DNA of 64,000 nt, taken from Bacteroidota bacterium. GTDB lineage: Bacteria > Bacteroidota > Ignavibacteria > Kryptoniales > JAKASW01. Positions 1-64,000 of this stretch are shown here, piece by piece. Within the stretch, counting starts at the first letter, position 1. Each line of letters begins with the position of its first letter. The notes beneath the pieces are model-generated. The model searched no databases. It was not told where the DNA came from and saw nothing but the letters and a program-made list of their open reading frames with translations. The position numbers were made by a program, and so were the translations under genes. The stretch covers positions 83,117-147,116 of the forward strand of contig JAJZNW010000055.1 in NCBI GenBank assembly GCA_021811615.1. Direction: 5' to 3'.

Positions 1-743
1 AGCATAATATCAGCCGGGAATTCGGCGCCGTCCTTCCTCACTCCGTACAATTCCATCCCTGAACTCATCGGCCTCGCGTGCGGGTGAGCGCCGAACGACT
101 TCAGTTTCCTTGCGTGTGATCCCTGAAATCTGCCGGGGATCAGGATCGAAAGTGGCTTTCCGACCAGTTCGTCACGGGTATAGCCGAACATCTTTTCAGC
201 CCCGACATTGGCGAATGTAATCGTATCGCCTTCATCGATAATTATGGCGGCGTCCGGTGCGCTTTCGAGCAAACCTCGATATTTCGACTCGAGAAGTTTT
301 AGCTCCTCAACCGCCGTCTGTCGCTTCCCCTCGACACTCTTCAGCTTCTTTCTTTCTTCCGCTTCCCTGACGGCACGTCGGACAGCGGGCGCAAGGCGTG
401 CGAGTCCGGGTTTAAGCACATAATCCGTGGCACCATCCACGAGTGCCTGCACCGCACGCTCTTCACCGATCGTACCTGAGACATAGATGAAAGGGACGTC
501 AGGTTTCTTTTCCCTGGCGATCAGAAGAGCGTCCCTCCCGTTAAACAACGGAAGAGAATAGTCGCATAAGATCAAATCGAAGCTTCCCTTCTCCAGCGCT
601 TCCAGATAGTCTTCCCTCGACCTTACAAGTCTCACCTTGCAATGTATGCCCGCATCTTCCATTATCGAACGAATCAGCCGCGCATCCCCGGCATTATCTT
701 CCAGGTGCAGGACCCTTACTGTATTGTTTTCAATTTCAGACAT
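1..743 (-). CDS. Response regulator receiver-PAS protein, likely part of a sensor histidine kinase (3' end outside window)
   Basis: Reverse strand from ATG at 741-743 reads MSEIENNTVRVLHLEDNAGDARLIRSIMEDAG...FDLILCDYSLPLFNGRDALL then a PAS domain (LLESAPDAAIIIDEGDTITFANVGAEKMFGYTRDELVGKPLSILIPGRF); runs off the left edge. Confidence 0.85.
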   Translation of the reverse strand, partial: MSEIENNTVRVLHLEDNAGDARLIRSIMEDAGIHCKVRLVRSREDYLEALEKGSFDLILCDYSLPLFNGRDALLIAREKKPDVPFIYVSGTIGEERAVQALVDGATDYVLKPGLARLAPAVRRAVREAEERKKLKSVEGKRQTAVEELKLLESKYRGLLESAPDAAIIIDEGDTITFANVGAEKMFGYTRDELVGKPLSILIPGRFQGSHARKLKSFGAHPHARPMSSGMELYGVRKDGAEFPADIM

Positions 744-951
744 AAGCTCTCCGTTCATAACTTCTCGCTCTCATTCACGCTTGCTGGGAAGTCATCTGCA
801 GAACTCGAGTTGCAGATATTCCCTTTGTGACCGTGAAATCTCTGGTCGACATCTTTTCCCTATCAGGCCGCTCTACCTTCAAACCGAAAGACGATCATGC
901 CGGCATTCAAACGGAGGGCAACAATTCCCTTCGCCGTATCCGGCCGGCTTG

Positions 952-1404
952 TTAGCCGCTTCTCACACCAGCGGGCGGAGCCTCGTTCACGATAGCCCAG
1001 AATGCTCCGGGCCTGCTCACGGCTTCCATGAAGTCGTGAAAATCCACCGGCTTCACGACGAAAGCGTTGACTCCAAGCTGGTAACTCTTCAATAGGTCAG
1101 TCTCCTCGTTCGACGATGTCAGGACAACGGCCGGAATCGTCCTGAGTGAATCATCTCCCTTGATTTCCTCACGCACCTTCAGGCAGCCAACTTTCGGAGT
1201 CTTCAAATCGAGAAGGACGACTGCCGGGTTCCCTCCCTTCCGTCCGGCGTAATTTCCGCTCTGCCTGAAGTAGTCTGGCGCTTCTCCGTCCTCGCCCACG
1301 ACGACCACGTCGTTGGCAAGGTTATTCCGTCCCAATGCCTCTTGTGTAAGTTCAACATCTATTTGATTGTCCCCGGCAAGAAGGATGCTTTTCATCGGAT
1401 CCAC
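952..1404 (-). CDS. Single-domain response regulator (Rcp1-like)
   Basis: 150 aa; ILLAGDNQIDVELTQEAL..VVLLDLKTPKVG..PAVVLTSSNEE..VNAFVVKPVDF receiver-domain motifs. Confidence 0.85.
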   Translation of the reverse strand: MDPMKSILLAGDNQIDVELTQEALGRNNLANDVVVVGEDGEAPDYFRQSGNYAGRKGGNPAVVLLDLKTPKVGCLKVREEIKGDDSLRTIPAVVLTSSNEETDLLKSYQLGVNAFVVKPVDFHDFMEAVSRPGAFWAIVNEAPPAGVRSG

Positions 1405-1406
1405 TT

Positions 1407-3188
1407 TTATACTCTGCTCGATTCAGGAAGTGAAAAGTATACGGCGGCTCCCCTGTCGACTTCGCCCTCGGCCCAGGTCCTGCCACCGTGACGATGTATG
1501 ATCCTTCTGACATTTGCCAGCCCGATTCCGGATCCTTCAAATTCTTCGGAGGAATGAAGGCGCTGGAAGACACCGAAGAGATTATCCGAGTACTTCATAT
1601 CGAATCCGACACCGTTGTCCCGTACGCAAATAACCGCCTCCCCGTCATTAAGCTTTCCATCGATCTCAATAACTGCCCTCTCCCTGGGACGCGTGTATTT
1701 CACCGCGTTCCCGAGAAGGTTCTGGAATACCAGCCTGAGCATGTTCTGGTCCGCCTGCACGACCGGCAACCGGGAGATTTTCCACTCGATAACCCGGCCG
1801 CCGGTTTCCTGGCTCATACTGTTGATGACGCTCTCAACCGTATCGCGCAGGTCGACAGTAGATTTTCTCATTTCAACACGCCCCATTCGCGAAAACATAA
1901 GCAGATCATCTATGAGGACGCCCATCTCCTTGACGGAAGCGGAAATCAATCCCAGATATCGTTTCCCCTTCTCATCGAGAGCGTTCCCGGTGTGCCTCGC
2001 GAGAAGATCGGCGTAACCGTGAATATGCCGGAGCGGGGCTCGCAAGTCGTGCGATACTGAATAGGAAAATGCTTCAAGCTCCCCGTTAGCCGCCTGGAGT
2101 TCCAAAGTGCGATCGTCGACTTTTTTCTCGAGCGATGCGTTGAGCTCTTTGGTCTCACGATATAGCCTGGCAAGATCTATCTGTATCGCAGCGCGACGGG
2201 CGAGATCCTCTGCGAGCAGCCTGTCCTCTTCGGTGAATTTCCTTTTCGATTCGGCGTAGACAAGCGTGATGGCTCCAAGCGTCCTTTCGAACGCGAGCAA
2301 CGGTACTATCAAGACTGCCCCGAGCCCGAGCATCCTGAACATCCTGAGGTCTTCCTCATCCTTGGCCCGCGCCACGAGCATTTCGTCCGGGATGTCGTTG
2401 ATCATTTCGGTACGCCCGGCCTTCAGAACGTCCGTCAATCCCGAAGCGGCGCCGGCCTGGTAAGGATGACGTTTCTGAAGTTCGAAGGCATATTCGACCA
2501 TTCGCGGATCGGAGTGAACGACTGCGAGGCGGGCAAGCGTACCGTCGCTCTCCAGGATATCCACCGCGCACCAATCCGCAATTCTTGGAACTGCCATTCT
2601 CGCGACAGTCTTGAGGCACTCCTGGAAATCAAAGGACTCGGAAAGCGTCGTGCTCGCATCAAGGAGAAAGGTAAGACGGCGATTCACTTTCTCCGCCTCT
2701 TCACGGAAGTGTTTTTCCGTTTCCAGGGCCATCGAGAGCCTTTCCTCAGCTTCTATCTGAGCCGTGAGATTCTGAGCCAGAACAAGTTTTCCTTTCCTGC
2801 CGCCGAACGGGACTTCATGTGATGTAATGTGCACATGAAAAATCTTACCATCTTTCGTCAGGTGCCGCCAGACACCGGGATCATCCACAGGCGTCACGAC
2901 CGTGAGCCGGAGATTCTCATCCAGTCTTGCCAGATCTTCCGATGGACGAATATCGCGTATCGACATTCCCAGGAATTCTTCCCGAGAATAACCATAATGA
3001 TAGACTGCAGCGTCGTTGACAGCAAGGAACCGAAGAGTCTCCAGGTCATATACCCACATAGGGTTTGGGTTGTGATCGAACAATATTCGATACTGATCTT
3101 CAGAAGCGGCCGTTGGTTTGGAGAACTGTGCCGGCTTGCCAAGGGTCGCGGACCGGTCGGTTCCGTTCCCTTTTCCTCCGGCTCTCAA
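1407..3188 (-). CDS. PAS-GAF sensor histidine kinase
   Basis: 593 aa; PAS, GAF, HisKA motif FSYSVSHDLRAPLRHI and HATPase motifs (QNLLGNAVKYT, DNGVGFDMKY, GSGIGLANVRRIIHRHGG). Confidence 0.92.
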   Translation of the reverse strand: MRAGGKGNGTDRSATLGKPAQFSKPTAASEDQYRILFDHNPNPMWVYDLETLRFLAVNDAAVYHYGYSREEFLGMSIRDIRPSEDLARLDENLRLTVVTPVDDPGVWRHLTKDGKIFHVHITSHEVPFGGRKGKLVLAQNLTAQIEAEERLSMALETEKHFREEAEKVNRRLTFLLDASTTLSESFDFQECLKTVARMAVPRIADWCAVDILESDGTLARLAVVHSDPRMVEYAFELQKRHPYQAGAASGLTDVLKAGRTEMINDIPDEMLVARAKDEEDLRMFRMLGLGAVLIVPLLAFERTLGAITLVYAESKRKFTEEDRLLAEDLARRAAIQIDLARLYRETKELNASLEKKVDDRTLELQAANGELEAFSYSVSHDLRAPLRHIHGYADLLARHTGNALDEKGKRYLGLISASVKEMGVLIDDLLMFSRMGRVEMRKSTVDLRDTVESVINSMSQETGGRVIEWKISRLPVVQADQNMLRLVFQNLLGNAVKYTRPRERAVIEIDGKLNDGEAVICVRDNGVGFDMKYSDNLFGVFQRLHSSEEFEGSGIGLANVRRIIHRHGGRTWAEGEVDRGAAVYFSLPESSRV

Positions 3189-3607
3189 TGCCGCTTCCTT
3201 TTCGAGTTGGCGTACAGCGCATCATGGACGTCGGACAACATCCTGGAACTAGCCAGCCCGCGAATCACTTGCCGGAGTTTGGCGTAATCCATCGCCTTGT
3301 CGAAGAAATAATCGGCGCCCGCCGTCATGCATGCGTTGCGGTAGGGCGGAGTTGAATAGTCTGACAGGATTATCTTGGTCACGGTCCAATCTTGTTCGTG
3401 GATTTCCGACAAGAGATCAATTCCGGTTCCGCCGGCAATATTCATGTCCACGAGTATGACGTCCGGCCGGGTACGCTGGATTTCAGAAATCGATTCACGA
3501 TAACTGGCAGATTCACCCACAACATCGATCCCCCCGACCGCGTTCATCATACTCTTCAACCGTTCTCTGATTATCGGTGAATTATCAGCTACGAATATTC
3601 TCAACAT
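3185..3607 (-). CDS. Response regulator receiver-domain protein
   Basis: ORF called to 3817, but the plausible start is the internal ATG at 3605-3607 (MLRIFVADNSPIIRERLKSMM...DVILVDMNIAGGTGIDLL); the extra N-terminal translation is low-complexity. Confidence 0.8.
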   Translation of the reverse strand: MLRIFVADNSPIIRERLKSMMNAVGGIDVVGESASYRESISEIQRTRPDVILVDMNIAGGTGIDLLSEIHEQDWTVTKIILSDYSTPPYRNACMTAGADYFFDKAMDYAKLRQVIRGLASSRMLSDVHDALYANSKRKRH

Positions 3608-3813
3608 TCCTTCTCCGTATGATCGGTTGTTCGTCCCCACAAAATACCGTGTCATGGAAGCCGACGCTTGTCGCCGATAGCCTGAAAGTGAAGTCACAAT
3701 AATAGTGACACTCACTGGCGCCAATTTACACACTTGCGGCGGAGAATGCCGGGAAGGATTAGTCTGGTGAATTACCGGTATCGGAGTTGTGACGACCGTG
3801 TGAGGTCGGCACG

Positions 3814-4458
3814 TCATATGATGATCTTATTCTCCAGTGCAAAGCGGACCAGCTCGGCATTTGTCTTCATATCCAGTTTTTTCAAGAGTCGCCTTCGGTA
3901 GGTAGTAATCGTGCTTACGCTCAACGATAACTGTGAGGCGATGGCCCCCGCCGGTTTACCTTTTGCGATAAGCCTTAGCACCGACAGTTCCCTGTCTGAG
4001 AGAGTCTCGACCGGGTTTCTTCCTTCATTGAAGCCAATTTCCCGAAGGAGCTGCTGTTCAACGCCCGGGCTTACATATTTCTTCCCCGTCGCAATGGTTC
4101 TGATCGCGTCGACCAGTTCCTGTGCGACGGCTTTCTTCGTAACATATCCGTGTGCTCCCGCCTTCAGGGCCCTGACGGCAAATTGGTCCTCCGGAAACAT
4201 GCTAAGGAAGAGGACGCGGGCCTGCGGGAACACTGCCTTCACGTCGACCAATGCGTCGAGACCGCTTCTACCGGGCAGGTCGATGTCGAGAAGGATGATG
4301 TCGGCATTCTTTGCGGCCGAACCGCCGAGCAGCTCTTCTGCGGATCGGGCTTCTCCCACAATCGAAATTTCCAGGACAAGGCCGAGTGTCTTCCGGATTC
4401 CCTCCAGGATCAATTCGTGATCGTCGACCATGAATACATTTATTTTTTTCATAACCAT
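3814..4458 (-). CDS. NarL/FixJ (LuxR)-family response regulator
   Basis: 214 aa; receiver MVDDHELILEGIRKTL..DIILLDIDLPGRSGLDAL plus LuxR HTH (LSDRELSVLRLIAKGKPAGAIASQLSLSVSTITTYRRRLLKKL). Confidence 0.93.
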   Translation of the reverse strand: MVMKKINVFMVDDHELILEGIRKTLGLVLEISIVGEARSAEELLGGSAAKNADIILLDIDLPGRSGLDALVDVKAVFPQARVLFLSMFPEDQFAVRALKAGAHGYVTKKAVAQELVDAIRTIATGKKYVSPGVEQQLLREIGFNEGRNPVETLSDRELSVLRLIAKGKPAGAIASQLSLSVSTITTYRRRLLKKLDMKTNAELVRFALENKIII

Positions 4459-4464
4459 TTACTC

Positions 4465-6738
4465 TCAGTTTCGGTTTATCCGGCCGGAAGCGCCTCCCTT
4501 TGCGCCGTCGGATGGGAGGAGAATTCTAACGACGGTTCCCCCATTAGCATTGGGAGCGACGGAGAATGAGCCTCCGATCGCTTCCGCACGTTCGCGCATC
4601 CCGAAAATTCCCACCGACTCGTGGCTCGACAGCTGCGCTTCGTCTATCCCTTTCCCGTTGTCCTGGATCTCGAACGAAAGAAAGCCATTCGCGCGGGATG
4701 CGCAAATGCGCACCCGTGTTGCTTTCGAATGCCTCACCACGTTCGTAAGGGACTCCTGCACTATCCGGTAAAGCGCGATGGATTGTTCCTGCCCGAGTTT
4801 AACGTTGCCGAGTTTCACATCGACGGTGCACGCAATTCCAGACCTTTTCTCGAAAGACCTGCCGAGATCCGATATGGCGGCCTCAAATCCGAGATGGTCC
4901 AGGATCCCGGGTCTCAAGTCTGCCGCAATCTTTCTGACTGTGTCAATCGCACTATCGATCAGGCGGATCGAAGAGCCCAGCCGCCGCGCCATTTCGATCT
5001 GCGACTCCAGTCTGCCGGTTGAGACCCCTTCCTGCAAGATGCTCAAGTCCATCTTCAGAGCCGTGAGCATTTGGCCAAGCTCATCGTGGATCTCGAGCGC
5101 AATCTTTTTCTTTTCCTGCTCGCGTACCGATTCGAGTCTTCGCGTCATATTCAGCACTTTCTCGCGTGACCGTTCCACTTCCCTCTCCGCCCGCATCCTG
5201 TCTGTTATGTCGTCGATGACCACTATCACGCTTCCAGTGCGGCCATCGGAATCTACCACCGGTGCGTACGCGATGCTTGCTTCCATGATAGAACCATCCT
5301 TCTTGCGCCTTACCGAACGATATCCTGCGACCGATTCGCCTTTGAAGCCGCGCCTGATTCCGTCGAGGTAATCCTTCAGTCCGGGGGGAGGAACCGCGGG
5401 GAATATCTTCCCCATCACCTCTTCCTTTTTCCATCCGAACATTTCTTCGGCTCCCCTGTTCCAGCTCATTACCCGGCCCCGGTCGTCGACAGTAAGGATA
5501 GCGAGAGGAGCCGAATTCAGGACGGCCTCAAGCTTCATATTGGTGGAGCGCAGCAGCGCTTCGTCCATTTTCAGTTGCGTAATATCCGTAACTACTCCTC
5601 CAATCGCGTAGATCGACCTTCTTTCGTCGGTGAGCGGGTACTTCACGACAAGACTCGTATGCTGTCCGTCCCTGTAACGGGCAGTCTCTTCAAAGACCAA
5701 TGGGACCCTCGCGTCGATCACCTTCCTGTCGTTTTGTTCGAATTCTTTTGCCTGGACTGGAGGAAATATCTCCCTGTCAGTTTTCCCGAGTATATCGGTC
5801 GCCTTCATACCGAACGATCTTTCGAATTGCCCGTTGACACGGATATACCTTCCGGAAGTATCTTTGAGGAACATGACCGCATGACTCCGGTCGAACACCG
5901 CCTGGAGCTGGCGGACCTCCTTTATGAGCCGGTCTGTGGTATGTTTTTCATCGGTGAGGTCTCCTGTAATTTTTGAGAATCCCACAAGCTTTCCGCTGCC
6001 GTCCCGCATCGCAGTGAGAAGGGTCCCCGCCCAGAAACACGATCCGTCTTTGCGAACCCGCCATCCTTCATTTTCCACCTGACCTTCCTTTTCAGCTTTC
6101 TTCAGGAGAGCCTGCGGGATTCCCTTTGCGGTCGCCTCCGGAAGGAAAAATATGGAATAGTGTTTCCCGAGGATGTCATTCCTTCGGTATCCCTTCAGTC
6201 GCTGTGCTCCGGCGTTCCAGCTCGTGATGTTCCCAGCCGTATCCATGGTGTACATGGCATACTCCTTAACACCTTGGACGAAAAGGCGGAACAGCTCTTC
6301 GCTCGCACGCAGAGATTCCTCGGACTTGACCTTTTCCGTGATGTCGCGTGCCAGTACCTGACGCGATTCCGGGTCGTTCCTTGAAGCGGGGGCAGAAGAT
6401 ATTTCGAGATAAATGACGGTGCTATCGGGACGCATAAATCTGAACCTGTATCCGTGCCTGTTTTTCTTCTTGGAATACAGATCGTTAACCATGTCGGCAA
6501 CCATTGGCCTGTCATCGGGGTGAAGGAATTGGCTTATCGGCCGCCCAATCACGTCTGCAGCTTTCGTATAGCCGAGCATCCTTATGCCCGCCGGATTCAT
6601 ATAGGTTATCTTACCCTTCGTGTGGATCGCGATCATATCAGGCGACATGTGAATAAGCTGACGGTATCGGTCGATCTCCCGCAATGGCGCCCCACTCTTT
6701 CGATGTCCGTCCTTCCTCCTCTTGTTCGGCACAATCAC
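4465..6738 (-). CDS. Multi-PAS NarX-type sensor histidine kinase
   Basis: 757 aa; several PAS domains then HisKA_3 (EQEKKKIALEIHDELGQMLTALKMDL) and HATPase_c (QDNGKGIDEAQ..GIFGMRERAEAIGG). Confidence 0.93.
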   Translation of the reverse strand: MIVPNKRRKDGHRKSGAPLREIDRYRQLIHMSPDMIAIHTKGKITYMNPAGIRMLGYTKAADVIGRPISQFLHPDDRPMVADMVNDLYSKKKNRHGYRFRFMRPDSTVIYLEISSAPASRNDPESRQVLARDITEKVKSEESLRASEELFRLFVQGVKEYAMYTMDTAGNITSWNAGAQRLKGYRRNDILGKHYSIFFLPEATAKGIPQALLKKAEKEGQVENEGWRVRKDGSCFWAGTLLTAMRDGSGKLVGFSKITGDLTDEKHTTDRLIKEVRQLQAVFDRSHAVMFLKDTSGRYIRVNGQFERSFGMKATDILGKTDREIFPPVQAKEFEQNDRKVIDARVPLVFEETARYRDGQHTSLVVKYPLTDERRSIYAIGGVVTDITQLKMDEALLRSTNMKLEAVLNSAPLAILTVDDRGRVMSWNRGAEEMFGWKKEEVMGKIFPAVPPPGLKDYLDGIRRGFKGESVAGYRSVRRKKDGSIMEASIAYAPVVDSDGRTGSVIVVIDDITDRMRAEREVERSREKVLNMTRRLESVREQEKKKIALEIHDELGQMLTALKMDLSILQEGVSTGRLESQIEMARRLGSSIRLIDSAIDTVRKIAADLRPGILDHLGFEAAISDLGRSFEKRSGIACTVDVKLGNVKLGQEQSIALYRIVQESLTNVVRHSKATRVRICASRANGFLSFEIQDNGKGIDEAQLSSHESVGIFGMRERAEAIGGSFSVAPNANGGTVVRILLPSDGAKGGASGRINRN

Positions 6739-7157
6739 TCCTCCTTTATCGACAATCTGAATAGGGATGCAGGACTACGCGAGGTAAATATATGACTTGC
6801 ACTCCCTCTCGGTCTTCGTAGTCTCTTCTATATCAACACAGATGTGCCTCAACGAGTTTACTAAAGCCGGAAAAAGGGTTCAAGCTCGGCAGCATCCCAC
6901 GGCCTCTCGTCCGGTTGGAACAGATTTCGATAACCTCTCAGCGGGAATCAGTAAACCGGCAGACATCGATTGAAACAGATGCCCGCCAATTGCGCAATAC
7001 CCGGAAGGGTTTCGCAAATCCGGCAAGATTCCAAATTGAAGAGCGGCTCCCCTTAGCCTGACCACAGAACCATCCGGCTACGGAAAAGCCATCCCCACAT
7101 TGCCACCGTCCACGAGAGTCGGTTCTTACGTCGCACCAAATACCGATAGGGATAGCT

Positions 7158-8336
7158 TCAGCGAGAAGGCAAACGTTGTTCTCTTCTCTCGAATCTCGAA
7201 GCGTATTTAACGAGATGGCTCATCGCATCTAAGTGAGTTTCGCCCGCGTGATGTCTTTCTACCACTTCCATCACTTCGCGAGGTCTGGCGATGACGAGGC
7301 ATTCGCGATGATCCACCGGATGCAGCTTCCTGATATCTTCGAAATATGGCGAGGCGTATATGTCCTTCAAGCGCGAAGTGAGTATGCTGTCCTTGAAGAA
7401 CTGGATGCCGTTGCAAGGCTCCACTTCACCGCTGGATGTAATGTGAAGCGTATGGCCGGCACCGCATCCTGAATTCAGGAATGTCCCATCGCTGTAACCT
7501 TCCTTCAGAACCAGCAGCGACCTGTCTGCCAGCATCTCATCTAGCTTTTTGTAATACACGGCAACATCCTTCTCGCTGCAAACCAGGTCATAGGCGGGAT
7601 CGGTCCCGACAGGTACATAAGGAAGGAAGGCCCCGAAGAGGCATCCGCATTCGATCATGAAGTCGAGATATCTCGCCGAGACGACTTCATCCAAATTCCC
7701 CTTGTGCACCGTGGTCGAGAATCCGAATGCGACACCGCCGGCCTTCATCAGCTTCATCGATCCGACGATTTTGCGGAAGACGCCGCGTCCGCGGAATTTG
7801 TCATTCAGCTCTTCAAATCCGTCGACACTGAAGGCGGTTATCACATGGGGGAGTTCACTCAGTTTCGCTACAACCTCTGCGGTAACCAGTGTCCCGTTTG
7901 TGGCGATGTAGAAACCGATCTTCCTATGCGCGCGGAAGAGGTCGAAAATCTTCGGAAACAGGAACGGTTCGCCCCCCAATATGCCGACAGACGGGATGCC
8001 GATCTCCTCGGCCTGTTCCACTATGCTCTGAATCGTCTCGAATCTCATGTCTTCCCGGTCGGTGTAACTTCCTGCGAAGCAGCCGAGGCACTTCAGGTTA
8101 CATCTCATCGTGGGCGATATCTTGATCGTCAAGGGCGTAAGCGTGCCTGCGGGCAATCGAACATGTTTCCTTCTTACGCCCATATGAGACAGTACCCATG
8201 TACGATAAAAGGCCCTCCTGTATTTGCCCGGAAGCTGAGCGGAGAGACGCTTTTGCACCATCAACAAGTTCCTGTTCTTCCCGATCCATCCGTGAAGGGC
8301 GGTCCTGTTAAGTATTTCACTGAACGGATTCTTCAT
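7158..8336 (-). CDS. Radical SAM protein with SPASM/twitch-like C terminus
   Basis: 392 aa; ISPTMRCNLKCLGCFAGSY (CX3CX2C), GGEPFLFP, C-terminal CGAGHTLHITSSGEVEPCNG. Confidence 0.9.
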   Translation of the reverse strand: MKNPFSEILNRTALHGWIGKNRNLLMVQKRLSAQLPGKYRRAFYRTWVLSHMGVRRKHVRLPAGTLTPLTIKISPTMRCNLKCLGCFAGSYTDREDMRFETIQSIVEQAEEIGIPSVGILGGEPFLFPKIFDLFRAHRKIGFYIATNGTLVTAEVVAKLSELPHVITAFSVDGFEELNDKFRGRGVFRKIVGSMKLMKAGGVAFGFSTTVHKGNLDEVVSARYLDFMIECGCLFGAFLPYVPVGTDPAYDLVCSEKDVAVYYKKLDEMLADRSLLVLKEGYSDGTFLNSGCGAGHTLHITSSGEVEPCNGIQFFKDSILTSRLKDIYASPYFEDIRKLHPVDHRECLVIARPREVMEVVERHHAGETHLDAMSHLVKYASRFERREQRLPSR

Positions 8337-9541
8337 GACATTTTCTCCTCAAGTGATTCTCTTGCGGACTTTTTCGAGGGAATATCCGGGTAACAGGCCG
8401 CGTACTTTCGGTAAGTCGGAAACGAACGCGGGTAGCTTCCCCTGGCATTATTCTCTTCGACGATTCGCAATACTTCCTTAGGCTGGAAGATTGAAATGCA
8501 CCGGCCGTTATATCGGCGGACACAGGTGTAAATGTCGTTGTAAAATGGAGAGGTGAAAACCCTTTTCAGTCCCGAACGAAATACGTTCTCGGTATAAAAC
8601 TGTATGCCGTTACATGGCTCCACATTCCCCTCCGGAGTGATGTTGACGGTTACACCGGCGCGGCATCCTTTCTCCGCTACGTAATGATCTGAATTACCGC
8701 GCGCGGTGTACCCCTCCTTAATGAGCAACATCGTATAATTTTGCGATAGCGCGTCGAGTCTCGAAAAGGCTTCGGATATCTCGTTCTCATCGAGCCTCAA
8801 CTCATAACGTGCACTGTCTCCGGCAGGACCGTAGGGGAAGAACAGGCCGAACTTACAGCCTGCTTCGGTCATGGCATCCAGAAAGCAGGTCGATACGACT
8901 CGCTTTACATTCTTCTTATGAAGCAAGGCTGAGAATCCGAACAGGACTCGCGCCTCCTTCAATGCAGACATTGATTCCATTATCTGGGAGTAGACGCCGC
9001 TCCCCCTCCAGCTATCGGTCTCCTCCTCAAATCCCTCGAGGCTGAAGTAGGTCACCAGGTTTCCGCACCTTTTCAACGCCTCGATCGTCTCCCCGCCGAG
9101 TGTCGTGCCGTTCGTGGATATCCGGAAGGCTATATCCTTGTTTTCCTCGACAACGCGGAACAGATCCTTCCTCGCAAACGGCTCCCCGCCGAGAAGTCCA
9201 ACAAGATAAATCCCCAGCTCCCGCGCCTGCCCTACAATAAGCCTGACCTGTTCGGTCGTCATATCGACGCTTCGGCTGTAGCTCAATGCGTAGCAGCCGA
9301 GACAATTCAGGTTACACTTCTCAGTCGGTGTGATGTCGATAAGGGCCGGAAGCGTGCAGCCGAGTTTCTTCTCGAGACGACGTCTCTTCCTGGAGCCGGC
9401 CAGAAGGTTGTTGATGACCCATGATTTCTCAAACTCCTTTCTCCGCTGTTTCGGAAGGTAGTCACGAATTTCCGAATAGAGTTCGAAGATCCTCGCGTCG
9501 GAGAAGAATCTGCCGGCCTCCTTTACTGTGCCCGTAAACAT
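8333..9541 (-). CDS. Radical SAM protein, paralog of the downstream gene
   Basis: 402 aa; ITPTEKCNLNCLGCYALSY, LGGEPFARKD, CRAGVTVNITPEGNVEPCNG; overlaps the next gene by 4 nt. Confidence 0.9.
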   Translation of the reverse strand: MFTGTVKEAGRFFSDARIFELYSEIRDYLPKQRRKEFEKSWVINNLLAGSRKRRRLEKKLGCTLPALIDITPTEKCNLNCLGCYALSYSRSVDMTTEQVRLIVGQARELGIYLVGLLGGEPFARKDLFRVVEENKDIAFRISTNGTTLGGETIEALKRCGNLVTYFSLEGFEEETDSWRGSGVYSQIMESMSALKEARVLFGFSALLHKKNVKRVVSTCFLDAMTEAGCKFGLFFPYGPAGDSARYELRLDENEISEAFSRLDALSQNYTMLLIKEGYTARGNSDHYVAEKGCRAGVTVNITPEGNVEPCNGIQFYTENVFRSGLKRVFTSPFYNDIYTCVRRYNGRCISIFQPKEVLRIVEENNARGSYPRSFPTYRKYAACYPDIPSKKSARESLEEKMS

Positions 9542-9618
9542 CCTTGCCCTCTTTTGAATTAAGATGCATGCTTATGTATTTATTCCATGATGACAAATGC
9601 TACTTGCGTAAAGGCCGG

Positions 9619-10257
9619 TTAGTGAATTGTTGCTTCCAACGTGACGAAAGCAGTAAATCTTTTTTCCGTGGGACCGACCACGTCATAATCTTCCCTGACA
9701 CCGAGGCTGAGGCCGGCCTCCCAGCGCCTCTCGCGTTTGTCCGGCGAGCCGAATATCCTGAGACATGAAACGCCGGCGTAAGGCGCAAACCTGAACCATT
9801 GAAGCCCCCTCATTTCAAACAGCGCGGTATCCCAACCGATGAAGGGGGCGAACTGGACCCCGGACTCATCTGATGCGATCTTGTCCAATATGTTGAAACT
9901 TAACCTTCCATTCGAAAGTGCAGGAATGACGAGCAGGACAATACCTGGAAGCGTCAGACCGGATGAATCGGCCTGTATCTCGAAGTCTCCTGCTGTCAGA
10001 TACTCTATGCCGATTATGCCTGCCATATACATCGACCAGAGTGAAAGATTTGATTTTCCGCCGTTGTGGATATCGTCAAGGACTACGGGAACTCCCATCG
10101 ACCACCTGTAAGCCACTCTTCCCGCCTGGAATTCCATATAAGCGCCAGGTGTGATCTCGCGCGGCTGGAAGGAGACGAATCCCCCAAACTGCTGAGCGCC
10201 CGCCGAAGAGCTGATCAGCAACATAACCGAAAAAGCCGTGTGTATTCTCTTCCTCAC
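9619..10257 (-). CDS. Hypothetical secreted/outer-membrane protein
   Basis: 212 aa with signal peptide (MRKRIHTAFSVMLLISSSAGAQQ) and beta-rich sequence. Confidence 0.6.
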   Translation of the reverse strand: MRKRIHTAFSVMLLISSSAGAQQFGGFVSFQPREITPGAYMEFQAGRVAYRWSMGVPVVLDDIHNGGKSNLSLWSMYMAGIIGIEYLTAGDFEIQADSSGLTLPGIVLLVIPALSNGRLSFNILDKIASDESGVQFAPFIGWDTALFEMRGLQWFRFAPYAGVSCLRIFGSPDKRERRWEAGLSLGVREDYDVVGPTEKRFTAFVTLEATIH

Positions 10258-10715
10258 TTAGATCTTCAAATAAGTTTGCTCTTGTCCATCACTTCGAATC
10301 AAGTTGCCAGACGCTTGGGCCCCGGATGTCACAAAAATGTTTGGAGGATGTAATATTATGTCAACTCCGATCAGACTCGCCGTCGTGCCGGGAGAACGCA
10401 GAGCGGTCGTGGCGCCTCCTCTGCCAGCAATTACTTAGGACAACAGCGCATAAGACGGCTTTGGCATGCGTCCTGACAGATTCGCAAAGCTGCTTTCTAA
10501 ATCAGGAGAAGTGGTTGGTGACTATTGGGTGGGCTTTGAGAAAAGAAAATGGGAGAACGGGGTTGGTTCGGAACAATCCGGTGGGTATCGTAGACTGAGG
10601 AAGGATGAATCGATGCTGATTGGGCGAAGATGGGTAGGCAATACGGAGTGCGGTTGGAAAGTAAAAATGGCGATCGTCGTGGTGGACTCGAAGAGAAAAG
10701 GGAGCCGTATGACGA

Positions 10716-11771
10716 TCAGCGGATGGAGAACTTGTATATCGTGGTGGAGCGGTAGGTATGCCCCGGGAGAAGGGACGTAGAGGGGAAATCGGGTTTGTTC
10801 GGGGAGTCTGGATAATGCTGTGTCTCGAGAGCGAGGGCACTTCTGTACCCGTATGCGACACCGCCTTTACCTTTTTCTGAGCCGGTCAGGAAGTTGCCCG
10901 TATAGAATTGCATCCCGGGCTCGTCGGTAAAAACAGTCATCGACCTTCCGCTCGTCGGATCGTAAAGCTCTGCCACTTTACGGACATGGTTGTTCTGGCT
11001 GTTCAGGACCCAGTTCATATCGTAGCCCCTGCAGATCTTCAGCTGTTCGTGCGCCTCGTCAATGCGAAGCCCGATAGGTGTCGGTATTCTGAAATCCATC
11101 GGAGTGCCTGCAACATTCTCGATGACACCTGTGGGGATCTGGGTGCTGTCAACCGGAGTATAGTGATCTGCGTCGATCATCAGCTCTTCACCGAGTATCG
11201 ACATCTCGGGGTTTCCGGTCAGGTTGAAGTAGCCGTGGAAAGTCATATTAATTACGGTAAGCTTGTCGGTGGTCGCCGACAGACGAATCGCAAGGGCATT
11301 GTCGGTGGTCAAAGTGAAGACCACATTTGCCGTAACGGTACCGGGGAAGCCCTGCTCACCGTCCTCGCTCACGTAAGAAAGTTTCAAAGACTCTCCTTCG
11401 GCCGCGTTCATAGGCTCGGCGGTCCAAAGCCTTGTGTGGAAACCCGCCGGCCCTCCGTGAAGGGTATTTGCCCCGTCATTCACAGGCAAATGATAACGCA
11501 CTCCATCAAGTGTGAATCGGCCCCTATCGATTCGGTTTGCAAACCTTCCGATCATCGCTCCAAAAAAACTGGAGCCCTTCAGATAGCCGTCGACAGAGTC
11601 ATAGCCGAAAGTCACATCGTCAAATTTCCCGTCCCTGTCGGGAACCAGTATGGAGACGACGCTGGCGCCAAAATCTGTTGTCTCGACAAGCATCCCATTT
11701 CCATTCCTGAGTGTATAGAGATGCGCTTCGCGTCCGTCGGGAAGTCTCCCGAATGCATTCCTAACCATCAC
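10716..11771 (-). CDS. galM: Aldose 1-epimerase (galactose mutarotase)
   Basis: 351 aa; NGMLVETTDFGASVVSILVPDRDGKFDDVTFGYDSVDGY, GRFANRI, LHGGPAGFHTRLW, HGYFNLTG. Confidence 0.93.
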   Translation of the reverse strand: MMVRNAFGRLPDGREAHLYTLRNGNGMLVETTDFGASVVSILVPDRDGKFDDVTFGYDSVDGYLKGSSFFGAMIGRFANRIDRGRFTLDGVRYHLPVNDGANTLHGGPAGFHTRLWTAEPMNAAEGESLKLSYVSEDGEQGFPGTVTANVVFTLTTDNALAIRLSATTDKLTVINMTFHGYFNLTGNPEMSILGEELMIDADHYTPVDSTQIPTGVIENVAGTPMDFRIPTPIGLRIDEAHEQLKICRGYDMNWVLNSQNNHVRKVAELYDPTSGRSMTVFTDEPGMQFYTGNFLTGSEKGKGGVAYGYRSALALETQHYPDSPNKPDFPSTSLLPGHTYRSTTIYKFSIR

Positions 11772-11884
11772 ACGATTGCCCCTACCCGCTAATCTCCCTG
11801 TGCTTCAGTGTAATGCTTCCACGGACGGAATCCGATAAGGAGATGGAACAGATGCTGGCCGGATGCAGGCGCCATTGTTTCTCA

Positions 11885-12931
<1,047 letters not shown>

Positions 12932-12988
12932 TTCAAATATGAAAAAAATTATCAGAAAGCACCGCCATAGATAGAGCGGCTGAGGTTA

Positions 12989-14164
12989 TCAATCGGGGAC
13001 CAAATCGGTTCCCGGCATAAGACTGCATTCATAAAGCTGCGGTATTTTGCCGGTGTCTCTCTCGTAAGACTTCCTTATTTTCGACTTGAACTCTTCGGCA
13101 GAGTCGCGTTCCACCAGGTTCAAAGTGCATCCACCGAACCCCCCGCCCATCATTCTTGCGCCGAGGACTCCATCGATTTTCGTTGCCGCATCGACCAGGA
13201 TATCCAGTTCCCTGCAGCTGACCTGATAACGATCTCTCAAGCCTTCGTGGGAAGCGTAGAGGAGTTCTCCAAATTTGTCGTAATCGTTCTGCCTCAGATA
13301 TTTGCCGGCTAAATTTACGCGCGCATTCTCTTCGACAACGTATTCACATCGGCCGTATATCATATCTCCCAATTCACCTTTATGTTCACGCAGCATCTCC
13401 GGTTCGACATCTCGAAGGCTTCGCACACCGGTGAAATATTTCCTGATAATGCCTGCACCGGTTTCACATTGTTCCCTTCTGAGATTGTATTCGGACGAGG
13501 CCAGGCTGTGTTTCACTCCCGTGTCACAAAGGACAAACTCCAGGTCCTTCCTTGTAAAAGGGATATGTTCAAACTGAAGGCTCCGGCAGTCGAGGTGCAG
13601 CGCCGACTCACCTTTACTCAGCAGGTTGGCAAACTGGTCCATGATTCCGCAACGAACTCCGACGAACTCATTCTCAGACCGCTGCGCAATTTTCGCAAGA
13701 TCTCTTCTTCCGATGCCGAGATCAAATATGCTGTTGAGAGCAAAAGCCAGTCCGGCTTCGACTCCTGCCGACGACGACATCCCCGCGCCGATCGGGATGT
13801 CTCCTGAAAAGACACAATTGAAGCCGCCGATACGATACCCTGCCTCGTTGAGCTGGTGGACTACTCCGATCAGGTAATTTGCCCATGCCTTCTTGGATTT
13901 GGCTGCTTCCCGGACATTGAATTGTATTTGGTCGTTTAGATCCAGTGAAGTCAGGGAGACGTCGGAGCCGCGGCGCGGTCCGACCGCGAGGTAAATCGCG
14001 CGGTCTATTGCCGAAGGGAGTACAAATCCTTCGTTGTAGTCAGTATGTTCCCCAATCAGATTGATGCGCCCGGGGGACCTGACTATGACCATCCTGTCGT
14101 TGCCTCCGTATGTTGATAAATATTTCCCTCGTACTAGGTCGACTATATCCGAACTAGGTTCCAA
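12989..14164 (-). CDS. galK: Galactokinase
   Basis: 391 aa; SPGRINLIGEHTDYNEGFVLPSAID, GAGMSSSAGVEAGLA, GARMMGGGFGGCTLNLV (GHMP motifs). Confidence 0.96.
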   Translation of the reverse strand: MEPSSDIVDLVRGKYLSTYGGNDRMVIVRSPGRINLIGEHTDYNEGFVLPSAIDRAIYLAVGPRRGSDVSLTSLDLNDQIQFNVREAAKSKKAWANYLIGVVHQLNEAGYRIGGFNCVFSGDIPIGAGMSSSAGVEAGLAFALNSIFDLGIGRRDLAKIAQRSENEFVGVRCGIMDQFANLLSKGESALHLDCRSLQFEHIPFTRKDLEFVLCDTGVKHSLASSEYNLRREQCETGAGIIRKYFTGVRSLRDVEPEMLREHKGELGDMIYGRCEYVVEENARVNLAGKYLRQNDYDKFGELLYASHEGLRDRYQVSCRELDILVDAATKIDGVLGARMMGGGFGGCTLNLVERDSAEEFKSKIRKSYERDTGKIPQLYECSLMPGTDLVPD

Positions 14165-14345
14165 AATTACATGCTCCGATTTGAACTATGAGATAAAAGT
14201 AAGGTCTCTATTTGATTTGCTATACAGCTCCGTCCCATGATATTTCAGTTCTGCAAATTTCTCGTACTATAGACGATAAACACGCACCTCCGTTGCGCCC
14301 GAACTTACACGGCGGATGGAGACTCGGGGGTGAAATCAAATGTAG

Positions 14346-16832
14346 TTAGCCGCCCACAAGAGGGATGAGCTTTGATTTCTCCGCTTCGATCTTCAATGTC
14401 GCGTCCCTCAGTCCGTAGCCCGTCGCCTGGAGTCTTATCTCGCCCGGCTTGCGACCGGAAAGGAGTATCACTTCGCATTTGCCGTTGAAAAGTTTCCGCT
14501 GATAACCGCCATCAGGATATTTGTCCGGCTCGTGGCTGCTCGGGTCGCCGTTTCCGACGCCGATTATTGAGCCCTGTCCTTCGGCCTGGAAGTGAACCAT
14601 ATTATCGGCAGTCGGGACTTCCCTCCCGAGCGAGTCGACGACTGTAACCTCCACCACGGATACGTCTTCACCGTTCGCGCGGATGGTGTCGCGGTCGGGC
14701 GTAAGCCGGATGGCTACCGGACGTCCCGTTGTCTCTTCTTTATCGACAAGTACCTTCCCGTTTCTCCATCCCCGGGCTTCAAGGGTGCCGGGCTCGTAAT
14801 CCACCGTCCACTCGAGATGAGAATCCCGTTTCATTACCTTCGTACCGAGACTCTTGCCGTTCAGCAGTAGCTCGACGCTGTCGCAATTGCTGAAACACCA
14901 CACGTCGATGGGCTGGCCAATCTTGCCCGGCCAATTCCAGTGAGGGAAAATATGCAATACGCTTTTATCGCTCCACCACGACTGGTAATAGTAGAAATTA
15001 TTCTTCGGGAACCCGCACACGTCCATTATGCCGAAATTGGAATTGATGTCGGGCCACTCGTAAGGTGTCGGCTCGCCGCGGTAATCGAATCCCGTCCAGA
15101 CAAACCCGCCGGCAAGGTACTTGTGCTCATCGTAGAACTTCCACCATTGCTCCGCCGTCTCGCCCCATGGTGGTGCGTTGACGTCGTAATCACTGACATA
15201 CCCTTTCGCCGTATCGTTCGCGTATTCCCCGCGTGTGGAAACTGTGCTCGCGGTCTCCGTACCGATGAGAGGCTGATCGGGATGCTGCTCGTGATATTTC
15301 TGAATATCATATACGTGATAATTGAAGCCCCGGACAGGGATCACGCTGTTGACGGCGTCATTGTATGCACCACCGTCGTTCGCCGCGAAGGTGCACGTCC
15401 TTGAAGGGTCGAGCTCTTTTTGAATCCGTATCAGCGTCTTCGCTATTCTCACGCCGACGGGAGTATCCTGCACTCCCCATTCCTCGTTGCCGATCGACCA
15501 TATGATGACCGACGGGTGGTTCCTGTCCCGGCGTATCATCCTCTTGAATTGCGAGACGTATTCCGGCGAACTGTTCAAAAGCCTGTTCTCATCCATGACG
15601 AACATACCAAGCTTGTCGCACGCGTCGAGGAGTGCGGGAGTCGGAGGGTTGTGGCTCGTTCGCCACGCGTTGCATCCCATCTCCTTCAGTTTTTTTACAC
15701 GGAAACATTGAAGCCCGTCCGGAAGCGCCGTCCCCACGCCGGCAAAGTCCTGGTGATTGCAGGTGCCCTTAATCTCGACACGCTTCCCGTTCAGGAAGAA
15801 GCCGTCGTTGCTAGTCCACCTCAATGTTCTTATTCCAAAGGTTGTTTTCACACGGTCTATTACTTTCCCGCCCGATTTTATGATTGAAACAAGCTTGTAA
15901 AGATTAGGATGGTTGGGAGACCACAATGCCGGTCGGTCGACGGTCATGCTCTGTTCGAATTTTCTCTTCTCATACGGATTCATCCTCGTTTCTGCGGTAG
16001 ATGCGCTCGCCACTATGTTCCCATGCTTGTCGAGAATAATGGATTCCACATCTAAGCGTGCCGCCGATTCCTCTCTGTTGTTCACCTTCGTCTGAACCGC
16101 TAAGGTCGCCCGGCCTCCCTGAAGGGTCGTCGTCCTTACATACGTGCCGTATATCGGGATGTGGAGCGGCGGGGTTTCAATGAGCCACACGTGCCTGTAG
16201 ATGCCAGCACCTTCGTAGAACCAGCCCTCGTAATTTTCCGCATCAACCCTGAGGACGAGGTAATTCGGCCCGCGGTAGTTGATGAAGTTTGTGACGTCGA
16301 ATGAAAAAGGGGCGTAACCGCTCATATTCTTTCCGACGAAGTTGCCGTTCAGCCAGACTATGCAGTCCCTGTATACCCCGTCGAATTGTATCACGGTTCT
16401 CTTCGTAGAGTCTTCCGCCGGCACGGTGAACTCCTTCCTGTACCATCCTATTGTGGTCGCCGGAAATTCTCCGCCGATAGGCTTGTATCCATGCCCCATT
16501 ATGGCGAAGTCTTTCACATGAACGAACGGCAGGTAAACTGCCCAGTCATGTGGAAGGTCGATCGACTGCCACGAACTGTCGTTAAACTTCGGCATGGTCG
16601 CCGCAGGGCCGATTCCCTCCTTCGCATAAATCTCACCGGACCCGTACCCGAAGTCGAGCTTCGGATCGGCAGAATTTCCGAAGTGAAATTTCCAGCCGTA
16701 GTCCATGAGAAGCTTCTGCCTGGAGATAGGTGAATTGAGATCCCCGGCTTCTTCAGCACCTTTCTGAGCCCCGAACGCAGGCAACGATCCGACTATGAGA
16801 AAGGCCACCACTGCACAAATCCGCCTTAACAT
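14346..16832 (-). CDS. GH2 family beta-galactosidase
   Basis: ORF 14346-16967, likely start at internal ATG 16830-16832 (MLRRICAVVAFLIVGSLPAFGA signal peptide); IIWSIGNEEWG and IGTETASTVSTRGEY catalytic motifs. Confidence 0.88.
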   Translation of the reverse strand: MLRRICAVVAFLIVGSLPAFGAQKGAEEAGDLNSPISRQKLLMDYGWKFHFGNSADPKLDFGYGSGEIYAKEGIGPAATMPKFNDSSWQSIDLPHDWAVYLPFVHVKDFAIMGHGYKPIGGEFPATTIGWYRKEFTVPAEDSTKRTVIQFDGVYRDCIVWLNGNFVGKNMSGYAPFSFDVTNFINYRGPNYLVLRVDAENYEGWFYEGAGIYRHVWLIETPPLHIPIYGTYVRTTTLQGGRATLAVQTKVNNREESAARLDVESIILDKHGNIVASASTAETRMNPYEKRKFEQSMTVDRPALWSPNHPNLYKLVSIIKSGGKVIDRVKTTFGIRTLRWTSNDGFFLNGKRVEIKGTCNHQDFAGVGTALPDGLQCFRVKKLKEMGCNAWRTSHNPPTPALLDACDKLGMFVMDENRLLNSSPEYVSQFKRMIRRDRNHPSVIIWSIGNEEWGVQDTPVGVRIAKTLIRIQKELDPSRTCTFAANDGGAYNDAVNSVIPVRGFNYHVYDIQKYHEQHPDQPLIGTETASTVSTRGEYANDTAKGYVSDYDVNAPPWGETAEQWWKFYDEHKYLAGGFVWTGFDYRGEPTPYEWPDINSNFGIMDVCGFPKNNFYYYQSWWSDKSVLHIFPHWNWPGKIGQPIDVWCFSNCDSVELLLNGKSLGTKVMKRDSHLEWTVDYEPGTLEARGWRNGKVLVDKEETTGRPVAIRLTPDRDTIRANGEDVSVVEVTVVDSLGREVPTADNMVHFQAEGQGSIIGVGNGDPSSHEPDKYPDGGYQRKLFNGKCEVILLSGRKPGEIRLQATGYGLRDATLKIEAEKSKLIPLVGG

Positions 16833-16950
16833 GACGTAGCTCCAAGGTTTATGATTACGGTTGTGACGGAACATTCGAATGACACTTGAGACCGAGTTGC
16901 CTGTGACGGCAAGTCTGCCAGGTCCTTTTGCTTGATGGAAACTGATGATC

Positions 16951-18312
16951 CTACTTGAGCAAGACAAGTTTGCGCATCGCGAGAAAGTCCGATGCGCTCA
17001 TCCGGCAGAAATATACTCCGCTTGCCAGCCCGTTCGCCGACCAAGTTAGACTGTGGGAGCCCTGGTTCTGAAATCCACTGACAAGCTGCTTGACTTCCTG
17101 CCCCAGTACATTATATATGTCGATCGAAACGTTCGAACGAACCGGAAGATCGTATTGGATTGTCGTGCTGGGATTGAATGGGTTCGGATAGACATGAAGG
17201 TTGAATCCTTCGGGACGTGTCGGTCCTGCTACGGCAGTTGCGTACTTCCCCAGGAAAGCATCGAGTGCCACAGTGGGTTCTTCGTTGGCGGGATTCCAGG
17301 CTCCCATCTGGTAACCCTGCCAGTTGTAACACTCCGGCTCCCAATAGAACACACCCAGCCCGCCTACAGACTTTGTCTTCGCGATGAGATCCATCAGATA
17401 GTGATTCGCCGTTACGGGCTGATTGTACGCGTACCCCGCTTCGACAACCATCACTTTCTTATGATATCTCGCAATCATATCCTTCATCGTCACAAGTGTA
17501 AGGCTGTCGTCGGTTTGCCAGGGGAGGTTCGCCCAGTACGGGTACGCAGACATTCCGATGACATCCCACCTTGCTCCGTACTTCTCGAGACCGTCGAACA
17601 TCCACCTGTACATTGTGTCGTCATAGGAATTCGACAAGTGAACGATCACCTGCGTGGTGCTGTCGATAGCTTTAACCGCTGCGTAACCGGTGTCGATCAT
17701 CTGAGCGAAGTTGGCCATATGTGTTGTAGCCATTCCCAGCGGCCACATCATCCCATTGTTGGTCTCATTTCCAATCTGCACCCACTTCGGAACAACGCCC
17801 GCCATTTTCAGCGTGTCCATTACACCGTAAACATAGTCATAGAGATTGGTGAGAAGCTGCGGGAGCGAATCGTTGGCCCATGCGGCCGGCGTATACTGAT
17901 GAGACGGATCGGCCCATGTATCGCTGCAATGAAAATCTATGAGGATATCGAAGCCCATGCTGTCGGCTTCATGGGCCAGTGCCGTGACGTATTTTGTATC
18001 GCAGTATCCTCCTTTCGGATTCACCCATGCCCTGATACGGATCGCATTTATACCTTCCTCTTTCAATATGTCAAGGCAATTCATCTTGACACCTGACTGG
18101 TTCTTGAAGACATACCCGGCAGCCTCCATTTGCGGCAGCCAGCTCACGTCGGCGCCATTTGCAAACTGGGCAGCGGCATCGGGGGGATGCACGACAACCA
18201 TCAGAAGAAGTAAGATGAGCCCGCTGCCAATCCGCTTCACAGTTGAAGACACGATCGGTAATTTGGCGGAAACAGCCGGCTCCGCCCGTTCCATTTCAAT
18301 TATCTTTCGCAT
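16951..18312 (-). CDS. GH53 endo-beta-1,4-galactanase with T9SS C-terminal sorting domain
   Basis: 453 aa; GADVSWLPQMEAAGYVFKN, DFHCSDTWADPSHQYTPAAW, WVQIGNETNNGMMWP, MVVEAGYAYN; C-term VYPNPFNPSTTIQYDLP...GVYFCRMSASDFLAMRKLVLLK. Confidence 0.93.
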   Translation of the reverse strand: MRKIIEMERAEPAVSAKLPIVSSTVKRIGSGLILLLLMVVVHPPDAAAQFANGADVSWLPQMEAAGYVFKNQSGVKMNCLDILKEEGINAIRIRAWVNPKGGYCDTKYVTALAHEADSMGFDILIDFHCSDTWADPSHQYTPAAWANDSLPQLLTNLYDYVYGVMDTLKMAGVVPKWVQIGNETNNGMMWPLGMATTHMANFAQMIDTGYAAVKAIDSTTQVIVHLSNSYDDTMYRWMFDGLEKYGARWDVIGMSAYPYWANLPWQTDDSLTLVTMKDMIARYHKKVMVVEAGYAYNQPVTANHYLMDLIAKTKSVGGLGVFYWEPECYNWQGYQMGAWNPANEEPTVALDAFLGKYATAVAGPTRPEGFNLHVYPNPFNPSTTIQYDLPVRSNVSIDIYNVLGQEVKQLVSGFQNQGSHSLTWSANGLASGVYFCRMSASDFLAMRKLVLLK

Positions 18313-18347
18313 GATCTGTTCCTGTTTGTCTTCTGTTGATCGACTTG

Positions 18348-20846
18348 CTAGCGGGCAATACTCTCGACCGTTGCCGGGCCATTTACTGGCCTCTCCGAAA
18401 TAATCTCAATCTCGGCACCTTTCAAGCCTTTGGAGGTGGCAATCAGGCGGATCGGGCCTGCACTCCGTCTCGATTTGACAACCGCAAGCGCGAGACCGTT
18501 GAATGCTTTTCGCTCAGGACTTTTCATCGGTGTGGTGTCGACAGGATTTCCATTATCGGTTCCATCCAACGTCCCTTCGCCTTCAACTTTGAAGTCGATG
18601 AGATTGTCCGCCGTTGGGACAACCCATCCATGTTTGTCCACAATTTCCACTTTGACATCCGCAATGTCTTCGGCATCGGCCTTGATCCTCGTTCTGTCAG
18701 CCGAAAGCCTGATTGCATAAGGTACGGATGTAGTGTGTATGATGTCAGTGACAGTTTTCCCGTGCCATTTGCCGACGGCCTCAATTGTTCCTGGCTCGTA
18801 AGGTACGCTCCACGAAAGATGAAGATCCGAAGTCGTGGGGTATACGTACGGATGTGCATATTTGTCCCAGGCACCCGCATGCCCCTGCTGTGGAAACACG
18901 TATGATTCCATTCCGAACGGTTTGCCGTCCAGGTAGAGCTGCACGCTGTCGCAGTTAGTATAGGCGATGACTGGAATGACCTGGCCTTCGTGTCCCTTCC
19001 AGTTCCAATGAGGAAGCAGATGGAGCACCGGTTTGTCGGTCCATTGACTTTGATAAAAGTAATAGCTGTCCTTCGGGAAGCCGCACAGATCTATCACGCC
19101 GAAGCTCGAGCTCTTGGCAGGCCACTCCGCCTCGCCGAGGTAGTCGATACCGGTCCACATGAAATCGCCAATGACATAATCATGGATCGCTTCGAATTCC
19201 CACAGCTGCTCGGCCTCGATCATGTTTGTCGTGTAATTCAGGTAGCTCATGAACGGGCTCGATAGTGTGTCCCATGGCATTTCGTAATATCCCCTGATGC
19301 TTGGGATCGATGTGCATTCCGTACCGATCATTTTCCAATTGGGGTGATTGTGCCTGTCGATGCTGTAATAGAGTTCTCTACGCTTCCCCCAGCGGTCCAC
19401 GTAATTATATCCGACTATGTCTTCTGTATTGAGAAAAGAGAGTTTAGCGGGATACGTCGGGTCGGCGATATGATCGCTGGCAACTGTAACCGGCCTCGTC
19501 GGATCCTCCCTGTGAAAAGTGTCGATCAGCTCCTTCAGTACGGCAGTCCCGGAATCCGAACCCTGTTCGAGAACTTCGTTGCCCGCACTCCATAAGACGA
19601 TACTCGGATGATTCCGGTCGCGCCTGATCATGGAGAGCAGATCTGATTTCCAGTTCTTTTTGAAATAGATATGATATCCATACTTGACCTGGCTCTTAGG
19701 GATTGCCCATTCATCGAAAGCTTCGTCCATCACCAGGAACCCCATCTTGTCGCAAAGTTTGAGAAATTCCGGCGTCGGAGGATTATGCGCTGCACGGATT
19801 GCATTGCAGCCCATCGCCTTGAGAAGCTTCAGCCGCCTCACCCATGCTTGCACAGGTACCGCGACTCCGAGACAGCCAGCGTCGGGATGAAGGCATACGC
19901 CATGCATCTTCACATGCTTTCCATTCAGGAAAAAACCCTTGTTGACATCATAACGTATGCTTCGGATTCCAAAAGGAGATGTGAGGCTGTCTATGACTTT
20001 CGTCCCGTCGAGCAGTATCGATTTCATCCTGTACATAGAAGGGCTCTCTATCGACCAGAGCGAAGGTGAAGACACGTTCAAAGTCTGTTCGACTTTAGTT
20101 CGTCCCAACTGTACTAATGAGACCGGAGTCTCGATCGATGTCACAACTTCGCCGGAACTGTTCACGATAGACGAACGCAGCTCGATATTCTCGGCTGAAG
20201 TAAATCGATTGTCAATCGTAGTCTGAACTCTAACTGTAGCGGAGGCAGAATCGACATCCGGCGTCGTGATATATGTCCCCCACTGGGCAATGTGGACCGG
20301 ACCGGTAATATTGAGCCAAACGTTGCGGTAGATTCCGGATCCGGAATACCACCGGCTGTTCGGCTGAAGGGAGTTGTCGACTCTTACCGCGATCACGTTT
20401 TCTCCCCGCCTGATATACTGTGTAAGATCGTAATAGAAACTCGTGTAGCCGTACGGATGATTGCCGAGAAAGTGTCCGTTGATCCAGACGTCGCTGTTCA
20501 TGTAAACACCCTCGAACTCTATCCAGCAATCGTCGCCTTTGTGAAATGTCGGAAGGACAAAATGATTTCGATACCAACCGATCCCAGTAGGAAGGTAACC
20601 GCCTGCTCCCCCGGTCGCCGCGTTCTTGTCGAACTTCCCCTCTATGCTCCAGTCGTAAGGTATGTCGACCGTCTGCCACTTGCTGTCGTTAAATGCGGGC
20701 GCCTCTGCCCCCTTGACGTCGGCATGAATGAATTTCCAGTCGTAGTCCATCAAGAGGTGCTGGCGGACTGGTATGACGCCGCAGATTCCTCGTACAGCCG
20801 ACAGTTCGAACAATGCCAATGCCAGGATCGGTATCAACTTTTTCAT
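18348..20846 (-). CDS. GH2 family beta-galactosidase
   Basis: 832 aa; signal peptide, IPYDWSIEGKF, SIVLWSAGNEVLEQ, IGTECTSIPSIRGYY. Confidence 0.9.
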   Translation of the reverse strand: MKKLIPILALALFELSAVRGICGVIPVRQHLLMDYDWKFIHADVKGAEAPAFNDSKWQTVDIPYDWSIEGKFDKNAATGGAGGYLPTGIGWYRNHFVLPTFHKGDDCWIEFEGVYMNSDVWINGHFLGNHPYGYTSFYYDLTQYIRRGENVIAVRVDNSLQPNSRWYSGSGIYRNVWLNITGPVHIAQWGTYITTPDVDSASATVRVQTTIDNRFTSAENIELRSSIVNSSGEVVTSIETPVSLVQLGRTKVEQTLNVSSPSLWSIESPSMYRMKSILLDGTKVIDSLTSPFGIRSIRYDVNKGFFLNGKHVKMHGVCLHPDAGCLGVAVPVQAWVRRLKLLKAMGCNAIRAAHNPPTPEFLKLCDKMGFLVMDEAFDEWAIPKSQVKYGYHIYFKKNWKSDLLSMIRRDRNHPSIVLWSAGNEVLEQGSDSGTAVLKELIDTFHREDPTRPVTVASDHIADPTYPAKLSFLNTEDIVGYNYVDRWGKRRELYYSIDRHNHPNWKMIGTECTSIPSIRGYYEMPWDTLSSPFMSYLNYTTNMIEAEQLWEFEAIHDYVIGDFMWTGIDYLGEAEWPAKSSSFGVIDLCGFPKDSYYFYQSQWTDKPVLHLLPHWNWKGHEGQVIPVIAYTNCDSVQLYLDGKPFGMESYVFPQQGHAGAWDKYAHPYVYPTTSDLHLSWSVPYEPGTIEAVGKWHGKTVTDIIHTTSVPYAIRLSADRTRIKADAEDIADVKVEIVDKHGWVVPTADNLIDFKVEGEGTLDGTDNGNPVDTTPMKSPERKAFNGLALAVVKSRRSAGPIRLIATSKGLKGAEIEIISERPVNGPATVESIAR

Positions 20847-20971
20847 ATGGGTTCCGCTTTCGCCCGACTGCTGCTTTTCTGAGTGAAGTGATCTTTCAAC
20901 GTAAGATGTGCCCCGTTGACTTTCGTTCCGATTATTGGATGTCCGACAGACAACTACGTTTTGAAAAGGAA

Positions 20972-21001
20972 CCGCCTGCAGCCGGTGAGGACCGCAGGCG
21001 G
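20972..21001 (-). terminator. Rho-independent terminator candidate downstream of the TBDT/beta-helix operon
   Basis: Minus strand CCGCCTGC...GCAGGCGG 8-bp stem followed by TTCCTTTTC, immediately after the stop at 21013. Confidence 0.65.
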
Positions 21002-21012
21002 AACCAGAGTTG

Positions 21013-22761
21013 TTACTTAAGGAGAAGCATCTTTTTGGTTATTTCGTTTGTTCCCTGGCGAAGGGTATAGAAATAAACTCCACTGGCAAACCTATCCATA
21101 CTGACATTGTAGGTGTACTCGCCGGCTGGTTTATATCCCTGGTCGACTACCTGGACGACCTGCCCGAGAACGTTGTAAACAGTCAGGCTCATCACTCCTG
21201 CGTGCGCCAGACTAACCTTTATGTCCGTTGTCGGGTTGAATGGGTTGGGATAGTTCTGGCTTAGGGAGAACTTTGCGGGTACCTGTGGTCCGACAGTCTT
21301 TACCGCGTTGACCTTACCTTCTTCCCAAAGCTTGAGCTGCGCCGGGAACCAATTGAGATCGCCCAAAGAAAACCCATCGGAACCGACCAGGTTGGCTGTA
21401 TAGGCAAGATTCTCCGGAACCGGGTAGCCCTGCTTGGAGGCCCAGTCCTGAGGCACATTCGGCCATGAGGATGTCAGCGAAGGAGGATCCGAAAGCGGAT
21501 ACACATATGGGCGGAAACCGTTGGCAGATCCGCCGTGAGCCCAAACGGTGTCGACAAAAGCTGCCATGTTGCCTGCGGCCAGCTGTACGAGAGCAGAGTT
21601 GAAGCCGGGATCCACGCTGTCATTGTTTGCCACGTCGACGTATGGCCAGATAGTCTTGTTGGTCAGCATGCTGGCTGGATATGCACTTATGAAATCGGGC
21701 GGACGAAGCGGAACATATGGCGTATCTATCTTGGCAGAATTCAGATTGTTCCAGTTGTCCGTTATCTGACTCGGCCAGAAGTAAGCGTTGTTCGTGATCG
21801 TAATGTGCCTGTCTGCCTCCGTTAGGTTGTAGGGGGACGAATTGAGAGTTGTCAACGAATCCAAGAGAATCAAACCCGATCCCCAACCGCCGGCAGTGGG
21901 ATTCCACGCTACAGGATAGGCCGCCGCAGAGACGCCGTAGAAGATGTTGTTCTTTATCGTCGCGTTGGTCATCTGTCCCATATCGAATACTCCACCCTGA
22001 CCGGAGAGGAAAATGGTGTTGTGTTCGAAATCGAGGTACTTGCAACCGAAGCCTGAAGAACCGAGGACGTATCCACCGGTCAGGAAGAAGGTGTTATTTA
22101 CGAACTTCGCGGTGTCGCAGGGGTACGTTCCGGGATCAACCCACGCGAACCCGGGATTCTGCGGATTGTCGTCCTGGTTATTCCTGAACTCGCAGTTGGT
22201 GATGAAGAAACTTTCGTAATCATGATTGTAGGTGTCGACGATATTCGGTGTCCCGGCGCCAGAAATGTTTTCAAAAATGCAGTGGTCGAAGATATACACA
22301 TCGCTGTCACCGACCGGTTCGGCGAATCGTCCGGTAAACGAAACGCTATCGGTGCGTGTACCGAGGAAGTAAATCCCTTTCAGCATCAGCGTGTCGTTTC
22401 CCTGTGGATTGAAGAAATAACCGATTGAGCTGTTGTCCTGTGCTATCGAGGGAGCGACCACGGGAGGATGTCCAGTCGTGGGATTGATGTAGCCCACGAC
22501 TGTGATGTTTCCCTTCGCGGATACGGGAGCGGTCATGTAGTAGACGGTATCCAGACTGCCGGTCGGTTTAAGCAAGAATACCGTGTTGGGTTTAACGAAA
22601 CCGGTCGAGGTTGTATCAGCGTTGATGACGTTGTTGATATTCCCGGGGGGTAATGGCGATACGACAACAGTATCAGCACTTTGCGCGGCAAACGATGCCG
22701 ATGGCGCAGCTACAAGTGACGCGACAGCGACCAGGAGCAGCGACATAATAGCTGATTTCAT
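21013..22761 (-). CDS. Secreted parallel beta-helix-like protein with T9SS C-terminal sorting domain
   Basis: Start at ATG 22759-22761 (MKSAIMSLLLVAVASLVAAPSASFA); repeated FDHCIFENIS / ITNCEFRNN / FVNNTFFL / FEHNTIFL / IKNNIFYG rungs; C-term LSQNYPNPFNPTTDIKV...SGVYFYTLRQGTNEITKKMLLLK. Confidence 0.75.
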   Translation of the reverse strand: MKSAIMSLLLVAVASLVAAPSASFAAQSADTVVVSPLPPGNINNVINADTTSTGFVKPNTVFLLKPTGSLDTVYYMTAPVSAKGNITVVGYINPTTGHPPVVAPSIAQDNSSIGYFFNPQGNDTLMLKGIYFLGTRTDSVSFTGRFAEPVGDSDVYIFDHCIFENISGAGTPNIVDTYNHDYESFFITNCEFRNNQDDNPQNPGFAWVDPGTYPCDTAKFVNNTFFLTGGYVLGSSGFGCKYLDFEHNTIFLSGQGGVFDMGQMTNATIKNNIFYGVSAAAYPVAWNPTAGGWGSGLILLDSLTTLNSSPYNLTEADRHITITNNAYFWPSQITDNWNNLNSAKIDTPYVPLRPPDFISAYPASMLTNKTIWPYVDVANNDSVDPGFNSALVQLAAGNMAAFVDTVWAHGGSANGFRPYVYPLSDPPSLTSSWPNVPQDWASKQGYPVPENLAYTANLVGSDGFSLGDLNWFPAQLKLWEEGKVNAVKTVGPQVPAKFSLSQNYPNPFNPTTDIKVSLAHAGVMSLTVYNVLGQVVQVVDQGYKPAGEYTYNVSMDRFASGVYFYTLRQGTNEITKKMLLLK

Positions 22762-22933
22762 GATCAAGCATCCTTTCTTTGTTTTTTTTGATTTGAACAG
22801 AAACTTTCCGATGGTGTTCGACGAAACAGCTGCCGGCATAGTATTCTGTGTCCAGGCTGGCCGGCGAACGGGACTTATACCAATCTCAATCTCATGGGGC
22901 TCTTTCCTCCTCTTTGAGTTTGCCTTCATTTGA

Positions 22934-25900
22934 TCATTCCAATACCCAGCGAATGCCCAAGTCCGCGGTGAGGCCATAGTCGGACTCCGACTGAGGAAAT
23001 CCCGACCCCCTCACTACATAAACATCGTTTGCACTGTTGAGATTGTAGAGGTCGAGATAAACTTGAGCGTCGGTCCATGGCAACCCCTGTTTAACCGAAA
23101 TGTCCCAGCGAAGGTATGTCGCCTTATCCACACGAAGTGAGTTATAGAAATCCGTTTGATTGTACACTTCAGACTGGTATATCATCGAAGCCAGTATCGA
23201 AAACCGGCCGTAGTCATATCCGATTGAAAGGTTGGCAATGTCGTTGGGCTGTTGAATCAGTCTGTCCGTATAGGTTGTGTCGACATGGATGACAGGGAAT
23301 GGATAGACGGGCGAATGTTCCGTGACGCTGTAAGGGTACTTAGCGCTCGAGAATATGTGCGTGAAGTTGACATTCAGCACCAAGCCGCTTAAAGGCCCGG
23401 GCAGATACCAGAAATGGGTCTGCCACTCAGCTTCGATACCCCAGAGGTTTACCGGGTACGGATTGTTGATGTAAGTCGTTAGAGAGAACGTCTTCGTATT
23501 GGCCGGCACTCCGGGATAGAGCGAAGGATTGGAGATGTAAGTCTGCTGGCTGAACATAAGGTTATCGATCCTCTTCAGGAACGGATCGACGGCCAGCAAG
23601 CCTATGGTATTGTCGTAAGCTGCGACCTGGAGATCGTAGTTGTGAGAGAACGCCGGACTCAGAGCATAGTTGTTCCAGACGACATAATGTCCGCTGTTGC
23701 TGGAGACATCCAGCCTCGGGGTGATTTGGTAGTAGTTCGGATATGCGAGCGTATTGGTGTACGAACCCCGGATGCTCAGCCAGACGAACGGGTCGTATTT
23801 CACATTGATGTCCGGGAGGAGATACCCATGGTATTCGTCTTTGGTTACCCATGTATGAGGGAGGGTACGCGGATAAGGATTAGTGGCGTCGGCATTGCCG
23901 ATGAATTGCGGCGCGGTATACGAAGTCTTGAGACCCTGGTACCGCGCACCCCCGACGACTGTGACCTGAGGCCCGAGGTTGATTGTCGCCATTAGATATT
24001 CGGCGCTTCTGAATTCGTTACCGTAGTAATCGCTCGCTAGACTGCCGTATACATCCGGGATATAATCAGGGACGGTTTCCGGAGTCGCCGTCTGTGCGCC
24101 CAGGACTTTCAATTCAGAGATGATTGTGCTCAGAGGACCCATTCCTACGCCTGAAAACATGGCGTAGTCGCCGTTGAGAAACTTGCCGTAATTCATGTTC
24201 GGATTATAGAACCCGGCGAGCGGAAAGCTTGTCGAGGCGGTGGCATTCGTGTCGATATTGTAAGGAGGCTGCGCCAACCAGGGAAGCGCGCGGACTAACT
24301 GGTTCCGGCGTCCCGAGGCGTAACCGCCGTACAGGCTGCCATATCCGTCTTCGAAATTATAGTACCGCGTAGTGTACCTGTACATCGCTCCTGCTTTCAA
24401 CGCGACAGAAATTTCGCCGGACAGATTGAAATGCCTTTCGAGATCGATGGATCCCTGAGTATCGTTCTGCTTGTTATAGCTGCGCCATGTGGAATTGCCC
24501 GCCCAATACATGCTGTTCAGGTCTATGAGCTTCTGGGCCGCGCTCGCAATCTGGATGGGGTTCATATTATCGGGAATGTTGCTAGTGCCTGCCGACAGCT
24601 GCTGGAAAGTAACGTTCCAGGCATTCGGGGTAAGATTGTCAGAGTACGCGTTGGAAAGCTTCACGTCCACTTTTATGGAACTAAGTATCTGCTCGTATTG
24701 CAGGATGTCCGTCACCAGATTGATGGAATTGGATGAGAATTGAGTGCCGAAAAGTATATCATTACCGTAATTGGCAAGGTCGTAAGTCTGACTGTGAGTA
24801 TCTGTCGTTTGGTTACCGTGGCTGATCAAATTCACTAATTCGATTTTCCCGTTCGGCAATCTATAGTCAAGTGTCAATGTACCATCATATCTTTGTTCCA
24901 CTGAAGGGGCAAACGAGAGATTCAGGCTCCCGAGTACTATGGAGTCCGGCACGTCCTGTTTATTCGGCTGGTAATAAGATCCACCAAGCTGGTCGGACGT
25001 CAGAGTCTGTCTTTGTGCAATACCCTGGACAAATACACCGAAGCGGTTATTGAAGAAGCGTTTCTCGACGCTGGCGACGAACTTATAATCGTCGTAGGAG
25101 CTCATGAGATTGTTATAAGCCCCCTGCGCAAGGATGGAAACCCTTGGGGCGCCGGTTGGTGTGGCCTGCGCCTCCCTCAGATTGAAATTTACCGTGCCTC
25201 CGAGAACGGCGGCGTCCATATCGGGGGTGACCGTTTTGTATACTTCGATTCCCTGAAGTGAATTCGATGAGATCATGCTGACGTCCACTGCCCGGCCACC
25301 GGGCGTGTTCGAAGGGGTTGAATAAGCGCCGCCTGCAGTGATGGTTCCGCCGAAATTGGCAGGCATCTGCACACCGTCGATGGTGATTTGATTGTACTGC
25401 GGCTGAAGCCCGCGTATCACGATCTGTGTGGCCTCCCCGCCGTTTCTGATCAATGAAATTCCCGGCAGACGACCCACTGATTCGGCCGCGTTCGCATCGG
25501 GAAGGGCTTGTATCCTTGCGGATGATACCACATTAACCTCGTTGTTGGAGGTGAGTTGCTGGTTGATGGCCGCGTTCTGTCCGCTCGCCTGAGCCGTCAC
25601 CACGACCTCTTTGGTGCTAACGCCTACAGCCTCAAGCTTCAAGTCCTTGGTAAGATGCTCGTTGTCTTTGATGTCGATCTTCTCCGAAAGCGATCTGTAA
25701 CCGATATAGGATGCCTTCAGGGTGTATGAACCGGCGGGAATGTTGGAAATAATATAATGTCCGTCCAGGCCCGTCGCCGCACCCATGGATGTCCCTGCAA
25801 GCTGAACGGTGACACCAGGAAGCGGGTCTCCAGTGGCAGCGTCTGTCGCTCTACCTTCGATCCTTCCCGTGGCGCTCCACGACAACCCAGACGTCAGCAA

Positions 25901-25960
25901 AACGAAAAAGATGGCGCAGAGAACAGTATTTGTTTTCATCATATTGATACTTACCTCCAT
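22934..25960 (-). CDS. TonB-dependent receptor with N-terminal carboxypeptidase-regulatory-like domain
   Basis: 1008 aa; IEGRATDAATGDPLPGVTVQLAGTSMGAATGLDGHYIISNIPAGSYTLKASYIGY; plug ALPDANAAESVGRLPGISLIRNGGEATQIVIRGLQPQYNQITIDG; C-term beta-barrel ending GLTADLGIRWVLE. Confidence 0.93.
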   Translation of the reverse strand: MEVSINMMKTNTVLCAIFFVLLTSGLSWSATGRIEGRATDAATGDPLPGVTVQLAGTSMGAATGLDGHYIISNIPAGSYTLKASYIGYRSLSEKIDIKDNEHLTKDLKLEAVGVSTKEVVVTAQASGQNAAINQQLTSNNEVNVVSSARIQALPDANAAESVGRLPGISLIRNGGEATQIVIRGLQPQYNQITIDGVQMPANFGGTITAGGAYSTPSNTPGGRAVDVSMISSNSLQGIEVYKTVTPDMDAAVLGGTVNFNLREAQATPTGAPRVSILAQGAYNNLMSSYDDYKFVASVEKRFFNNRFGVFVQGIAQRQTLTSDQLGGSYYQPNKQDVPDSIVLGSLNLSFAPSVEQRYDGTLTLDYRLPNGKIELVNLISHGNQTTDTHSQTYDLANYGNDILFGTQFSSNSINLVTDILQYEQILSSIKVDVKLSNAYSDNLTPNAWNVTFQQLSAGTSNIPDNMNPIQIASAAQKLIDLNSMYWAGNSTWRSYNKQNDTQGSIDLERHFNLSGEISVALKAGAMYRYTTRYYNFEDGYGSLYGGYASGRRNQLVRALPWLAQPPYNIDTNATASTSFPLAGFYNPNMNYGKFLNGDYAMFSGVGMGPLSTIISELKVLGAQTATPETVPDYIPDVYGSLASDYYGNEFRSAEYLMATINLGPQVTVVGGARYQGLKTSYTAPQFIGNADATNPYPRTLPHTWVTKDEYHGYLLPDINVKYDPFVWLSIRGSYTNTLAYPNYYQITPRLDVSSNSGHYVVWNNYALSPAFSHNYDLQVAAYDNTIGLLAVDPFLKRIDNLMFSQQTYISNPSLYPGVPANTKTFSLTTYINNPYPVNLWGIEAEWQTHFWYLPGPLSGLVLNVNFTHIFSSAKYPYSVTEHSPVYPFPVIHVDTTYTDRLIQQPNDIANLSIGYDYGRFSILASMIYQSEVYNQTDFYNSLRVDKATYLRWDISVKQGLPWTDAQVYLDLYNLNSANDVYVVRGSGFPQSESDYGLTADLGIRWVLE

Positions 25961-26329
25961 CCTATGGTTGAGATATACATGCTGTTATGCTTCGGTTTGC
26001 TTTGAGAAGTGCTCGAAAAGCCGTCACATCATTTTTGAGACCTGCGATGAAAGGTCTGGCAACTCTGATAAGCTCAAACACTGTCGACACTCTTTGAGGT
26101 ATCGGTTCAATCAAGAAAGGAGAATTCCGCGACAGGAATTCGTGATTTTCGTTCCATGATCGGTAGAAGGCGAGAGTGAGATGGTCTCCTCCCAATCGAT
26201 GGGCGGCGAAAACAATGCGTGTGGATATTGCAATCGACAGCGGAGGCGACTTAGGCCTGGCGAGAAGGAACGCAAGCAAGCTGGCGCCAGAATCTCCTTC
26301 GCGTCCACTCCCAACCGCCGAACCGGTGG

Positions 26330-26343
26330 TGTTAGCGCTAACA
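26330..26343. promoter_or_regulatory. LacI-type operator candidate (perfect palindrome TGTTAGCGCTAACA)
   Basis: Perfect 14-bp inverted repeat about 370 bp upstream of the TonB receptor start. Confidence 0.7.
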
Positions 26344-27095
26344 AAGATCCGCCAAAAAAGTCAACCCGGTACGTCAATGTCAACCTCTCCCGGCATGATT
26401 GAACATGGGTTCAAATAGTGGAGACCTGAGTTCACTTGCGCCACCGTCGGACATATCCAACCGATGAAGGCTCCTGATACCACCTCTCGTGTTTCTACAG
26501 ATTCCAATTGATTCTCCGCCGATCCCGTATCAGCATCCGGCTGATTTCCTTCAAACAATGTGGCCGCTAAGTTGGCGTCCCGCTCGCCGCAAATAGTCCG
26601 GCATAGCTTCGCCATCTCGGTCCCATAACTAAAATCCCGGACCACCCATCCGGTCCTCCAGCAACATCAAACTGGACTACTCGATAACGAAAATGCGACC
26701 TGCAAACTCGGTCACTGCTTCAAATGTAAATTCGCGCCGTGCTATTCCCTGGGGCACGCGAGACTGTTTCCAATCATCCAAAGAACGATCAGCTTGACCG
26801 CATCACCGGTCATCACGAGGGAAAAGGCCGTCGGATTCGGATAGAGTTATTTCTTAAATATGAAGCTTTAAATAGGATTACTATTCTTTTGAACTGGAAA
26901 GGTTTAGATGGGTGAAGGATCGAAGCGGTTGCAGTCTCGTTGCAGGCATGCGGTTTACTTCCCGCAGTGCGGCAACCGTTCGCTGCGGAGGCGGTATTCT
27001 GACATTGTGCCGGTGCTTGAGGTACCGGACCGAGAATAACAACCGTCAAATGCTCCTCCCTATTGGTATACGATCCTTAGGTCATCGCTAATCTC

Positions 27096-27109
27096 TGTTA
27101 GCGCTAACA
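27096..27109. promoter_or_regulatory. LacI-type operator candidate (perfect palindrome TGTTAGCGCTAACA)
   Basis: Second identical 14-bp palindrome in the same 1.3-kb intergenic region, 766 bp from the first. Confidence 0.65.
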
Positions 27110-27270
27110 TGCAGCCGTAAGATAACCGCCGCTGAATACAATGTCAAGCAAAATGAGTGCGAATAATTCGTCAATGAATTCCTGGTTCCGCGCCTGCCGG
27201 ACTCTTGTTCCATTCTGCGTCTCCAAATCGCGCCATTTCAGGCCGGGCTCGTGTTTTACGACGAAACGCC

Positions 27271-28464
27271 TCATTTAACCTGACCTTCCCTGTCAATAGT
27301 AGCTGCATTGAGACTATCCGGCGTGAACAGCGCCGGCCCTGGTGTCGCATAGATGTGCCACAAATCGTACTCCGGGGCCCAGTACATTACCCCCAATCCA
27401 TCCGGAGCTTCTCTCACCGTTCTGACCAATGCCACGAGAAACTGCAGCCGCCCTTCAGGTGTAACCGGCCAGAGCATGTCCGGATTATTCTTGAAATGAC
27501 TGGGGCCGTAACCTGTCTCTGCAACAAGGAATGGTTTGTGAAATATGGCGGCACAGCTGTCCATGTTTTCACGCAACTGAGACAGCGTACCGTGACGCCA
27601 CGGCGGGTAGAAGCTCTCCGCTATTATGTCATAATTTATATGTTCTTTGTTCAGATGATCGAAGAACCATTTTGTAATCTTCCAATTGCCTCCCTGGTCG
27701 ATGTGGATCGCGATAAGCGGCGGAGTATTTCCCGCAGCCCTCATCACTCCCTGAATTCCGGCTTTGAGCAAACCGGCCAAACGTTTCCATTGCTTTGCCG
27801 AGTCGTACGGTCCGGGAGGGTTATACAGCTTTGATCCCGGCTCCTTCAACTGAGCTACCGGCCACGCGACGCCGCGAGTTATCTCGTTGCCGATCTGGAC
27901 CCAATCAGGCATCGCTCCGGCCTCCTTAAATCTTTTTATAGTATCGTAAGCATACATTTCCCACTTGATCCTCAGACTGTCGTAACTGAGGCCTCGCCAC
28001 GCGACGGGTATCTCCTGGTGCTGGGGATCGGCCCAGGTATCCGAGAAATGCATATCGAGGAGAAAGACGGCTCCAAGCTCCTTGATCTTTTTCGCCAGGG
28101 GAATCGCCGCAGCGACTGTATTGTCCGGTGCCTCTCTGACAGGCGAGACGAAGACCCTCAGCCGAAAAGCGTTCCAGCCATTCTTCGCGAGGATAGCCAG
28201 CTCGCTGCCAGGTTTGCCGTTATCCATGTATGTGATCTTCGGCCCGAACGAAGGTGCGTCCAGCGCACTTATGTCCGCCCCGAGAACAAACTTCGGTTCC
28301 TGCGCATGTGTAATAGCGGAAAACGAAAGCAGCGAGGCAACGACAACCGATAAAGTGGCTGTGGAGAGTCGGAACTCTCCTGGACGTCCCCGGTGCGATT
28401 TCCGTCGTGTACGGGTGAAAAGAGTGGCAGATGTCATCATGATCATTCCCTTAAGTGATGTCAT
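27271..28464 (-). CDS. GH53 endo-beta-1,4-galactanase
   Basis: 397 aa; LGADISALDAPSFG, LDMHFSDTWADPQHQEIPVAW, WVQIGNEITRGVAWP, FLVAETGYGP, MYWAPEYDLW. Confidence 0.93.
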   Translation of the reverse strand: MTSLKGMIMMTSATLFTRTRRKSHRGRPGEFRLSTATLSVVVASLLSFSAITHAQEPKFVLGADISALDAPSFGPKITYMDNGKPGSELAILAKNGWNAFRLRVFVSPVREAPDNTVAAAIPLAKKIKELGAVFLLDMHFSDTWADPQHQEIPVAWRGLSYDSLRIKWEMYAYDTIKRFKEAGAMPDWVQIGNEITRGVAWPVAQLKEPGSKLYNPPGPYDSAKQWKRLAGLLKAGIQGVMRAAGNTPPLIAIHIDQGGNWKITKWFFDHLNKEHINYDIIAESFYPPWRHGTLSQLRENMDSCAAIFHKPFLVAETGYGPSHFKNNPDMLWPVTPEGRLQFLVALVRTVREAPDGLGVMYWAPEYDLWHIYATPGPALFTPDSLNAATIDREGQVK

Positions 28465-28535
28465 AGAGGGACGTAAATGATCGGGCAGGGTTCACCAACG
28501 TGACCCGGCGCGATCCTGAAATAGAGACAATGGAC

Positions 28536-31079
28536 TTATTTATCGACAACTAATTGGTACTCCGGAACCAGTGTCAGTGATTTCAATTCGGCTGCCTGTC
28601 CACTCTTCGGAAACTGCGGCCACATTCCCTTCTCCAGAAATACCGGAGCATCTTTTCGTAGAGGAAGAATATCCAATTGCAGCGGCCCCGCCCGCAAGTA
28701 GTTCTCGAAACGCTTGAGGCCCACTTTCCATGTCGTCCCGTTGTAGAAATTGTCCTCGAGCAATTTGCCGTCGGAATAGAGGCGGGCCACATCACCAAAG
28801 TATCTCGTGTCTAGGAACAGCTCGCTCAGGTCGGCAGGAAGCTCGTGCGGCAGGTTCACTCTCCATTTGGCAGCCAGCCGGTATACGCTGTCCGGCGGTG
28901 CTTCCGCAACTCTGTGATTCTTCCGCCACGCGACCCAGGGGCCAAGTTTCACAGGTGGTACCCGGCCCGCGTTTTGAAGCTGCGTCAGTTTCAATTTAAC
29001 ATCGGCGCGGGGAACGCTTGCCGAGAACAGGGTGATCCCGTCGCTCTGAGTCGAAGTTCTGATCACGGAGCTTCCGCGTAGAACCGTGGACACTCTCGGA
29101 TGAAAACGGAAATTGAATTCGGGGTCTCCTACTGACTGCAAATAGATATGCGACTTGCCGGAGTAAAACGACGAGTGTGTAAAGAGAAGATGATAGCTCC
29201 CGCCGATATTCACTCTCCATGCCGACTCCGCCTCTTCCTCTGAAAGAAGTACCACCTTGACTTCAGACCCGGAATGCGGCTGTAGAATAATCGCCGGTCG
29301 CAACCCCGTCTCGAGGCCAGTCACGAATCGCGTTGATCCTTCGTCGCTGACCCGGCCGCTTACGGCCGTCATCGACGAGAATGTAGCGGAGTTGAAAGCA
29401 AACTGTGGGACAATTCCGGGGGTCGCGACGAAGAAGTACATGGTTTCCCGACCGGACTTTATCCTGGTGAACAGTTGGGCGGTGCTGTACTTCAGCTGAA
29501 TGCCGGACATATCGAAATTGAAAGGCCAAATGAAATAATCACCTGACGGAACGGATATAGGGACGTCAGGGATTTTCAATATTTCATGAGGAAGCCTGAC
29601 TTCGACCTGGACACTGTCCCAGTTGGGGAGTGGATAATATCGTACATAGTTGTTCCAGAACAGGAATCCTTCCCGGCCATTGGTGCGGACTGAGAGACGC
29701 GGGACGGAGAAATCCGCGGGACTCTTGGGGCGGATTTCCGGCGGACGTACCACTAAAGGAGCAAGCTCGTTCCCGAACTCATTCATGAAGTAGTTAAATA
29801 TCTTGATCTTTCGAAGAGACTCACGCTCTTGACCGAATTCCCCCAGTGGGGCCTGGAAATCGTACGACTTCACCGGCAGATCGTTCGGGTATCCTGTCAC
29901 CTGGGACTCCTGAAGAGTCGAGAGCTTCCCCTGCGGGTTCTCGCCGCCCTGAAACATGTACGTACCGTACATGTTGACGCCCGATCCGAGCATCACGGGA
30001 TACATCGCTGCAACATCGTTCGGTCTTATTATCGGTCTGCGGTGGTAGGTATCCTCGATACCACCTCCCATTTCTGCGGTAAGGAAAGGGGTGGACTCAT
30101 TGCTTGTCAGAGCGTCGATCGAACTTCCCGATTTACCTTCGCCGACCATTTCAATGTTTCCTGAGACGCGGCTGCCGAAACGAAATGCGTATACTTCATT
30201 CGGCGGCAATTGGTTCCTCGACCCGTCCCACGGCGCGTCCATGTAACCGCCGTACACGGGCAGAACCGCTCCTTTAGGGACCACCGCACCATCCCAACCC
30301 GTGACGACATACAACGGCACGTCGAGTCCCGCCTGGATCGCAAGCCTCTTGAGTGCCAGAATATATTCGTCGCCTGCATGAGGCCCGCGCATTGAATATT
30401 CATTGTCCAGCTGAATTCCAATTATTGGCCCGCCATCTTTCCACAAAAGCCCTTTGACCTGTTCGCCGATTTGGTCGTAGAAAGTCTTGACGTATCTCAT
30501 GAATTCGGGTACATCCTTACGGAGATCATTCTTCGGAACTTTTTTCATGATCCAGTTAGGAAGCCCCCCGTTCCTCACCTCGGCGTGGACCCAGGGTCCT
30601 ATCCGAAGTTGGACGTAAAGTCCGTTTTCCGCGCATGATTCTACGAAACGACGGAGATTCCTCCGGCCTGACCAATCGAACTTACCTTCAACTTCCTCCT
30701 GATGGATCCAAATTACATATGTAGAGACAACGTTGACGCCGGCGGCTTTCATCTTCAAGAGTTCCTGGTTCCATAAGTCCTCAGGGACACGCGAATAATG
30801 GAATTCACCCGCGACGGGTAGCCATGGCTTCCCGTCAAGCATAAGATACCTGTTGTTCAATGTGAGCGATCTTCCGTCGGGCGCGACATGAGAACCTTCG
30901 GTGAAATCGGCCTCCGAGGGGGGTGGCACTGTCTCGGTGGCGTTTACGATGATGGGATGAGGAGAAACTTTTGTCTGCGTTTGTGCAGCCACAAAGACCG
31001 GAACGGCAAGGACGATCAACAACAGAGACGACCTGCAAATGCCGCGGACGTCGTAGAAGGCTTCAAGAGGGCTTATCAT
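28536..31079 (-). CDS. GH35 family beta-galactosidase
   Basis: 847 aa; NNRYLMLDGKPWLPVAGEFHYSRVPEDLWNQELLKMKAAGVNVVSTYVIWIHQEEVEGKFDWSG, LRIGPWVHAEVRNGGLPNW, IGIQLDNEY. Confidence 0.92.
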   Translation of the reverse strand: MISPLEAFYDVRGICRSSLLLIVLAVPVFVAAQTQTKVSPHPIIVNATETVPPPSEADFTEGSHVAPDGRSLTLNNRYLMLDGKPWLPVAGEFHYSRVPEDLWNQELLKMKAAGVNVVSTYVIWIHQEEVEGKFDWSGRRNLRRFVESCAENGLYVQLRIGPWVHAEVRNGGLPNWIMKKVPKNDLRKDVPEFMRYVKTFYDQIGEQVKGLLWKDGGPIIGIQLDNEYSMRGPHAGDEYILALKRLAIQAGLDVPLYVVTGWDGAVVPKGAVLPVYGGYMDAPWDGSRNQLPPNEVYAFRFGSRVSGNIEMVGEGKSGSSIDALTSNESTPFLTAEMGGGIEDTYHRRPIIRPNDVAAMYPVMLGSGVNMYGTYMFQGGENPQGKLSTLQESQVTGYPNDLPVKSYDFQAPLGEFGQERESLRKIKIFNYFMNEFGNELAPLVVRPPEIRPKSPADFSVPRLSVRTNGREGFLFWNNYVRYYPLPNWDSVQVEVRLPHEILKIPDVPISVPSGDYFIWPFNFDMSGIQLKYSTAQLFTRIKSGRETMYFFVATPGIVPQFAFNSATFSSMTAVSGRVSDEGSTRFVTGLETGLRPAIILQPHSGSEVKVVLLSEEEAESAWRVNIGGSYHLLFTHSSFYSGKSHIYLQSVGDPEFNFRFHPRVSTVLRGSSVIRTSTQSDGITLFSASVPRADVKLKLTQLQNAGRVPPVKLGPWVAWRKNHRVAEAPPDSVYRLAAKWRVNLPHELPADLSELFLDTRYFGDVARLYSDGKLLEDNFYNGTTWKVGLKRFENYLRAGPLQLDILPLRKDAPVFLEKGMWPQFPKSGQAAELKSLTLVPEYQLVVDK

Positions 31080-31214
31080 TATTCACCTGTATCCATTTAG
31101 GAAATATCTTCCAGTTTCCGGCAGGGCTGACGTTACCCGCGGCCACCGGATGGTCCAACCAGCAGTCAGGTGCAACATTAAATTGCCCCCGATCCGTAAG
31201 TCCGGATCTATGGC

Positions 31215-31228
31215 TGTTAGCGCTACCA
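31215..31228. promoter_or_regulatory. LacI-type operator candidate (TGTTAGCGCTACCA, one mismatch to the palindromes)
   Basis: 13/14 match to the two perfect palindromes; 136 bp upstream of the GH35 start. Confidence 0.65.
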
Positions 31229-31638
31229 TTCAGCCCTAAAATAACCTGATGTGGATGCTATGTCAAGTATATCGAAGCTCGATCTAAAGAGCGCGATTAC
31301 GGTGCGCCGGAAGAACATCCCTATTAATTGAAGAGCCGGACCGTCGTCAAGGGCGGTGAAGAAGTCGTGCCGAATCTCAATATTCTCCACGTTGTCACCA
31401 AAAGAGCTCCACCCGAAGGCCGCAATGCGATTATGCAAAGTGATCCAGCGCACTTGCACCAGTCTGTGACGAATGGTTACCTTTACTCAGGTTTGCAGGC
31501 TCGTATATGCTCATCGTCCTGCCGAATCACCGGAGAGCATAACCGCGAGTGAGCCGATGCCACAAACCGACAGGGCTGGTACATATTTAAATCAAATGGC
31601 ATGGAGCGTCCGACAAGAAATCCTTGGAGGGACGAGTC

Positions 31639-32103
31639 GTGAAAATACGGTTTGTGGGAATCACATTCTCGTTGTTGCTTCTAGCGACGACAGGGATTCT
31701 TCATCAAGACGCTTTCGGTCAAATCAATTCGCCTGGCACTAATTCATTCCTCGTTGCGGGATCAGATCAACTGATTTCGTGGAACGCCTCAAAAGACTCC
31801 ACGACCATCGTTCTATTGCAGTATTCGACCGATGCCGGACACACATGGAATCATATAGCCTCTTCAGGAATAGCGGCCGGCTCTTACGATTGGATTGTGC
31901 CCCCGACGATCAATTCATTTCAATGCAAGATGAGGATCGCATGTTACACCAACAAGGGCATCAAGGTGCTCGCCAGCACCGGCAACTTTTCGATCGCCAG
32001 GATATTTCCGACCTCGACCATTAATGAAGTCTTCTCTCACCGGGTGATTGCCCTTGCCGACACCGGCAAGCATCATTACAACAGGATACGTTTCTTCAAA
32101 TAG
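31639..32103 (+). CDS. Small secreted protein with Ig-like beta-sandwich
   Basis: ORF opens at TTG 31624; a better start is GTG 31639 with GGAGG 8-12 nt upstream; VKIRFVGITFSLLLLATTGILHQDAFG signal peptide; SKDSTTIVLLQYSTDAGHTWNHIAS. Confidence 0.7.
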   Translation: MKIRFVGITFSLLLLATTGILHQDAFGQINSPGTNSFLVAGSDQLISWNASKDSTTIVLLQYSTDAGHTWNHIASSGIAAGSYDWIVPPTINSFQCKMRIACYTNKGIKVLASTGNFSIARIFPTSTINEVFSHRVIALADTGKHHYNRIRFFK

Positions 32104-32263
32104 CGATCCGCTGAGGTTCTAACATGAAACGAAAGTCGGCCGTCTCGCACTCTCGTTTATCGTTGGCGCATGACAGAAACGTGTTGAAAGGCTTTCGCAC
32201 GAGCCACATTCCGACACTGAGCACGCCATGCCAGGCCCCGGCAAAGCATTATGAAGGATCCAG

Positions 32264-32764
32264 ATGAATACCGGTCAAATGTTGCTTACAATCGGTGCGA
32301 TTGTGATACTCGGCGGCGTCATACTGAATGTGAATAGAAACATCGACGATACAGGTGCGATTCTACTTCATTCGAACATAGGGATCGAAGAGGTTTCCCT
32401 TGCATCTTCGATAATGGAAGAGGCGCAAGGACTCGCGTTCGATGAGGTATCCGACACCAGCACAGTCAGCTCCACCGACCAATTGACCCCGGTCAATGCA
32501 CTGGGACAGGAAAATGGCGACTCTACGGACCTCAATGATTTTGACGACTTCAACGGATTAAGTAACAGAGGGCGCCTCGAGGTCGATACCCTCTCCACGG
32601 GAATATACTACGTTTACACAAGGGTCCACTACGTCGATTCAAACGATGTCATGTCGAACGCAATCAGCCGGACATGGCACAAACGATTGGATGTCTGGGT
32701 TTGGAACTCTTCAAGCGCCGACACAGTGAAGATGCAGACTGTATTCAGCTACTGGCCATTTTGA
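32264..32764 (+). CDS. Pseudopilin-like protein (N-terminal hydrophobic helix)
   Basis: 166 aa; MNTGQMLLTIGAIVILGGVILNVNRNIDDTGAILLHSNIGIEEVSLASSIMEEAQGLAF; no canonical GFTLIE motif. Confidence 0.6.
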   Translation: MNTGQMLLTIGAIVILGGVILNVNRNIDDTGAILLHSNIGIEEVSLASSIMEEAQGLAFDEVSDTSTVSSTDQLTPVNALGQENGDSTDLNDFDDFNGLSNRGRLEVDTLSTGIYYVYTRVHYVDSNDVMSNAISRTWHKRLDVWVWNSSSADTVKMQTVFSYWPF

Positions 32765-32773
32765 GAATATTGC

Positions 32774-33379
32774 ATGGGAAGCACAACCCTCATAGATATC
32801 GCAGGCTCATTCCTCGTAAGCGGGCTCCTCCTATTAACGGCGCTGCAGCTGGATCAGAAATCTATTCAGACCACCTTCGACTCACAGGCAGGCTTGACGG
32901 TCCAGGAAAACATGGTCGAGCTCATTGAATACCTTCAATACAACTTCCGAAAAATCGGCTATTGCCGAATCCCGTCGAAACTCCCGAGCTCTGCGGCGAG
33001 CAGTTTCATCCAGAAGGGAGACACGAGCTGCATTTGGTTTCTAACGGATGCATCAAATTCCGGCAATGTGGACACCGTCAAGTACTGGCTCGGTACGACG
33101 CCGATTCCCGGATGTCCTAATCCACACGCAAGGCTTTTGTACAGACAGATTAACAGCAACGCACCCGTGGGTACGAACCTCGGGATAACCCAATTCGAAA
33201 TCCAGTATTATGAAGCCTTCGGGATTCCTATTCCTACTCCCTTCGGTCCGCCTAACCAGACCCAATTCATTATCCTAACAGTACGTATGGAGCCGATTTC
33301 TGCTTTCAACACAAATTACAGCAACAACTTTGCGATATGGAGACAGACAAGAATGGTTTCCAGAAACATGAAACGATAG
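32774..33379 (+). CDS. Pseudopilin-like (PilW-like) protein
   Basis: 201 aa; MGSTTLIDIAGSFLVSGLLLLTALQLDQKSIQTTFDSQAGLTVQENMVELIEYLQYNFRKIGY; starts 10 bp after the previous gene. Confidence 0.55.
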   Translation: MGSTTLIDIAGSFLVSGLLLLTALQLDQKSIQTTFDSQAGLTVQENMVELIEYLQYNFRKIGYCRIPSKLPSSAASSFIQKGDTSCIWFLTDASNSGNVDTVKYWLGTTPIPGCPNPHARLLYRQINSNAPVGTNLGITQFEIQYYEAFGIPIPTPFGPPNQTQFIILTVRMEPISAFNTNYSNNFAIWRQTRMVSRNMKR

Positions 33380-33388
33380 GAGGAAGCC

Positions 33389-34651
33389 ATGGCTGGGAGA
33401 GGAACGCTGATTGTTATTCTTGGCTACACAATTCTTTTCGGATTGACGGGTAAATACTGGACACGGGTCAGTAATGATTCGATCGACAATTTTGTTCAGT
33501 ATTACGACGAGACAACGGCGCATTCGATCGCGGTTTCCGCCGCTAATCTCGGTGGCAACCGCGTATTTGTTAACCAACCGGGCTGTCAGGGATTTCATTT
33601 CAACGGGTCTATGTCCGGCGGTACCTATTCTGTTACAGTAGACTCGGTCGGGGGGCACAGGTTAATGATGACAGCAACCGGGACTTATCCGGCGGCTGGT
33701 TCGGATGGAAGCATTACAGATACCGTCAGGGTACAGTTCGGGCCAAATTACTTCTCGACATTCTGTCTATATACGGAGACGATGAACAATCTCTCGTGGG
33801 ACACGGGTGACACAATCTGGGGGAGTTTCCATAGTGACGGCACGTTCAATGTCGAGGGTACGCCTGTTTTCTACGGTGAGGTAACATGCACCAACGGTGT
33901 TACAGGCGGAGGCACACCGATAATTTATGGCTCGTACCAGTCCGGTGTAAGCATACCGATGTCGGCCACGAGCATTTCGGAAATTCAGGCCACCGCCGCC
34001 GCAGGGGGAGCGGTAATTGATAATCCCGGAGCCCCTGCACCCTTCGATGTCTATCTGACGGTAAATCCGAACGCGACTGTGACGTTTCACACGAATTTAC
34101 ATACCAACGATACGACGATTTCAATGACGACGTTCGCTCCTAATGGAGTCGTGTTCGTCAACAACGGGAACCTGCACGTCCACGGCACTGTGAACGGCAG
34201 GATGACTGTTGCAGCCGGCGGGAGTTCGAGCACCGGGTTCGGAGATGTTTACATAAACGGGAGCGTTCTGTGCAATTCGGATCCGCGGAGCAATATCAAT
34301 AGCTCCGACATTATAGGCATTGTCGCTCAAAACAACGTCTGGGTTGAAAGTGACAATGCATACCTTGGCCGTTCGCCGTCCAGTCCGCCGGTAAACCCGC
34401 TCATTGAAGCGGCGATCTATGCTCAGAACGGCACTTTCCAATGCTATTATCAAAGCACCCTATCGTATAGGAACTTAGGAACGGTTACCGTGTACGGATC
34501 AATCGCGAACAATTTCCTCGGAGTGACATGTGATCCGACGGGAACTTACGGCTACAGGGCAAACTATCGGTTTGATTCAAGATTCTCAACAGATGCGCCA
34601 CTTGCATATCCTGCCACCGGGACATATAGGATCCTGTCATGGTACGAATGA
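33389..34651 (+). CDS. PilX/DUF4900-like single-TM protein with repetitive beta-rich ectodomain
   Basis: 420 aa; MAGRGTLIVILGYTILFGLTGKYW N-terminal TM then a repetitive beta-strand ectodomain (SFHSDGTFNVEGTPVFYGEVTC...). Confidence 0.55.
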   Translation: MAGRGTLIVILGYTILFGLTGKYWTRVSNDSIDNFVQYYDETTAHSIAVSAANLGGNRVFVNQPGCQGFHFNGSMSGGTYSVTVDSVGGHRLMMTATGTYPAAGSDGSITDTVRVQFGPNYFSTFCLYTETMNNLSWDTGDTIWGSFHSDGTFNVEGTPVFYGEVTCTNGVTGGGTPIIYGSYQSGVSIPMSATSISEIQATAAAGGAVIDNPGAPAPFDVYLTVNPNATVTFHTNLHTNDTTISMTTFAPNGVVFVNNGNLHVHGTVNGRMTVAAGGSSSTGFGDVYINGSVLCNSDPRSNINSSDIIGIVAQNNVWVESDNAYLGRSPSSPPVNPLIEAAIYAQNGTFQCYYQSTLSYRNLGTVTVYGSIANNFLGVTCDPTGTYGYRANYRFDSRFSTDAPLAYPATGTYRILSWYE

Positions 34652-34828
34652 CCTTTCCGATTCAAAGCCGCCGATACCGCGGGAATCTCCAGGGAACTGA
34701 TTGCCAGCATTATTTCAAGATGTGAAGCCTGCGACTACCGCTGCTCACAACCTTTCGGCGGGCTTCTCCTCCAGTGTGGCCGACACAATCATCCCAGGCG
34801 ACAAGTCCGGACCGCGAGCTGAGGCTCT

Positions 34829-35728
34829 ATGAAGCCGGCCCAGTACAGAAATCACCGACCTCTTGAATACCTCCCGAACGATTTCAGGATCGCCTTAAAA
34901 ACGAAAAGGCTACGTGATTTTGAATTTATTCTCAGACGAAGAAAGAGAAGGCTCCCCGGCATCGTCACGGTCTCCGCAGGGATTGCTCTCCTCGTCATGA
35001 GCGAGTTGATAAATGGCGGCATTGGCGGAGCTCTCTTCATCCTGGCCGCGCCAATTACTATGTTTGGTATTCATTTTGAACTCGTCAACAGAATCGCCCG
35101 CCGGTACAAGTACTTCGTAGTCCCTGCAGCGTCGACCATGCTGCTTCTTGCTTATGCTGCCTGGCCTCAAGCTTTCAGTGTCATCGTTCCAAAGCAACAT
35201 GTGACCTTGCTTTCCCGTTACTCCGCCGGTTTTCCTCTCAATGCACGCAAACTAACTGTGACGTTAGGCGGCGGAGGAAGGGTGTCCGCGACTTACACAA
35301 AAGAAAAGCTCGACAGTGCGAAGGGAGACTCAATACCAGGTTCAACAATGCGGATCCCGCTCGATTTTTACACCGAAAACAATAGGTTATACGTGGACGC
35401 CGATGTTTTTGCTGGCGTGAATCATCCGCCAATCCGTATCAGGCGAAATGTGGTGTCCGGACTTCCGCACGGGTGGGACGGTAATTACAGTAACGTAGCT
35501 TTGGAAATAATAAGTGCGGATACCATACCGGTGCTCCAGATATATTATGTATCTGCAGACAGCATCAGGGTAAATGGGGTCTTCAGAGCGGGCGGAAAGC
35601 TGGTAATAGCCGACGGGAGTGGTGTCAGCAGCGTTCAGGGGAAGCTTGTTTTGTTCTATCGGGCAACGCCGATGTTTAAGTACCCCTCGTGGAGATATCC
35701 GAACGAGCTCACCCACGGGCTCAGATGA
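34829..35728 (+). CDS. Hypothetical membrane protein
   Basis: 299 aa; basic N-terminus, two TM segments (GIVTVSAGIALLVMSELINGGIGGALFILAAPITMFG; YFVVPAASTMLLLAYAAW), then an extracytoplasmic beta-rich domain. Confidence 0.6.
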   Translation: MKPAQYRNHRPLEYLPNDFRIALKTKRLRDFEFILRRRKRRLPGIVTVSAGIALLVMSELINGGIGGALFILAAPITMFGIHFELVNRIARRYKYFVVPAASTMLLLAYAAWPQAFSVIVPKQHVTLLSRYSAGFPLNARKLTVTLGGGGRVSATYTKEKLDSAKGDSIPGSTMRIPLDFYTENNRLYVDADVFAGVNHPPIRIRRNVVSGLPHGWDGNYSNVALEIISADTIPVLQIYYVSADSIRVNGVFRAGGKLVIADGSGVSSVQGKLVLFYRATPMFKYPSWRYPNELTHGLR

Positions 35729-35781
35729 AGCCAAGCTTACTGGCGGTGTTCGTTTCCGATTCTTGCTCTTACAAAAAAGAA

Positions 35782-35818
35782 GAACCCGCATCAGTCGAGA
35801 AAATACCGATACGGGCTC
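35782..35818 (-). terminator. Rho-independent terminator candidate for the GH27-end operon
   Basis: Minus strand GAGCCCGTATC...GATGCGGGTTC stem (11 bp, with a wobble and one mismatch) followed by TTCTTTTTT. Confidence 0.6.
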
Positions 35819-35884
35819 AAGAAATACAGATCAGAAGTTCAGCCGGGCTTCAATACATTCATTTAACCCGGATCAAATCAAGGT

Positions 35885-37906
35885 TCATTGAACAGGCGTT
35901 ACTTTGACAAGCTCGACACCGTGGTACGGGACTTCAGCAGTGAACCGATCGTCGAAGGTCCCCAAATTCTTTTGCCTCCAGACGTCCCTGACATCGAACT
36001 TCCCCTTGATGCCGAGAATGGACCCACTGAGACTTATTCTTGTCGCTCTTTTCTCTCCGCTCCATCTGAAAAAATCTGCCGGTTCCATTCTCTTTTTACC
36101 GACGTAGAACAGGCCGACCGCTTCGGCGCCATCTTGGAGAGGTTTCGCCCAAATTTGTTTCCCATCTTTCCGGTATATGCATCGCGCCTCTCTTCCTAAC
36201 GGGTCCTGATCGATGGCAAGGACTTCCCTGTTGGTAATCAGATTCATGGTGAAAAGACCGAGACGCGTTAAATCACATCCGAGCATCAACGGCGCCGAGA
36301 GAAGGCACCACAGACTCATTTGCGAATACTGCTCATTCGGTGTTAGCTTCGACGGATGCAGCTTCATCCCCCAGCCGAGCCGCCCTATGACAAGCATATC
36401 GGGATCATTCCAGTATCCGGGGCCCGCATACTCGGCGTAGTTCTGGCTGAATCCGATCCGCGACACGCTCCGCCATGTATCGTTTATGTCGCCGGTTGTT
36501 CTGCACATGTTCGCCCCGACTTTTCTTGCCCAGCGCCATGGTTTCCTTTTTCTCCCGATCGGTCCCGGATTGATGCTGAAGACGATGTCACGTCCGACTC
36601 CGCCGAGTATTCGATGCATCAGGAGGAAGGGTTTCTCGAGTGACCTGAGAGTGCTGTCTTTAAGTTCTCTTGTGTACGTACACCAATCGTACTTTATGAA
36701 ATCGACTCCCCATTCCTTGAACCTTTCGGCATTCTCGCGTTCATGGCCGAAGGATGCCGTCAGGCCGCTGCACGTAAACGGGCCCGGAGACGTGTGAAGG
36801 CCCAATTTCAGCCCATCTGCATGGATAAAATTGCTCAGGGCCTTCATGTGCCTGAATTTCCTATTGGGATTTATCATACCAAAGGAGTTATAAGGCCGAC
36901 CGCCCAGGAGAGGATTCTTGCTCTTCGGTTTCACGGTCCATCCGCCGTCGATCACAACATATGACCAGCCGTAGTCTATCAGACCCTCTTTTACCATCGC
37001 TTCTGACGCCGCGCGTATCTTTCGCGAGTCTACGGACAGCCCCCAGGCGTTCCAGCTGTTCCATCCCATCGGAGGGGTGAGGGATATTGTATTTCCTGCT
37101 TCTATTTGAAAGTGCTGCTTGGCTTTCCCAAATTTGTTTTGGGCGATCAATGTCACCCTGTAACGTCCTGGTTTCCGAACTGCTCCCGTAATTCGTCCGG
37201 TGATTGGATTCAAGATAAGTCCATCGGGCAAGTTTCGCGCGCGGAACCTCATCGGCCTGGCACCGCTTGCGCCGATTGTAAACAGGAACGGATCTCCCGG
37301 CCGAACGCCGAAGATTTTGGCGCTGTTTATTATCGGATAATTCGGGGCTTTGGGAGTGAGGATGTAATAGTCGCGTCCGGGTACTAATACGGAGTCGGGG
37401 ATGGACCTGAGCATTCTTAATCTTGCATCGCACCAGTCTGCAAGATTTCCTTTGCCTATGCGACCCGTGACGAGAAGACCGACCTGCTTAATTCCCTTGA
37501 GATTGACTTCTACATTTTTCGGACCATCCTCTTTCCTCATAGGGCCGCTTTGCCAGATAATCTTTCCATCCCCAAGGACATAGAAACTGGCTTTGCTGTT
37601 TGCCAGAGCTCCGTCGTCGAGTCCGACGGTTGCCGTGAAACTCCTGCCGTCGCCGTCGACATTTATGAGGATCGCGCTTATCGGGCTTGTGCCGACGCCC
37701 CTAGAATAGACCTTCCCGCCGAGGGTCAACGGAGTTCCTTCAACGGTCTTGTCCGCGGCAGGATAATACTCCCAACCGCATGACATGTTCAGGAGGTCAA
37801 GTCTATCAAGCCAGAGACTTTCTCCGAAAGCAGTGTCGCAGGAAAGCGCGACAAAGAGGAAAAGGAGAACGAGCCGTGTCTTCATTTTCAAATTACATAC
37901 GGACAA
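35885..37906 (-). CDS. GH27 alpha-galactosidase with N-terminal NPCBM domain
   Basis: 673 aa; LTLGGKVYSRGVGTSPISAILINVDGDGRSFTATVGLDDG (NPCBM), LTPPMGWNSWNAWG, DFIKYDWCTY, YWNDPDMLVIG. Confidence 0.94.
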   Translation of the reverse strand: MSVCNLKMKTRLVLLFLFVALSCDTAFGESLWLDRLDLLNMSCGWEYYPAADKTVEGTPLTLGGKVYSRGVGTSPISAILINVDGDGRSFTATVGLDDGALANSKASFYVLGDGKIIWQSGPMRKEDGPKNVEVNLKGIKQVGLLVTGRIGKGNLADWCDARLRMLRSIPDSVLVPGRDYYILTPKAPNYPIINSAKIFGVRPGDPFLFTIGASGARPMRFRARNLPDGLILNPITGRITGAVRKPGRYRVTLIAQNKFGKAKQHFQIEAGNTISLTPPMGWNSWNAWGLSVDSRKIRAASEAMVKEGLIDYGWSYVVIDGGWTVKPKSKNPLLGGRPYNSFGMINPNRKFRHMKALSNFIHADGLKLGLHTSPGPFTCSGLTASFGHERENAERFKEWGVDFIKYDWCTYTRELKDSTLRSLEKPFLLMHRILGGVGRDIVFSINPGPIGRKRKPWRWARKVGANMCRTTGDINDTWRSVSRIGFSQNYAEYAGPGYWNDPDMLVIGRLGWGMKLHPSKLTPNEQYSQMSLWCLLSAPLMLGCDLTRLGLFTMNLITNREVLAIDQDPLGREARCIYRKDGKQIWAKPLQDGAEAVGLFYVGKKRMEPADFFRWSGEKRATRISLSGSILGIKGKFDVRDVWRQKNLGTFDDRFTAEVPYHGVELVKVTPVQ

Positions 37907-37948
37907 AAAGTATGGGAGATGAACCTTAAGGTAAGAGGCATCAGAAAG

Positions 37949-40246
37949 TCACTTTATCATCATCATCTTGCGCGTATTCATGTAGGCTCCTGCCCTCATC
38001 GTGATGAAGTAGACGCCACTCGCAAATTCCGACCCGTTGAACTCGACGGAGTACCTGCCGGGGCTCTTTTCCGAATTAACCAAAGTTGCCACCTTCCTCC
38101 CTAGAACATCGTATACATCGATAGTAACCATCGACCGCTTTGGAACAGAATAGCTTATAATGGTTGTCGGGTTGAAAGGATTGGGATAGTTCTGAAGTAG
38201 CGCGAATGTCCTTGGACCGCCCGTCAAACCTTCTACCGAAGTTAGTTCCGTGCCTGTCGAGAACTTCGATGTCGTGGAATACTGGCTTGTGCCCAGGTTG
38301 TTTATTGCCCTGACGTGCCAATAATATGTCGTGTTCGAATCAAGGTTGACCGCGAGCCGTACCGATGTATCGGTAACTACAGTGTCGAAAAGGACATTCT
38401 GCGGCAGAAACGTCCCTACAGAGTCTCCGCTCGTATAGACCTGGTAATTGTCGGCGATCTGAAGCTGATAGTCTCCCGCGTATTGAGAAGGATGCCATGA
38501 GAAGTCCGTATTCAAAGTCACCCCTGTTGCAAGCGACGTAGGTGAAACGGTCGATGGTGTCGCTGGAAAGGTAACAGATGCTCCGGTCACAAACGAGCGA
38601 GTGGAAGTGAAGCCGCTCGAGCCGCCGGGGTTTATCGCGCTGACGTGCCAATAGTACTTCGTATTGGGATTGAGAGGTCGAGACAGTTGCAGTGAAGTAT
38701 CGGCTACCACGGTATCGACAACAACGTCTTGCGTCAAGAAAGCCCCGTCTCCATTTTCCAGTGAATCGGTTGCGATCTGGATGCGGTATGTAATCTGAAA
38801 ATATGATGTCGACGGACTCCACGTCATCAGCGCGTCCTCAGCGACTTCGCTTGCTGACGTATCCGGAGACAAGGGCGACGGGACCGTCGCCACTGGCACG
38901 CCTGGGAGCTGGTGGGACACGCTGTAAATTATCGGCGTGCCGCTAAGCCCGCCAGTAAAGCCCCCTGAGCTGACCGGAATAGTCCCGCTGTCAGAATTCG
39001 TATTCACCCAGTAAATCGTTCTAGCGGTATCCGGCAAAGACAGAGAAGTCAGTGGAAAGTTTTGCTGATGAGCGGCCCCTGTCGTCCAAGCAGCCACCTT
39101 GACAGTATTGCCGGCATTTTCCATAACGAGGATCACGTCCGATGTGTCGCCGTCATTGTATCTCTCGACCACCCGGTAGCCAGGCAGTTCGCGCGTCAAT
39201 ACAGTCACGGTTATGTAAGCAGGCTTCGGGTTAAGGTAATAATCGACAACTCCGCGGTGCCGTCCGATTTTATCTATCAGGCCATCGTTCATCCAGTCGT
39301 ACCAAATCGAAATGGGCGCGCCTGAATACAGATTGAACAGCTGCATACGGGCAAAATAGTCCGCCTGTGTTTGCCGAGACACACCTCCTAATGATGGCGA
39401 GCATGTGGAGTATCCCCATTCGCTGCTGACGATTGGTATCGTATCCCCTGCAGGCTCGTACTTGGAAATGAGTGCCCTTACGTTCGCGAAATCCGGTCCA
39501 ACAGTTTCCGGAATCCTGGGAGGAGGTGGGGTGTCCCGATAAGGGTGAAGGCTCACCCCGTTCACATAGTTCAATATCCCTGCCTGGAATAAGGTGTCGA
39601 GGACGTTCAGCTGTATTCCCGCCATTGCTGGTGCGACTATCGTCGCTGTGGGATCGGCTTTTCGCATCGCCTTGCTGGCCGCGGCAACCATGGCGGCGTA
39701 TTGAACCGCATTATGACTTGGCTCCCAGTTTATAGTATTATTCGGTTCGTTCCATATTTCCCAGACAAAATGATGCCCCGCAAAATGTGTAACCGCCGCC
39801 GCGGCAAATGCAGAATACGCGGCGATGTCAGCTGAGTCCACCACAGCCGAGAATGTACTGCTGGCGTAAAGGGTATCGTTGTAATCGAGTATGAAAAGTG
39901 CCCTGATACCTCGCTGATCCAACTCCGATACGAGCGTGTCGTAAGGCGCCCAATCGTAAACACCTTTCGTCGTCTCGATGTCCTGCCAATACATATCCAT
40001 TCTGATGAACTTGAACCCGGCTGCAGCTATCATGTCGAGCATGTATCGGTTTATGGGGCCGTAAGAAGGGTCTTCGACGTTAGACCTGTTAGACCACATC
40101 GATGCGCCATTCACAAAGTGAATATTCACACCGACTCCATCCGGAAAGACCAGAGGGGGAAGATTGGAAGGTTGGGTCTGTGCGAACAGAAGCGAGTACG
40201 AACAAATTATCAAGAGAAATAATGAGGGAACAATTCTCTTCCACAT
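37949..40246 (-). CDS. Clan-A glycoside hydrolase (GH39/GH5-like) with two fibronectin-like domains and T9SS sorting domain
   Basis: Start at ATG 40244-40246 (MWKRIVPSLFLLIICSYSLLFAQ); FVWEIWNEPNN, IVSSEWGYST; two YFQITYRIQIATDS.../YWHVSAINPGGSSGF repeats; LLQNYPNPFNPTTIISYSVP. Confidence 0.82.
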   Translation of the reverse strand: MWKRIVPSLFLLIICSYSLLFAQTQPSNLPPLVFPDGVGVNIHFVNGASMWSNRSNVEDPSYGPINRYMLDMIAAAGFKFIRMDMYWQDIETTKGVYDWAPYDTLVSELDQRGIRALFILDYNDTLYASSTFSAVVDSADIAAYSAFAAAAVTHFAGHHFVWEIWNEPNNTINWEPSHNAVQYAAMVAAASKAMRKADPTATIVAPAMAGIQLNVLDTLFQAGILNYVNGVSLHPYRDTPPPPRIPETVGPDFANVRALISKYEPAGDTIPIVSSEWGYSTCSPSLGGVSRQTQADYFARMQLFNLYSGAPISIWYDWMNDGLIDKIGRHRGVVDYYLNPKPAYITVTVLTRELPGYRVVERYNDGDTSDVILVMENAGNTVKVAAWTTGAAHQQNFPLTSLSLPDTARTIYWVNTNSDSGTIPVSSGGFTGGLSGTPIIYSVSHQLPGVPVATVPSPLSPDTSASEVAEDALMTWSPSTSYFQITYRIQIATDSLENGDGAFLTQDVVVDTVVADTSLQLSRPLNPNTKYYWHVSAINPGGSSGFTSTRSFVTGASVTFPATPSTVSPTSLATGVTLNTDFSWHPSQYAGDYQLQIADNYQVYTSGDSVGTFLPQNVLFDTVVTDTSVRLAVNLDSNTTYYWHVRAINNLGTSQYSTTSKFSTGTELTSVEGLTGGPRTFALLQNYPNPFNPTTIISYSVPKRSMVTIDVYDVLGRKVATLVNSEKSPGRYSVEFNGSEFASGVYFITMRAGAYMNTRKMMMIK

Positions 40247-40293
40247 AATGATTAGCCTCCTGGGCAAAGTCGATAAGTCTTCACAACTATGAT

Positions 40294-41574
40294 TCATGGG
40301 ATTAAATATTCCGGTGCACCGCTCAGCCTGCAGCTCACTTCCCTGTCTCTTACCTTGAGCTGCACCGAGTGCCCTTCTTCACCGACACACGCGATGTCGG
40401 CCTGGTTAGAAGTCAAACCAAAAAGTGAGACCGGAATGCTGACGGTGTGAGCAGTACCGGTTGTCCAGCCAGCAATCCGCGTTAAACCTTCCGCGTTCCT
40501 AAAGGTCAAAACAAAATCTGCGCTGTCGCCTGTGTTGTAACGCCGCGCGATATGGAAGCCTGATAGCTCGTGCGTCATGGTGCGTACCGCGAAATACGAC
40601 GGCTTGTATTTCAGATCATAAGTCACCACGCCCCTGTTTTGGCCTTTTACGTTCACGTTAGGACCATCATTTTTCCAGTCGTACCAGATGGAAAGATGGA
40701 CGCCGCAATAGAGATTGAACAACTGCTGCCTGACTAAGTAATCGGCCTGAGTTCGATATGAAACGCCTTTTGAATAGGTAGTATATCCCCATTCGCTGCT
40801 GATGAGTGGGATATCCTTTCCACGGGGTTCATACCGAGCGATGAGCTTTTGGAGTTTCCGAAACTGCGGGCCAACCGTTTCAGGTGGGAGGCTTCCGCGA
40901 TACGGATGGACGCTGAAGCCGTCAATGTAACGAAGGAGCCCTGTTCTTAGAACCGGCTTCAGGAAATTCCATTGAAACCGCACGGCGCCGGGCGCTATGA
41001 TGGTAGCGCCCGGATCAGATTCGCGAATAGCCTTACATGCCGAAAGAGCCAGAGTAATGTATTGCTTCACATCCGGACGCGGTTTCCAAAAAGCCCTGTT
41101 GTTCGGTTCATTCCAGATCTCCCAGACAATATGGTGTCCTTCGAAATGTCTGACGGCCGCAGCTGCCCATTCAGAGAAAGCAGCGACGTCGGCCGGATCG
41201 ACCGGCCCCCAATTCTTTCGTGGACCTGAATATAGCGGGTTGTTATAATCGAGAATATAGAGAGCTCGCAACCCGCGACGTTCCAGGTTGGATGTCAAAC
41301 TATCGTATGGAGCCCAGTCATACACGCCTTTCCTCCTCTCCGTCCTCGCCCAGTGAAAATCGGTCCGAATGAACTTGAAGCCCGCGGCTGCGATCATGTC
41401 GAGATCACGGGTGTGTCCGGTGACGAAGTGTATGTTAACCCCGACACAATAGGGGATGACGGGAGGAGGTACTCCTGATACCGGTTCCGGAGTTTTTGGT
41501 TGAGCCGCCATTACCGGCAGCACCGTAAAAGTCAGGAAGACAAATAGAAAGGTACTTGAGGGCTTATTAAGCAA
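40294..41574 (-). CDS. Clan-A glycoside hydrolase (GH39/GH5-like), single-domain paralog
   Basis: 426 aa; GVNIHFVTGHTRDLDMIAAAGFKFIRTDFHWARTERRKGVYDWAPYDSL, IVWEIWNEPNN, LISSEWGYTTYS. Confidence 0.82.
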   Translation of the reverse strand: MLNKPSSTFLFVFLTFTVLPVMAAQPKTPEPVSGVPPPVIPYCVGVNIHFVTGHTRDLDMIAAAGFKFIRTDFHWARTERRKGVYDWAPYDSLTSNLERRGLRALYILDYNNPLYSGPRKNWGPVDPADVAAFSEWAAAAVRHFEGHHIVWEIWNEPNNRAFWKPRPDVKQYITLALSACKAIRESDPGATIIAPGAVRFQWNFLKPVLRTGLLRYIDGFSVHPYRGSLPPETVGPQFRKLQKLIARYEPRGKDIPLISSEWGYTTYSKGVSYRTQADYLVRQQLFNLYCGVHLSIWYDWKNDGPNVNVKGQNRGVVTYDLKYKPSYFAVRTMTHELSGFHIARRYNTGDSADFVLTFRNAEGLTRIAGWTTGTAHTVSIPVSLFGLTSNQADIACVGEEGHSVQLKVRDREVSCRLSGAPEYLIP

Positions 41575-41590
41575 GACGATTTCGGCCTTC

Positions 41591-43012
41591 CTACTTCTTC
41601 ACTTTCTTAGGTGGAATGTAAGGCAGAGCCTGCGATCCTCTCGGTCCGAGTGGTTCCTCGTGAGGAAGCGTCACGGTTGGCGGGTAGGTGTAGTGTACAG
41701 GATCGAGTTTCGATTTAAGCCCTGGCGGCACCTGTATGACGAGAGGAGCTGCCTGCGGCGCCTCGAAATCGAAGCAATCCTCCATACCGTTTGCACGTCC
41801 GTCGCGAGTCGTGAGGTTTTTGAGATGCCATCTGTCTTCTATGAACTTCAGGACTGAAGTGAGATCGTAGGTATAGTGCGAGATATAGTGCTGTTTGGCA
41901 TACGGCGAAATCACTATCATAGGAACGCGCGGCCCGTATCCATACGCATCAACTTCCGGAGGGACCACATGATCGTAAAATCCGCCGTAATCATCCCAGC
42001 AGAGAAATATCGCCGTGTTCTTCCAATACGGGCTTTGCATAACGGCGTTAATAAGCCGCGTGACGTACCACATTCCCTGTTGAATCGGCTCAGGCGGATG
42101 CTCGCTATCCTGAAAATCGGGGATGAGCCATGAGACCTGTGGAAGCTTGCCGTCTTTCAAATCATTGTAGAACTGCGTCTCGGCAACGAGGTGATCCATC
42201 AGCTTCGGATTGTCGCGAATATATTTGAAGCCCGGCATCGGATTCCACAGCGTGAAATTTTTTGGATTCGGATATGCCAGATCGGAAAGATGCGCGTTTA
42301 TTATCGCGGCATCCGGCGGGAGCGGTCGGGTCTCGACATAGTACTTCCAGGTAATCCCCTTCCCTGTAAACCTGTTTACGATAGACGCGAAGTTGAACCC
42401 GTCGTCGTCGTCCATCACTTTTTCAAGATATTTCAAAGATCCGATATTGTTGAGCTCCTTAGATTGAGCGGCAACAGTATACACATGATTCGGCGAACTG
42501 CCGCTCATCTCGGATGAAAAGTAGCGGTCGCACAGAGTATAAGCGTGCGCGTACTCCCAGTAGTTAGGTATATCTGTCGAGTCATAATAGCCCATAGTAT
42601 AGGGAGTACCTTCTGCCCAGACAAAGCCGTCCATCCTTCCGTTGTCGTAGCACGCGTGGGCGGATTCCCAGCTATGTTCGAGATCGACGAGAGGCTCGCC
42701 CGCCGGCATGTGAAACGGCTTCACTGTCTGTTTCCCGCCCGGCCTTTTGGGGAGAGCCGTCCCAGGCGGTATCCCATTCGCTCCAGGAAACGTGCCGAAG
42801 TAATTGTCGAACGAATGATTCTCCTGAATTATCCAGACGATATGCTTGATCTTATCGATACCCGGGACTTGCTCCTGTTCAGACTGCGATCCGGTTGGGC
42901 GTGCTATTGAGAGTGACGCCGAGGTAAGGAGAAATACCATCGCAATTAGAATTCTTCGCACCGGGTGATGAATCGGAAGTAGATACATTAAGGCCTTCCT
43001 TTCGATTTTCAT
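41591..43012 (-). CDS. Phosphoesterase family (PF04185) acid phosphatase / phospholipase C-like
   Basis: 473 aa; [65 protein letters not shown]. Confidence 0.88.
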
Positions 43013-43015
43013 AGT

Positions 43016-45340
43016 TTATTGATAAGAGGGTGGAGCATCTTGCGGGGCATTCCCCCAAATCTTGTTCGGCTTGGATCCAAGTTCGTATTTTATCGCGCCC
43101 CCTTGAGAGATGTCGGTGAACCTGATCCACGGTTTGTTCCAACTCTTGCCGTTGACTTCCAGATCCTGAATATATGGCGCGTCTTTCGCCACGCCGTTGC
43201 CGATGATGGTAAGATTTCCGCCTTGGAGATGAACAACAGCTCTCTGGAAAAGAGGGCTTCCAAGAACGAGGATATTCGATCCGGGCAATTCCGGGTACAT
43301 ACCAAGGGCGCTGAATATGTACCATGACGACATCTCTCCGAGGTCATCGTTGCCGGGATATCCGAGCGGTTTCCAGGAGTATAGCCGCGTCATCGCCTCA
43401 CGAACGATCTGCTGTGTCTTGTAAGGCTCGCCGAAGAAATCATATTCCCAAGGCGTTTCAAGGCACGGTTCATTTCCCAGATAAGCATAACGCGACCTGG
43501 TGCCAGCGTTCAGTTTGGTAAAGAATGTATCGAGCCGGGCGGCGGCGATTTTCAAGCCACCCATCTTGTCTGCCAATCCCTTCAGGTTGAAAGGCACCAT
43601 CCAAAGGTACTGCGCGCCGGTTCCCTCCACGTACGCCAAGTCTCCGTTGTAACGGCCTACGTTGTCTGAAAAGCCCGGTGCCCATTTCCCATCTCTGCGC
43701 CGCATTTGGATATACCCGGTCTCCGGGTTGTACAGATTCTTCCAGTACTGAGCATGCTTCAAGAGCAACTGACTATCATTATTATCGCCCAACGCCTTCG
43801 CAAGACGCGACACCGCGAAATCGTCAGTGTTGTATTCCAGCGTCATCGAAATGTTTCCATATCCGCCGTTCTGGTGTTCAGGCACATAACCTAGTTTGAG
43901 ATAATCGCCCAGTGCGTCCCGCTCATGAGTCTGAGAATACTGGGCTACCACCCTTGGGTCGGTCGCGGCCTTCACAAGCCCATCAAGCGCGGCCTTCACA
44001 TTGAAATCCCTCGCCCCGAAAGCGTAAAAGTCCGCGATGATCGGCGCCGCCGGGTCACCCATCATTTCCCCGCTGTCCATATTTGGAATTCCCCACCGTG
44101 GGAAGGCGCCGCCCTGTTCATAATCCCTCAGGAGGGACTGTGCCATGCCGCTCCCATGTTTCGGAGCTATCATCGCCAGGAGCTGGCACTCGCTTCTATA
44201 GATATCCCACCCCGAGAAATCGGCGTACTGAACCCTGCCGTTGTGCGTCTCGTGTATCTTTTGGTCAAATCCGATGTACTTCCCGTTCACATCCGAGCAA
44301 ACAGTTGGTCCCAGCAGTGTATGATAGAGCATTGAATAGAAAGTCTTCATCTCGTCCTGAGTACCGCCGGTAACCTGAATCCTGTTCAGCCATCTGTTCC
44401 ACACCGCCTGCTCACGCGCAACCGCGCTATAAAAATCATTCGAGGAGAACCGGGAGACAGGATTTTCGACATCCACATTTTCCTTCGCGTCCGCAATACT
44501 CACGTATGAGATTGCCGCCTTGACCAGAACCGTACGATTGCCAGACAAATTGAACGTGACGTAAGCGCCTGATGCCTTACCGTCACCCTGCGTAGAGCCG
44601 CGGGACAGACTGTTGTCGCTCCATGTACCATATCCCGAAAACGGGCGGCTGAACACAGCGTAAAAATATATGGTGGTCTCATCTCTCTTACGGCAGAAAT
44701 GTCCGCTCACTTCCGCACCTGAGATGGAACGGGTAGACGGATCGATTCGAACAAAAGCCAGCGAGACCGCATTTTGGTCGCTCGCCGCGTTGACTGTAAT
44801 CGTCCCGGGACCACTCCCGGGGTAAGTGAAACGTCCGAATCCACTCCTGGTTGTCGCAGTCAGTTGGACGCGGATACCATTGTCCAGCTTCACGCTGTAA
44901 TACCCCGGTTTCGCGGATTCGTTTGCGTGAGAAAAAGGAGTTGAGAAGGAATACCTGTTGGCAGGCACGGAGCTCAGTCCGCTCGAAGGGAGCGGCATGA
45001 AACCGAAATCTCCCGCATAGACACACCCGGCACCGCTCAACTGATTCATGCTGAAATCATATATTGTCGAATCCTTATAGTTGTATCCGCTGTACACAGG
45101 CCTCTTGCCGACGTCGGGGCTCCACTGGACCATACCAAACGGGGCCGACGCACCGGGATAGCAGTTGCCGTCTCCCGCGGTTCCGCAGAACGGATTCACA
45201 TATTTTACAAGATCCTGAATTTTGTAAGCAGTCTTTCCGGGAGCCGGTTCGGGTATCGCTCTCGCGAAAATGGTGGCCGGTACAATCATGAAGATTGAGA
45301 GACAGAAACGCCATGCCATCCCGCGTACTAGTTTCAACAT
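43016..45340 (-). CDS. GH92 family alpha-mannosidase-like
   Basis: 774 aa; VNPFCGTAGDGNCYPGASAPFGMVQWSPD, QYADFSGWDIYRSECQLLAMIAP, PGNDDLGEMSSWYIFSALGMYPELPGSNILVLGSP. Confidence 0.94.
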   Translation of the reverse strand: MLKLVRGMAWRFCLSIFMIVPATIFARAIPEPAPGKTAYKIQDLVKYVNPFCGTAGDGNCYPGASAPFGMVQWSPDVGKRPVYSGYNYKDSTIYDFSMNQLSGAGCVYAGDFGFMPLPSSGLSSVPANRYSFSTPFSHANESAKPGYYSVKLDNGIRVQLTATTRSGFGRFTYPGSGPGTITVNAASDQNAVSLAFVRIDPSTRSISGAEVSGHFCRKRDETTIYFYAVFSRPFSGYGTWSDNSLSRGSTQGDGKASGAYVTFNLSGNRTVLVKAAISYVSIADAKENVDVENPVSRFSSNDFYSAVAREQAVWNRWLNRIQVTGGTQDEMKTFYSMLYHTLLGPTVCSDVNGKYIGFDQKIHETHNGRVQYADFSGWDIYRSECQLLAMIAPKHGSGMAQSLLRDYEQGGAFPRWGIPNMDSGEMMGDPAAPIIADFYAFGARDFNVKAALDGLVKAATDPRVVAQYSQTHERDALGDYLKLGYVPEHQNGGYGNISMTLEYNTDDFAVSRLAKALGDNNDSQLLLKHAQYWKNLYNPETGYIQMRRRDGKWAPGFSDNVGRYNGDLAYVEGTGAQYLWMVPFNLKGLADKMGGLKIAAARLDTFFTKLNAGTRSRYAYLGNEPCLETPWEYDFFGEPYKTQQIVREAMTRLYSWKPLGYPGNDDLGEMSSWYIFSALGMYPELPGSNILVLGSPLFQRAVVHLQGGNLTIIGNGVAKDAPYIQDLEVNGKSWNKPWIRFTDISQGGAIKYELGSKPNKIWGNAPQDAPPSYQ

Positions 45341-45365
45341 ATTCTACTCCAGTGCTTGATTATTC

Positions 45366-46553
45366 TTAATTCTGTATCAGCTCGTGCTTCGATGGGAACT
45401 TTGGGAACGGATGATGAGGCTCTGTCTGATACCAGTAAGCGACCGATGATATATCGTCCTCCCTTGGCAGATACTTGTGTCCCGCCTGCCAGCCTAAATC
45501 CTGGATCGTCACTTTGAGACTCTTGTCGAACCTGATGGGATCCAGGATATGCCATCTGTACATGCCTATCTTATATACCCACGTGTTGACGCCGTTAGGG
45601 GCGATCACCTGCGGCATTCCCGAATATGGAGTCGAGAATTCCTGGAGATGCCCGTCATTGTCGAAGCCGTAGGATCCGCCGAAATAGTCTTCGGTTCCCG
45701 TGCCGCAAATTGTCGGGAACTTGCTGTCTCCGTCTATATAGAATTTTATTTCTCCTTCTCCCCACCATCCGTCGGAATGAGGCGACCAGGCGAGGTAGGT
45801 CCCGACGTACTGACCTTTGCCCTCGATGCTGTCGACTATAGTGTAATCATGCTTGTACGGGACCGCATTAACTGTTCTGAACTGCGCGCAGAAGTATCCT
45901 ATGTTCTTCGGAACGCTGGTCAATGTATAATCGACCTGGTAGTATAAGACCATTCTCGTCGGGTTCAGATTCGTCATCGTTATCTTGCACTCTTTTCGGA
46001 ACGGCATCTTCCAATAGCTGTTCAAACCCGATCTCGGATTCACACATATGGGAAGAGAATTTATCTGGCAATATTTTCCCCACCCGCAAGCGAAGAAATC
46101 ACAAACGGGCACTTCCACCGAAGGATGCTTCTCACCGTCCCAGTAGATCTTGAGAATGTCGAGTCTCCAATTGCGGGTCGGAGTCATCCATATATGCTGG
46201 ATCTCTCCCGGCCCTTTTATGTCTGCCAGCACGTAAGTCGAATCTCGGCCGATCCTTATGAACGGATTTACCTTCCATCCCTGGCCCAGATCGCGCGCTG
46301 GCTTGGAGGCTGTCCCTTCTCCGATTGTCGCCATTCCACCTTTTCCCTTCCCACCTGTTGGATTCTCGGGGCCTATCGACCGGGTCACGGCATCTGAAAG
46401 GCGATACAGATTGTTCAGGCCCACGTTTAAGCCATTGTACAGGGCCTGCGCATAAGAAGTCGAACAAAGTGCAACGAGGGACGCCAGCAGCACGAATTTA
46501 TTCATCAGTTTACCTTTACGGCTTAATTGTCTTAGGGAATGGAATGAATTCAA
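45366..46553 (-). CDS. DUF2961 / GH172-like protein
   Basis: 395 aa; LYRLSDAVTRSIGPENPTGGKGKGG, PGEIQHIWMTPTRNWRLDILKIYWDGEKHPSVEVPVCDFFACGWG, GTGTEDYFGGSYGF. Confidence 0.85.
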   Translation of the reverse strand: MNSFHSLRQLSRKGKLMNKFVLLASLVALCSTSYAQALYNGLNVGLNNLYRLSDAVTRSIGPENPTGGKGKGGMATIGEGTASKPARDLGQGWKVNPFIRIGRDSTYVLADIKGPGEIQHIWMTPTRNWRLDILKIYWDGEKHPSVEVPVCDFFACGWGKYCQINSLPICVNPRSGLNSYWKMPFRKECKITMTNLNPTRMVLYYQVDYTLTSVPKNIGYFCAQFRTVNAVPYKHDYTIVDSIEGKGQYVGTYLAWSPHSDGWWGEGEIKFYIDGDSKFPTICGTGTEDYFGGSYGFDNDGHLQEFSTPYSGMPQVIAPNGVNTWVYKIGMYRWHILDPIRFDKSLKVTIQDLGWQAGHKYLPREDDISSVAYWYQTEPHHPFPKFPSKHELIQN

Positions 46554-47311
46554 ATCGAATCAGGAAAATCACCATCTGATCTCGGTTTCAGTTCGACGGA
46601 CTTTCTTACAAGCGACTCGAGTTGGGCTTCCATCTCCGACGACGGGAGAAGGAGCTTCCACGTGTTGGCGAGGTGCGCGCGCATCGCTTTCTCGGCTTCT
46701 TCGGGGAGCCTGTTTAAGATTGCCGAAACAATCTTCTTATGTTCAGCGACAGTTGTCTCGATCCTTCCCGGTTTGTGGCGGGAGATGAATCTGATCCGGT
46801 AGATCTGTCCCATCAGGCTACTTATGATTTTTCGCGAGCGCTCGTTCCCCGCCGCAATCAGTATCAAATCATGAAGCCGTCTGTCCGCTTCAAAAGAAAT
46901 AACGCTGTCCTGCTTCTCAACAGCGAGAGCCAGCTGATCATCTATCTTCTTAAAATCACGAAGTTGTTCTCCCGTCGCTTTGACTGCCGCTGCCCTTGCG
47001 GCCGCAGGTTCGAGTGAGGTTCTTATCTCAAGTACTTCTTCGATGTCTTTAGCTGTCAATTCTGAAATGAAGATGCCGACTTTAGGAATCAACCTGACAA
47101 GATCTTCGTGTTCCAACATGCGAAGTATCTCCCGGATAGGAGTGCGGCTGATTCCGTATTTAGTTGCCAGCTCGTCCTCGTGGACCAATTGGCCCGGCTT
47201 AAGATTCTGCGAGATGATATCGATCTTGATGGCGTTGAGGACGGCAGCCTTCACACTCTTTCTCTGAGAATTGTCTGTGCCGGAAATCTTCAGTGAGGTT
47301 TCGCTTCTCAT
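46550..47311 (-). CDS. GntR/FadR-family transcriptional regulator
   Basis: 253 aa; ELATKYGISRTPIREILRMLEHEDLVRLIPKVGIFISEL wHTH plus FCD C-terminal domain. Confidence 0.93.
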   Translation of the reverse strand: MRSETSLKISGTDNSQRKSVKAAVLNAIKIDIISQNLKPGQLVHEDELATKYGISRTPIREILRMLEHEDLVRLIPKVGIFISELTAKDIEEVLEIRTSLEPAAARAAAVKATGEQLRDFKKIDDQLALAVEKQDSVISFEADRRLHDLILIAAGNERSRKIISSLMGQIYRIRFISRHKPGRIETTVAEHKKIVSAILNRLPEEAEKAMRAHLANTWKLLLPSSEMEAQLESLVRKSVELKPRSDGDFPDSI

Positions 47312-48810
47312 TTGCCGACAGGTTCCGACGAGATTTCCAGGATAGAGGCGGTCGAAGGAGGAATCTCTACACTATATCGATCGTTACCTGGTCCTCTTAT
47401 CTGTGTCCATCTCCCTTTCCAGGGTCCTTTGTTTTCTATTCTCGCTCCCCCGAGAGTAATGCCCGACGTAGCAAATACATTATGGCCTCGGGATTCAAGG
47501 AGCATCATCTTCGCAGGCCCGGTGTAGCCTGGAGTTTCAATATCAGCACTCACTTCACGTGCACCCGCTCCGTATCCTTTGTTGATGAAGGTGATGCAGA
47601 GCCGATTGTCTTGTTTAACGGCATAGGCTGTCATGTTGACCTTCTGCGGATTCGATACTTCCACCGGTACTATGTCGCCGTGTCCTCCGATATCGAACGC
47701 TTTTATACCGTATCCCATGGGCCGCACCTGATAGTTGCCGGTCGAATCGAAACAGATCGTTCCGTTATAAAGCCATTGTGTAGTATGGAAATTGACGCCA
47801 AGACAATGATGCTCTGCCCACCAATACAAATAGTCGAGCGAGAAGAGGGCGGTCGCAAAGCAATCGCTTCCGTTCCGCACGCCGCCGCTGAAGCTGTTCG
47901 ATTCCGTCAACCGGTATCCAAGTCCCTTCGGCAATACCGGAGTCCCGACTGCATTGTACAGCGCGGGATAATACAAATTGTCCCAGTCCGGCGACAACAT
48001 CTCCCTGACCATTTCAGGCGGAGTGAGCTTCTGTGTCTTGGCATTTTCGCCGGCATAATTATGCTGAGTGATGAACGCCAGCGACCCTGAATTCGGGATA
48101 TGCCACTCCGATGCGTCGATGGCAAAGTTCAGAGTCCACGATCTGCCGTTGAAGGAAGTGTTTTCCGATCCTGGAACAGGATAATTCGATCCGGCGTCGG
48201 GTCCGGCAAATCTGGCTCCCGGTACGGAGTCCGCGATTATCGTGGCGAACCTCTTCCAGCTTGCGAAGTAAGACGGGTAAGCAGACCCGAGCGTCCCGGG
48301 AGTAGATTCATGAATTTGCGAATTGTGTATATGGTAGTAATGCCAATCCGGTTCGTTCCCGATAGTGAAGCAATCCAGATAGTTCCCATAGTTCTTCCAC
48401 ACATACTTCGCTATTGATGCATCCTGGTACGGATCGCCTCTCAGCAGGCGGACCGAGTAAATCACCTTGACTCCGGCTGCTTTGGCGAATCCGAAGAGCA
48501 TGTCGATATCTCTTCTTGTAGGAATGCGTTTCTCGTTGTCAACGCTTACTCCGCCCATCCTGAGATTCCTGATCCCCATTTCCCTGAATAGCGTGATGAG
48601 CTGTTTGTTCGCCGGCTTGAACATGTGCCCGTGCATGCCGCGATTCCCGGCCTTTTCTGTGGCCGTGCCGAAGCTCAATCCGATGAAATCCGCAGGTATG
48701 TATGTCCCGCGAGCGCGGGTGTCGACGCGCAGGCTAACCTGTGATTGAGCATATGCCGACGGAACAAGAAGGCCGGCCATTGACAGCAGGACGAAAATTC
48801 GCATATACAT
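47308..48810 (-). CDS. GH79-like glycoside hydrolase (beta-glucuronidase-like)
   Basis: 500 aa; IPADFIGLSFGTATEK, NLRMGGVSVDN, LDCFTIGNEPDWHY, RLTESNSFSGG; small C-terminal beta domain. Confidence 0.78.
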   Translation of the reverse strand: MYMRIFVLLSMAGLLVPSAYAQSQVSLRVDTRARGTYIPADFIGLSFGTATEKAGNRGMHGHMFKPANKQLITLFREMGIRNLRMGGVSVDNEKRIPTRRDIDMLFGFAKAAGVKVIYSVRLLRGDPYQDASIAKYVWKNYGNYLDCFTIGNEPDWHYYHIHNSQIHESTPGTLGSAYPSYFASWKRFATIIADSVPGARFAGPDAGSNYPVPGSENTSFNGRSWTLNFAIDASEWHIPNSGSLAFITQHNYAGENAKTQKLTPPEMVREMLSPDWDNLYYPALYNAVGTPVLPKGLGYRLTESNSFSGGVRNGSDCFATALFSLDYLYWWAEHHCLGVNFHTTQWLYNGTICFDSTGNYQVRPMGYGIKAFDIGGHGDIVPVEVSNPQKVNMTAYAVKQDNRLCITFINKGYGAGAREVSADIETPGYTGPAKMMLLESRGHNVFATSGITLGGARIENKGPWKGRWTQIRGPGNDRYSVEIPPSTASILEISSEPVGK

Positions 48811-48919
48811 TACACTAAGTCTTTCAGGCGGTCAATTTCATTGGGACATCATCTGCACAAATCCGCTTCACCTCAGGACCCCATACGACATTGCCGTACC
48901 ATCTTCGGCAGGAAATAGA

Positions 48920-48952
48920 GGGGCAGCCGACTCGTAAGAATCGGCCAGCCCC
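48920..48952 (-). terminator. Possible transcription terminator hairpin
   Basis: GGGGC-a-GCCGA...TCGGC-ca-GCCCC inverted repeat 27 bp downstream of the 590-aa gene stop; weak T-tract. Confidence 0.4.
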
Positions 48953-48978
48953 ATCCACTGTTTAGGGAGAATACACAA

Positions 48979-50712
48979 CTACTTAAGAAGAACCATTTTC
49001 TTGGTAATCGAGCTGGCACCCTGGCGAAGTGTGTAGAAGTACACGCCGCTCGCGAACCTGTCCATGTTCACATTGAAGGAGTATTCGCCGGCGGACCTGT
49101 AACCTTCGGCCACAACATCGACAAGCTGGCCAAGTACATTGTAAACCTTCAGACTCATCGAGCCTGCGTGCTGCAGGGTAACCATGATCTCGGTTGTCGG
49201 GTTGAAGGGGTTCGGATAGTTCTGGCTCAGCGTGAACTCGGTCGGGACTTTCGGACTACGCAGCACGGGCGTAGCCAGGCTATCGAACTCTCGCAGCTGC
49301 GACGGGTACCAATTAAGATCGCCGAGCGCCAGTCCATCTGTACCGCCGGATTGAAGAGCGGTGTTCGAATAGGTCAGGTTCTCAGGTACGGGGTAGCCGG
49401 TATCCCATCCTCCCCAGTTCTTGGGGAACTGGTTGAAGACATCCGCGGGATTGGGATTGGTCGGCAGATACCACCATCTGAACGTACCGGCGTTTCCAGG
49501 AGGATAACCTATGAGCCCGATGAACTTGACGAGGCTGTCCGTCGCAGTGTTCACCATCGTCGAATTGAATCCGGGGTCGACGCTATCGTTGTTTGCCTGG
49601 ATTAGGTAGGGCCAGGCGGTTTTGTTATTGAACATGGAGTCGGTCTGCGGATTCATCCATTCAGGAGGATAAAGCAGACTAGGAGCGGTATCGTTGACTG
49701 AGTTCCAGAAAGTATAGAGCTGCTTCGGCCAGCAATAGGCATTGTTCTTCACCGTAATATGTCGCTGCGCCTCGGTAAAACCGTACTGCGGTCCGATCGC
49801 CCCCATAGAATCGACCTGAATTACTCCGAATGGCTGGTGAGCGTAATTGGCCAGTCCTCTCAACACATATGCGGAGTCCGCTCCGTGCGCCTCAACGCCG
49901 TAAAAAATGTTGTTCGTGAAGTTGGCATCGACCAATCCTGCGGACATTATGAAGAGGCCGCCGGTACCTAAGAAATTGGTGTTGTGATTGTAGTTGAAGT
50001 ATTTCACGTAACCGGGACCGCCGATGACGTCGCGTCCCAATCCGAAGAACGTATTGTTGACGATCGACACGGTGTCCAGCGGTGCAGCGCCGTATCCCCA
50101 GACACATCCACCTGATTGCCAGAATTGGTTCGATGCATTTCTGAATTCGCAGTTCTTCATGATGAAGTTGCACCAATTTCCGTGCATGTACGCGAGATAC
50201 GGGGCACAATTGTCTATCACATCGTGGTCGTAGATTATCGTCGTGCTATCCCCGCTTTCGTTGATTATGTTCCCGAGGAAGTGTTGCCCGTCGAATGTCT
50301 CTCCGAGTATATACAGATCTTTAAGTATTATCACGTTTCCATTTCCTCGCGGTGCCATGAGATTTCCCGGAGCGGTCCCGTCCTGCAGGATGTTCGGGCA
50401 AATCACCGGCGGCATTCCCGTGATCGGGTTCCTCTTCCCGATGATCGTCACATTGAAGTTGGTAATCATCGAGTTGTCAAAATAGTAAACCGTGTCGACT
50501 GATCCGGTCTGCTGCAAAAGGTAGACACGGTTCGGATCTTTTCTCTGACCGGTGGAAGTAGTGTCACCCATGATGACTTGGTCGAATGTAGGACCGCTGA
50601 TGGGGTTGGCATAGAGACGCAATGTGTCGGACGCCTGGGCGAACGATCGGGATGGAACCGCGAACGTGGCCGCAAGGGCGAGCAACGCCATTGCAGTAAG
50701 TGTTACTTTCAT
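48979..50712 (-). CDS. Secreted parallel beta-helix-like protein with T9SS C-terminal sorting domain (paralog of 21013-22761)
   Basis: Start at ATG 50710-50712 (MKVTLTAMALLALAATFAVPSRSFAQ); same layout: YDHDVIDNCAPY / MKNCEFRNAS / IVNNTFFG / YNHNTNFLG / FTNNIFYGV rungs, ITVKNNAYCWPKQ, NADSVDPGFN-like tail, LSQNYPNPFNPTTEIMV. Confidence 0.75.
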   Translation of the reverse strand: MKVTLTAMALLALAATFAVPSRSFAQASDTLRLYANPISGPTFDQVIMGDTTSTGQRKDPNRVYLLQQTGSVDTVYYFDNSMITNFNVTIIGKRNPITGMPPVICPNILQDGTAPGNLMAPRGNGNVIILKDLYILGETFDGQHFLGNIINESGDSTTIIYDHDVIDNCAPYLAYMHGNWCNFIMKNCEFRNASNQFWQSGGCVWGYGAAPLDTVSIVNNTFFGLGRDVIGGPGYVKYFNYNHNTNFLGTGGLFIMSAGLVDANFTNNIFYGVEAHGADSAYVLRGLANYAHQPFGVIQVDSMGAIGPQYGFTEAQRHITVKNNAYCWPKQLYTFWNSVNDTAPSLLYPPEWMNPQTDSMFNNKTAWPYLIQANNDSVDPGFNSTMVNTATDSLVKFIGLIGYPPGNAGTFRWWYLPTNPNPADVFNQFPKNWGGWDTGYPVPENLTYSNTALQSGGTDGLALGDLNWYPSQLREFDSLATPVLRSPKVPTEFTLSQNYPNPFNPTTEIMVTLQHAGSMSLKVYNVLGQLVDVVAEGYRSAGEYSFNVNMDRFASGVYFYTLRQGASSITKKMVLLK

Positions 50713-50803
50713 GACATTTCTCCTCATGTATGTTAAGTTCAGTGAACTCATTCACGCAGGTCGAAGACTCGAGTGACGTGGCGATCGCACCTGTCTTGTA
50801 CCT

Positions 50804-53800
50804 TTATAATGTCCAGCGCAATCCCAGGTCGGCCGTCATACCGTAGGATTGCTCACTTGTCGGGAACCCTGTCCCCTGTACTACCGAGATATCCGGTTCA
50901 CCGTTCAGGTTATTGGCCTGGAAGTAAGCTTCAAGCCCGCGCCATGGGAGCTGCTGGCTTACAAGAAGATCCCATCTGACATACGCGGACCTGTAACTCC
51001 GGAGCTGCGGCCAGAAGTTCGTCCCACTGTACACGCTCCTTTGGTTTATCATGGATACGCGGGCGGAGAAGCCTTGGAAGTCGTAACCGATGGTCAGATT
51101 CACGATGTCACTCGGCTGGTCGATCAATTTGTCGGTGTAAAATGTGTCGATGTAAGATTCGACAGGAGGATAGCCGGTAATCCTCGTTATGATGAACGGG
51201 TATTGAACCTTCGAAAAGATGTGAGTGTAGTTGATGCTGAACACCAGCCCGGTCAATGGTCCCGGCAGGTACCAGAAATGAGTCTGCCAATCCACTTCAA
51301 CTCCCCAAAGATCCACGGGCCGGGGATTGTTGATATTCGTTCCGTTGAGAATATATCCCTGAGTGTAATTTGGTAATCCCGCGTAATCAGCAGGGTTGGT
51401 TATTGAGACCGCTCCTGTCGGATAAATCAGACCGGTTATCCGTTTGTAAAACGGATCAACCGTGAAGAGACCGATGGTATTGTCATAAGCCGACAACGCA
51501 AAATCGAAATTCTCCGAATGGGCGGGCTTCAGTAAAAAGTTATTCCAGTCGACCGTGCTGACAAAGACATCGATCCTCGGGGCGATTGCACTGAAATCAG
51601 GATATGTAAGCGTATTGGTGTAGGCAAGTCTCAGGTTAAGCCATGAAAGGGGTTTGTAACTCAGGTTGACATCCGGGAGCCAGTAGCCATGATACAACGA
51701 GACGGTCGTATCGGCGGACGGAAATGGAGCCGGGTAGGTATTGTTCTGATAAGCCGCAAGTATGACGGTGCCTCTGTATCTCGTCGCGAGCCCCTGATAC
51801 CTGACGCCGGGTATCAGAGTCAACTGCGGTCCTATGTTCAAAGTAGCCATCACATAGCCTGCATTTTCAAATTCATTTCCCGAATAATTGCTTGCGATGT
51901 TCCCGTACTCATCGGGCGCGTAAACGGTACCGCTAATCCACGGCTGGGTCTTTTGATAGCTGATCACCGTGTTCATCACTTGGGAGAGGAGACCTATGTT
52001 TGTCGGCGAGCCGTACATTGCGTATTGACCGTTGAGGAAGTTCCCGAAGCTCAGGCTGGGGTCGAGAAACATTCCGATTGGAAATCTATCGGTGCCGTTC
52101 GGGTTGAGGGACCATGGCTTTTGTGTCATCCACGGGAACGCCGCAATTACGTTCGATCTCGCAGCGTTGATTCCTCCTCCGTAAATGCTTCCACCGCCAT
52201 CGGAATAGTTGTAGGCTCTGTAAGTGACCTTGTAGCTCCCGCCGAACTTCAGCGAGCCGGTTATGAAATTCGATAAGTTGAAATCCCTCTTTATATCGAT
52301 TCCGCCTCTCAGATTGCGCTGGTAAGTGAAACTATTATGTGTACTGAGGGCATCCATTAGGGCATTGTTAAGGTTCACGTGCCGACCGGCTTCCTGAGCG
52401 ACCGTAGTCGGATTCGCAGTCAGCGACACATTTCCAAGCCCCGCCTGGTATTGAGAGAAACCCACGCTCCAGTAACCGGGCTGGACGTTATCGGTATACA
52501 TGTGGGCGAGTCTGACATCGACATCGAAGGAGAGAAGTTTCTGTTTGAAATTCAGGACGTTCGCGATGACATTCAGGGTCTGCGGATAATAAGAAGCACC
52601 GTAGACTATCCTGGAATCGGTGATCCCGTAACTCTGGCTGAAAGTCTCGGTTCGCTGGACGCCGCTGCTCAGGAAGTTCATTAGGTCGACCTTGCCGCTC
52701 CCCCAGTGATAATCGAGCACGAGGGTACCGTCATAAAGCTTCTTCGTAGTAGGTTGGTAATCGAGGTTCAGGCTCTGCACAATCATCTCGCCTGGATTCG
52801 AGTAGTTCGTCGGCTTCTGCAGATTGAACGACGCGCCATATATATCCGCAGTAAGGTTCAGCCGCTGTACAAGCGCCTGAGCGAGAATTCCGAACCGGTT
52901 GTGGAAGAATCGCTTCTCTATTGTTCCGGAGAATTTATAATCGCCGAGACTGTTCTGCAGATGATCATACCCACCCTGAGCCAGGAGTTCGATTTTCGGT
53001 GTCCCGTTCCGCGTCGGCTGCGCCTCTCTGATCTGGAAGTTCACCGTACCACCGAGGACGGCAGCATTCATGTCCGGGGTGACCGTCTTATAGAGTTCGA
53101 TACCGCTGAGCATGTCTGAAGAAATCATGCTCATATCGACGGCGCGATTACCCGTCTGGTTGGCCGGCATAGAAACGCCGTCGATCTCTACACGATTGTA
53201 TTTCGGCTGGAGCCCGCGTATGGCGATCATGGCCCCCTCCCCGTACGACCTGACGAGGAATACGCCGGGGAGTCTGCCGATAGACTCCGCCGCATTCGCG
53301 TCCGGAAGCTGCTGTATCCGGGCTGCGGAAACGACATTTACTATGTTATGGGAAGCGAGCTGCTGGTTGATAGCTTCATTCTGGCCGGTCGCCTGGGCAG
53401 TTACCACTACCGCCTTTCCCTTGACACCGACAGGAACGAGTTTCAGGTCTTCCACAGTCTTCACGCCGGCACGCACCTGGACCTCGACCTGCCGCGTCTT
53501 GTATCCTATATAAGTGACGCGGATGGTATATACGCCGGCAGGGATATTCGTAATATAGAAATTTCCGTTGAGACTCGTCGACGCGCCGAGGCTTGTTCCC
53601 TTCAGTAACACGTTGGCACCGGGAAGTGGACTCCCGGTCGCCGCATCCCTGACCGAACCCGATATCTTTCCCGAGCCTTCGGGAGTATCCGTGTTCTTCG
53701 GCGCAAGAGCAATCAGGTTACGATTGACAACGACCCATTTGACATCTACCTGGTTGAAGATGCTCGAAAGCGCGTCGCGCAGCGGTTCGGAATCAACCTG

Positions 53801-54028
53801 TGCGAAAATCAGTTTGTTGGTAGAAAGTTTGTTGGGGTCATAGAAGAAGGCGGCGGAGGTTTTCCTGGTAATCTCGCTTAAGGCCTGCTTGAGCGTCGCG
53901 CCATTTAACGTCAGCGATATTCGCCTGGAAAGGTTGATCTGATCGGTCACCTGATCGCCCTTTTGGGCGAAACCTACGACCTGAAGGAGGAATATCAGGG
54001 CTGCCGAAATTACACAAAGTCTTCTCAT
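50804..54028 (-). CDS. TonB-dependent transducer/receptor with STN and carboxypeptidase-regulatory domains
   Basis: 1074 aa; STN region (ISLTLNGATLKQALSEITRKTSAAFFYDPNKLSTNKLIF..VKWVVVNRNLIAL), ISGSVRDAATGSPLPGANVLLKGTSLGASTSLNGNFYITNIPAGVYTIRVTYIGY, plug NAAESIGRLPGVFLVRSYGEGAMIAIRGLQPKYNRVEIDG. Confidence 0.95.
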   Translation of the reverse strand: MRRLCVISAALIFLLQVVGFAQKGDQVTDQINLSRRISLTLNGATLKQALSEITRKTSAAFFYDPNKLSTNKLIFAQVDSEPLRDALSSIFNQVDVKWVVVNRNLIALAPKNTDTPEGSGKISGSVRDAATGSPLPGANVLLKGTSLGASTSLNGNFYITNIPAGVYTIRVTYIGYKTRQVEVQVRAGVKTVEDLKLVPVGVKGKAVVVTAQATGQNEAINQQLASHNIVNVVSAARIQQLPDANAAESIGRLPGVFLVRSYGEGAMIAIRGLQPKYNRVEIDGVSMPANQTGNRAVDMSMISSDMLSGIELYKTVTPDMNAAVLGGTVNFQIREAQPTRNGTPKIELLAQGGYDHLQNSLGDYKFSGTIEKRFFHNRFGILAQALVQRLNLTADIYGASFNLQKPTNYSNPGEMIVQSLNLDYQPTTKKLYDGTLVLDYHWGSGKVDLMNFLSSGVQRTETFSQSYGITDSRIVYGASYYPQTLNVIANVLNFKQKLLSFDVDVRLAHMYTDNVQPGYWSVGFSQYQAGLGNVSLTANPTTVAQEAGRHVNLNNALMDALSTHNSFTYQRNLRGGIDIKRDFNLSNFITGSLKFGGSYKVTYRAYNYSDGGGSIYGGGINAARSNVIAAFPWMTQKPWSLNPNGTDRFPIGMFLDPSLSFGNFLNGQYAMYGSPTNIGLLSQVMNTVISYQKTQPWISGTVYAPDEYGNIASNYSGNEFENAGYVMATLNIGPQLTLIPGVRYQGLATRYRGTVILAAYQNNTYPAPFPSADTTVSLYHGYWLPDVNLSYKPLSWLNLRLAYTNTLTYPDFSAIAPRIDVFVSTVDWNNFLLKPAHSENFDFALSAYDNTIGLFTVDPFYKRITGLIYPTGAVSITNPADYAGLPNYTQGYILNGTNINNPRPVDLWGVEVDWQTHFWYLPGPLTGLVFSINYTHIFSKVQYPFIITRITGYPPVESYIDTFYTDKLIDQPSDIVNLTIGYDFQGFSARVSMINQRSVYSGTNFWPQLRSYRSAYVRWDLLVSQQLPWRGLEAYFQANNLNGEPDISVVQGTGFPTSEQSYGMTADLGLRWTL

Positions 54029-54030
54029 GA

Positions 54031-55164
54031 TTAGTTCCTTTGTACGTTGCTCTTTTCATGAACAGGAATTGCTGCATTCCTCTCGAAGCGGATTGTGTCT
54101 CCGCTCCTCATATATCCGATGCCGAGTGAAACGGAAATTGCTTTCAAAATTGCAGCCAGTGGTTGTCGTGTTAACGAGGCAGTGACTCTTTCCCCGAGAA
54201 GCGAAGTGTCTGTGACACCGAAGGTGTACGGGTAGTCACGGCCCAGCTTGGCGAGTACATGCCTGAAGGGGGTTTTGTCGAAGATCATGGCGCCATTGAG
54301 CCAGGCAAGACTCTGCCTGACATCCGCGCGAGACGGTTCTACAACAATCCTGTTCTTGTCGGAAATGGATCTTTCCCCCGCAACGACAGGCACCCCCGTG
54401 CTGTTTAGAGAGCTGCCGGCTCGGAGTATGATTTCCCCTTCAGTCACTGTAACTTCGGTCTCTTTTTCCCCAGGCCATGCCCTGACGACGAACTCCGTCC
54501 CGATGTCCTGGATAATTCCGCAATCCGTTCGAACGATAAAGGGCGTTTTCAAATGTACGACATCGAAAAACGCCTCGCCCTTGAGCTCGACGATGCGCGA
54601 TCGTTTCCCATAAGCTTTCCCGACACGGATCGATGAGACTGAATTCAGGGTGATCCTCGTACCGTCGGCCAGCAAAAGCGTCTTATGCTCTCCCCTTCCC
54701 GTCGAACATTCCAGGCTCGCAACGGGAGAAGTGTGCCTTTTTCCGAAAAACGATTCGGCGTTGAACGCGATATAGACGGATCCTACGACCGCGATAAGGA
54801 CGGCAGCGGTCCTTGCGATAATTCCGAGGTTGAATACTCTGCCGCGCCCGCTTCGACGCTCTTGATCCGTAATTGACGGAGCGGGTGAAGTGATCGTATC
54901 CGACTGGCGCGATGTCGCCCCTTTCCACACGAGAGCCGATTCCCGGAACGAGATAGCCTGATGAAGTCTCTTGAGCGCTTCGACCTCGTCGACAGTGTGG
55001 AGGCTTTGATCCAGTGGAGAGGTAATCTGTTCACCGAGGTATGCGGTCAGCGATTCGGCGATCACCTTCAGCTCGGGATCTTCGTCCACTATTCTTCTTT
55101 CGTCGGCCGAACACTCTCCGGCTATGTACTTTCCAACAAGAACCCAATCGATGGATTTCTCCAA
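54031..55164 (-). CDS. FecR-family anti-sigma regulator
   Basis: 377 aa; N-terminal cytoplasmic helix, TM (IIARTAAVLIAVVGSVYIAF), FecR domain TGRGEHKTLLLADGTRITLNSVSSIRV..VVHLKTPFIVRTDCGIIQDIGTEFVV, C-terminal FDKTPFRHVLAKLGRDYPYTFGV. Confidence 0.93.
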   Translation of the reverse strand: MEKSIDWVLVGKYIAGECSADERRIVDEDPELKVIAESLTAYLGEQITSPLDQSLHTVDEVEALKRLHQAISFRESALVWKGATSRQSDTITSPAPSITDQERRSGRGRVFNLGIIARTAAVLIAVVGSVYIAFNAESFFGKRHTSPVASLECSTGRGEHKTLLLADGTRITLNSVSSIRVGKAYGKRSRIVELKGEAFFDVVHLKTPFIVRTDCGIIQDIGTEFVVRAWPGEKETEVTVTEGEIILRAGSSLNSTGVPVVAGERSISDKNRIVVEPSRADVRQSLAWLNGAMIFDKTPFRHVLAKLGRDYPYTFGVTDTSLLGERVTASLTRQPLAAILKAISVSLGIGYMRSGDTIRFERNAAIPVHEKSNVQRN

Positions 55165-55485
55165 CTCGCAACCTTCCTAATAATTGAACATCGGATTACA
55201 GCCTGGGCCCAACGCTATTGTCCGGTGAATCGTTTCCATCCAGAGCTTCGCCATCTCAATCGCATCGAAGCTCCATTCTTCGGTTCCGGGCGATAGTCGG
55301 ATGGCGGCTGTGGGACTTCATATTGAGTGTTGCCAGCACTCCGCCATATTTTGATGCTCCTATACAAGACGGCTGAGGATGCGCTTACCCCTACATTATT
55401 CACAGCGGAAGGGAAGATTAATTCGATCGTAACGGGAAAGGAACATACGGCGGGGGTAATGAGCCCTCACTTCGGAACGGGCTGT

Positions 55486-56079
55486 CTAACGGTGGGCTTC
55501 CGAGAACTCCGGCATACTGTTTCGAATGGCCTTCAAGGCGCGACCCATTTGTGTCTCGACCGTCTTAATCGAAACGCCGAGTCTCACGGAAATCTGCTGA
55601 TAAGTGAGTCCGTCAGTTCGACTAAGCAAAAAGATCGTTCTGCTCCCTTCCGGTAATGCCGATATCGCCTCTTCTGCAATCTTAAGTGCGGCCCTGTTAT
55701 CGAGATCGACTACAAAATCTCCTGCATTGGGATCGTTTGCGACATCATGGTCGGGGTCGATGAAACGCACATGTCGCAGATGATCCAGTGACGAGTTCTT
55801 TACGGATCTCTCGAGGAAAGCTCTGACGGAAGTGTCGATAGTGAGATCCGATTTCCCCACCCATAATCGGAAGAAGACGCCCTGGACGATATCCTCGGCA
55901 GTATCTATGGATCTCACAATTCTTTCACTGAGACGACAGAGGACCGTGTAGTATCGCAGAAAGAGCCTGTCGAACGCTTTTGAGTCACCCTGTCGAATAC
56001 GCTCGACAAGCGCCAGGTCGTTTTCCTGCAGTTCCGGCAAGACGCCCCCCCTCGGATTGATCTCCTGAGTCTGACTCAT
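55486..56079 (-). CDS. ECF-family RNA polymerase sigma factor
   Basis: 197 aa; KAFDRLFLRYYTVLCRLSERIVRSIDTAEDIVQGVFFRLW (region 2), ALPEGSRTIFLLSRTDGLTYQQISVRLGVSIKTVETQMGRALKAIR (region 4). Confidence 0.94.
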   Translation of the reverse strand: MSQTQEINPRGGVLPELQENDLALVERIRQGDSKAFDRLFLRYYTVLCRLSERIVRSIDTAEDIVQGVFFRLWVGKSDLTIDTSVRAFLERSVKNSSLDHLRHVRFIDPDHDVANDPNAGDFVVDLDNRAALKIAEEAISALPEGSRTIFLLSRTDGLTYQQISVRLGVSIKTVETQMGRALKAIRNSMPEFSEAHR

Positions 56080-56956
56080 CTTGAAAATCCCTCTTTAATG
56101 AGAAATGCACCGTGCTGACGGGTGGCACGCAGCTGAGGAGTTGAATTTCTAAAAGAGTTTTTGGGAAGTGCGGGAGAGAGGGAGCATTCGTGGCCGCATT
56201 TGCATATTCCATATCGGCGGGCTCCCTGTCCCGTCGAGTCACCGTGCCGTAACGTTGGTGCTTACCTCCGTGTCAAGGTGCTTTAGAGAAGCGAATTTAG
56301 AATCACCAATTCGTATGAGCGTGATGTTCCTGAGAGTGGCTGAAACGTTCTGGCCACACCGCCCAGACGATGGTGCTCCGGCAAATCAATGAATGGACAG
56401 AACAGGCGCGGTCGGTTCAGACCGCCGAGGTATGCAGTGCGAAATACATTCTTGTATACTGCATCCTCACGAATATAGCACAAGATTGAGTACCTGTCAA
56501 GCGCCAACATTCCGTGATCCGGCTACACGCCGCTCAGTTACGCGGCAATCGACTCTGCAGCCTTCATTGAAGTGAACGCCTGACAGCCGTGCGGAACTGC
56601 AAAGCGGTTTTGTTCACAACAGCCGTTTGTTTCAACGTATGGCGCCGACATGCTGACCGGGCAATTACCGGATCCGGCATTGACGAGAAAAGGATCGCTC
56701 GCGATCAAAGCGAGCACCGCTACTTCTTAAACGAACGATTCGCATAAGGGGTTGGAAAAGTACGCCGGGAGCAGGAAGCGGGCTCAGGCCGAGAAAAGGA
56801 CGGAAAGCGTCCTTGCCTGCATCGTGGGAAAGCGGGGACATCGCCATTTTGACGGATCGGCAGGCGGCCCCGAAAAACTTCCGACCCGTCGAAGTTCGCA
56901 AGCGCTAACTGCTATCCTCTGACCGAAGAATCGCAGCGATCGCCGGGATGTGTCTT

Positions 56957-59900
56957 CTATCCGTTTTCGCCAGTCAGTCTGGCGATCTGCAACAAGTAGA
57001 ACCTCAGGATGGCTTGCTCCTTGGGATCGAGGGGCTGTTCTTCGATCTTGATGATCTTCTCGACCTCTTTGAGGGCTCGAATAATGTTGACGGGAACTTC
57101 CACCATCGATTCGGATATCGTCGTCAAATAGTCGAGAGCCGCGGATAGAAACTCGTTCATGCTGTCGTCGAAAGAAGGCGTGACGAGGTGCGGCGCGATC
57201 CTCAATTTCCCGGGCTTGAACAGATATTCCTTCTGCACTTCTGCTGAAGACAAGGAATGCAGGGCCAGGGCCAATTCGGAAAAACTCGATACGCGTTCGT
57301 AGACCGGTTGCTCCAGAAGTCCCCAGACCTTCCCTCGCCAGTAACGCACCTCGGTCGGGACCTTCAGCAGCCCTTCTACTTCTTTGAGCCACTCTCCATC
57401 CAGATGATTTCCTATCTCCGCGCGCATTTGCTCCGCGTCAGTGTTGAAGAAATCGCGCTGCAGCAGAACCGCTACGTCGGGCCTGACTGTCGGCAGCAAC
57501 TGAGGCACAAAAGTGTCGCCCGAGAAGAACTCGGATACGTCCAGACCATGTCTTCTGAGAAGCTCCTTCTGGAATAGCGGCAGATACTTCCTCATGAGAT
57601 CGACATCTTCCCGCAGGGCGGTTAACGCCGAATTCCCCGGTGGGAAGGCCTTGTCCAGCTTGTTCACGTAAGTCAAATCAGCATCATGGTAGGTTCTCAA
57701 AGTCTGCAGCATCTCATAAACCGGAAGGCGCGGCAGTATCTGGTCGGAGATTAGAGCGTCCGGCTCCCCTTCTGCAAACTCCATCATCGAGAAATTATCT
57801 AGAGCCCGGAACAGGCCGGTCGTCAGTTGGTTTATACCCAGCACCGCGGTCTGCGACAGGTTATGAGAAATCGCACGGAGAAGACTGCCGTATTTTGACA
57901 ACGGGATCGTGCCGGCAATTCGCTGTATGATCTCCTCGCCGGCTCCCTGTCCTACTTCCTGTCCCGGGCGGGCCGTAGGACGGTCTCTGAGTGGAGGCGA
58001 CATCCTTCCCACGAAGTACGATATAATATGAAGTCCGATCACGTCTTCTTCCCGGCCGTAAAGAACCTGTCTGAAATTCTCCCTGTGGATGCCCAGGAAA
58101 TCGTCAAAGGCTTTGTCGTGCCTTCCGATTGTGATCCTCTCGAGTTCCTGTAGCCCGCGAGTCTTGAATTGAAGCCTGGTTTCCGAGAGCGGCTCGCTCG
58201 CCCTGAACGCTTCGCCTTCGTAGAACTCCTGAGCTCTTTTGACGTGGTAAACCAGCTGAGACAGCTCCTTCACAGGGAGATGGCGGCATCGTTCGAACAG
58301 ATTGCTCTGGAACGTGCGGAGATCCCCTGAAGCAAATATTCCCATAAGCGGCGTTGTCGCATAATAAGTGCTGCGGCGTGTCGACTCCTGCAGATATGCC
58401 GTGAATCTCGTTCGCGAATTTTCGTTTTGGAAGAAAAGGCGTTCGCCGGAAACGGGAGAGTAATAGCCCCCCTGGCGCTGCATCGGTTCGCCGCTCCCCA
58501 GTTTCAGTCTGATCCTCCCCGCGAGGCCGTGCGAACTCAGCCATTTCAGGAATTCAAACTTCGATTCATTGTAAAGGCTCATCCCCATAGCTTGTCCCAC
58601 TTGCTGACTGAGATCCGAACCCGCCACAAAAATCTCCGTTACGATTTCGGAGAAACGCTCACCGGTCTCCTGATTCATTCTCCTGCTCCGGAAAGCGTAA
58701 TCCCAGACTTTACTAAGATAATCCTTAATTCCCTTTACCGAATCGATATCCTCGAAGAGCGGGACTATCCACACGTTCGGAATCTCGCTGTCGTTCCTTT
58801 CCCTTATTATCTCCTCACGCTTCGATCTGAGTTTGCGATCGAGCGAGATCAGAGCCTCGGGCTTCGTCGTCATGCTGACCTGCAGGGCGAGTACCAGTCC
58901 CGGATTACCGTACTTACCGGAAAGCTCGTTTATCTCGTTTATGTTGTGGACGGTGGTATCGATTGCGAACTGATCCTGCGCGGTGATCAGCTTCTGGTGA
59001 ATGCGCGGTGTGATTACAAACCTCCTCAGCAGGTCCCTGTACGAGCTTACTTCAAGAAGGAGTTCCCTGTTCGAAAGGTTCTCCATCACGCTGGGGATCA
59101 GCGAATGGATGGCTTTCCTCAATCGCTTGTTCAATGAGAAATAATACTCGAGCGTATCCCTGCGCCTTTTGCGAAGGTCGAGCATCTTTCTTTCGAGGCG
59201 GTCATTATGCTGCCAGAGGGACATCAGCGGATCCTTGGCAAGATGAAGCTTCATGCCGAGGTTCCTCAACCTCCCCGGTCTCATATTGACGGGCAGCGTT
59301 CCGCGATATCTTTTCTCAAGCTGGACGGTGAGCCGCGTGATCCCCGACAGGAGAGAGGAGAACCTGTTGTTGCTTTCGCGAAGCGTCTCGATCTCCTTAA
59401 CAAGCGGCTCATCGATCCTGATGCCTGAATCTGCTCTGAGCAAAGCCTGAACAATCCTCGCCTGCCGGGCAACATTCTGAATGAGTACTGCGCTGACGAG
59501 GCTCTGTCCCTGTCCCGAAGGACGGCTGCTGCCGTCCCAATCCCCCCAGAAGGAAAGGAACGTCTCATAACGCTCGTCCGAGTGCAGGTTCAGATAATTC
59601 TCGACCGCCATCATGGAGTCCATGTCGAGGATCAGCTCATCCGGCTCCTCGTTCGACATGATCGGCACGTTCAGGCCGAAATATTCTCTTACGAGATCGG
59701 TTCTGATCCTCCGGTAGAACTGCTCACCCAGCTCGCGATCGTGCGAAACTGCGTCGATCAACCTGTCGAACAACGCTTCGGTCTGCATCGAATACATCTG
59801 AGTCGGATGTACAGTGCGATCGAACAGCCTAACGCGGAAGGCTTCTTTTCTCCTCGATAAATCATCCTTATAGAATTCTTTTTCGAGAAATTCGCTCGTC

Positions 59901-62548
59901 GATGCACCGCCCGAGAGATACAGGTTGGCGGTCTCGTTTATTATATTCTCACGGTCTTCGAATCTCTTCCGAAACACCGAGAGCCTGAACGGGAGAAACT
60001 CCGTTTCAATCCTCTTCCTGTGAAGATCGTATTCCGCTTCGAGATCGTATCTGCCGACGAAATCCCTCACCACGTCTTTGACGTTTTGGCCGATGGCCGA
60101 CTCGATTTCCTTCCATCGCGCGGCGCCGTCGACTATCCTGACCTCCCTGCGAAGGTTAATCTCTTTATAACTGAAGAACTTCCGGTTATAGCTGGACGCT
60201 TCTTCCGCGATCATCCTGTTGAGGTCTATGAGCACACGGCGTGTCTTCCTGGCGAGTACCTCCGCGCCATCGGTTCCGCCCAGCGTGAGCCGGAAGGATT
60301 TCCTTCCGGTATCGAAACCTTTTTCCGTGCGTGCGAAAGTGGAAAGCGGAACGAGCCCAACGCCTTGTCTTGCCAGGCCTGATGCCAGCCAGTCGAGGGA
60401 AAGGCCTGCGGGGAGCTTGTTCACCACCATCTTGGGATACATGCTCCCGACCGGCGGATCTATCCTGATGTCGAACTGATTTCTTTCGGCCGGCAGATTT
60501 TCGGCGGCTTCGAGAAGAGCATCGCTCCTCGATTTGAATATCCTGTTCCTGAGCCGGTAATAGGCGTTTACGCTCTCGACTCTGTTTCTGTAAAAGAGGT
60601 AAGCGAGTGCGATCGCTCCGACGTTCGACTCCAGCGACGACAACACTGATTTGAATTTTTCAAAAAGCTCCCTGTTTCGTATCTCGACTACTGAAAGACG
60701 GGCGCCAGCGTATGAATCGGTCTTCGACATGGAATGAACCGTCACCACGAACGCGGCTTCCTCTTCCGTTATGTAACCCGCGCGAGCCAGGTCATCCGCA
60801 GTCTGGCGAATCGTCGGGATATGGTCAAGTGTCTCAGAAGGCTTCACATTCTGGTACGACAGGTCGTCTATGATGAAGACTTTACGGCCGACGAGCCACT
60901 TGATGAGCCGGACGACGTCATCTTGTCTGAATATCTGTCCAGTTGCATTATGAGGGTTATTTAAGACTACCGCGCCGTGCTTTCCCCAGTTCGGATCGGA
61001 TGCGAGGCGCATCTGGACCGATTGGATGATGCCATCGACGTCGAGTTGAAAATCCTTCGTCAGGGAGACCGGCAGGTTCTTCGGGAAACAGTGCTCGTAC
61101 GTCCAGCTCAAGTCCGGTATGACGACCTCATCTATGCCGCAATGAAAGCCGAGAAGGCTCAGGACAGTTCTCGACGAGCCGCTTGCCACCAACGAGTTCT
61201 CGGGCTTGTATTCAGGGTGGTGGTTCAGAAACGCGCTCAAATAGCTGCGGCTCAGCTCAGATACCCACTCTCGTACTTGTATGTTTCGCCCTATTTCATC
61301 CATGAGCGCGGTCGCGTTGAGATCGCGGAAGATGTCGACATGGCTGCGTTGGGCCAGGTGCATAGCTCTCGCCAGATGGGAGGCCGTCTTGTCTCCGAAA
61401 TTCGCGATCGATTTCTCGACCAGGTTGCTCCCCTCGTCAAGGATTTCGCTTAATTTGTCCTCTGCACGAGAGACGATTCTGCCCACTGATTCGAGTGCGG
61501 GTACACCGGCTATGCCTTCGTATTCGGCCTCGAGCCCCATCTCAGGTTGGGACCTTCGCGCTTCCGGAAGTGTGCTCAGCAGGTAATCGAGCAATTCAAT
61601 CTCGGTCGACGATGGGGTCCCCTTGAGTTGGAAGTGCACCGTCTCGATGACCTGAAGAAAATCCGAATTACCTGCGATGAAAGTGAGCGAGAAATTCCTG
61701 AGATGAGGGCTGAACACGCCGGGGGTCATAAACCTTATGACCCGGTCCATCATCTTAGCTTCGCGTGAAAGCGAGAGATGGTTCGGTGCGTCGTTGGCTT
61801 CTATTATCAGAAGCGGGCTTGAAAGGCTGATTTGCCTCAGACGCCGCCTCGATTCCTCGGAAACCGTCTTGCCCATAAGCAAAAATATCGGAGCCGGCGG
61901 ATGTAAATCGAAGTGCAACACAAGCTGTTGTACCATGACCGATTCATCATCATCGGACTGGACAAGAGTAATGTCCCTGAAGTCTCTAAGAAACGGCGGG
62001 ATCTCGATTCCAAAAAGGAATATCGTGACGGGCGATGCCGTCATGAAATCCGACAGCGATTGAAATAATACTCTGAGCGCTTCAAGTTTACCGCCCGAAG
62101 CGAGGATTATTTCACGCTTGCCGGTCTTCTCGCCGAGATCGTAGGAGAGCGGCTCCTGTTCTTCTTTCGAGAGCCAGTCGCTGAATCTCCGCACCAAAGG
62201 GTGCGGCTTCGATTTCAGGAACCCTCCGCGCGGTGAATAGGGTGCACTCTTCTTAACAAGATTCGCAAGAAAGTCAACCTTACGCTTCTCTTCCGGCTGC
62301 AACCCGAGCTGTTCGATTATTTCATCCGGATTGTCCACCCCGAAGCGCTCGTCGGAGACATCGATCCCGAGAGCAAGACGGAAATAGGCAGAGTAGAGCC
62401 GGTCGTCCTGCACCGGGTTGCCGATATGAAAATTGACACGTTCATCCGGCGGTACCGGCGACATCGCCGTGGCCTCGCTTATTTCAGATACTTTCGCCGC
62501 GCGGATCGGTTTTAACCTGAAATACTCTAACGGGTCTTTATTTCCCAA
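56957..62548 (-). CDS. 1863-aa multidomain protein: degenerate aminotransferase-like domain + PLP aminotransferase domain + PEP-carboxylase-like domain
   Basis: Aminotransferase motifs ASGSSRTVLSLLG, AVVLNNPHNATGQIF, VFIIDDLSYQ, TVHSMSKTDSYAGARLSVVE (candidate PLP Lys609); PEPC-like motifs RTVHPTQ (res. 911-917), FWGDWDGSSRP, GNPGLVLALQVSMTTKPEALISL, VPLFEDIDSV, EIFVAGSDLSQQVGQAMGMSLYNESKFEFLKW, LKLGSGEPMQRQGGYYSP. Confidence 0.75.
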   Translation of the reverse strand: MGNKDPLEYFRLKPIRAAKVSEISEATAMSPVPPDERVNFHIGNPVQDDRLYSAYFRLALGIDVSDERFGVDNPDEIIEQLGLQPEEKRKVDFLANLVKKSAPYSPRGGFLKSKPHPLVRRFSDWLSKEEQEPLSYDLGEKTGKREIILASGGKLEALRVLFQSLSDFMTASPVTIFLFGIEIPPFLRDFRDITLVQSDDDESVMVQQLVLHFDLHPPAPIFLLMGKTVSEESRRRLRQISLSSPLLIIEANDAPNHLSLSREAKMMDRVIRFMTPGVFSPHLRNFSLTFIAGNSDFLQVIETVHFQLKGTPSSTEIELLDYLLSTLPEARRSQPEMGLEAEYEGIAGVPALESVGRIVSRAEDKLSEILDEGSNLVEKSIANFGDKTASHLARAMHLAQRSHVDIFRDLNATALMDEIGRNIQVREWVSELSRSYLSAFLNHHPEYKPENSLVASGSSRTVLSLLGFHCGIDEVVIPDLSWTYEHCFPKNLPVSLTKDFQLDVDGIIQSVQMRLASDPNWGKHGAVVLNNPHNATGQIFRQDDVVRLIKWLVGRKVFIIDDLSYQNVKPSETLDHIPTIRQTADDLARAGYITEEEAAFVVTVHSMSKTDSYAGARLSVVEIRNRELFEKFKSVLSSLESNVGAIALAYLFYRNRVESVNAYYRLRNRIFKSRSDALLEAAENLPAERNQFDIRIDPPVGSMYPKMVVNKLPAGLSLDWLASGLARQGVGLVPLSTFARTEKGFDTGRKSFRLTLGGTDGAEVLARKTRRVLIDLNRMIAEEASSYNRKFFSYKEINLRREVRIVDGAARWKEIESAIGQNVKDVVRDFVGRYDLEAEYDLHRKRIETEFLPFRLSVFRKRFEDRENIINETANLYLSGGASTSEFLEKEFYKDDLSRRKEAFRVRLFDRTVHPTQMYSMQTEALFDRLIDAVSHDRELGEQFYRRIRTDLVREYFGLNVPIMSNEEPDELILDMDSMMAVENYLNLHSDERYETFLSFWGDWDGSSRPSGQGQSLVSAVLIQNVARQARIVQALLRADSGIRIDEPLVKEIETLRESNNRFSSLLSGITRLTVQLEKRYRGTLPVNMRPGRLRNLGMKLHLAKDPLMSLWQHNDRLERKMLDLRKRRRDTLEYYFSLNKRLRKAIHSLIPSVMENLSNRELLLEVSSYRDLLRRFVITPRIHQKLITAQDQFAIDTTVHNINEINELSGKYGNPGLVLALQVSMTTKPEALISLDRKLRSKREEIIRERNDSEIPNVWIVPLFEDIDSVKGIKDYLSKVWDYAFRSRRMNQETGERFSEIVTEIFVAGSDLSQQVGQAMGMSLYNESKFEFLKWLSSHGLAGRIRLKLGSGEPMQRQGGYYSPVSGERLFFQNENSRTRFTAYLQESTRRSTYYATTPLMGIFASGDLRTFQSNLFERCRHLPVKELSQLVYHVKRAQEFYEGEAFRASEPLSETRLQFKTRGLQELERITIGRHDKAFDDFLGIHRENFRQVLYGREEDVIGLHIISYFVGRMSPPLRDRPTARPGQEVGQGAGEEIIQRIAGTIPLSKYGSLLRAISHNLSQTAVLGINQLTTGLFRALDNFSMMEFAEGEPDALISDQILPRLPVYEMLQTLRTYHDADLTYVNKLDKAFPPGNSALTALREDVDLMRKYLPLFQKELLRRHGLDVSEFFSGDTFVPQLLPTVRPDVAVLLQRDFFNTDAEQMRAEIGNHLDGEWLKEVEGLLKVPTEVRYWRGKVWGLLEQPVYERVSSFSELALALHSLSSAEVQKEYLFKPGKLRIAPHLVTPSFDDSMNEFLSAALDYLTTISESMVEVPVNIIRALKEVEKIIKIEEQPLDPKEQAILRFYLLQIARLTGENG

Positions 62549-62575
62549 GGTAGTTGTCGTCTAACACGTGGAACC

Positions 62576-63586
62576 TTACTTCTCTTTGGACTTCCGGGTC
62601 GAAGTAGTAAGAGAGTTCTGAAGGAAATTCTGGAGTGCGCCCGCGAGTTCCGAACCCAAAGACATATCTTTTGACGACAACGAAACGACCGTCTTCGCGT
62701 TTCGAAGTGCCTGACTTGCCTCAGCGAGGCGGGCGGCCTGGGGAGTCAGTATGAGAAGTTCAGGGTTTGCCTTGAGGAGTTCCAGTTCCTGCCTCTCATA
62801 TTCGAGCTGCATGTTCTTCCGTTTCAGTTCCTCCTCGACGCGCTTCCTGGAAATCTCAGCCTCTTTCTCGACTTCGGCCTTCTTCAGTTCGAATCTCTTC
62901 AGCTCCAGCTGATTCTCCAGGAGAGCGACCTGCTCATCGGCCTGAAATTTCCATTTGGCAGCCGCGATCCTCCCCTTCTGGCTCAGCTCTTCGGTCTGTT
63001 CAAGTATCCTGGCAGACTCCTGCTGTCGAATCGCTTCCGCGATTTTCGTGTCTACAATATCGACCGACATTACCGCGACAGATATGACTTCCAAACCGAA
63101 TCTTTGTTTGCTTATACGGATCTTCTCATCCAGGTAACTATAAATCTTCTCGGAAGAGAGTTCCTCGATCTCGAACTTCTCCGTAAATTCCCTGACAAAA
63201 CTCTGCACCACCGTCTCTAACTCGCTCGCGGCCGCTGCCACCGCAGTCTTGTTCCATCCGCCGACTTTTATGAGCGTTTCAATGTTCTCTGCTGATAACG
63301 CGACCGACAGTGCAAGCCGCACCTTGATGTCCAGGTTGCCCTTTGCAGCCGCGTCCACGTTAATCTCAGATGAGTGGACAGCTCTCGGCAGCACGAGGCT
63401 GAAATGCCGCGCATAAAATCTTCCTTTTCTCAACCCGATCTTTCCATGCATTTCGTAAAGCACGATCTGATCGGGCCGCCTCAAACGATATTCGTACACC
63501 AAATAAAGTATTACGAGCGCTAAGACTATTAATAGGAACCACATTTTAAAACTCCCGATGAAGCTTAGTATTATTTCGGCGAACAA
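62576..63586 (-). CDS. SPFH/Band 7 (prohibitin/flotillin-like) membrane protein
   Basis: 336 aa; N-terminal TM (MWFLLIVLALVILYLVY), NIETLIKVGGWNKTAVAAAASELETVVQSFVREFTEKFEIEEL, FGLEVISVAVMSVDIVDTKIAEAIRQQESARI then long charged coiled coil. Confidence 0.82.
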   Translation of the reverse strand: MFAEIILSFIGSFKMWFLLIVLALVILYLVYEYRLRRPDQIVLYEMHGKIGLRKGRFYARHFSLVLPRAVHSSEINVDAAAKGNLDIKVRLALSVALSAENIETLIKVGGWNKTAVAAAASELETVVQSFVREFTEKFEIEELSSEKIYSYLDEKIRISKQRFGLEVISVAVMSVDIVDTKIAEAIRQQESARILEQTEELSQKGRIAAAKWKFQADEQVALLENQLELKRFELKKAEVEKEAEISRKRVEEELKRKNMQLEYERQELELLKANPELLILTPQAARLAEASQALRNAKTVVSLSSKDMSLGSELAGALQNFLQNSLTTSTRKSKEK

Positions 63587-63932
63587 TTACGGTTGGAAGG
63601 ACGCACATATTCAGCACCAGGCAAGATATATCTGCCTATCATTCTATTCCGGATCTTTCTGGTTATGCACACCTCGACAGTGCCAAGAGCCTAAGCGACC
63701 TTCATATTGACCGTTTTTAATGTAACATATTTATGCCGAGTTCTGCAATCAGACATTGGCCAAAAGTCTGGACGTACAGTTCATCTAGCGGTAGAGCCTT
63801 CAGCAGCGATACTGCGCGCGGCAGATAAGCGGTGAGTACCGTAAAAGAGTAGAGATCCTTACGGCAGTTGAAAGAATAAGGCACGCCACGGGGCGCGCCT
63901 TAAGTTCGCATCGCTTGCACAATGCCGGTGGT

Positions 63933-64000
63933 TCACTGCTGCAGTTGGACTCCGCTTATCGTGACAGTGAAGTTGAAGGTCCCGCTGACATCGGGAGTAG
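63933..64000 (-). CDS. C-terminal end of an Ig-like-domain protein (5' part outside window)
   Basis: Reverse strand reads TPDVSGTFNFTVTISGVQLQQ* ending at 63933. Confidence 0.5.
   Translation of the reverse strand, partial: TPDVSGTFNFTVTISGVQLQQ

Follow-up and report, generated by a model that had tools for sequence, protein, structure and literature searches.

The window analysed here is a stretch of 64,000 nucleotides (bases 83117-147116 of contig 63) from a genome assembly of 4.49 Mb in 150 contigs. It contains two copies of an arrangement in which the gene for a TonB-dependent receptor is followed by a gene for a beta-helix protein with a T9SS tail. No Rfam match was found within the window. 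Copy 1 comprises the following features.

22934-25960, minus strand: TonB-dependent receptor of the TIGR01782 type, 1008 amino acids
21013-22761, minus strand: beta-helix partner with T9SS tail, 582 amino acids from its likely start
20972-21001, minus strand: terminator-like hairpin of 12 bp, directly 3' of the partner gene

The mechanical open reading frame of the copy 1 partner (21013-22977) encodes 654 residues. Judged from the sequence, the start is likely to be at 22761 rather than 22977, giving a protein of 582 residues, because a ribosome-binding-like AAAGGA precedes ATGAAATCAGC and a signal peptide, recognised by eye, follows. With this start, about 170 nt separate receptor and partner. 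The copy 1 receptor has a CarboxypepD_reg-like domain, a plug, and a TIGR01782 region that scored 310.1 bits, right at the cut-off of 310 and just reaching it. The SusC/RagA model TIGR04056 matched only the N-terminal part of the copy 1 and copy 2 receptors, at 62.0 and 59.3 bits, respectively, far below its cut-off of 368.25. Both partners carry the T9SS type A tail of model TIGR04183 (47.1 bits for copy 1 and 43.6 bits for copy 2; cut-off 23); apart from this tail, the copy 1 partner matched Beta_helix below threshold and nothing else. The genes, the tail, and the AlphaFold2 fold described below thus bear out the claim, made in an earlier note on this DNA, that a TonB receptor is directly followed by a secreted beta-helix protein of the T9SS.

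Copy 1 is surrounded by genes for galactan and galactose metabolism.

28536-31079, minus strand: GH35 beta-galactosidase-like enzyme
27271-28464, minus strand: GH53 galactanase-like enzyme, upstream of copy 1
18348-20846, minus strand: GH2 beta-galactosidase-like enzyme
16951-18312, minus strand: GH53 galactanase-like enzyme with T9SS tail
14346-16967, minus strand: GH2 enzyme
12989-14164, minus strand: galactokinase
11885-12931, minus strand: galactose-1-phosphate uridylyltransferase
10716-11771, minus strand: aldose 1-epimerase (GalM)

The region reads as a complete beta-1,4-galactan locus; the earlier note had described it as rich in galactan glycosidases. Orthologous pairs, 63-74% identical to copy 1, occur at five loci (L105, L106, L110, L111, and L138). 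A GH53 gene lies just 3' of the pair in all five, and in four of them its T9SS tail was recognisable; GH2 is also present at L105, L106, and L110. This retention of GH53 and GH2 with the orthologous pairs argues that the copy 1 branch tracks galactan. One orthologous galactan-type locus (L143:5559-12490) retains its flanks but lacks the receptor and most of the beta-helix gene, owing either to a deletion or to an assembly gap.

Copy 2 and the genes upstream of it are arranged as follows.

55486-56079, minus strand: ECF sigma factor
54031-55164, minus strand: FecR-type anti-sigma factor
50804-54028, minus strand: TonB-dependent receptor with an STN-like domain (TIGR01782, 325.3 bits, above the cut-off of 310)
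48979-50751, minus strand: beta-helix partner with T9SS tail

Excluding the tails, the copy 1 and copy 2 beta-helix proteins are 42% identical. The ECF sigma factor, FecR, and STN-like receptor domain at copy 2 (50804-56079) are the components of FecIR-type signalling; no regulator of the ECF/FecR type adjoins copy 1. The region after copy 2 (35885-48810) encodes DUF2961, GH92, phosphoesterase, alpha-galactosidase, and GntR-regulator proteins as well as two GH5-like proteins, one with a T9SS tail, and this enzyme set differs from that of copy 1. An open reading frame of 1863 residues at 56957-62548 seems, by eye, to have an aminotransferase-type domain in its middle.

The earlier note had also claimed that the window lacks a SusD-like gene. 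This claim stands: neither the window nor the rest of its contig contains a match to the SusD/RagB profiles (PF07980 and PF14322). Elsewhere in the genome, the only SusD matches are weak, and each lies beside a true SusC gene (contigs C133 and C25); SusD matches per genome in the genus number 0-2. The two true SusC/SusD pairs of the source genome are at L081:11119-15868 and L082:631-5408. No glycosidase was apparent by eye near either pair in the stretches retrieved, and these pairs may therefore serve other substrates. We considered and rejected a scenario in which SusD was lost from the locus and replaced, as the receptor is of the TIGR01782 type, another subfamily than SusC. A structural model of the receptor, of lower quality than that of the partner (pLDDT 74), resembles the classical receptors HasR, PhuR, PfeA, and FecA in a Foldseek search, with HasR as the top match; no SusC appears among the best 50 matches, a statement that applies to those 50.

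Pairing of the two families is the rule in this genome. TIGR01782 identified 16 full receptors, and a beta-helix profile built without the tail identified 16 loci; 14 of the 16 receptors adjoin a beta-helix member and 14 of the 16 members adjoin a receptor. We estimate that chance would produce less than one such adjacency in a genome of some 4,000 genes, and this reciprocal adjacency excludes chance pairing. The unpartnered receptors lie beside glgC (contig C45) and beside BNR-repeat-like proteins (contig C9), neighbours named by eye, and the beta-helix genes without a receptor are on contigs C89 and C55. The stretch L079:7886-18930 on C89 of the source genome encodes a 1322-residue beta-helix member without a receptor, close to a gene for a PorU-like T9SS sortase.

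The pairing extends well beyond the source genome. Among 61 genomes of relatives (metagenome assemblies labelled Bacteroidetes, Kryptoniota, Ignavibacteriae, or Melioribacter), 21 contain the beta-helix family, with up to 25 matches in one genome, and the same pairing of receptor and beta-helix protein recurs across the genus. A receptor lies within two genes for 78 of the 82 members in the retrieved loci; of the four unpaired members, one is cut between retrieved stretches, one is at a contig edge, and one has a receptor broken by a stop. An in-frame TAA interrupts the receptor gene that adjoins a beta-helix gene at L120:4651-7665. In a sample of the phylum (395 genomes), all 36 loci drawn are paired, a count that follows correction of two wrong calls of open reading frames. 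Pairs also occur in three more phyla, Latescibacterota, Calditrichota, and Poribacteria; the profile scan of contigs used an alignment of five closer beta-helix members. In Latescibacterota and Poribacteria the order is flipped, the partner preceding the receptor, and conservation of adjacency despite this flip argues for selection on linkage. Neither outcome that the earlier note named as refuting its reading, a SusD homologue in this locus or a lack of conserved pairing in other genomes, was found. The SusD-free module is conserved and co-diverging in glycan loci, and its occurrence in several phyla means that it is not an oddity of this locus.

Receptor and partner share their history. Tree distances for the two families correlate with r=0.94 over 70 pairs, a value reached by none of 2000 permutations, and with a coefficient of 0.91 among 13 pairs of the source genome (none of 5000 permutations). 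Linked genes that duplicate together would show this correlation too, and these values therefore demonstrate matched histories rather than contact. Terminator-like hairpins, counted as perfect stems within 90 nt after a gene, were found behind 13 of 78 partner genes, 0 of 81 receptor genes, and 4 of 366 other genes. Because hairpins follow the partner and never the receptor, the two genes behave as one unit.

AlphaFold2 gives a right-handed beta-helix for the copy 1 partner, in a model of good quality (pLDDT 86, pTM 0.90). In a comparison with solved structures, as proposed in the earlier note, the non-catalytic C-terminal domain of the polysaccharide lyase BcAlyPL6 (7dmk 426-747) clearly outranked all other matches (Z 29.6; rmsd 2.7 across 300 residues). 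The equivalent domains of further two-domain PL6 lyases came next, with Z of about 24. The family profile also selects 7dmk by sequence, weakly (E 0.0013). In PL6 enzymes the active site is in the N-terminal domain, and substrate access and binding have been suggested as roles for the C-terminal domain (PMC11381880); weak lyase activity has been reported for that of BcAlyPL6 (PMC8618178). In searches of 37 members at E up to 1, no polysaccharide lyase or glycoside hydrolase family was matched, and the catalytic PL6 domain was likewise absent from the matches. Membership in the PL6, PL1, or GH28 enzyme families was rejected on this basis. A database-defined family also seems unlikely, since only generic Beta_helix, tail, and stray DUF matches were found. 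DUF4957 weakly matches two of the 37 members and DUF5123 one (best E 0.011 and 0.001, respectively); copy 1 is not among them. The best-conserved residues are mostly frame positions of the beta-helix (N168, T198, N222, N246, N299, P359, and G441), D190, H221, and R292 being the main polar exceptions. Among the 11 long members (836-892 residues), six have a CBM35-like module above the Pfam cut-off, located between beta-helix and tail (L174, L175, L177, L187, L194, and L198); the match is weak in four others and absent in one.

Other pairs adjoin a range of enzymes, including GH18 and GH76 proteins with T9SS tails, GH8, and GH3, as well as combinations of GH94 with an MFS transporter, GH130 with a sodium-solute symporter, and GH2 with an Nramp-like transporter. 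In one branch PPIases follow the pair (L071 and L203), a hint that some pairs do not serve glycans, and the pair at L070 is followed by an amino acid permease. The stretches L071:826-7118 and L203:5676-11807, with similar sizes at L204-L206, encode a PPIC-type PPIase and a large protein without a Pfam match. This branch, present in the source genome and also in a distantly related family of the phylum, is perhaps a non-glycan use of the module.

We consider it probable that the pair is an outer-membrane module for glycan import, in which the beta-helix protein is a T9SS-exported capture partner at the cell surface that does a SusD-like job with an unrelated fold. That the beta-helix protein binds glycans, touches the receptor, stays at the surface, and hands over ligand is what we infer. 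In this mechanism, the TIGR01782 receptor would be the TonB-powered pore. Surface enzymes, at copy 1 the T9SS-tailed GH53 galactanase, would cut the polymer, and the beta-helix partner, exported to the surface by the T9SS, would capture the released oligosaccharides and pass them to the receptor. TonB energy would then drive import of the fragments, and the GH2 and GH35 enzymes together with the Leloir pathway would consume the galactose. As for the export machinery, the genome has two SprA matches (TIGR04189) above cut-off and PorU-like matches below cut-off.

Several observations count against a capture partner: joint duplication alone can give co-divergence, beta-helix folds are typical of polysaccharide-active enzymes and weak lyase activity has been reported for the closest one (PMC8618178), some pairs lie beside PPIases rather than glycan enzymes, and two receptors and two beta-helix proteins are unpaired. 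The chief rival explanation sees in the beta-helix protein a secreted enzyme (lyase, hydrolase, or esterase) whose oligosaccharide products feed the adjoining receptor, which would make the pair an ordinary enzyme-transporter operon. Polysaccharide-active proteins make up most of the solved right-handed beta-helices in the fold list, the three polar residues noted above are well conserved, and T9SS-tailed enzymes are common in the same loci. We nevertheless think this explanation unlikely, as the 37 members match no catalytic family, the best fold match is a PL6 domain without an active site, conservation is concentrated at positions that frame the helix, and one family is found beside very different enzyme sets, unlike an enzyme of single specificity.

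The pairs might instead be general nutrient importers. In many branches the partner would then bind peptides, cofactors, or metals, and the association of copy 1 with glycans would be just one specialisation. The PPIase branch and the permease at L070 fit such a role, as does the likeness of the receptor model to heme and iron receptors, which mirrors the set of structures that have been solved. This possibility strikes us as quite unlikely, given that glycan enzymes adjoin most inspected pairs as well as copy 1 and its orthologues and that long members carry CBM35-like modules. It is also conceivable that the receptor assists in export or display of the beta-helix protein instead of being assisted by it in import; in Myxococcus, protein secretion is documented to need a TonB-dependent transporter (PMC6434023). 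The beta-helix protein has its own T9SS tail, however, the genome has the translocon SprA, and orthologous pairs keep the same glycan enzymes, all of which make a role in export highly improbable.

As a candidate importer with a surface capture partner, the pair resembles SusC/SusD (RagA/RagB) in being a two-gene module of a TonB pore and an extracellular partner (a location that is predicted here), in occurring as many paralogous pairs per genome, each with its own glycan enzymes, and in the CarboxypepD_reg-like domain of the receptor. It differs in that the receptor scores 62 bits against a SusC cut-off of 368 and in that a T9SS-tailed beta-helix takes the place of the helical lipoprotein SusD. 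HasR/HasA and TbpA/TbpB likewise combine a classical TonB receptor with a protein partner that supplies its ligand, a hand-over that is proposed for the present pair. In those systems, the ligands are heme or iron and the partner folds are unrelated to the beta-helix partner. The C-terminal beta-helices of the PL6 lyases BcAlyPL6 (7dmk) and AlyGC (5gkd), the closest solved folds to the partner, are fused to a catalytic N-terminal domain, whereas the partner stands alone, T9SS-tailed, beside a receptor.

Uptake of carbohydrate by TonB receptors without SusD has precedents. In the CUT loci of Xanthomonas, SusD-free TonB receptors that take up carbohydrate lie beside enzymes, as here, and the available text of that report mentions no conserved beta-helix T9SS partner (PMC1790865). 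Loci for polysaccharide utilization in Flavobacteriia with glycan enzymes, no SusD, and a receptor too unlike SusC have been noted and called incomplete, again with no partner family named in the text available to us (PMC6298971). Our search of the literature, which covered papers outside subscription journals and preprint servers, found no described T9SS beta-helix partner of TonB receptors. The suggestion in the earlier note that this is an undescribed uptake design must therefore be narrowed: SusD-free TonB glycan uptake is itself already known, and what we have not found described is the conserved family of T9SS beta-helix partners.

Glycan uptake loci of Bacteroidota are usually recognised and classified by their SusD, and the partner family has no Pfam or NCBIfam name of its own. 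We see the evidence as evenly balanced on the broader proposal that TIGR01782 receptors and T9SS beta-helix proteins form a second class of paired TonB importer, present in several phyla and independent of SusC/SusD, in which the partner sets specificity and many "incomplete" polysaccharide utilization loci are in fact complete. If the import model is true, many uptake loci in environmental Bacteroidota, Latescibacterota, and relatives would have been missed or called incomplete, and substrates could be predicted in a new way from the beta-helix paralogue. Whether TonB import served by a partner has more than one origin becomes testable, and the T9SS would have a direct link to nutrient import.

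Follow-up and report, generated by a model that had tools for sequence, protein, structure and literature searches.

The window, a 64,000-nucleotide stretch of a Bacteroidota contig (JAJZNW010000055.1, positions 83,117 to 147,116), contains a gene for a genuine, old protein of 1863 aa. In it an aminotransferase is joined in one chain to a domain predicted to have the fold of phosphoenolpyruvate carboxylase (PEPC), and the gene next to it encodes a small SPFH/Band-7 protein. We tentatively propose, giving it slightly less than an even chance, that the protein is a bifunctional enzyme of the PEP/oxaloacetate/aspartate node, kept at the membrane by its SPFH partner, and that its PEPC-fold half has probably altered chemistry.

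A single chain shared across phyla

The two genes and the parts of the fusion protein are as follows.

56957..62548, minus strand: fusion gene of 1863 aa (pseudo-aminotransferase, aminotransferase and PEPC-like parts), TTG start, one of 65 loci in contig searches
61574..62548, minus strand: residues 1-325 (domain 1), probable degenerate aminotransferase large domain; AF2 strand order readable as fold-type I, marginal hhalign
61352..61573, minus strand: residues 326-399, linker and helices, poorly conserved, pLDDT <50 in parts
60179..61351, minus strand: residues 400-790 (domain 2), fold-type I PLP aminotransferase by PF00155, Foldseek and catalytic residues
56960..60178, minus strand: residues 791-1863 (domain 3), divergent PEPC-fold domain by AF2, Foldseek and hhalign
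62576..63544, minus strand: SPFH/Band-7 (flotillin-like) partner of 322 aa, ATG start with GGGAG upstream, ending 27 bp before the fusion gene

A sequence-only reading of this DNA had described an ORF with aminotransferase and PEPC-like motifs. Its coordinates, its length and all the motifs quoted were borne out, to which we add the strand. Chance does not explain the motifs: across 48 full-length homologues, every one of them is conserved without change or almost without change.

Searches of relatives and of genome contigs found the 65 loci. Intact loci, uninterrupted by a contig end or an apparent frameshift, hold one ORF of about 1,800-1,940 aa that aligns end to end at 40-92% identity; the ORF in L066 reads longer, stop to stop. 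All complete homologues are single chains, which bears out the fusion as real and conserved across phyla. No stand-alone PEPC-like domain was found in 247 Bacteroidota, 297 Acidobacteriota and 41 Calditrichota genomes, aside from split or short frames in two genomes (G094 and G615). In G094 (locus L143, 7590-13133) the gene lies in two overlapping frames with the break inside the PEPC-like part, and in G615 the frame has only 1049 aa, near a contig end. Three further homologues (L051, L055 and L057) appear frameshifted into two overlapping frames, probably by sequencing errors.

The carriers are Ignavibacteria (several titled Bacteroidetes), Calditrichota and Acidobacteriota, with the gene in 11 of the 247 Bacteroidota, 13 of the 41 Calditrichota and 4 of the 297 Acidobacteriota genomes. 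Most are MAGs; Stygiobacter electus (L061) is an isolate, and the genome G216 consists of one contig. The alignment of 48 sequences has 240 invariant columns, and dN/dS against a 92%-identical relative is 0.07 overall and 0.06 in the PEPC-like part. In the gene tree, single branches set apart the Calditrichota and the Acidobacteriota, both surrounded by Ignavibacteria-type sequences, which points to mostly vertical inheritance with losses and to a probable transfer to Acidobacteriota.

An intact aminotransferase domain and a probable degenerate copy

Domain 2 is, judged from its sequence, a working-looking fold-type I aminotransferase. Aminotran_1_2 (PF00155) matches residues 437-760 with an E-value of 3e-14 (53.4 bits versus a cut-off of 19.7), and Foldseek of the domain found aspartate aminotransferase 1b5o at E 3.7e-15. 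The motifs NPHNATG (531-537), IIDDLSYQ (559-566) and SMSK609 lie in it, and the equivalents of AspAT N194, D222, Y225, K258, R266 and R386 are each present in 48/48 sequences. The earlier assignment of a PLP aminotransferase is thereby upheld. Two of these residues are:

60722..60724, minus strand: Lys609, PLP Schiff-base lysine (K258 of AspAT), invariant
60290..60292, minus strand: Arg753, alpha-carboxylate arginine (R386 of AspAT), invariant

Compared with class I/II aminotransferases (PF00155; Thermus thermophilus AspAT, yeast Bna3), domain 2 shares the fold and all the PLP-site and alpha-carboxylate residues. Unlike them, it is very divergent, scoring well short of the cut-offs of the listed NCBIfam models, and probably has a degenerate copy ahead of it in the chain.

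That copy, missed by the sequence-only reading, would be residues 1-325, which may form an intrachain pseudo-dimer with domain 2. AF2 predicted the two domains together with a pLDDT of 88.5 and a pTM of 0.87, and the strands REIILASGG, P-IFLLMG, LLIIEAND and LTFIAGN of domain 1 could follow the aminotransferase order. When domain 1 was aligned to AATs with hhalign, the register was right, and suggestive of a duplication of domains 1 and 2, with a marginal P of about 0.05; a PDB profile search with the N-terminal domain returned no relevant match. The PLP lysine and the NPHN motif are absent from domain 1, which has the invariant motifs NFHIGNP and PY-x-P-x-RGG. Its invariant Tyr104 and RGG are candidates, by motif placement only, for the residues given by a partner subunit (Tyr70 loop).

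A very divergent domain with a predicted PEPC fold

Domain 3 is, by its predicted structure, a very divergent PEPC-fold domain. The AF2 model has a pLDDT of 83.8 and a pTM of 0.86, and all 50 PDB matches listed by Foldseek were PEPCs (best E 8.4e-12, probability 1.0). Global TM-scores were low, 0.27-0.44 for most matches with rmsd mostly 15-23 Å and 0.52 on the target for the archaeal-type 3odm, and therefore the overall arrangement differs from that of PEPCs or is mispredicted. This result excludes an unrelated fold for residues 791-1863, an outcome the sequence-only reading had named as its refutation.

Profile-profile comparison (hhalign) of domain 3 with 30 true PEPCs gave a score of 50.4 and a P of 1.2e-4, where the 30 are E. 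coli Ppc, the PEPC of the window's genome and relatives, pairs among them sharing as little as 22% identity. With an earlier PEPC set, the score was 45.3 versus ≤31.1 for 60 column-shuffled decoys and 22 for reversed decoys. The alignment placed PLFE on PLFE, GSDLSQQ on YSDSAKD and GSGEPMQRQGG on GRGGSIGRGG, while global-mode hhalign was uninformative.

In Pfam searches, the window protein had no match to PEPC (PF00311), and the best relative reached 18.1 bits (20.1 in a genome search), below the cut-off of 22.4. For one relative (L012), PF00311 and archaeal-type PEPC (PF14010) were the two best Pfam families, both below cut-off, and its PF14010 match covers a core stretch where true bacterial PEPCs match PF14010 too. 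A PDB sequence search with the C-terminal profile found nothing relevant; the PEPC link thus escapes sequence HMMs used by themselves. The profile-profile, fold and weak Pfam matches together agree with the earlier claim of a PEPC-like part.

Active-site residues kept and changed

The PEPC-like motifs are TVHPTQ (with His914), WGDWDG (1001-1006), PLFED (1263-1267), GSDLSQQ (1310-1316) and GSGEPMQRQGG (1351-1360). The residues equated with those of E. coli PEPC are listed with their occurrence in the 48 sequences.

59807..59809, minus strand: His914 in TVHPTQ, equivalent of His138, 48/48 (His138 30/30 in true PEPCs)
59003..59005, minus strand: Arg1182, equivalent of Arg396, 48/48, by motif, AF2 strand end and spacing
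58751..58753, minus strand: Glu1266 in PLFED, putative metal ligand, equivalent of Glu506, 48/48, by hhalign
58613..58615, minus strand: Asp1312 in GSDLSQQ, putative metal ligand, equivalent of Asp543, 48/48, by hhalign
58601..58606, minus strand: Gln1315-Gln1316 replacing Lys546-Asp547, Gln in 48/48 and 44/48 (Lys and Asp each 30/30 in true PEPCs)
58475..58477, minus strand: Arg1358 in GSGEPMQRQGG, equivalent of Arg587, 48/48, by hhalign
57980..57982, minus strand: Arg1523 in RDRP, equivalent of Arg699 in GSRP, 48/48, by motif
57875..57877, minus strand: Arg1558 in LRAI, equivalent of Arg713 in LRAI, 48/48, by the identical motif
56960..56962, minus strand: Gly1863, C-terminal as in PEPC, 47/48, the remaining sequence being truncated

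The Arg396, Arg699 and Arg713 equivalences were drawn from motif and spacing rather than from coordinate superposition. The equivalents of Ser542 and Pro700 are also present in 48/48, and the same conserved set recurs in further, distant Calditrichota. In PEPC, the histidine is the catalytic base, and a PEP-binding arginine is attracted by the C-terminal glycine (PMC3894211). The C-terminal residue of the 30 true PEPCs is Gly in 25 and Ala in 5.

Besides the Gln-Gln replacement, the His579 position is Met or Leu, and the Arg581 position is Ser (S/A/N/C across the family). Among the 30 true PEPCs, in contrast to their invariant Lys546 and Asp547, Asp stands at His579 in 5 and Thr at Arg581 in 2 (the sequences cited for this variation are L121-L125). 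Lys546 has a role in HCO3− binding. Judging from the replacement of this residue and of Asp547, canonical HCO3− carboxylation is probably not what the PEPC half does. We do not class the fusion as a PEPC, as it lacks the Lys546-Asp547 pair and scores below the family cut-off.

The SPFH partner and the neighborhood

The partner gene was also missing from the sequence-only reading. Its product has an N-terminal hydrophobic stretch, an SPFH domain and a coiled-coil-like tail. Band_7 (PF01145) is matched by 31 of 44 members of the partner family at E ≤0.1 (best 1.3e-9); the window's own partner does not reach E 0.1, and a PDB search with the SPFH family found nothing relevant.

Where flanking sequence suffices (54 loci), the partner lies directly upstream of the fusion gene in 51, of which 48 were found by script and three (L029, L055 and L064) were added, the partner match there overlapping only the pre-start stretch of a long stop-to-stop frame. 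The fusion genes without an adjacent SPFH gene (L032, L050 and L066) belong to one Bryobacteraceae clade. Each of the two genes occurs in 11 of 247 genomes, and the 11 are identical. The distances of the two proteins correlate with a Mantel r of 0.93, reached in 0 of 2000 permutations. Downstream of the fusion gene in L042 (5165-9138) there is a second, canonical flotillin (Band_7 and Flot) followed by an aminotransferase.

Besides the SPFH gene, locus comparison showed no widely conserved neighbor. The end of the window is the end of its contig (C63), the sequence upstream ending 414 bp past the next ORF. Downstream, at 48979-56079 on the minus strand, lie an ECF sigma factor, FecR, a TonB-dependent receptor (CarbopepD_reg and STN) and a protein whose C-terminus resembles a type IX secretion sorting tail; this gene order is shared by a near relative (L010).

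In 4 of about 50 genomes, a class I aminotransferase gene and an ATP-PEPCK gene follow the fusion gene directly on the same strand (L027 in Acidobacteriota; L035/L137, L049 and L143 in Ignavibacteria), with one regulator gene intervening in L049. In this minority, the two-gene cassette is thereby linked to the PEP/oxaloacetate/aspartate node. Of 36 carrier genomes, only 9 have an ordinary PEPC above cut-off; a tenth hit turned out to be the fusion gene. In the window's genome, a genuine, full bacterial PEPC exists separately from the fusion gene.

Proposed mechanism and alternatives

From the gene pairing, we infer that the SPFH protein would sit anchored on the cytoplasmic side of the membrane, probably as an oligomer, and recruit the 1863-residue enzyme. 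Within that enzyme, the degenerate and the intact aminotransferase domains may pair as a built-in pseudo-dimer. The PEPC-fold domain would bind Mg2+ or Mn2+ and PEP, or a closely related enolpyruvate or 2-oxo acid, through His914, Glu1266, Asp1312, Arg1182, Arg1358, Arg1523, Arg1558 and the C-terminal Gly. A 2-oxo acid common to the PEPC-fold and aminotransferase domains, most likely an oxaloacetate-type one, would be interconverted with its amino acid, most likely aspartate. With Gln-Gln in place of Lys-Asp, the PEPC half would carry out changed enolate chemistry at the same node rather than canonical HCO3− carboxylation.

The sequence-only reading had left the choice between an oxaloacetate-to-aspartate channel and a repurposed PEPC fold. 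The Gln-Gln pair and the separate PEPC of the window's genome favor the repurposed fold, and simple PEPC activity loses ground. The family could even be a third branch of the PEPC superfamily that lacks Lys546-Asp547 and runs a new PEP or enolpyruvate reaction feeding the aminotransferase of the same chain on an SPFH membrane scaffold, a possibility that we regard as less likely than not.

A genuine fused PEPC-aspartate aminotransferase, in which oxaloacetate made from PEP and HCO3− is handed to the aminotransferase to give aspartate, is unlikely. It would fit the retention of His138, both metal ligands and four of the key arginines in 48/48 sequences; His579 and Arg581 vary in some divergent true PEPCs as well; and most of the 36 carrier genomes are without an ordinary PEPC above cut-off, so that in them the fusion would not duplicate an existing PEPC function. 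However, the Lys-Asp pair that is Gln-Gln here stays invariant in the 30 PEPCs even where these share 22% identity, GSGEPMQ stands in place of the GRGG loop, and the window's genome already has a full bacterial PEPC. A review of the PEP node describes no PEPC fusion (PMC8100219).

Improbable as well is a regulatory or sensor complex with an envelope-stress or microdomain function. Here PEP, aspartate or malate would be a ligand of the PEPC-like domain that is not turned over, and this domain would control the aminotransferase, the SPFH membrane assembly or both. The loss of the active-site lysine and the near-obligate partner would fit such a role, as SPFH proteins are described as membrane microdomain scaffolds (PMC2636767, PMC8581546), but a pure ligand sensor is not expected to preserve the catalytic-base histidine, the two metal ligands and the arginine set without exception in 48 sequences.

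An anti-phage or other conflict system is very improbable. In its favor, the two-gene cassette is patchy within a genus, with a full or near-full copy in 5 of 13 genomes. On the other hand, neither protein matched any PADLOC family at E ≤1, the neighbors are mainly housekeeping and variable, and the recurring PADLOC families are helicase-type models matched by 2 of 109 neighbors. Collections of plasmids, phages and viral contigs gave no matches, and the gene tree mostly follows taxonomy. An assembly chimera, the other refutation named beforehand, or a non-functional ORF has practically no chance: apart from the carriers being mostly MAGs, nothing favors it, and it is ruled out by the dN/dS of 0.07 and by dozens of independently assembled genomes, the isolate and G216 among them, that share the architecture.

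Comparison with known systems and significance

The proposed membrane-associated enzyme resembles known systems in its parts. PEPC (PF00311) shares with domain 3 the predicted fold, the order and spacing of the motifs, and the His138, Arg396, Glu506, Asp543, Arg587, Arg699, Arg713 and C-terminal Gly equivalents. The fusion differs in its score below cut-off, in the Lys546-Asp547, His579 and Arg581 positions and in the altered GRGG loop; moreover, its domain is longer (about 1,075 aa) and joined to an aminotransferase. Known PEPCs fall into a few types, and each is a chain of its own that assembles into tetramers (PMC8100219). Archaeal-type PEPC is similar by the weak L012 profile match at the core and by 3odm in Foldseek, but domain 3 is about twice its size, fused and below cut-off.

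Like the bacterial SPFH operons (stomatin/flotillin with NfeD; HflKC; YqfA type), the pair is a tight two-gene unit with a small, N-terminally anchored SPFH protein; unlike in those, the partner is a giant metabolic-type enzyme. Among the partners named in a reference survey of SPFH operons in prokaryotes, there is no carboxylase and no aminotransferase (PMC2636767). Our literature search for an aminotransferase-PEPC fusion or an SPFH-PEPC pairing found no description, in line with the earlier statement on the fusion, and both appear undescribed.

The pair may work as metabolic machinery tied to the membrane at the PEP-oxaloacetate-aspartate junction. An ancient fusion with an aminotransferase, locked in its architecture and accompanied by an SPFH protein, would give this node a new layout and be a rare case of a bacterial flotillin-like protein with one defined enzymatic client. 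It would also offer a natural experiment on the role of the active-site Lys-Asp pair of PEPC, and two genes suffice for direct tests of the whole proposal. If the family is a third PEPC branch, it would represent a hitherto undescribed type of membrane microdomain system, one that carries an enzyme.

Follow-up and report, generated by a model that had tools for sequence, protein, structure and literature searches.

The locus described here raises the question of whether a domain that resembles PEPC, but departs from the E. coli and maize PEPCs in several of its loops, is a working enzyme or a pseudoenzyme. It lies in a 64,000-nucleotide stretch of a Bacteroidota contig (JAJZNW010000055.1), hereafter the window, in which a sequence-only reading had drawn attention to the interval 58349-59851. 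This corresponds to residues 900-1400 of a fusion protein, and the motifs HPTQ, WGDWDGSSRP, PLFE, AGSDLSQQ and LKLGSGEPMQRQGGYYSP (residues 1348-1365) were all located inside it, as that reading had reported. The product of the fusion gene consists of three parts, namely a lysine-less aminotransferase-like domain, a complete aminotransferase and a PEPC-like domain, and is conserved.

The fusion gene, its family and its partner

The fusion gene, its parts and its upstream neighbour are arranged as follows:

62576..63586, minus strand: SPFH/Band_7-type protein with an N-terminal hydrophobic segment, identified by ORF clustering, tblastn and Band_7 matches in orthologs
56957..62548, minus strand: fusion gene, encoding 1,863 aa and defined by the open frame and full-length orthologs, with a TTG start 27 bp past the SPFH stop
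61559..62548, minus strand: degenerate aminotransferase-like alpha/beta domain (residues 1-330), with seven strands in the AlphaFold model and without the conserved catalytic Lys
61274..61558, minus strand: linker (residues 331-425), with pLDDT < 50 over much of 331-402, the fastest evolving part (dN/dS 0.155)
60182..61273, minus strand: fold-type I aminotransferase (residues 426-789), from PF00155, VIA and ortholog conservation
56960..60181, minus strand: PEPC-fold domain (residues 790-1863), nearest in sequence to archaeal-type PEPC, from the model, Foldseek, VIA and a profile match

The frame runs for 1,863 codons without interruption. Measured against L033, the closest ortholog, the PEPC-like domain has a dN/dS of 0.065, the aminotransferase one of 0.053 and the first domain one of 0.109; all ratios refer to this pair, dS being saturated in more distant ones. 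The open frame and the ratio for the PEPC-like domain bear out the earlier argument against random decay. Full-length orthologs, 40-92% identical, are found in genomes named as Ignavibacteria, Melioribacter or Stygiobacter, as Bryobacteraceae and other Acidobacteria, as Calditrichia or Caldithrix and as KSB1, with one further full-length copy in a single Caldisericaceae MAG; most of these genomes are MAGs, and single taxonomic placements may reflect binning errors. Conservation counts given below refer to 53 full-length orthologous sequences. At L013, L062, L072, L077 and L078 the fusion frame is broken into a pair of ORFs that overlap or adjoin each other, perhaps owing to frameshifts in the assembly, and two long antisense ORFs within the window's gene (58427-59137 and 60977-61453, plus strand) are probably chance frames.

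No free-standing PEPC-like domain was found in the genome itself, in 296 genomes of its phylum, where the search used a single full-length protein as query and distant copies could escape, or in 247 genomes of the phylum of genome G311. In the last set the domain occurs in three of the 247, in frames of 1,877, 2,026 and 1,657 aa, which are of fusion size or represent a probably truncated copy. No paper describing a fusion of this type was found in the literature searched. A role as a defence system was also considered and rejected, there being no PADLOC match.

The N-terminal 789 residues were modelled by AlphaFold with a mean pLDDT of 88.7 and match fold-type I aminotransferases with VIA Z scores of 29-32. 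The aminotransferase domain is also the only part of the window's protein recognised by Pfam (residues 437-760; PF00155, 53.4 bits against a cut-off of 19.7), and NCBIfam adds nothing beyond weak aminotransferase matches. Within the second unit K609, D562, Y565, N531, R617 and R753 are invariant (53/53); as judged from these residues, 426-789 is an aminotransferase with a complete PLP-binding set, although its substrate cannot be read from sequence. By contrast, no Lys of the first unit is conserved in columns 270-283 of the ortholog alignment, the expected site of the SxSK loop. The seven predicted strands of this unit follow an aminotransferase-like order, and its profile aligns with residues 425-785 in register but weakly (P 0.13), such that common descent of the two units is suggested by predicted structure.

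The SPFH/Band_7-type gene lies directly upstream of the fusion gene in 55 loci by ORF clustering, and tblastn recovers it in nine of the 12 loci where clustering showed a gap; neither method found it at three Bryobacteraceae loci (L054, L071 and L087). All other neighbours recur in nine of 74 loci at most. Among 25 orthologs of the partner, 17 match PF01145 (Band_7), the best at 1.3e-9, and the window's copy, the only member of its family in its own genome, gives no match to this model and falls below Pfam detection. Downstream of the fusion gene, at 50804-56079 on the minus strand, sigma-factor-like, FecR-like and TonB-receptor-like genes stand in a row, named by their appearance in sequence.

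Relationship of the C-terminal domain to PEPC

The proposed kinship with PEPC was upheld by both structure and profile comparison. A model of residues 790-1863 (pLDDT 79.8, pTM 0.81) gave 16 PDB matches at E <= 1e-3 in Foldseek, every one a PEPC. In VIA superpositions, 482 residues were aligned with the archaeal-type enzyme 3odm at 3.5 A and 18% identity (Z 19.1), as against about 535-660 residues at 4-6 A and 12-14% identity for bacterial and plant PEPCs; overall, identity to any PEPC is 11-18%. Similarly, hhalign scored the domain at 43.0 against 3ODM (P 1.7e-4), where the maximum of 60 shuffles was 24.6, whereas the score of 24.3 against E. coli PEPC lies below the shuffle maximum of 29.6. 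This profile signal sits in barrel strands 5-8, which alone give P 3.4e-6 against 3ODM. Strands 1-4 score 12.4 against a shuffle maximum of 17.6, which gives no support from sequence statistics, and their mapping is accordingly a proposal from structure and motifs. The model contains exactly eight strands of at least three residues within an all-helical surround, starting at A1 positions 120, 209, 388, 432, 471, 516, 557 and 622, and each barrel strand ends in, or close to, a PEPC motif, with the motifs ordered as they are in PEPC.

Curated models detect this relationship at most marginally. Neither Pfam nor NCBIfam recognises PEPC in the window's protein, which has no match to PF00311 at E <= 1. 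Three orthologs each match PF00311 or PF14010 below the cut-offs, with best E values of 6.9e-4 and 0.0012, respectively, and several match one or the other at E of about 0.001-0.02 across the PLFE/GSD region. Whole-genome searches of fusion-size frames likewise place the PF00311 matches at profile positions 466-621 and the PF14010 matches at 166-242, corresponding to this same region; orthologs reach 14-16 bits against the PF00311 cut-off of 22.4 bits, and the best ortholog frames 14-14.6 bits against the PF14010 cut-off of 25 bits. An alignment of the PEPC-like domain used as a profile against PDB sequences returned chance matches only. Two further matches are recorded here as observations: ANG-1 Pfam matches in 10 orthologs, with E down to 3.8e-4, were assumed to be chance, and a related genome holds a 704-aa frame (L104, G208:C6:86269-86640) that matches PF00311 weakly (E 7.6e-4, profile positions 66-182) and is possibly another divergent PEPC-like protein. 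Archaeal-type PEPC is about 530 aa long; the domain, at 1,074 aa, carries large added segments. It appears to represent a third, uncatalogued branch of PEPC.

Active-site residues and competing readings

The following motifs were placed within the domain:

59798..59809, minus strand: HPTQ (914-917); catalytic His914 equals E. coli H138 and H in 3ODM
59519..59548, minus strand: WGDWDGSSRP (1001-1010); D1003, D1005 and G1006 equal E. coli D252, D254 and G255; DFEG in 3ODM
58994..59017, minus strand: VITPRIHQ; R1182 equals E. coli R396; VRVTPRIPN in 3ODM; mapped by motif and strand order only
58748..58762, minus strand: PLFED (PLFE 1263-1266); metal Glu1266 equals E. coli E506 and E in 3ODM
58601..58624, minus strand: AGSDLSQQ (1309-1316); metal Asp1312 equals D543, with Q1315 at the K546 position (Met in 3ODM)
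58466..58507, minus strand: LKLGSGEPMQRQGG; R1358 equals R587, with L1350 and S1352 at H579 and R581 (Leu and Cys in 3ODM)
58304..58318, minus strand: RTFQS, barrel strand 8; TFTFQS in 3ODM
57965..57988, minus strand: RDRPTARP; R1521, R1523 and R1527 invariant; region of the E. coli GSRP (R699) loop, an approximate placement where model pLDDT is < 50
57863..57883, minus strand: LLRAISH; R1558 equals E. coli R713 (LRAIPW); PRAISF in 3ODM
56960..56971, minus strand: C-terminal GENG; Gly is the very last residue, as in the RNTG terminus of PEPC

The roles of the metal-binding Glu and Asp, the catalytic His and carboxyphosphate in PEPC have been reviewed (PMC10176493), and a PLoS Pathogens paper (PMC3894211) counts the GRGGxxGRGG Arg and the C-terminal peptide among the components of its active site. 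The equivalents of H138, E506, D543, R396, R587 and R713 are invariant in all 53 full-length orthologs, confirming that the histidine and metal ligands are kept (H914, E1266 and D1312). For R396 and R713, the individual roles are those ascribed to these residues in E. coli PEPC. The HPTQ form is also found in plant PEPC, E. coli Q613 corresponds to Gln in 3ODM and to Q1414 of the fusion, and all intact copies in the ortholog alignment terminate in (N/S)G with Gly last, behind a conserved helix. The other retained positions of the comparison with E. coli PEPC and 3ODM are likewise unchanged in all 53 sequences. The sole checked residue that is common to both PEPC types yet missing here is G588, whose position is occupied by Gln in 51 of 53 sequences.

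Neither the FHGRGGxxGRGGG nor the SDSxKD loop of bacterial and plant PEPC is kept in the window's protein or its orthologs, and the sequence-only reading had taken this as loss of the substrate-binding Arg and Lys residues, implying changed chemistry or a ligand-binding pseudoenzyme. That step does not hold, as R587 is kept and the canonical arginines R396 (in ITPRI) and R713 (in LLRAIS) lie elsewhere in the domain, an outcome which that reading had itself named as refuting it. In gapless alignments of E. coli PEPC, 3ODM and the window's protein, the two loops read LFHGRGGSIGRGG, PILGCGSLPFRGH and LKLGSGEPMQRQG, and GYSDSAKDAG, ARSDTAMSYG and AGSDLSQQVG, respectively; the supposedly lost R253, K546, H579 and R581 are missing from 3ODM too. 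The pseudoenzyme argument arose because the comparison used the wrong PEPC type, being confined to bacterial and plant enzymes, and the archaeal-type comparison rules it out as a necessary reading. Changed chemistry may still apply but need not be invoked.

The reading put forward here, quite plausible though held at slightly less than even confidence, is that the fusion is a catalytically competent enzyme with two activities, rather than a decayed PEPC, converting PEP to oxaloacetate and then to aspartate. The PEPC-like domain would bind Mg2+, PEP and bicarbonate and form oxaloacetate by the carboxyphosphate route, the adjoining aminotransferase would convert this to aspartate, the lysine-less domain would take the place of the partner subunit found in ordinary aminotransferase dimers, and the SPFH protein would keep the enzyme at the membrane. 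In its favour are the PEPC fold, the archaeal-type sequence signal, the invariant catalytic residues of both enzyme units, the terminal Gly and the low dN/dS; against it stand the low identity to any PEPC, the scores under both Pfam cut-offs, the lack of profile support for barrel strands 1-4, the Gln at the G588 position and the frequency of ATP-dependent PEPCK in the hosts. This seems the most economical mechanism, with a different substrate as its serious rival.

Under that main rival, which is somewhat less likely, the domain is active and metal-dependent but works on another substrate, catalysing for instance the (de)carboxylation of a 2-oxo acid or of an enol phosphate other than PEP, supplied or consumed by the aminotransferase. 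The family-specific invariants absent from both PEPC types, SRPSGQG past DWDG and QRQGG around R587, are consistent with this, as are the large added segments and the co-occurrence of canonical PEPC with the fusion. It is countered by the retention of every tested residue common to both PEPC types bar G588, and of the chain-terminal Gly. Thirty-five host genomes were surveyed; identical match coordinates indicate that five appear twice, which reduces the set to 30 distinct hosts. Canonical PEPC is present in seven of these, including the window's own genome, where a separate bacterial-type copy is encoded (L001, G000:C121:15719-18439); pyruvate carboxylase was found in none of the 30, and ATP-dependent PEPCK in 28, so that an anaplerotic need is not evident. 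From these counts the fusion is no general replacement for PEPC across its hosts, although it may still act as a substitute.

It is unlikely that the PEPC-like domain is instead a ligand-binding pseudoenzyme that senses a metabolite and in this way controls either the aminotransferase or its SPFH partner. Loops unlike those of E. coli and maize PEPC, together with the constant fusion to an enzyme and pairing with a membrane scaffold, would suit such a role, but all 53 sequences keep the catalytic His, both metal ligands, the three Arg and the C-terminal Gly, and the residues counted as lost are also missing in archaeal-type PEPC. A remnant or sequencing artefact of canonical PEPC, for which no supporting point was found, can be given virtually no credence: the 53 sequences share the same non-E. 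coli loops down to 40% identity, dN/dS is low and a separate canonical PEPC exists in the genome.

Bolder, and rather unlikely as a whole, is the view that a third branch of the PEPC superfamily forms a single-chain CO2-to-amino-acid enzyme. It would invariably be joined to an aminotransferase pseudo-dimer within the same chain, with an SPFH protein of its own keeping it at the membrane; bicarbonate would be fixed onto PEP, or onto an enol phosphate related to it, and the product passed straight to transamination. If active, the fusion would link the fixation of carbon to the making of amino acids within a single membrane-held chain. Most of its hosts lack PEPC and, in the sample searched, all lack pyruvate carboxylase.

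Comparison with known systems

The SPFH partner resembles SPFH/Band_7 proteins (PF01145) in its N-terminal hydrophobic segment, SPFH domain and charged, coiled-coil-like C-terminal half, but differs from the family at large in being a divergent subfamily tied to the fusion gene. The second aminotransferase unit shares Lys609, the PLP-site residues and the fold (Z about 29-32) with fold-type I aminotransferases (PF00155) such as LysN, AspAT and BNA3, from which the fusion is distinguished by having a lysine-less domain ahead of this unit and a PEPC-like domain behind it in one chain.

With bacterial and plant PEPC (PF00311; E. coli 1JQN and maize) the C-terminal domain has in common the fold, H138, E506, D543, R396, R587, R713 and the terminal Gly, but it lacks the full GRGGxxGRGG loop, K546 and H579, is 11-14% identical and has no significant profile match to the E. 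coli enzyme. With archaeal-type PEPC (PF14010; Clostridium perfringens 3ODM) it shares the barrel order, the motifs TPRI, PL.ED, SD, GxGxxxxR, TFQS and RAIS, and the absence of K546, H579 and R581 equivalents, differing in being about 18% identical, under the Pfam cut-off, twice as long and fused to aminotransferase domains. Pfam catalogues these two types of PEPC; the fusion family is covered by neither curated model but retains their shared active-site residues, and therefore helps to separate the residues essential to PEPC chemistry from those specific to one type.
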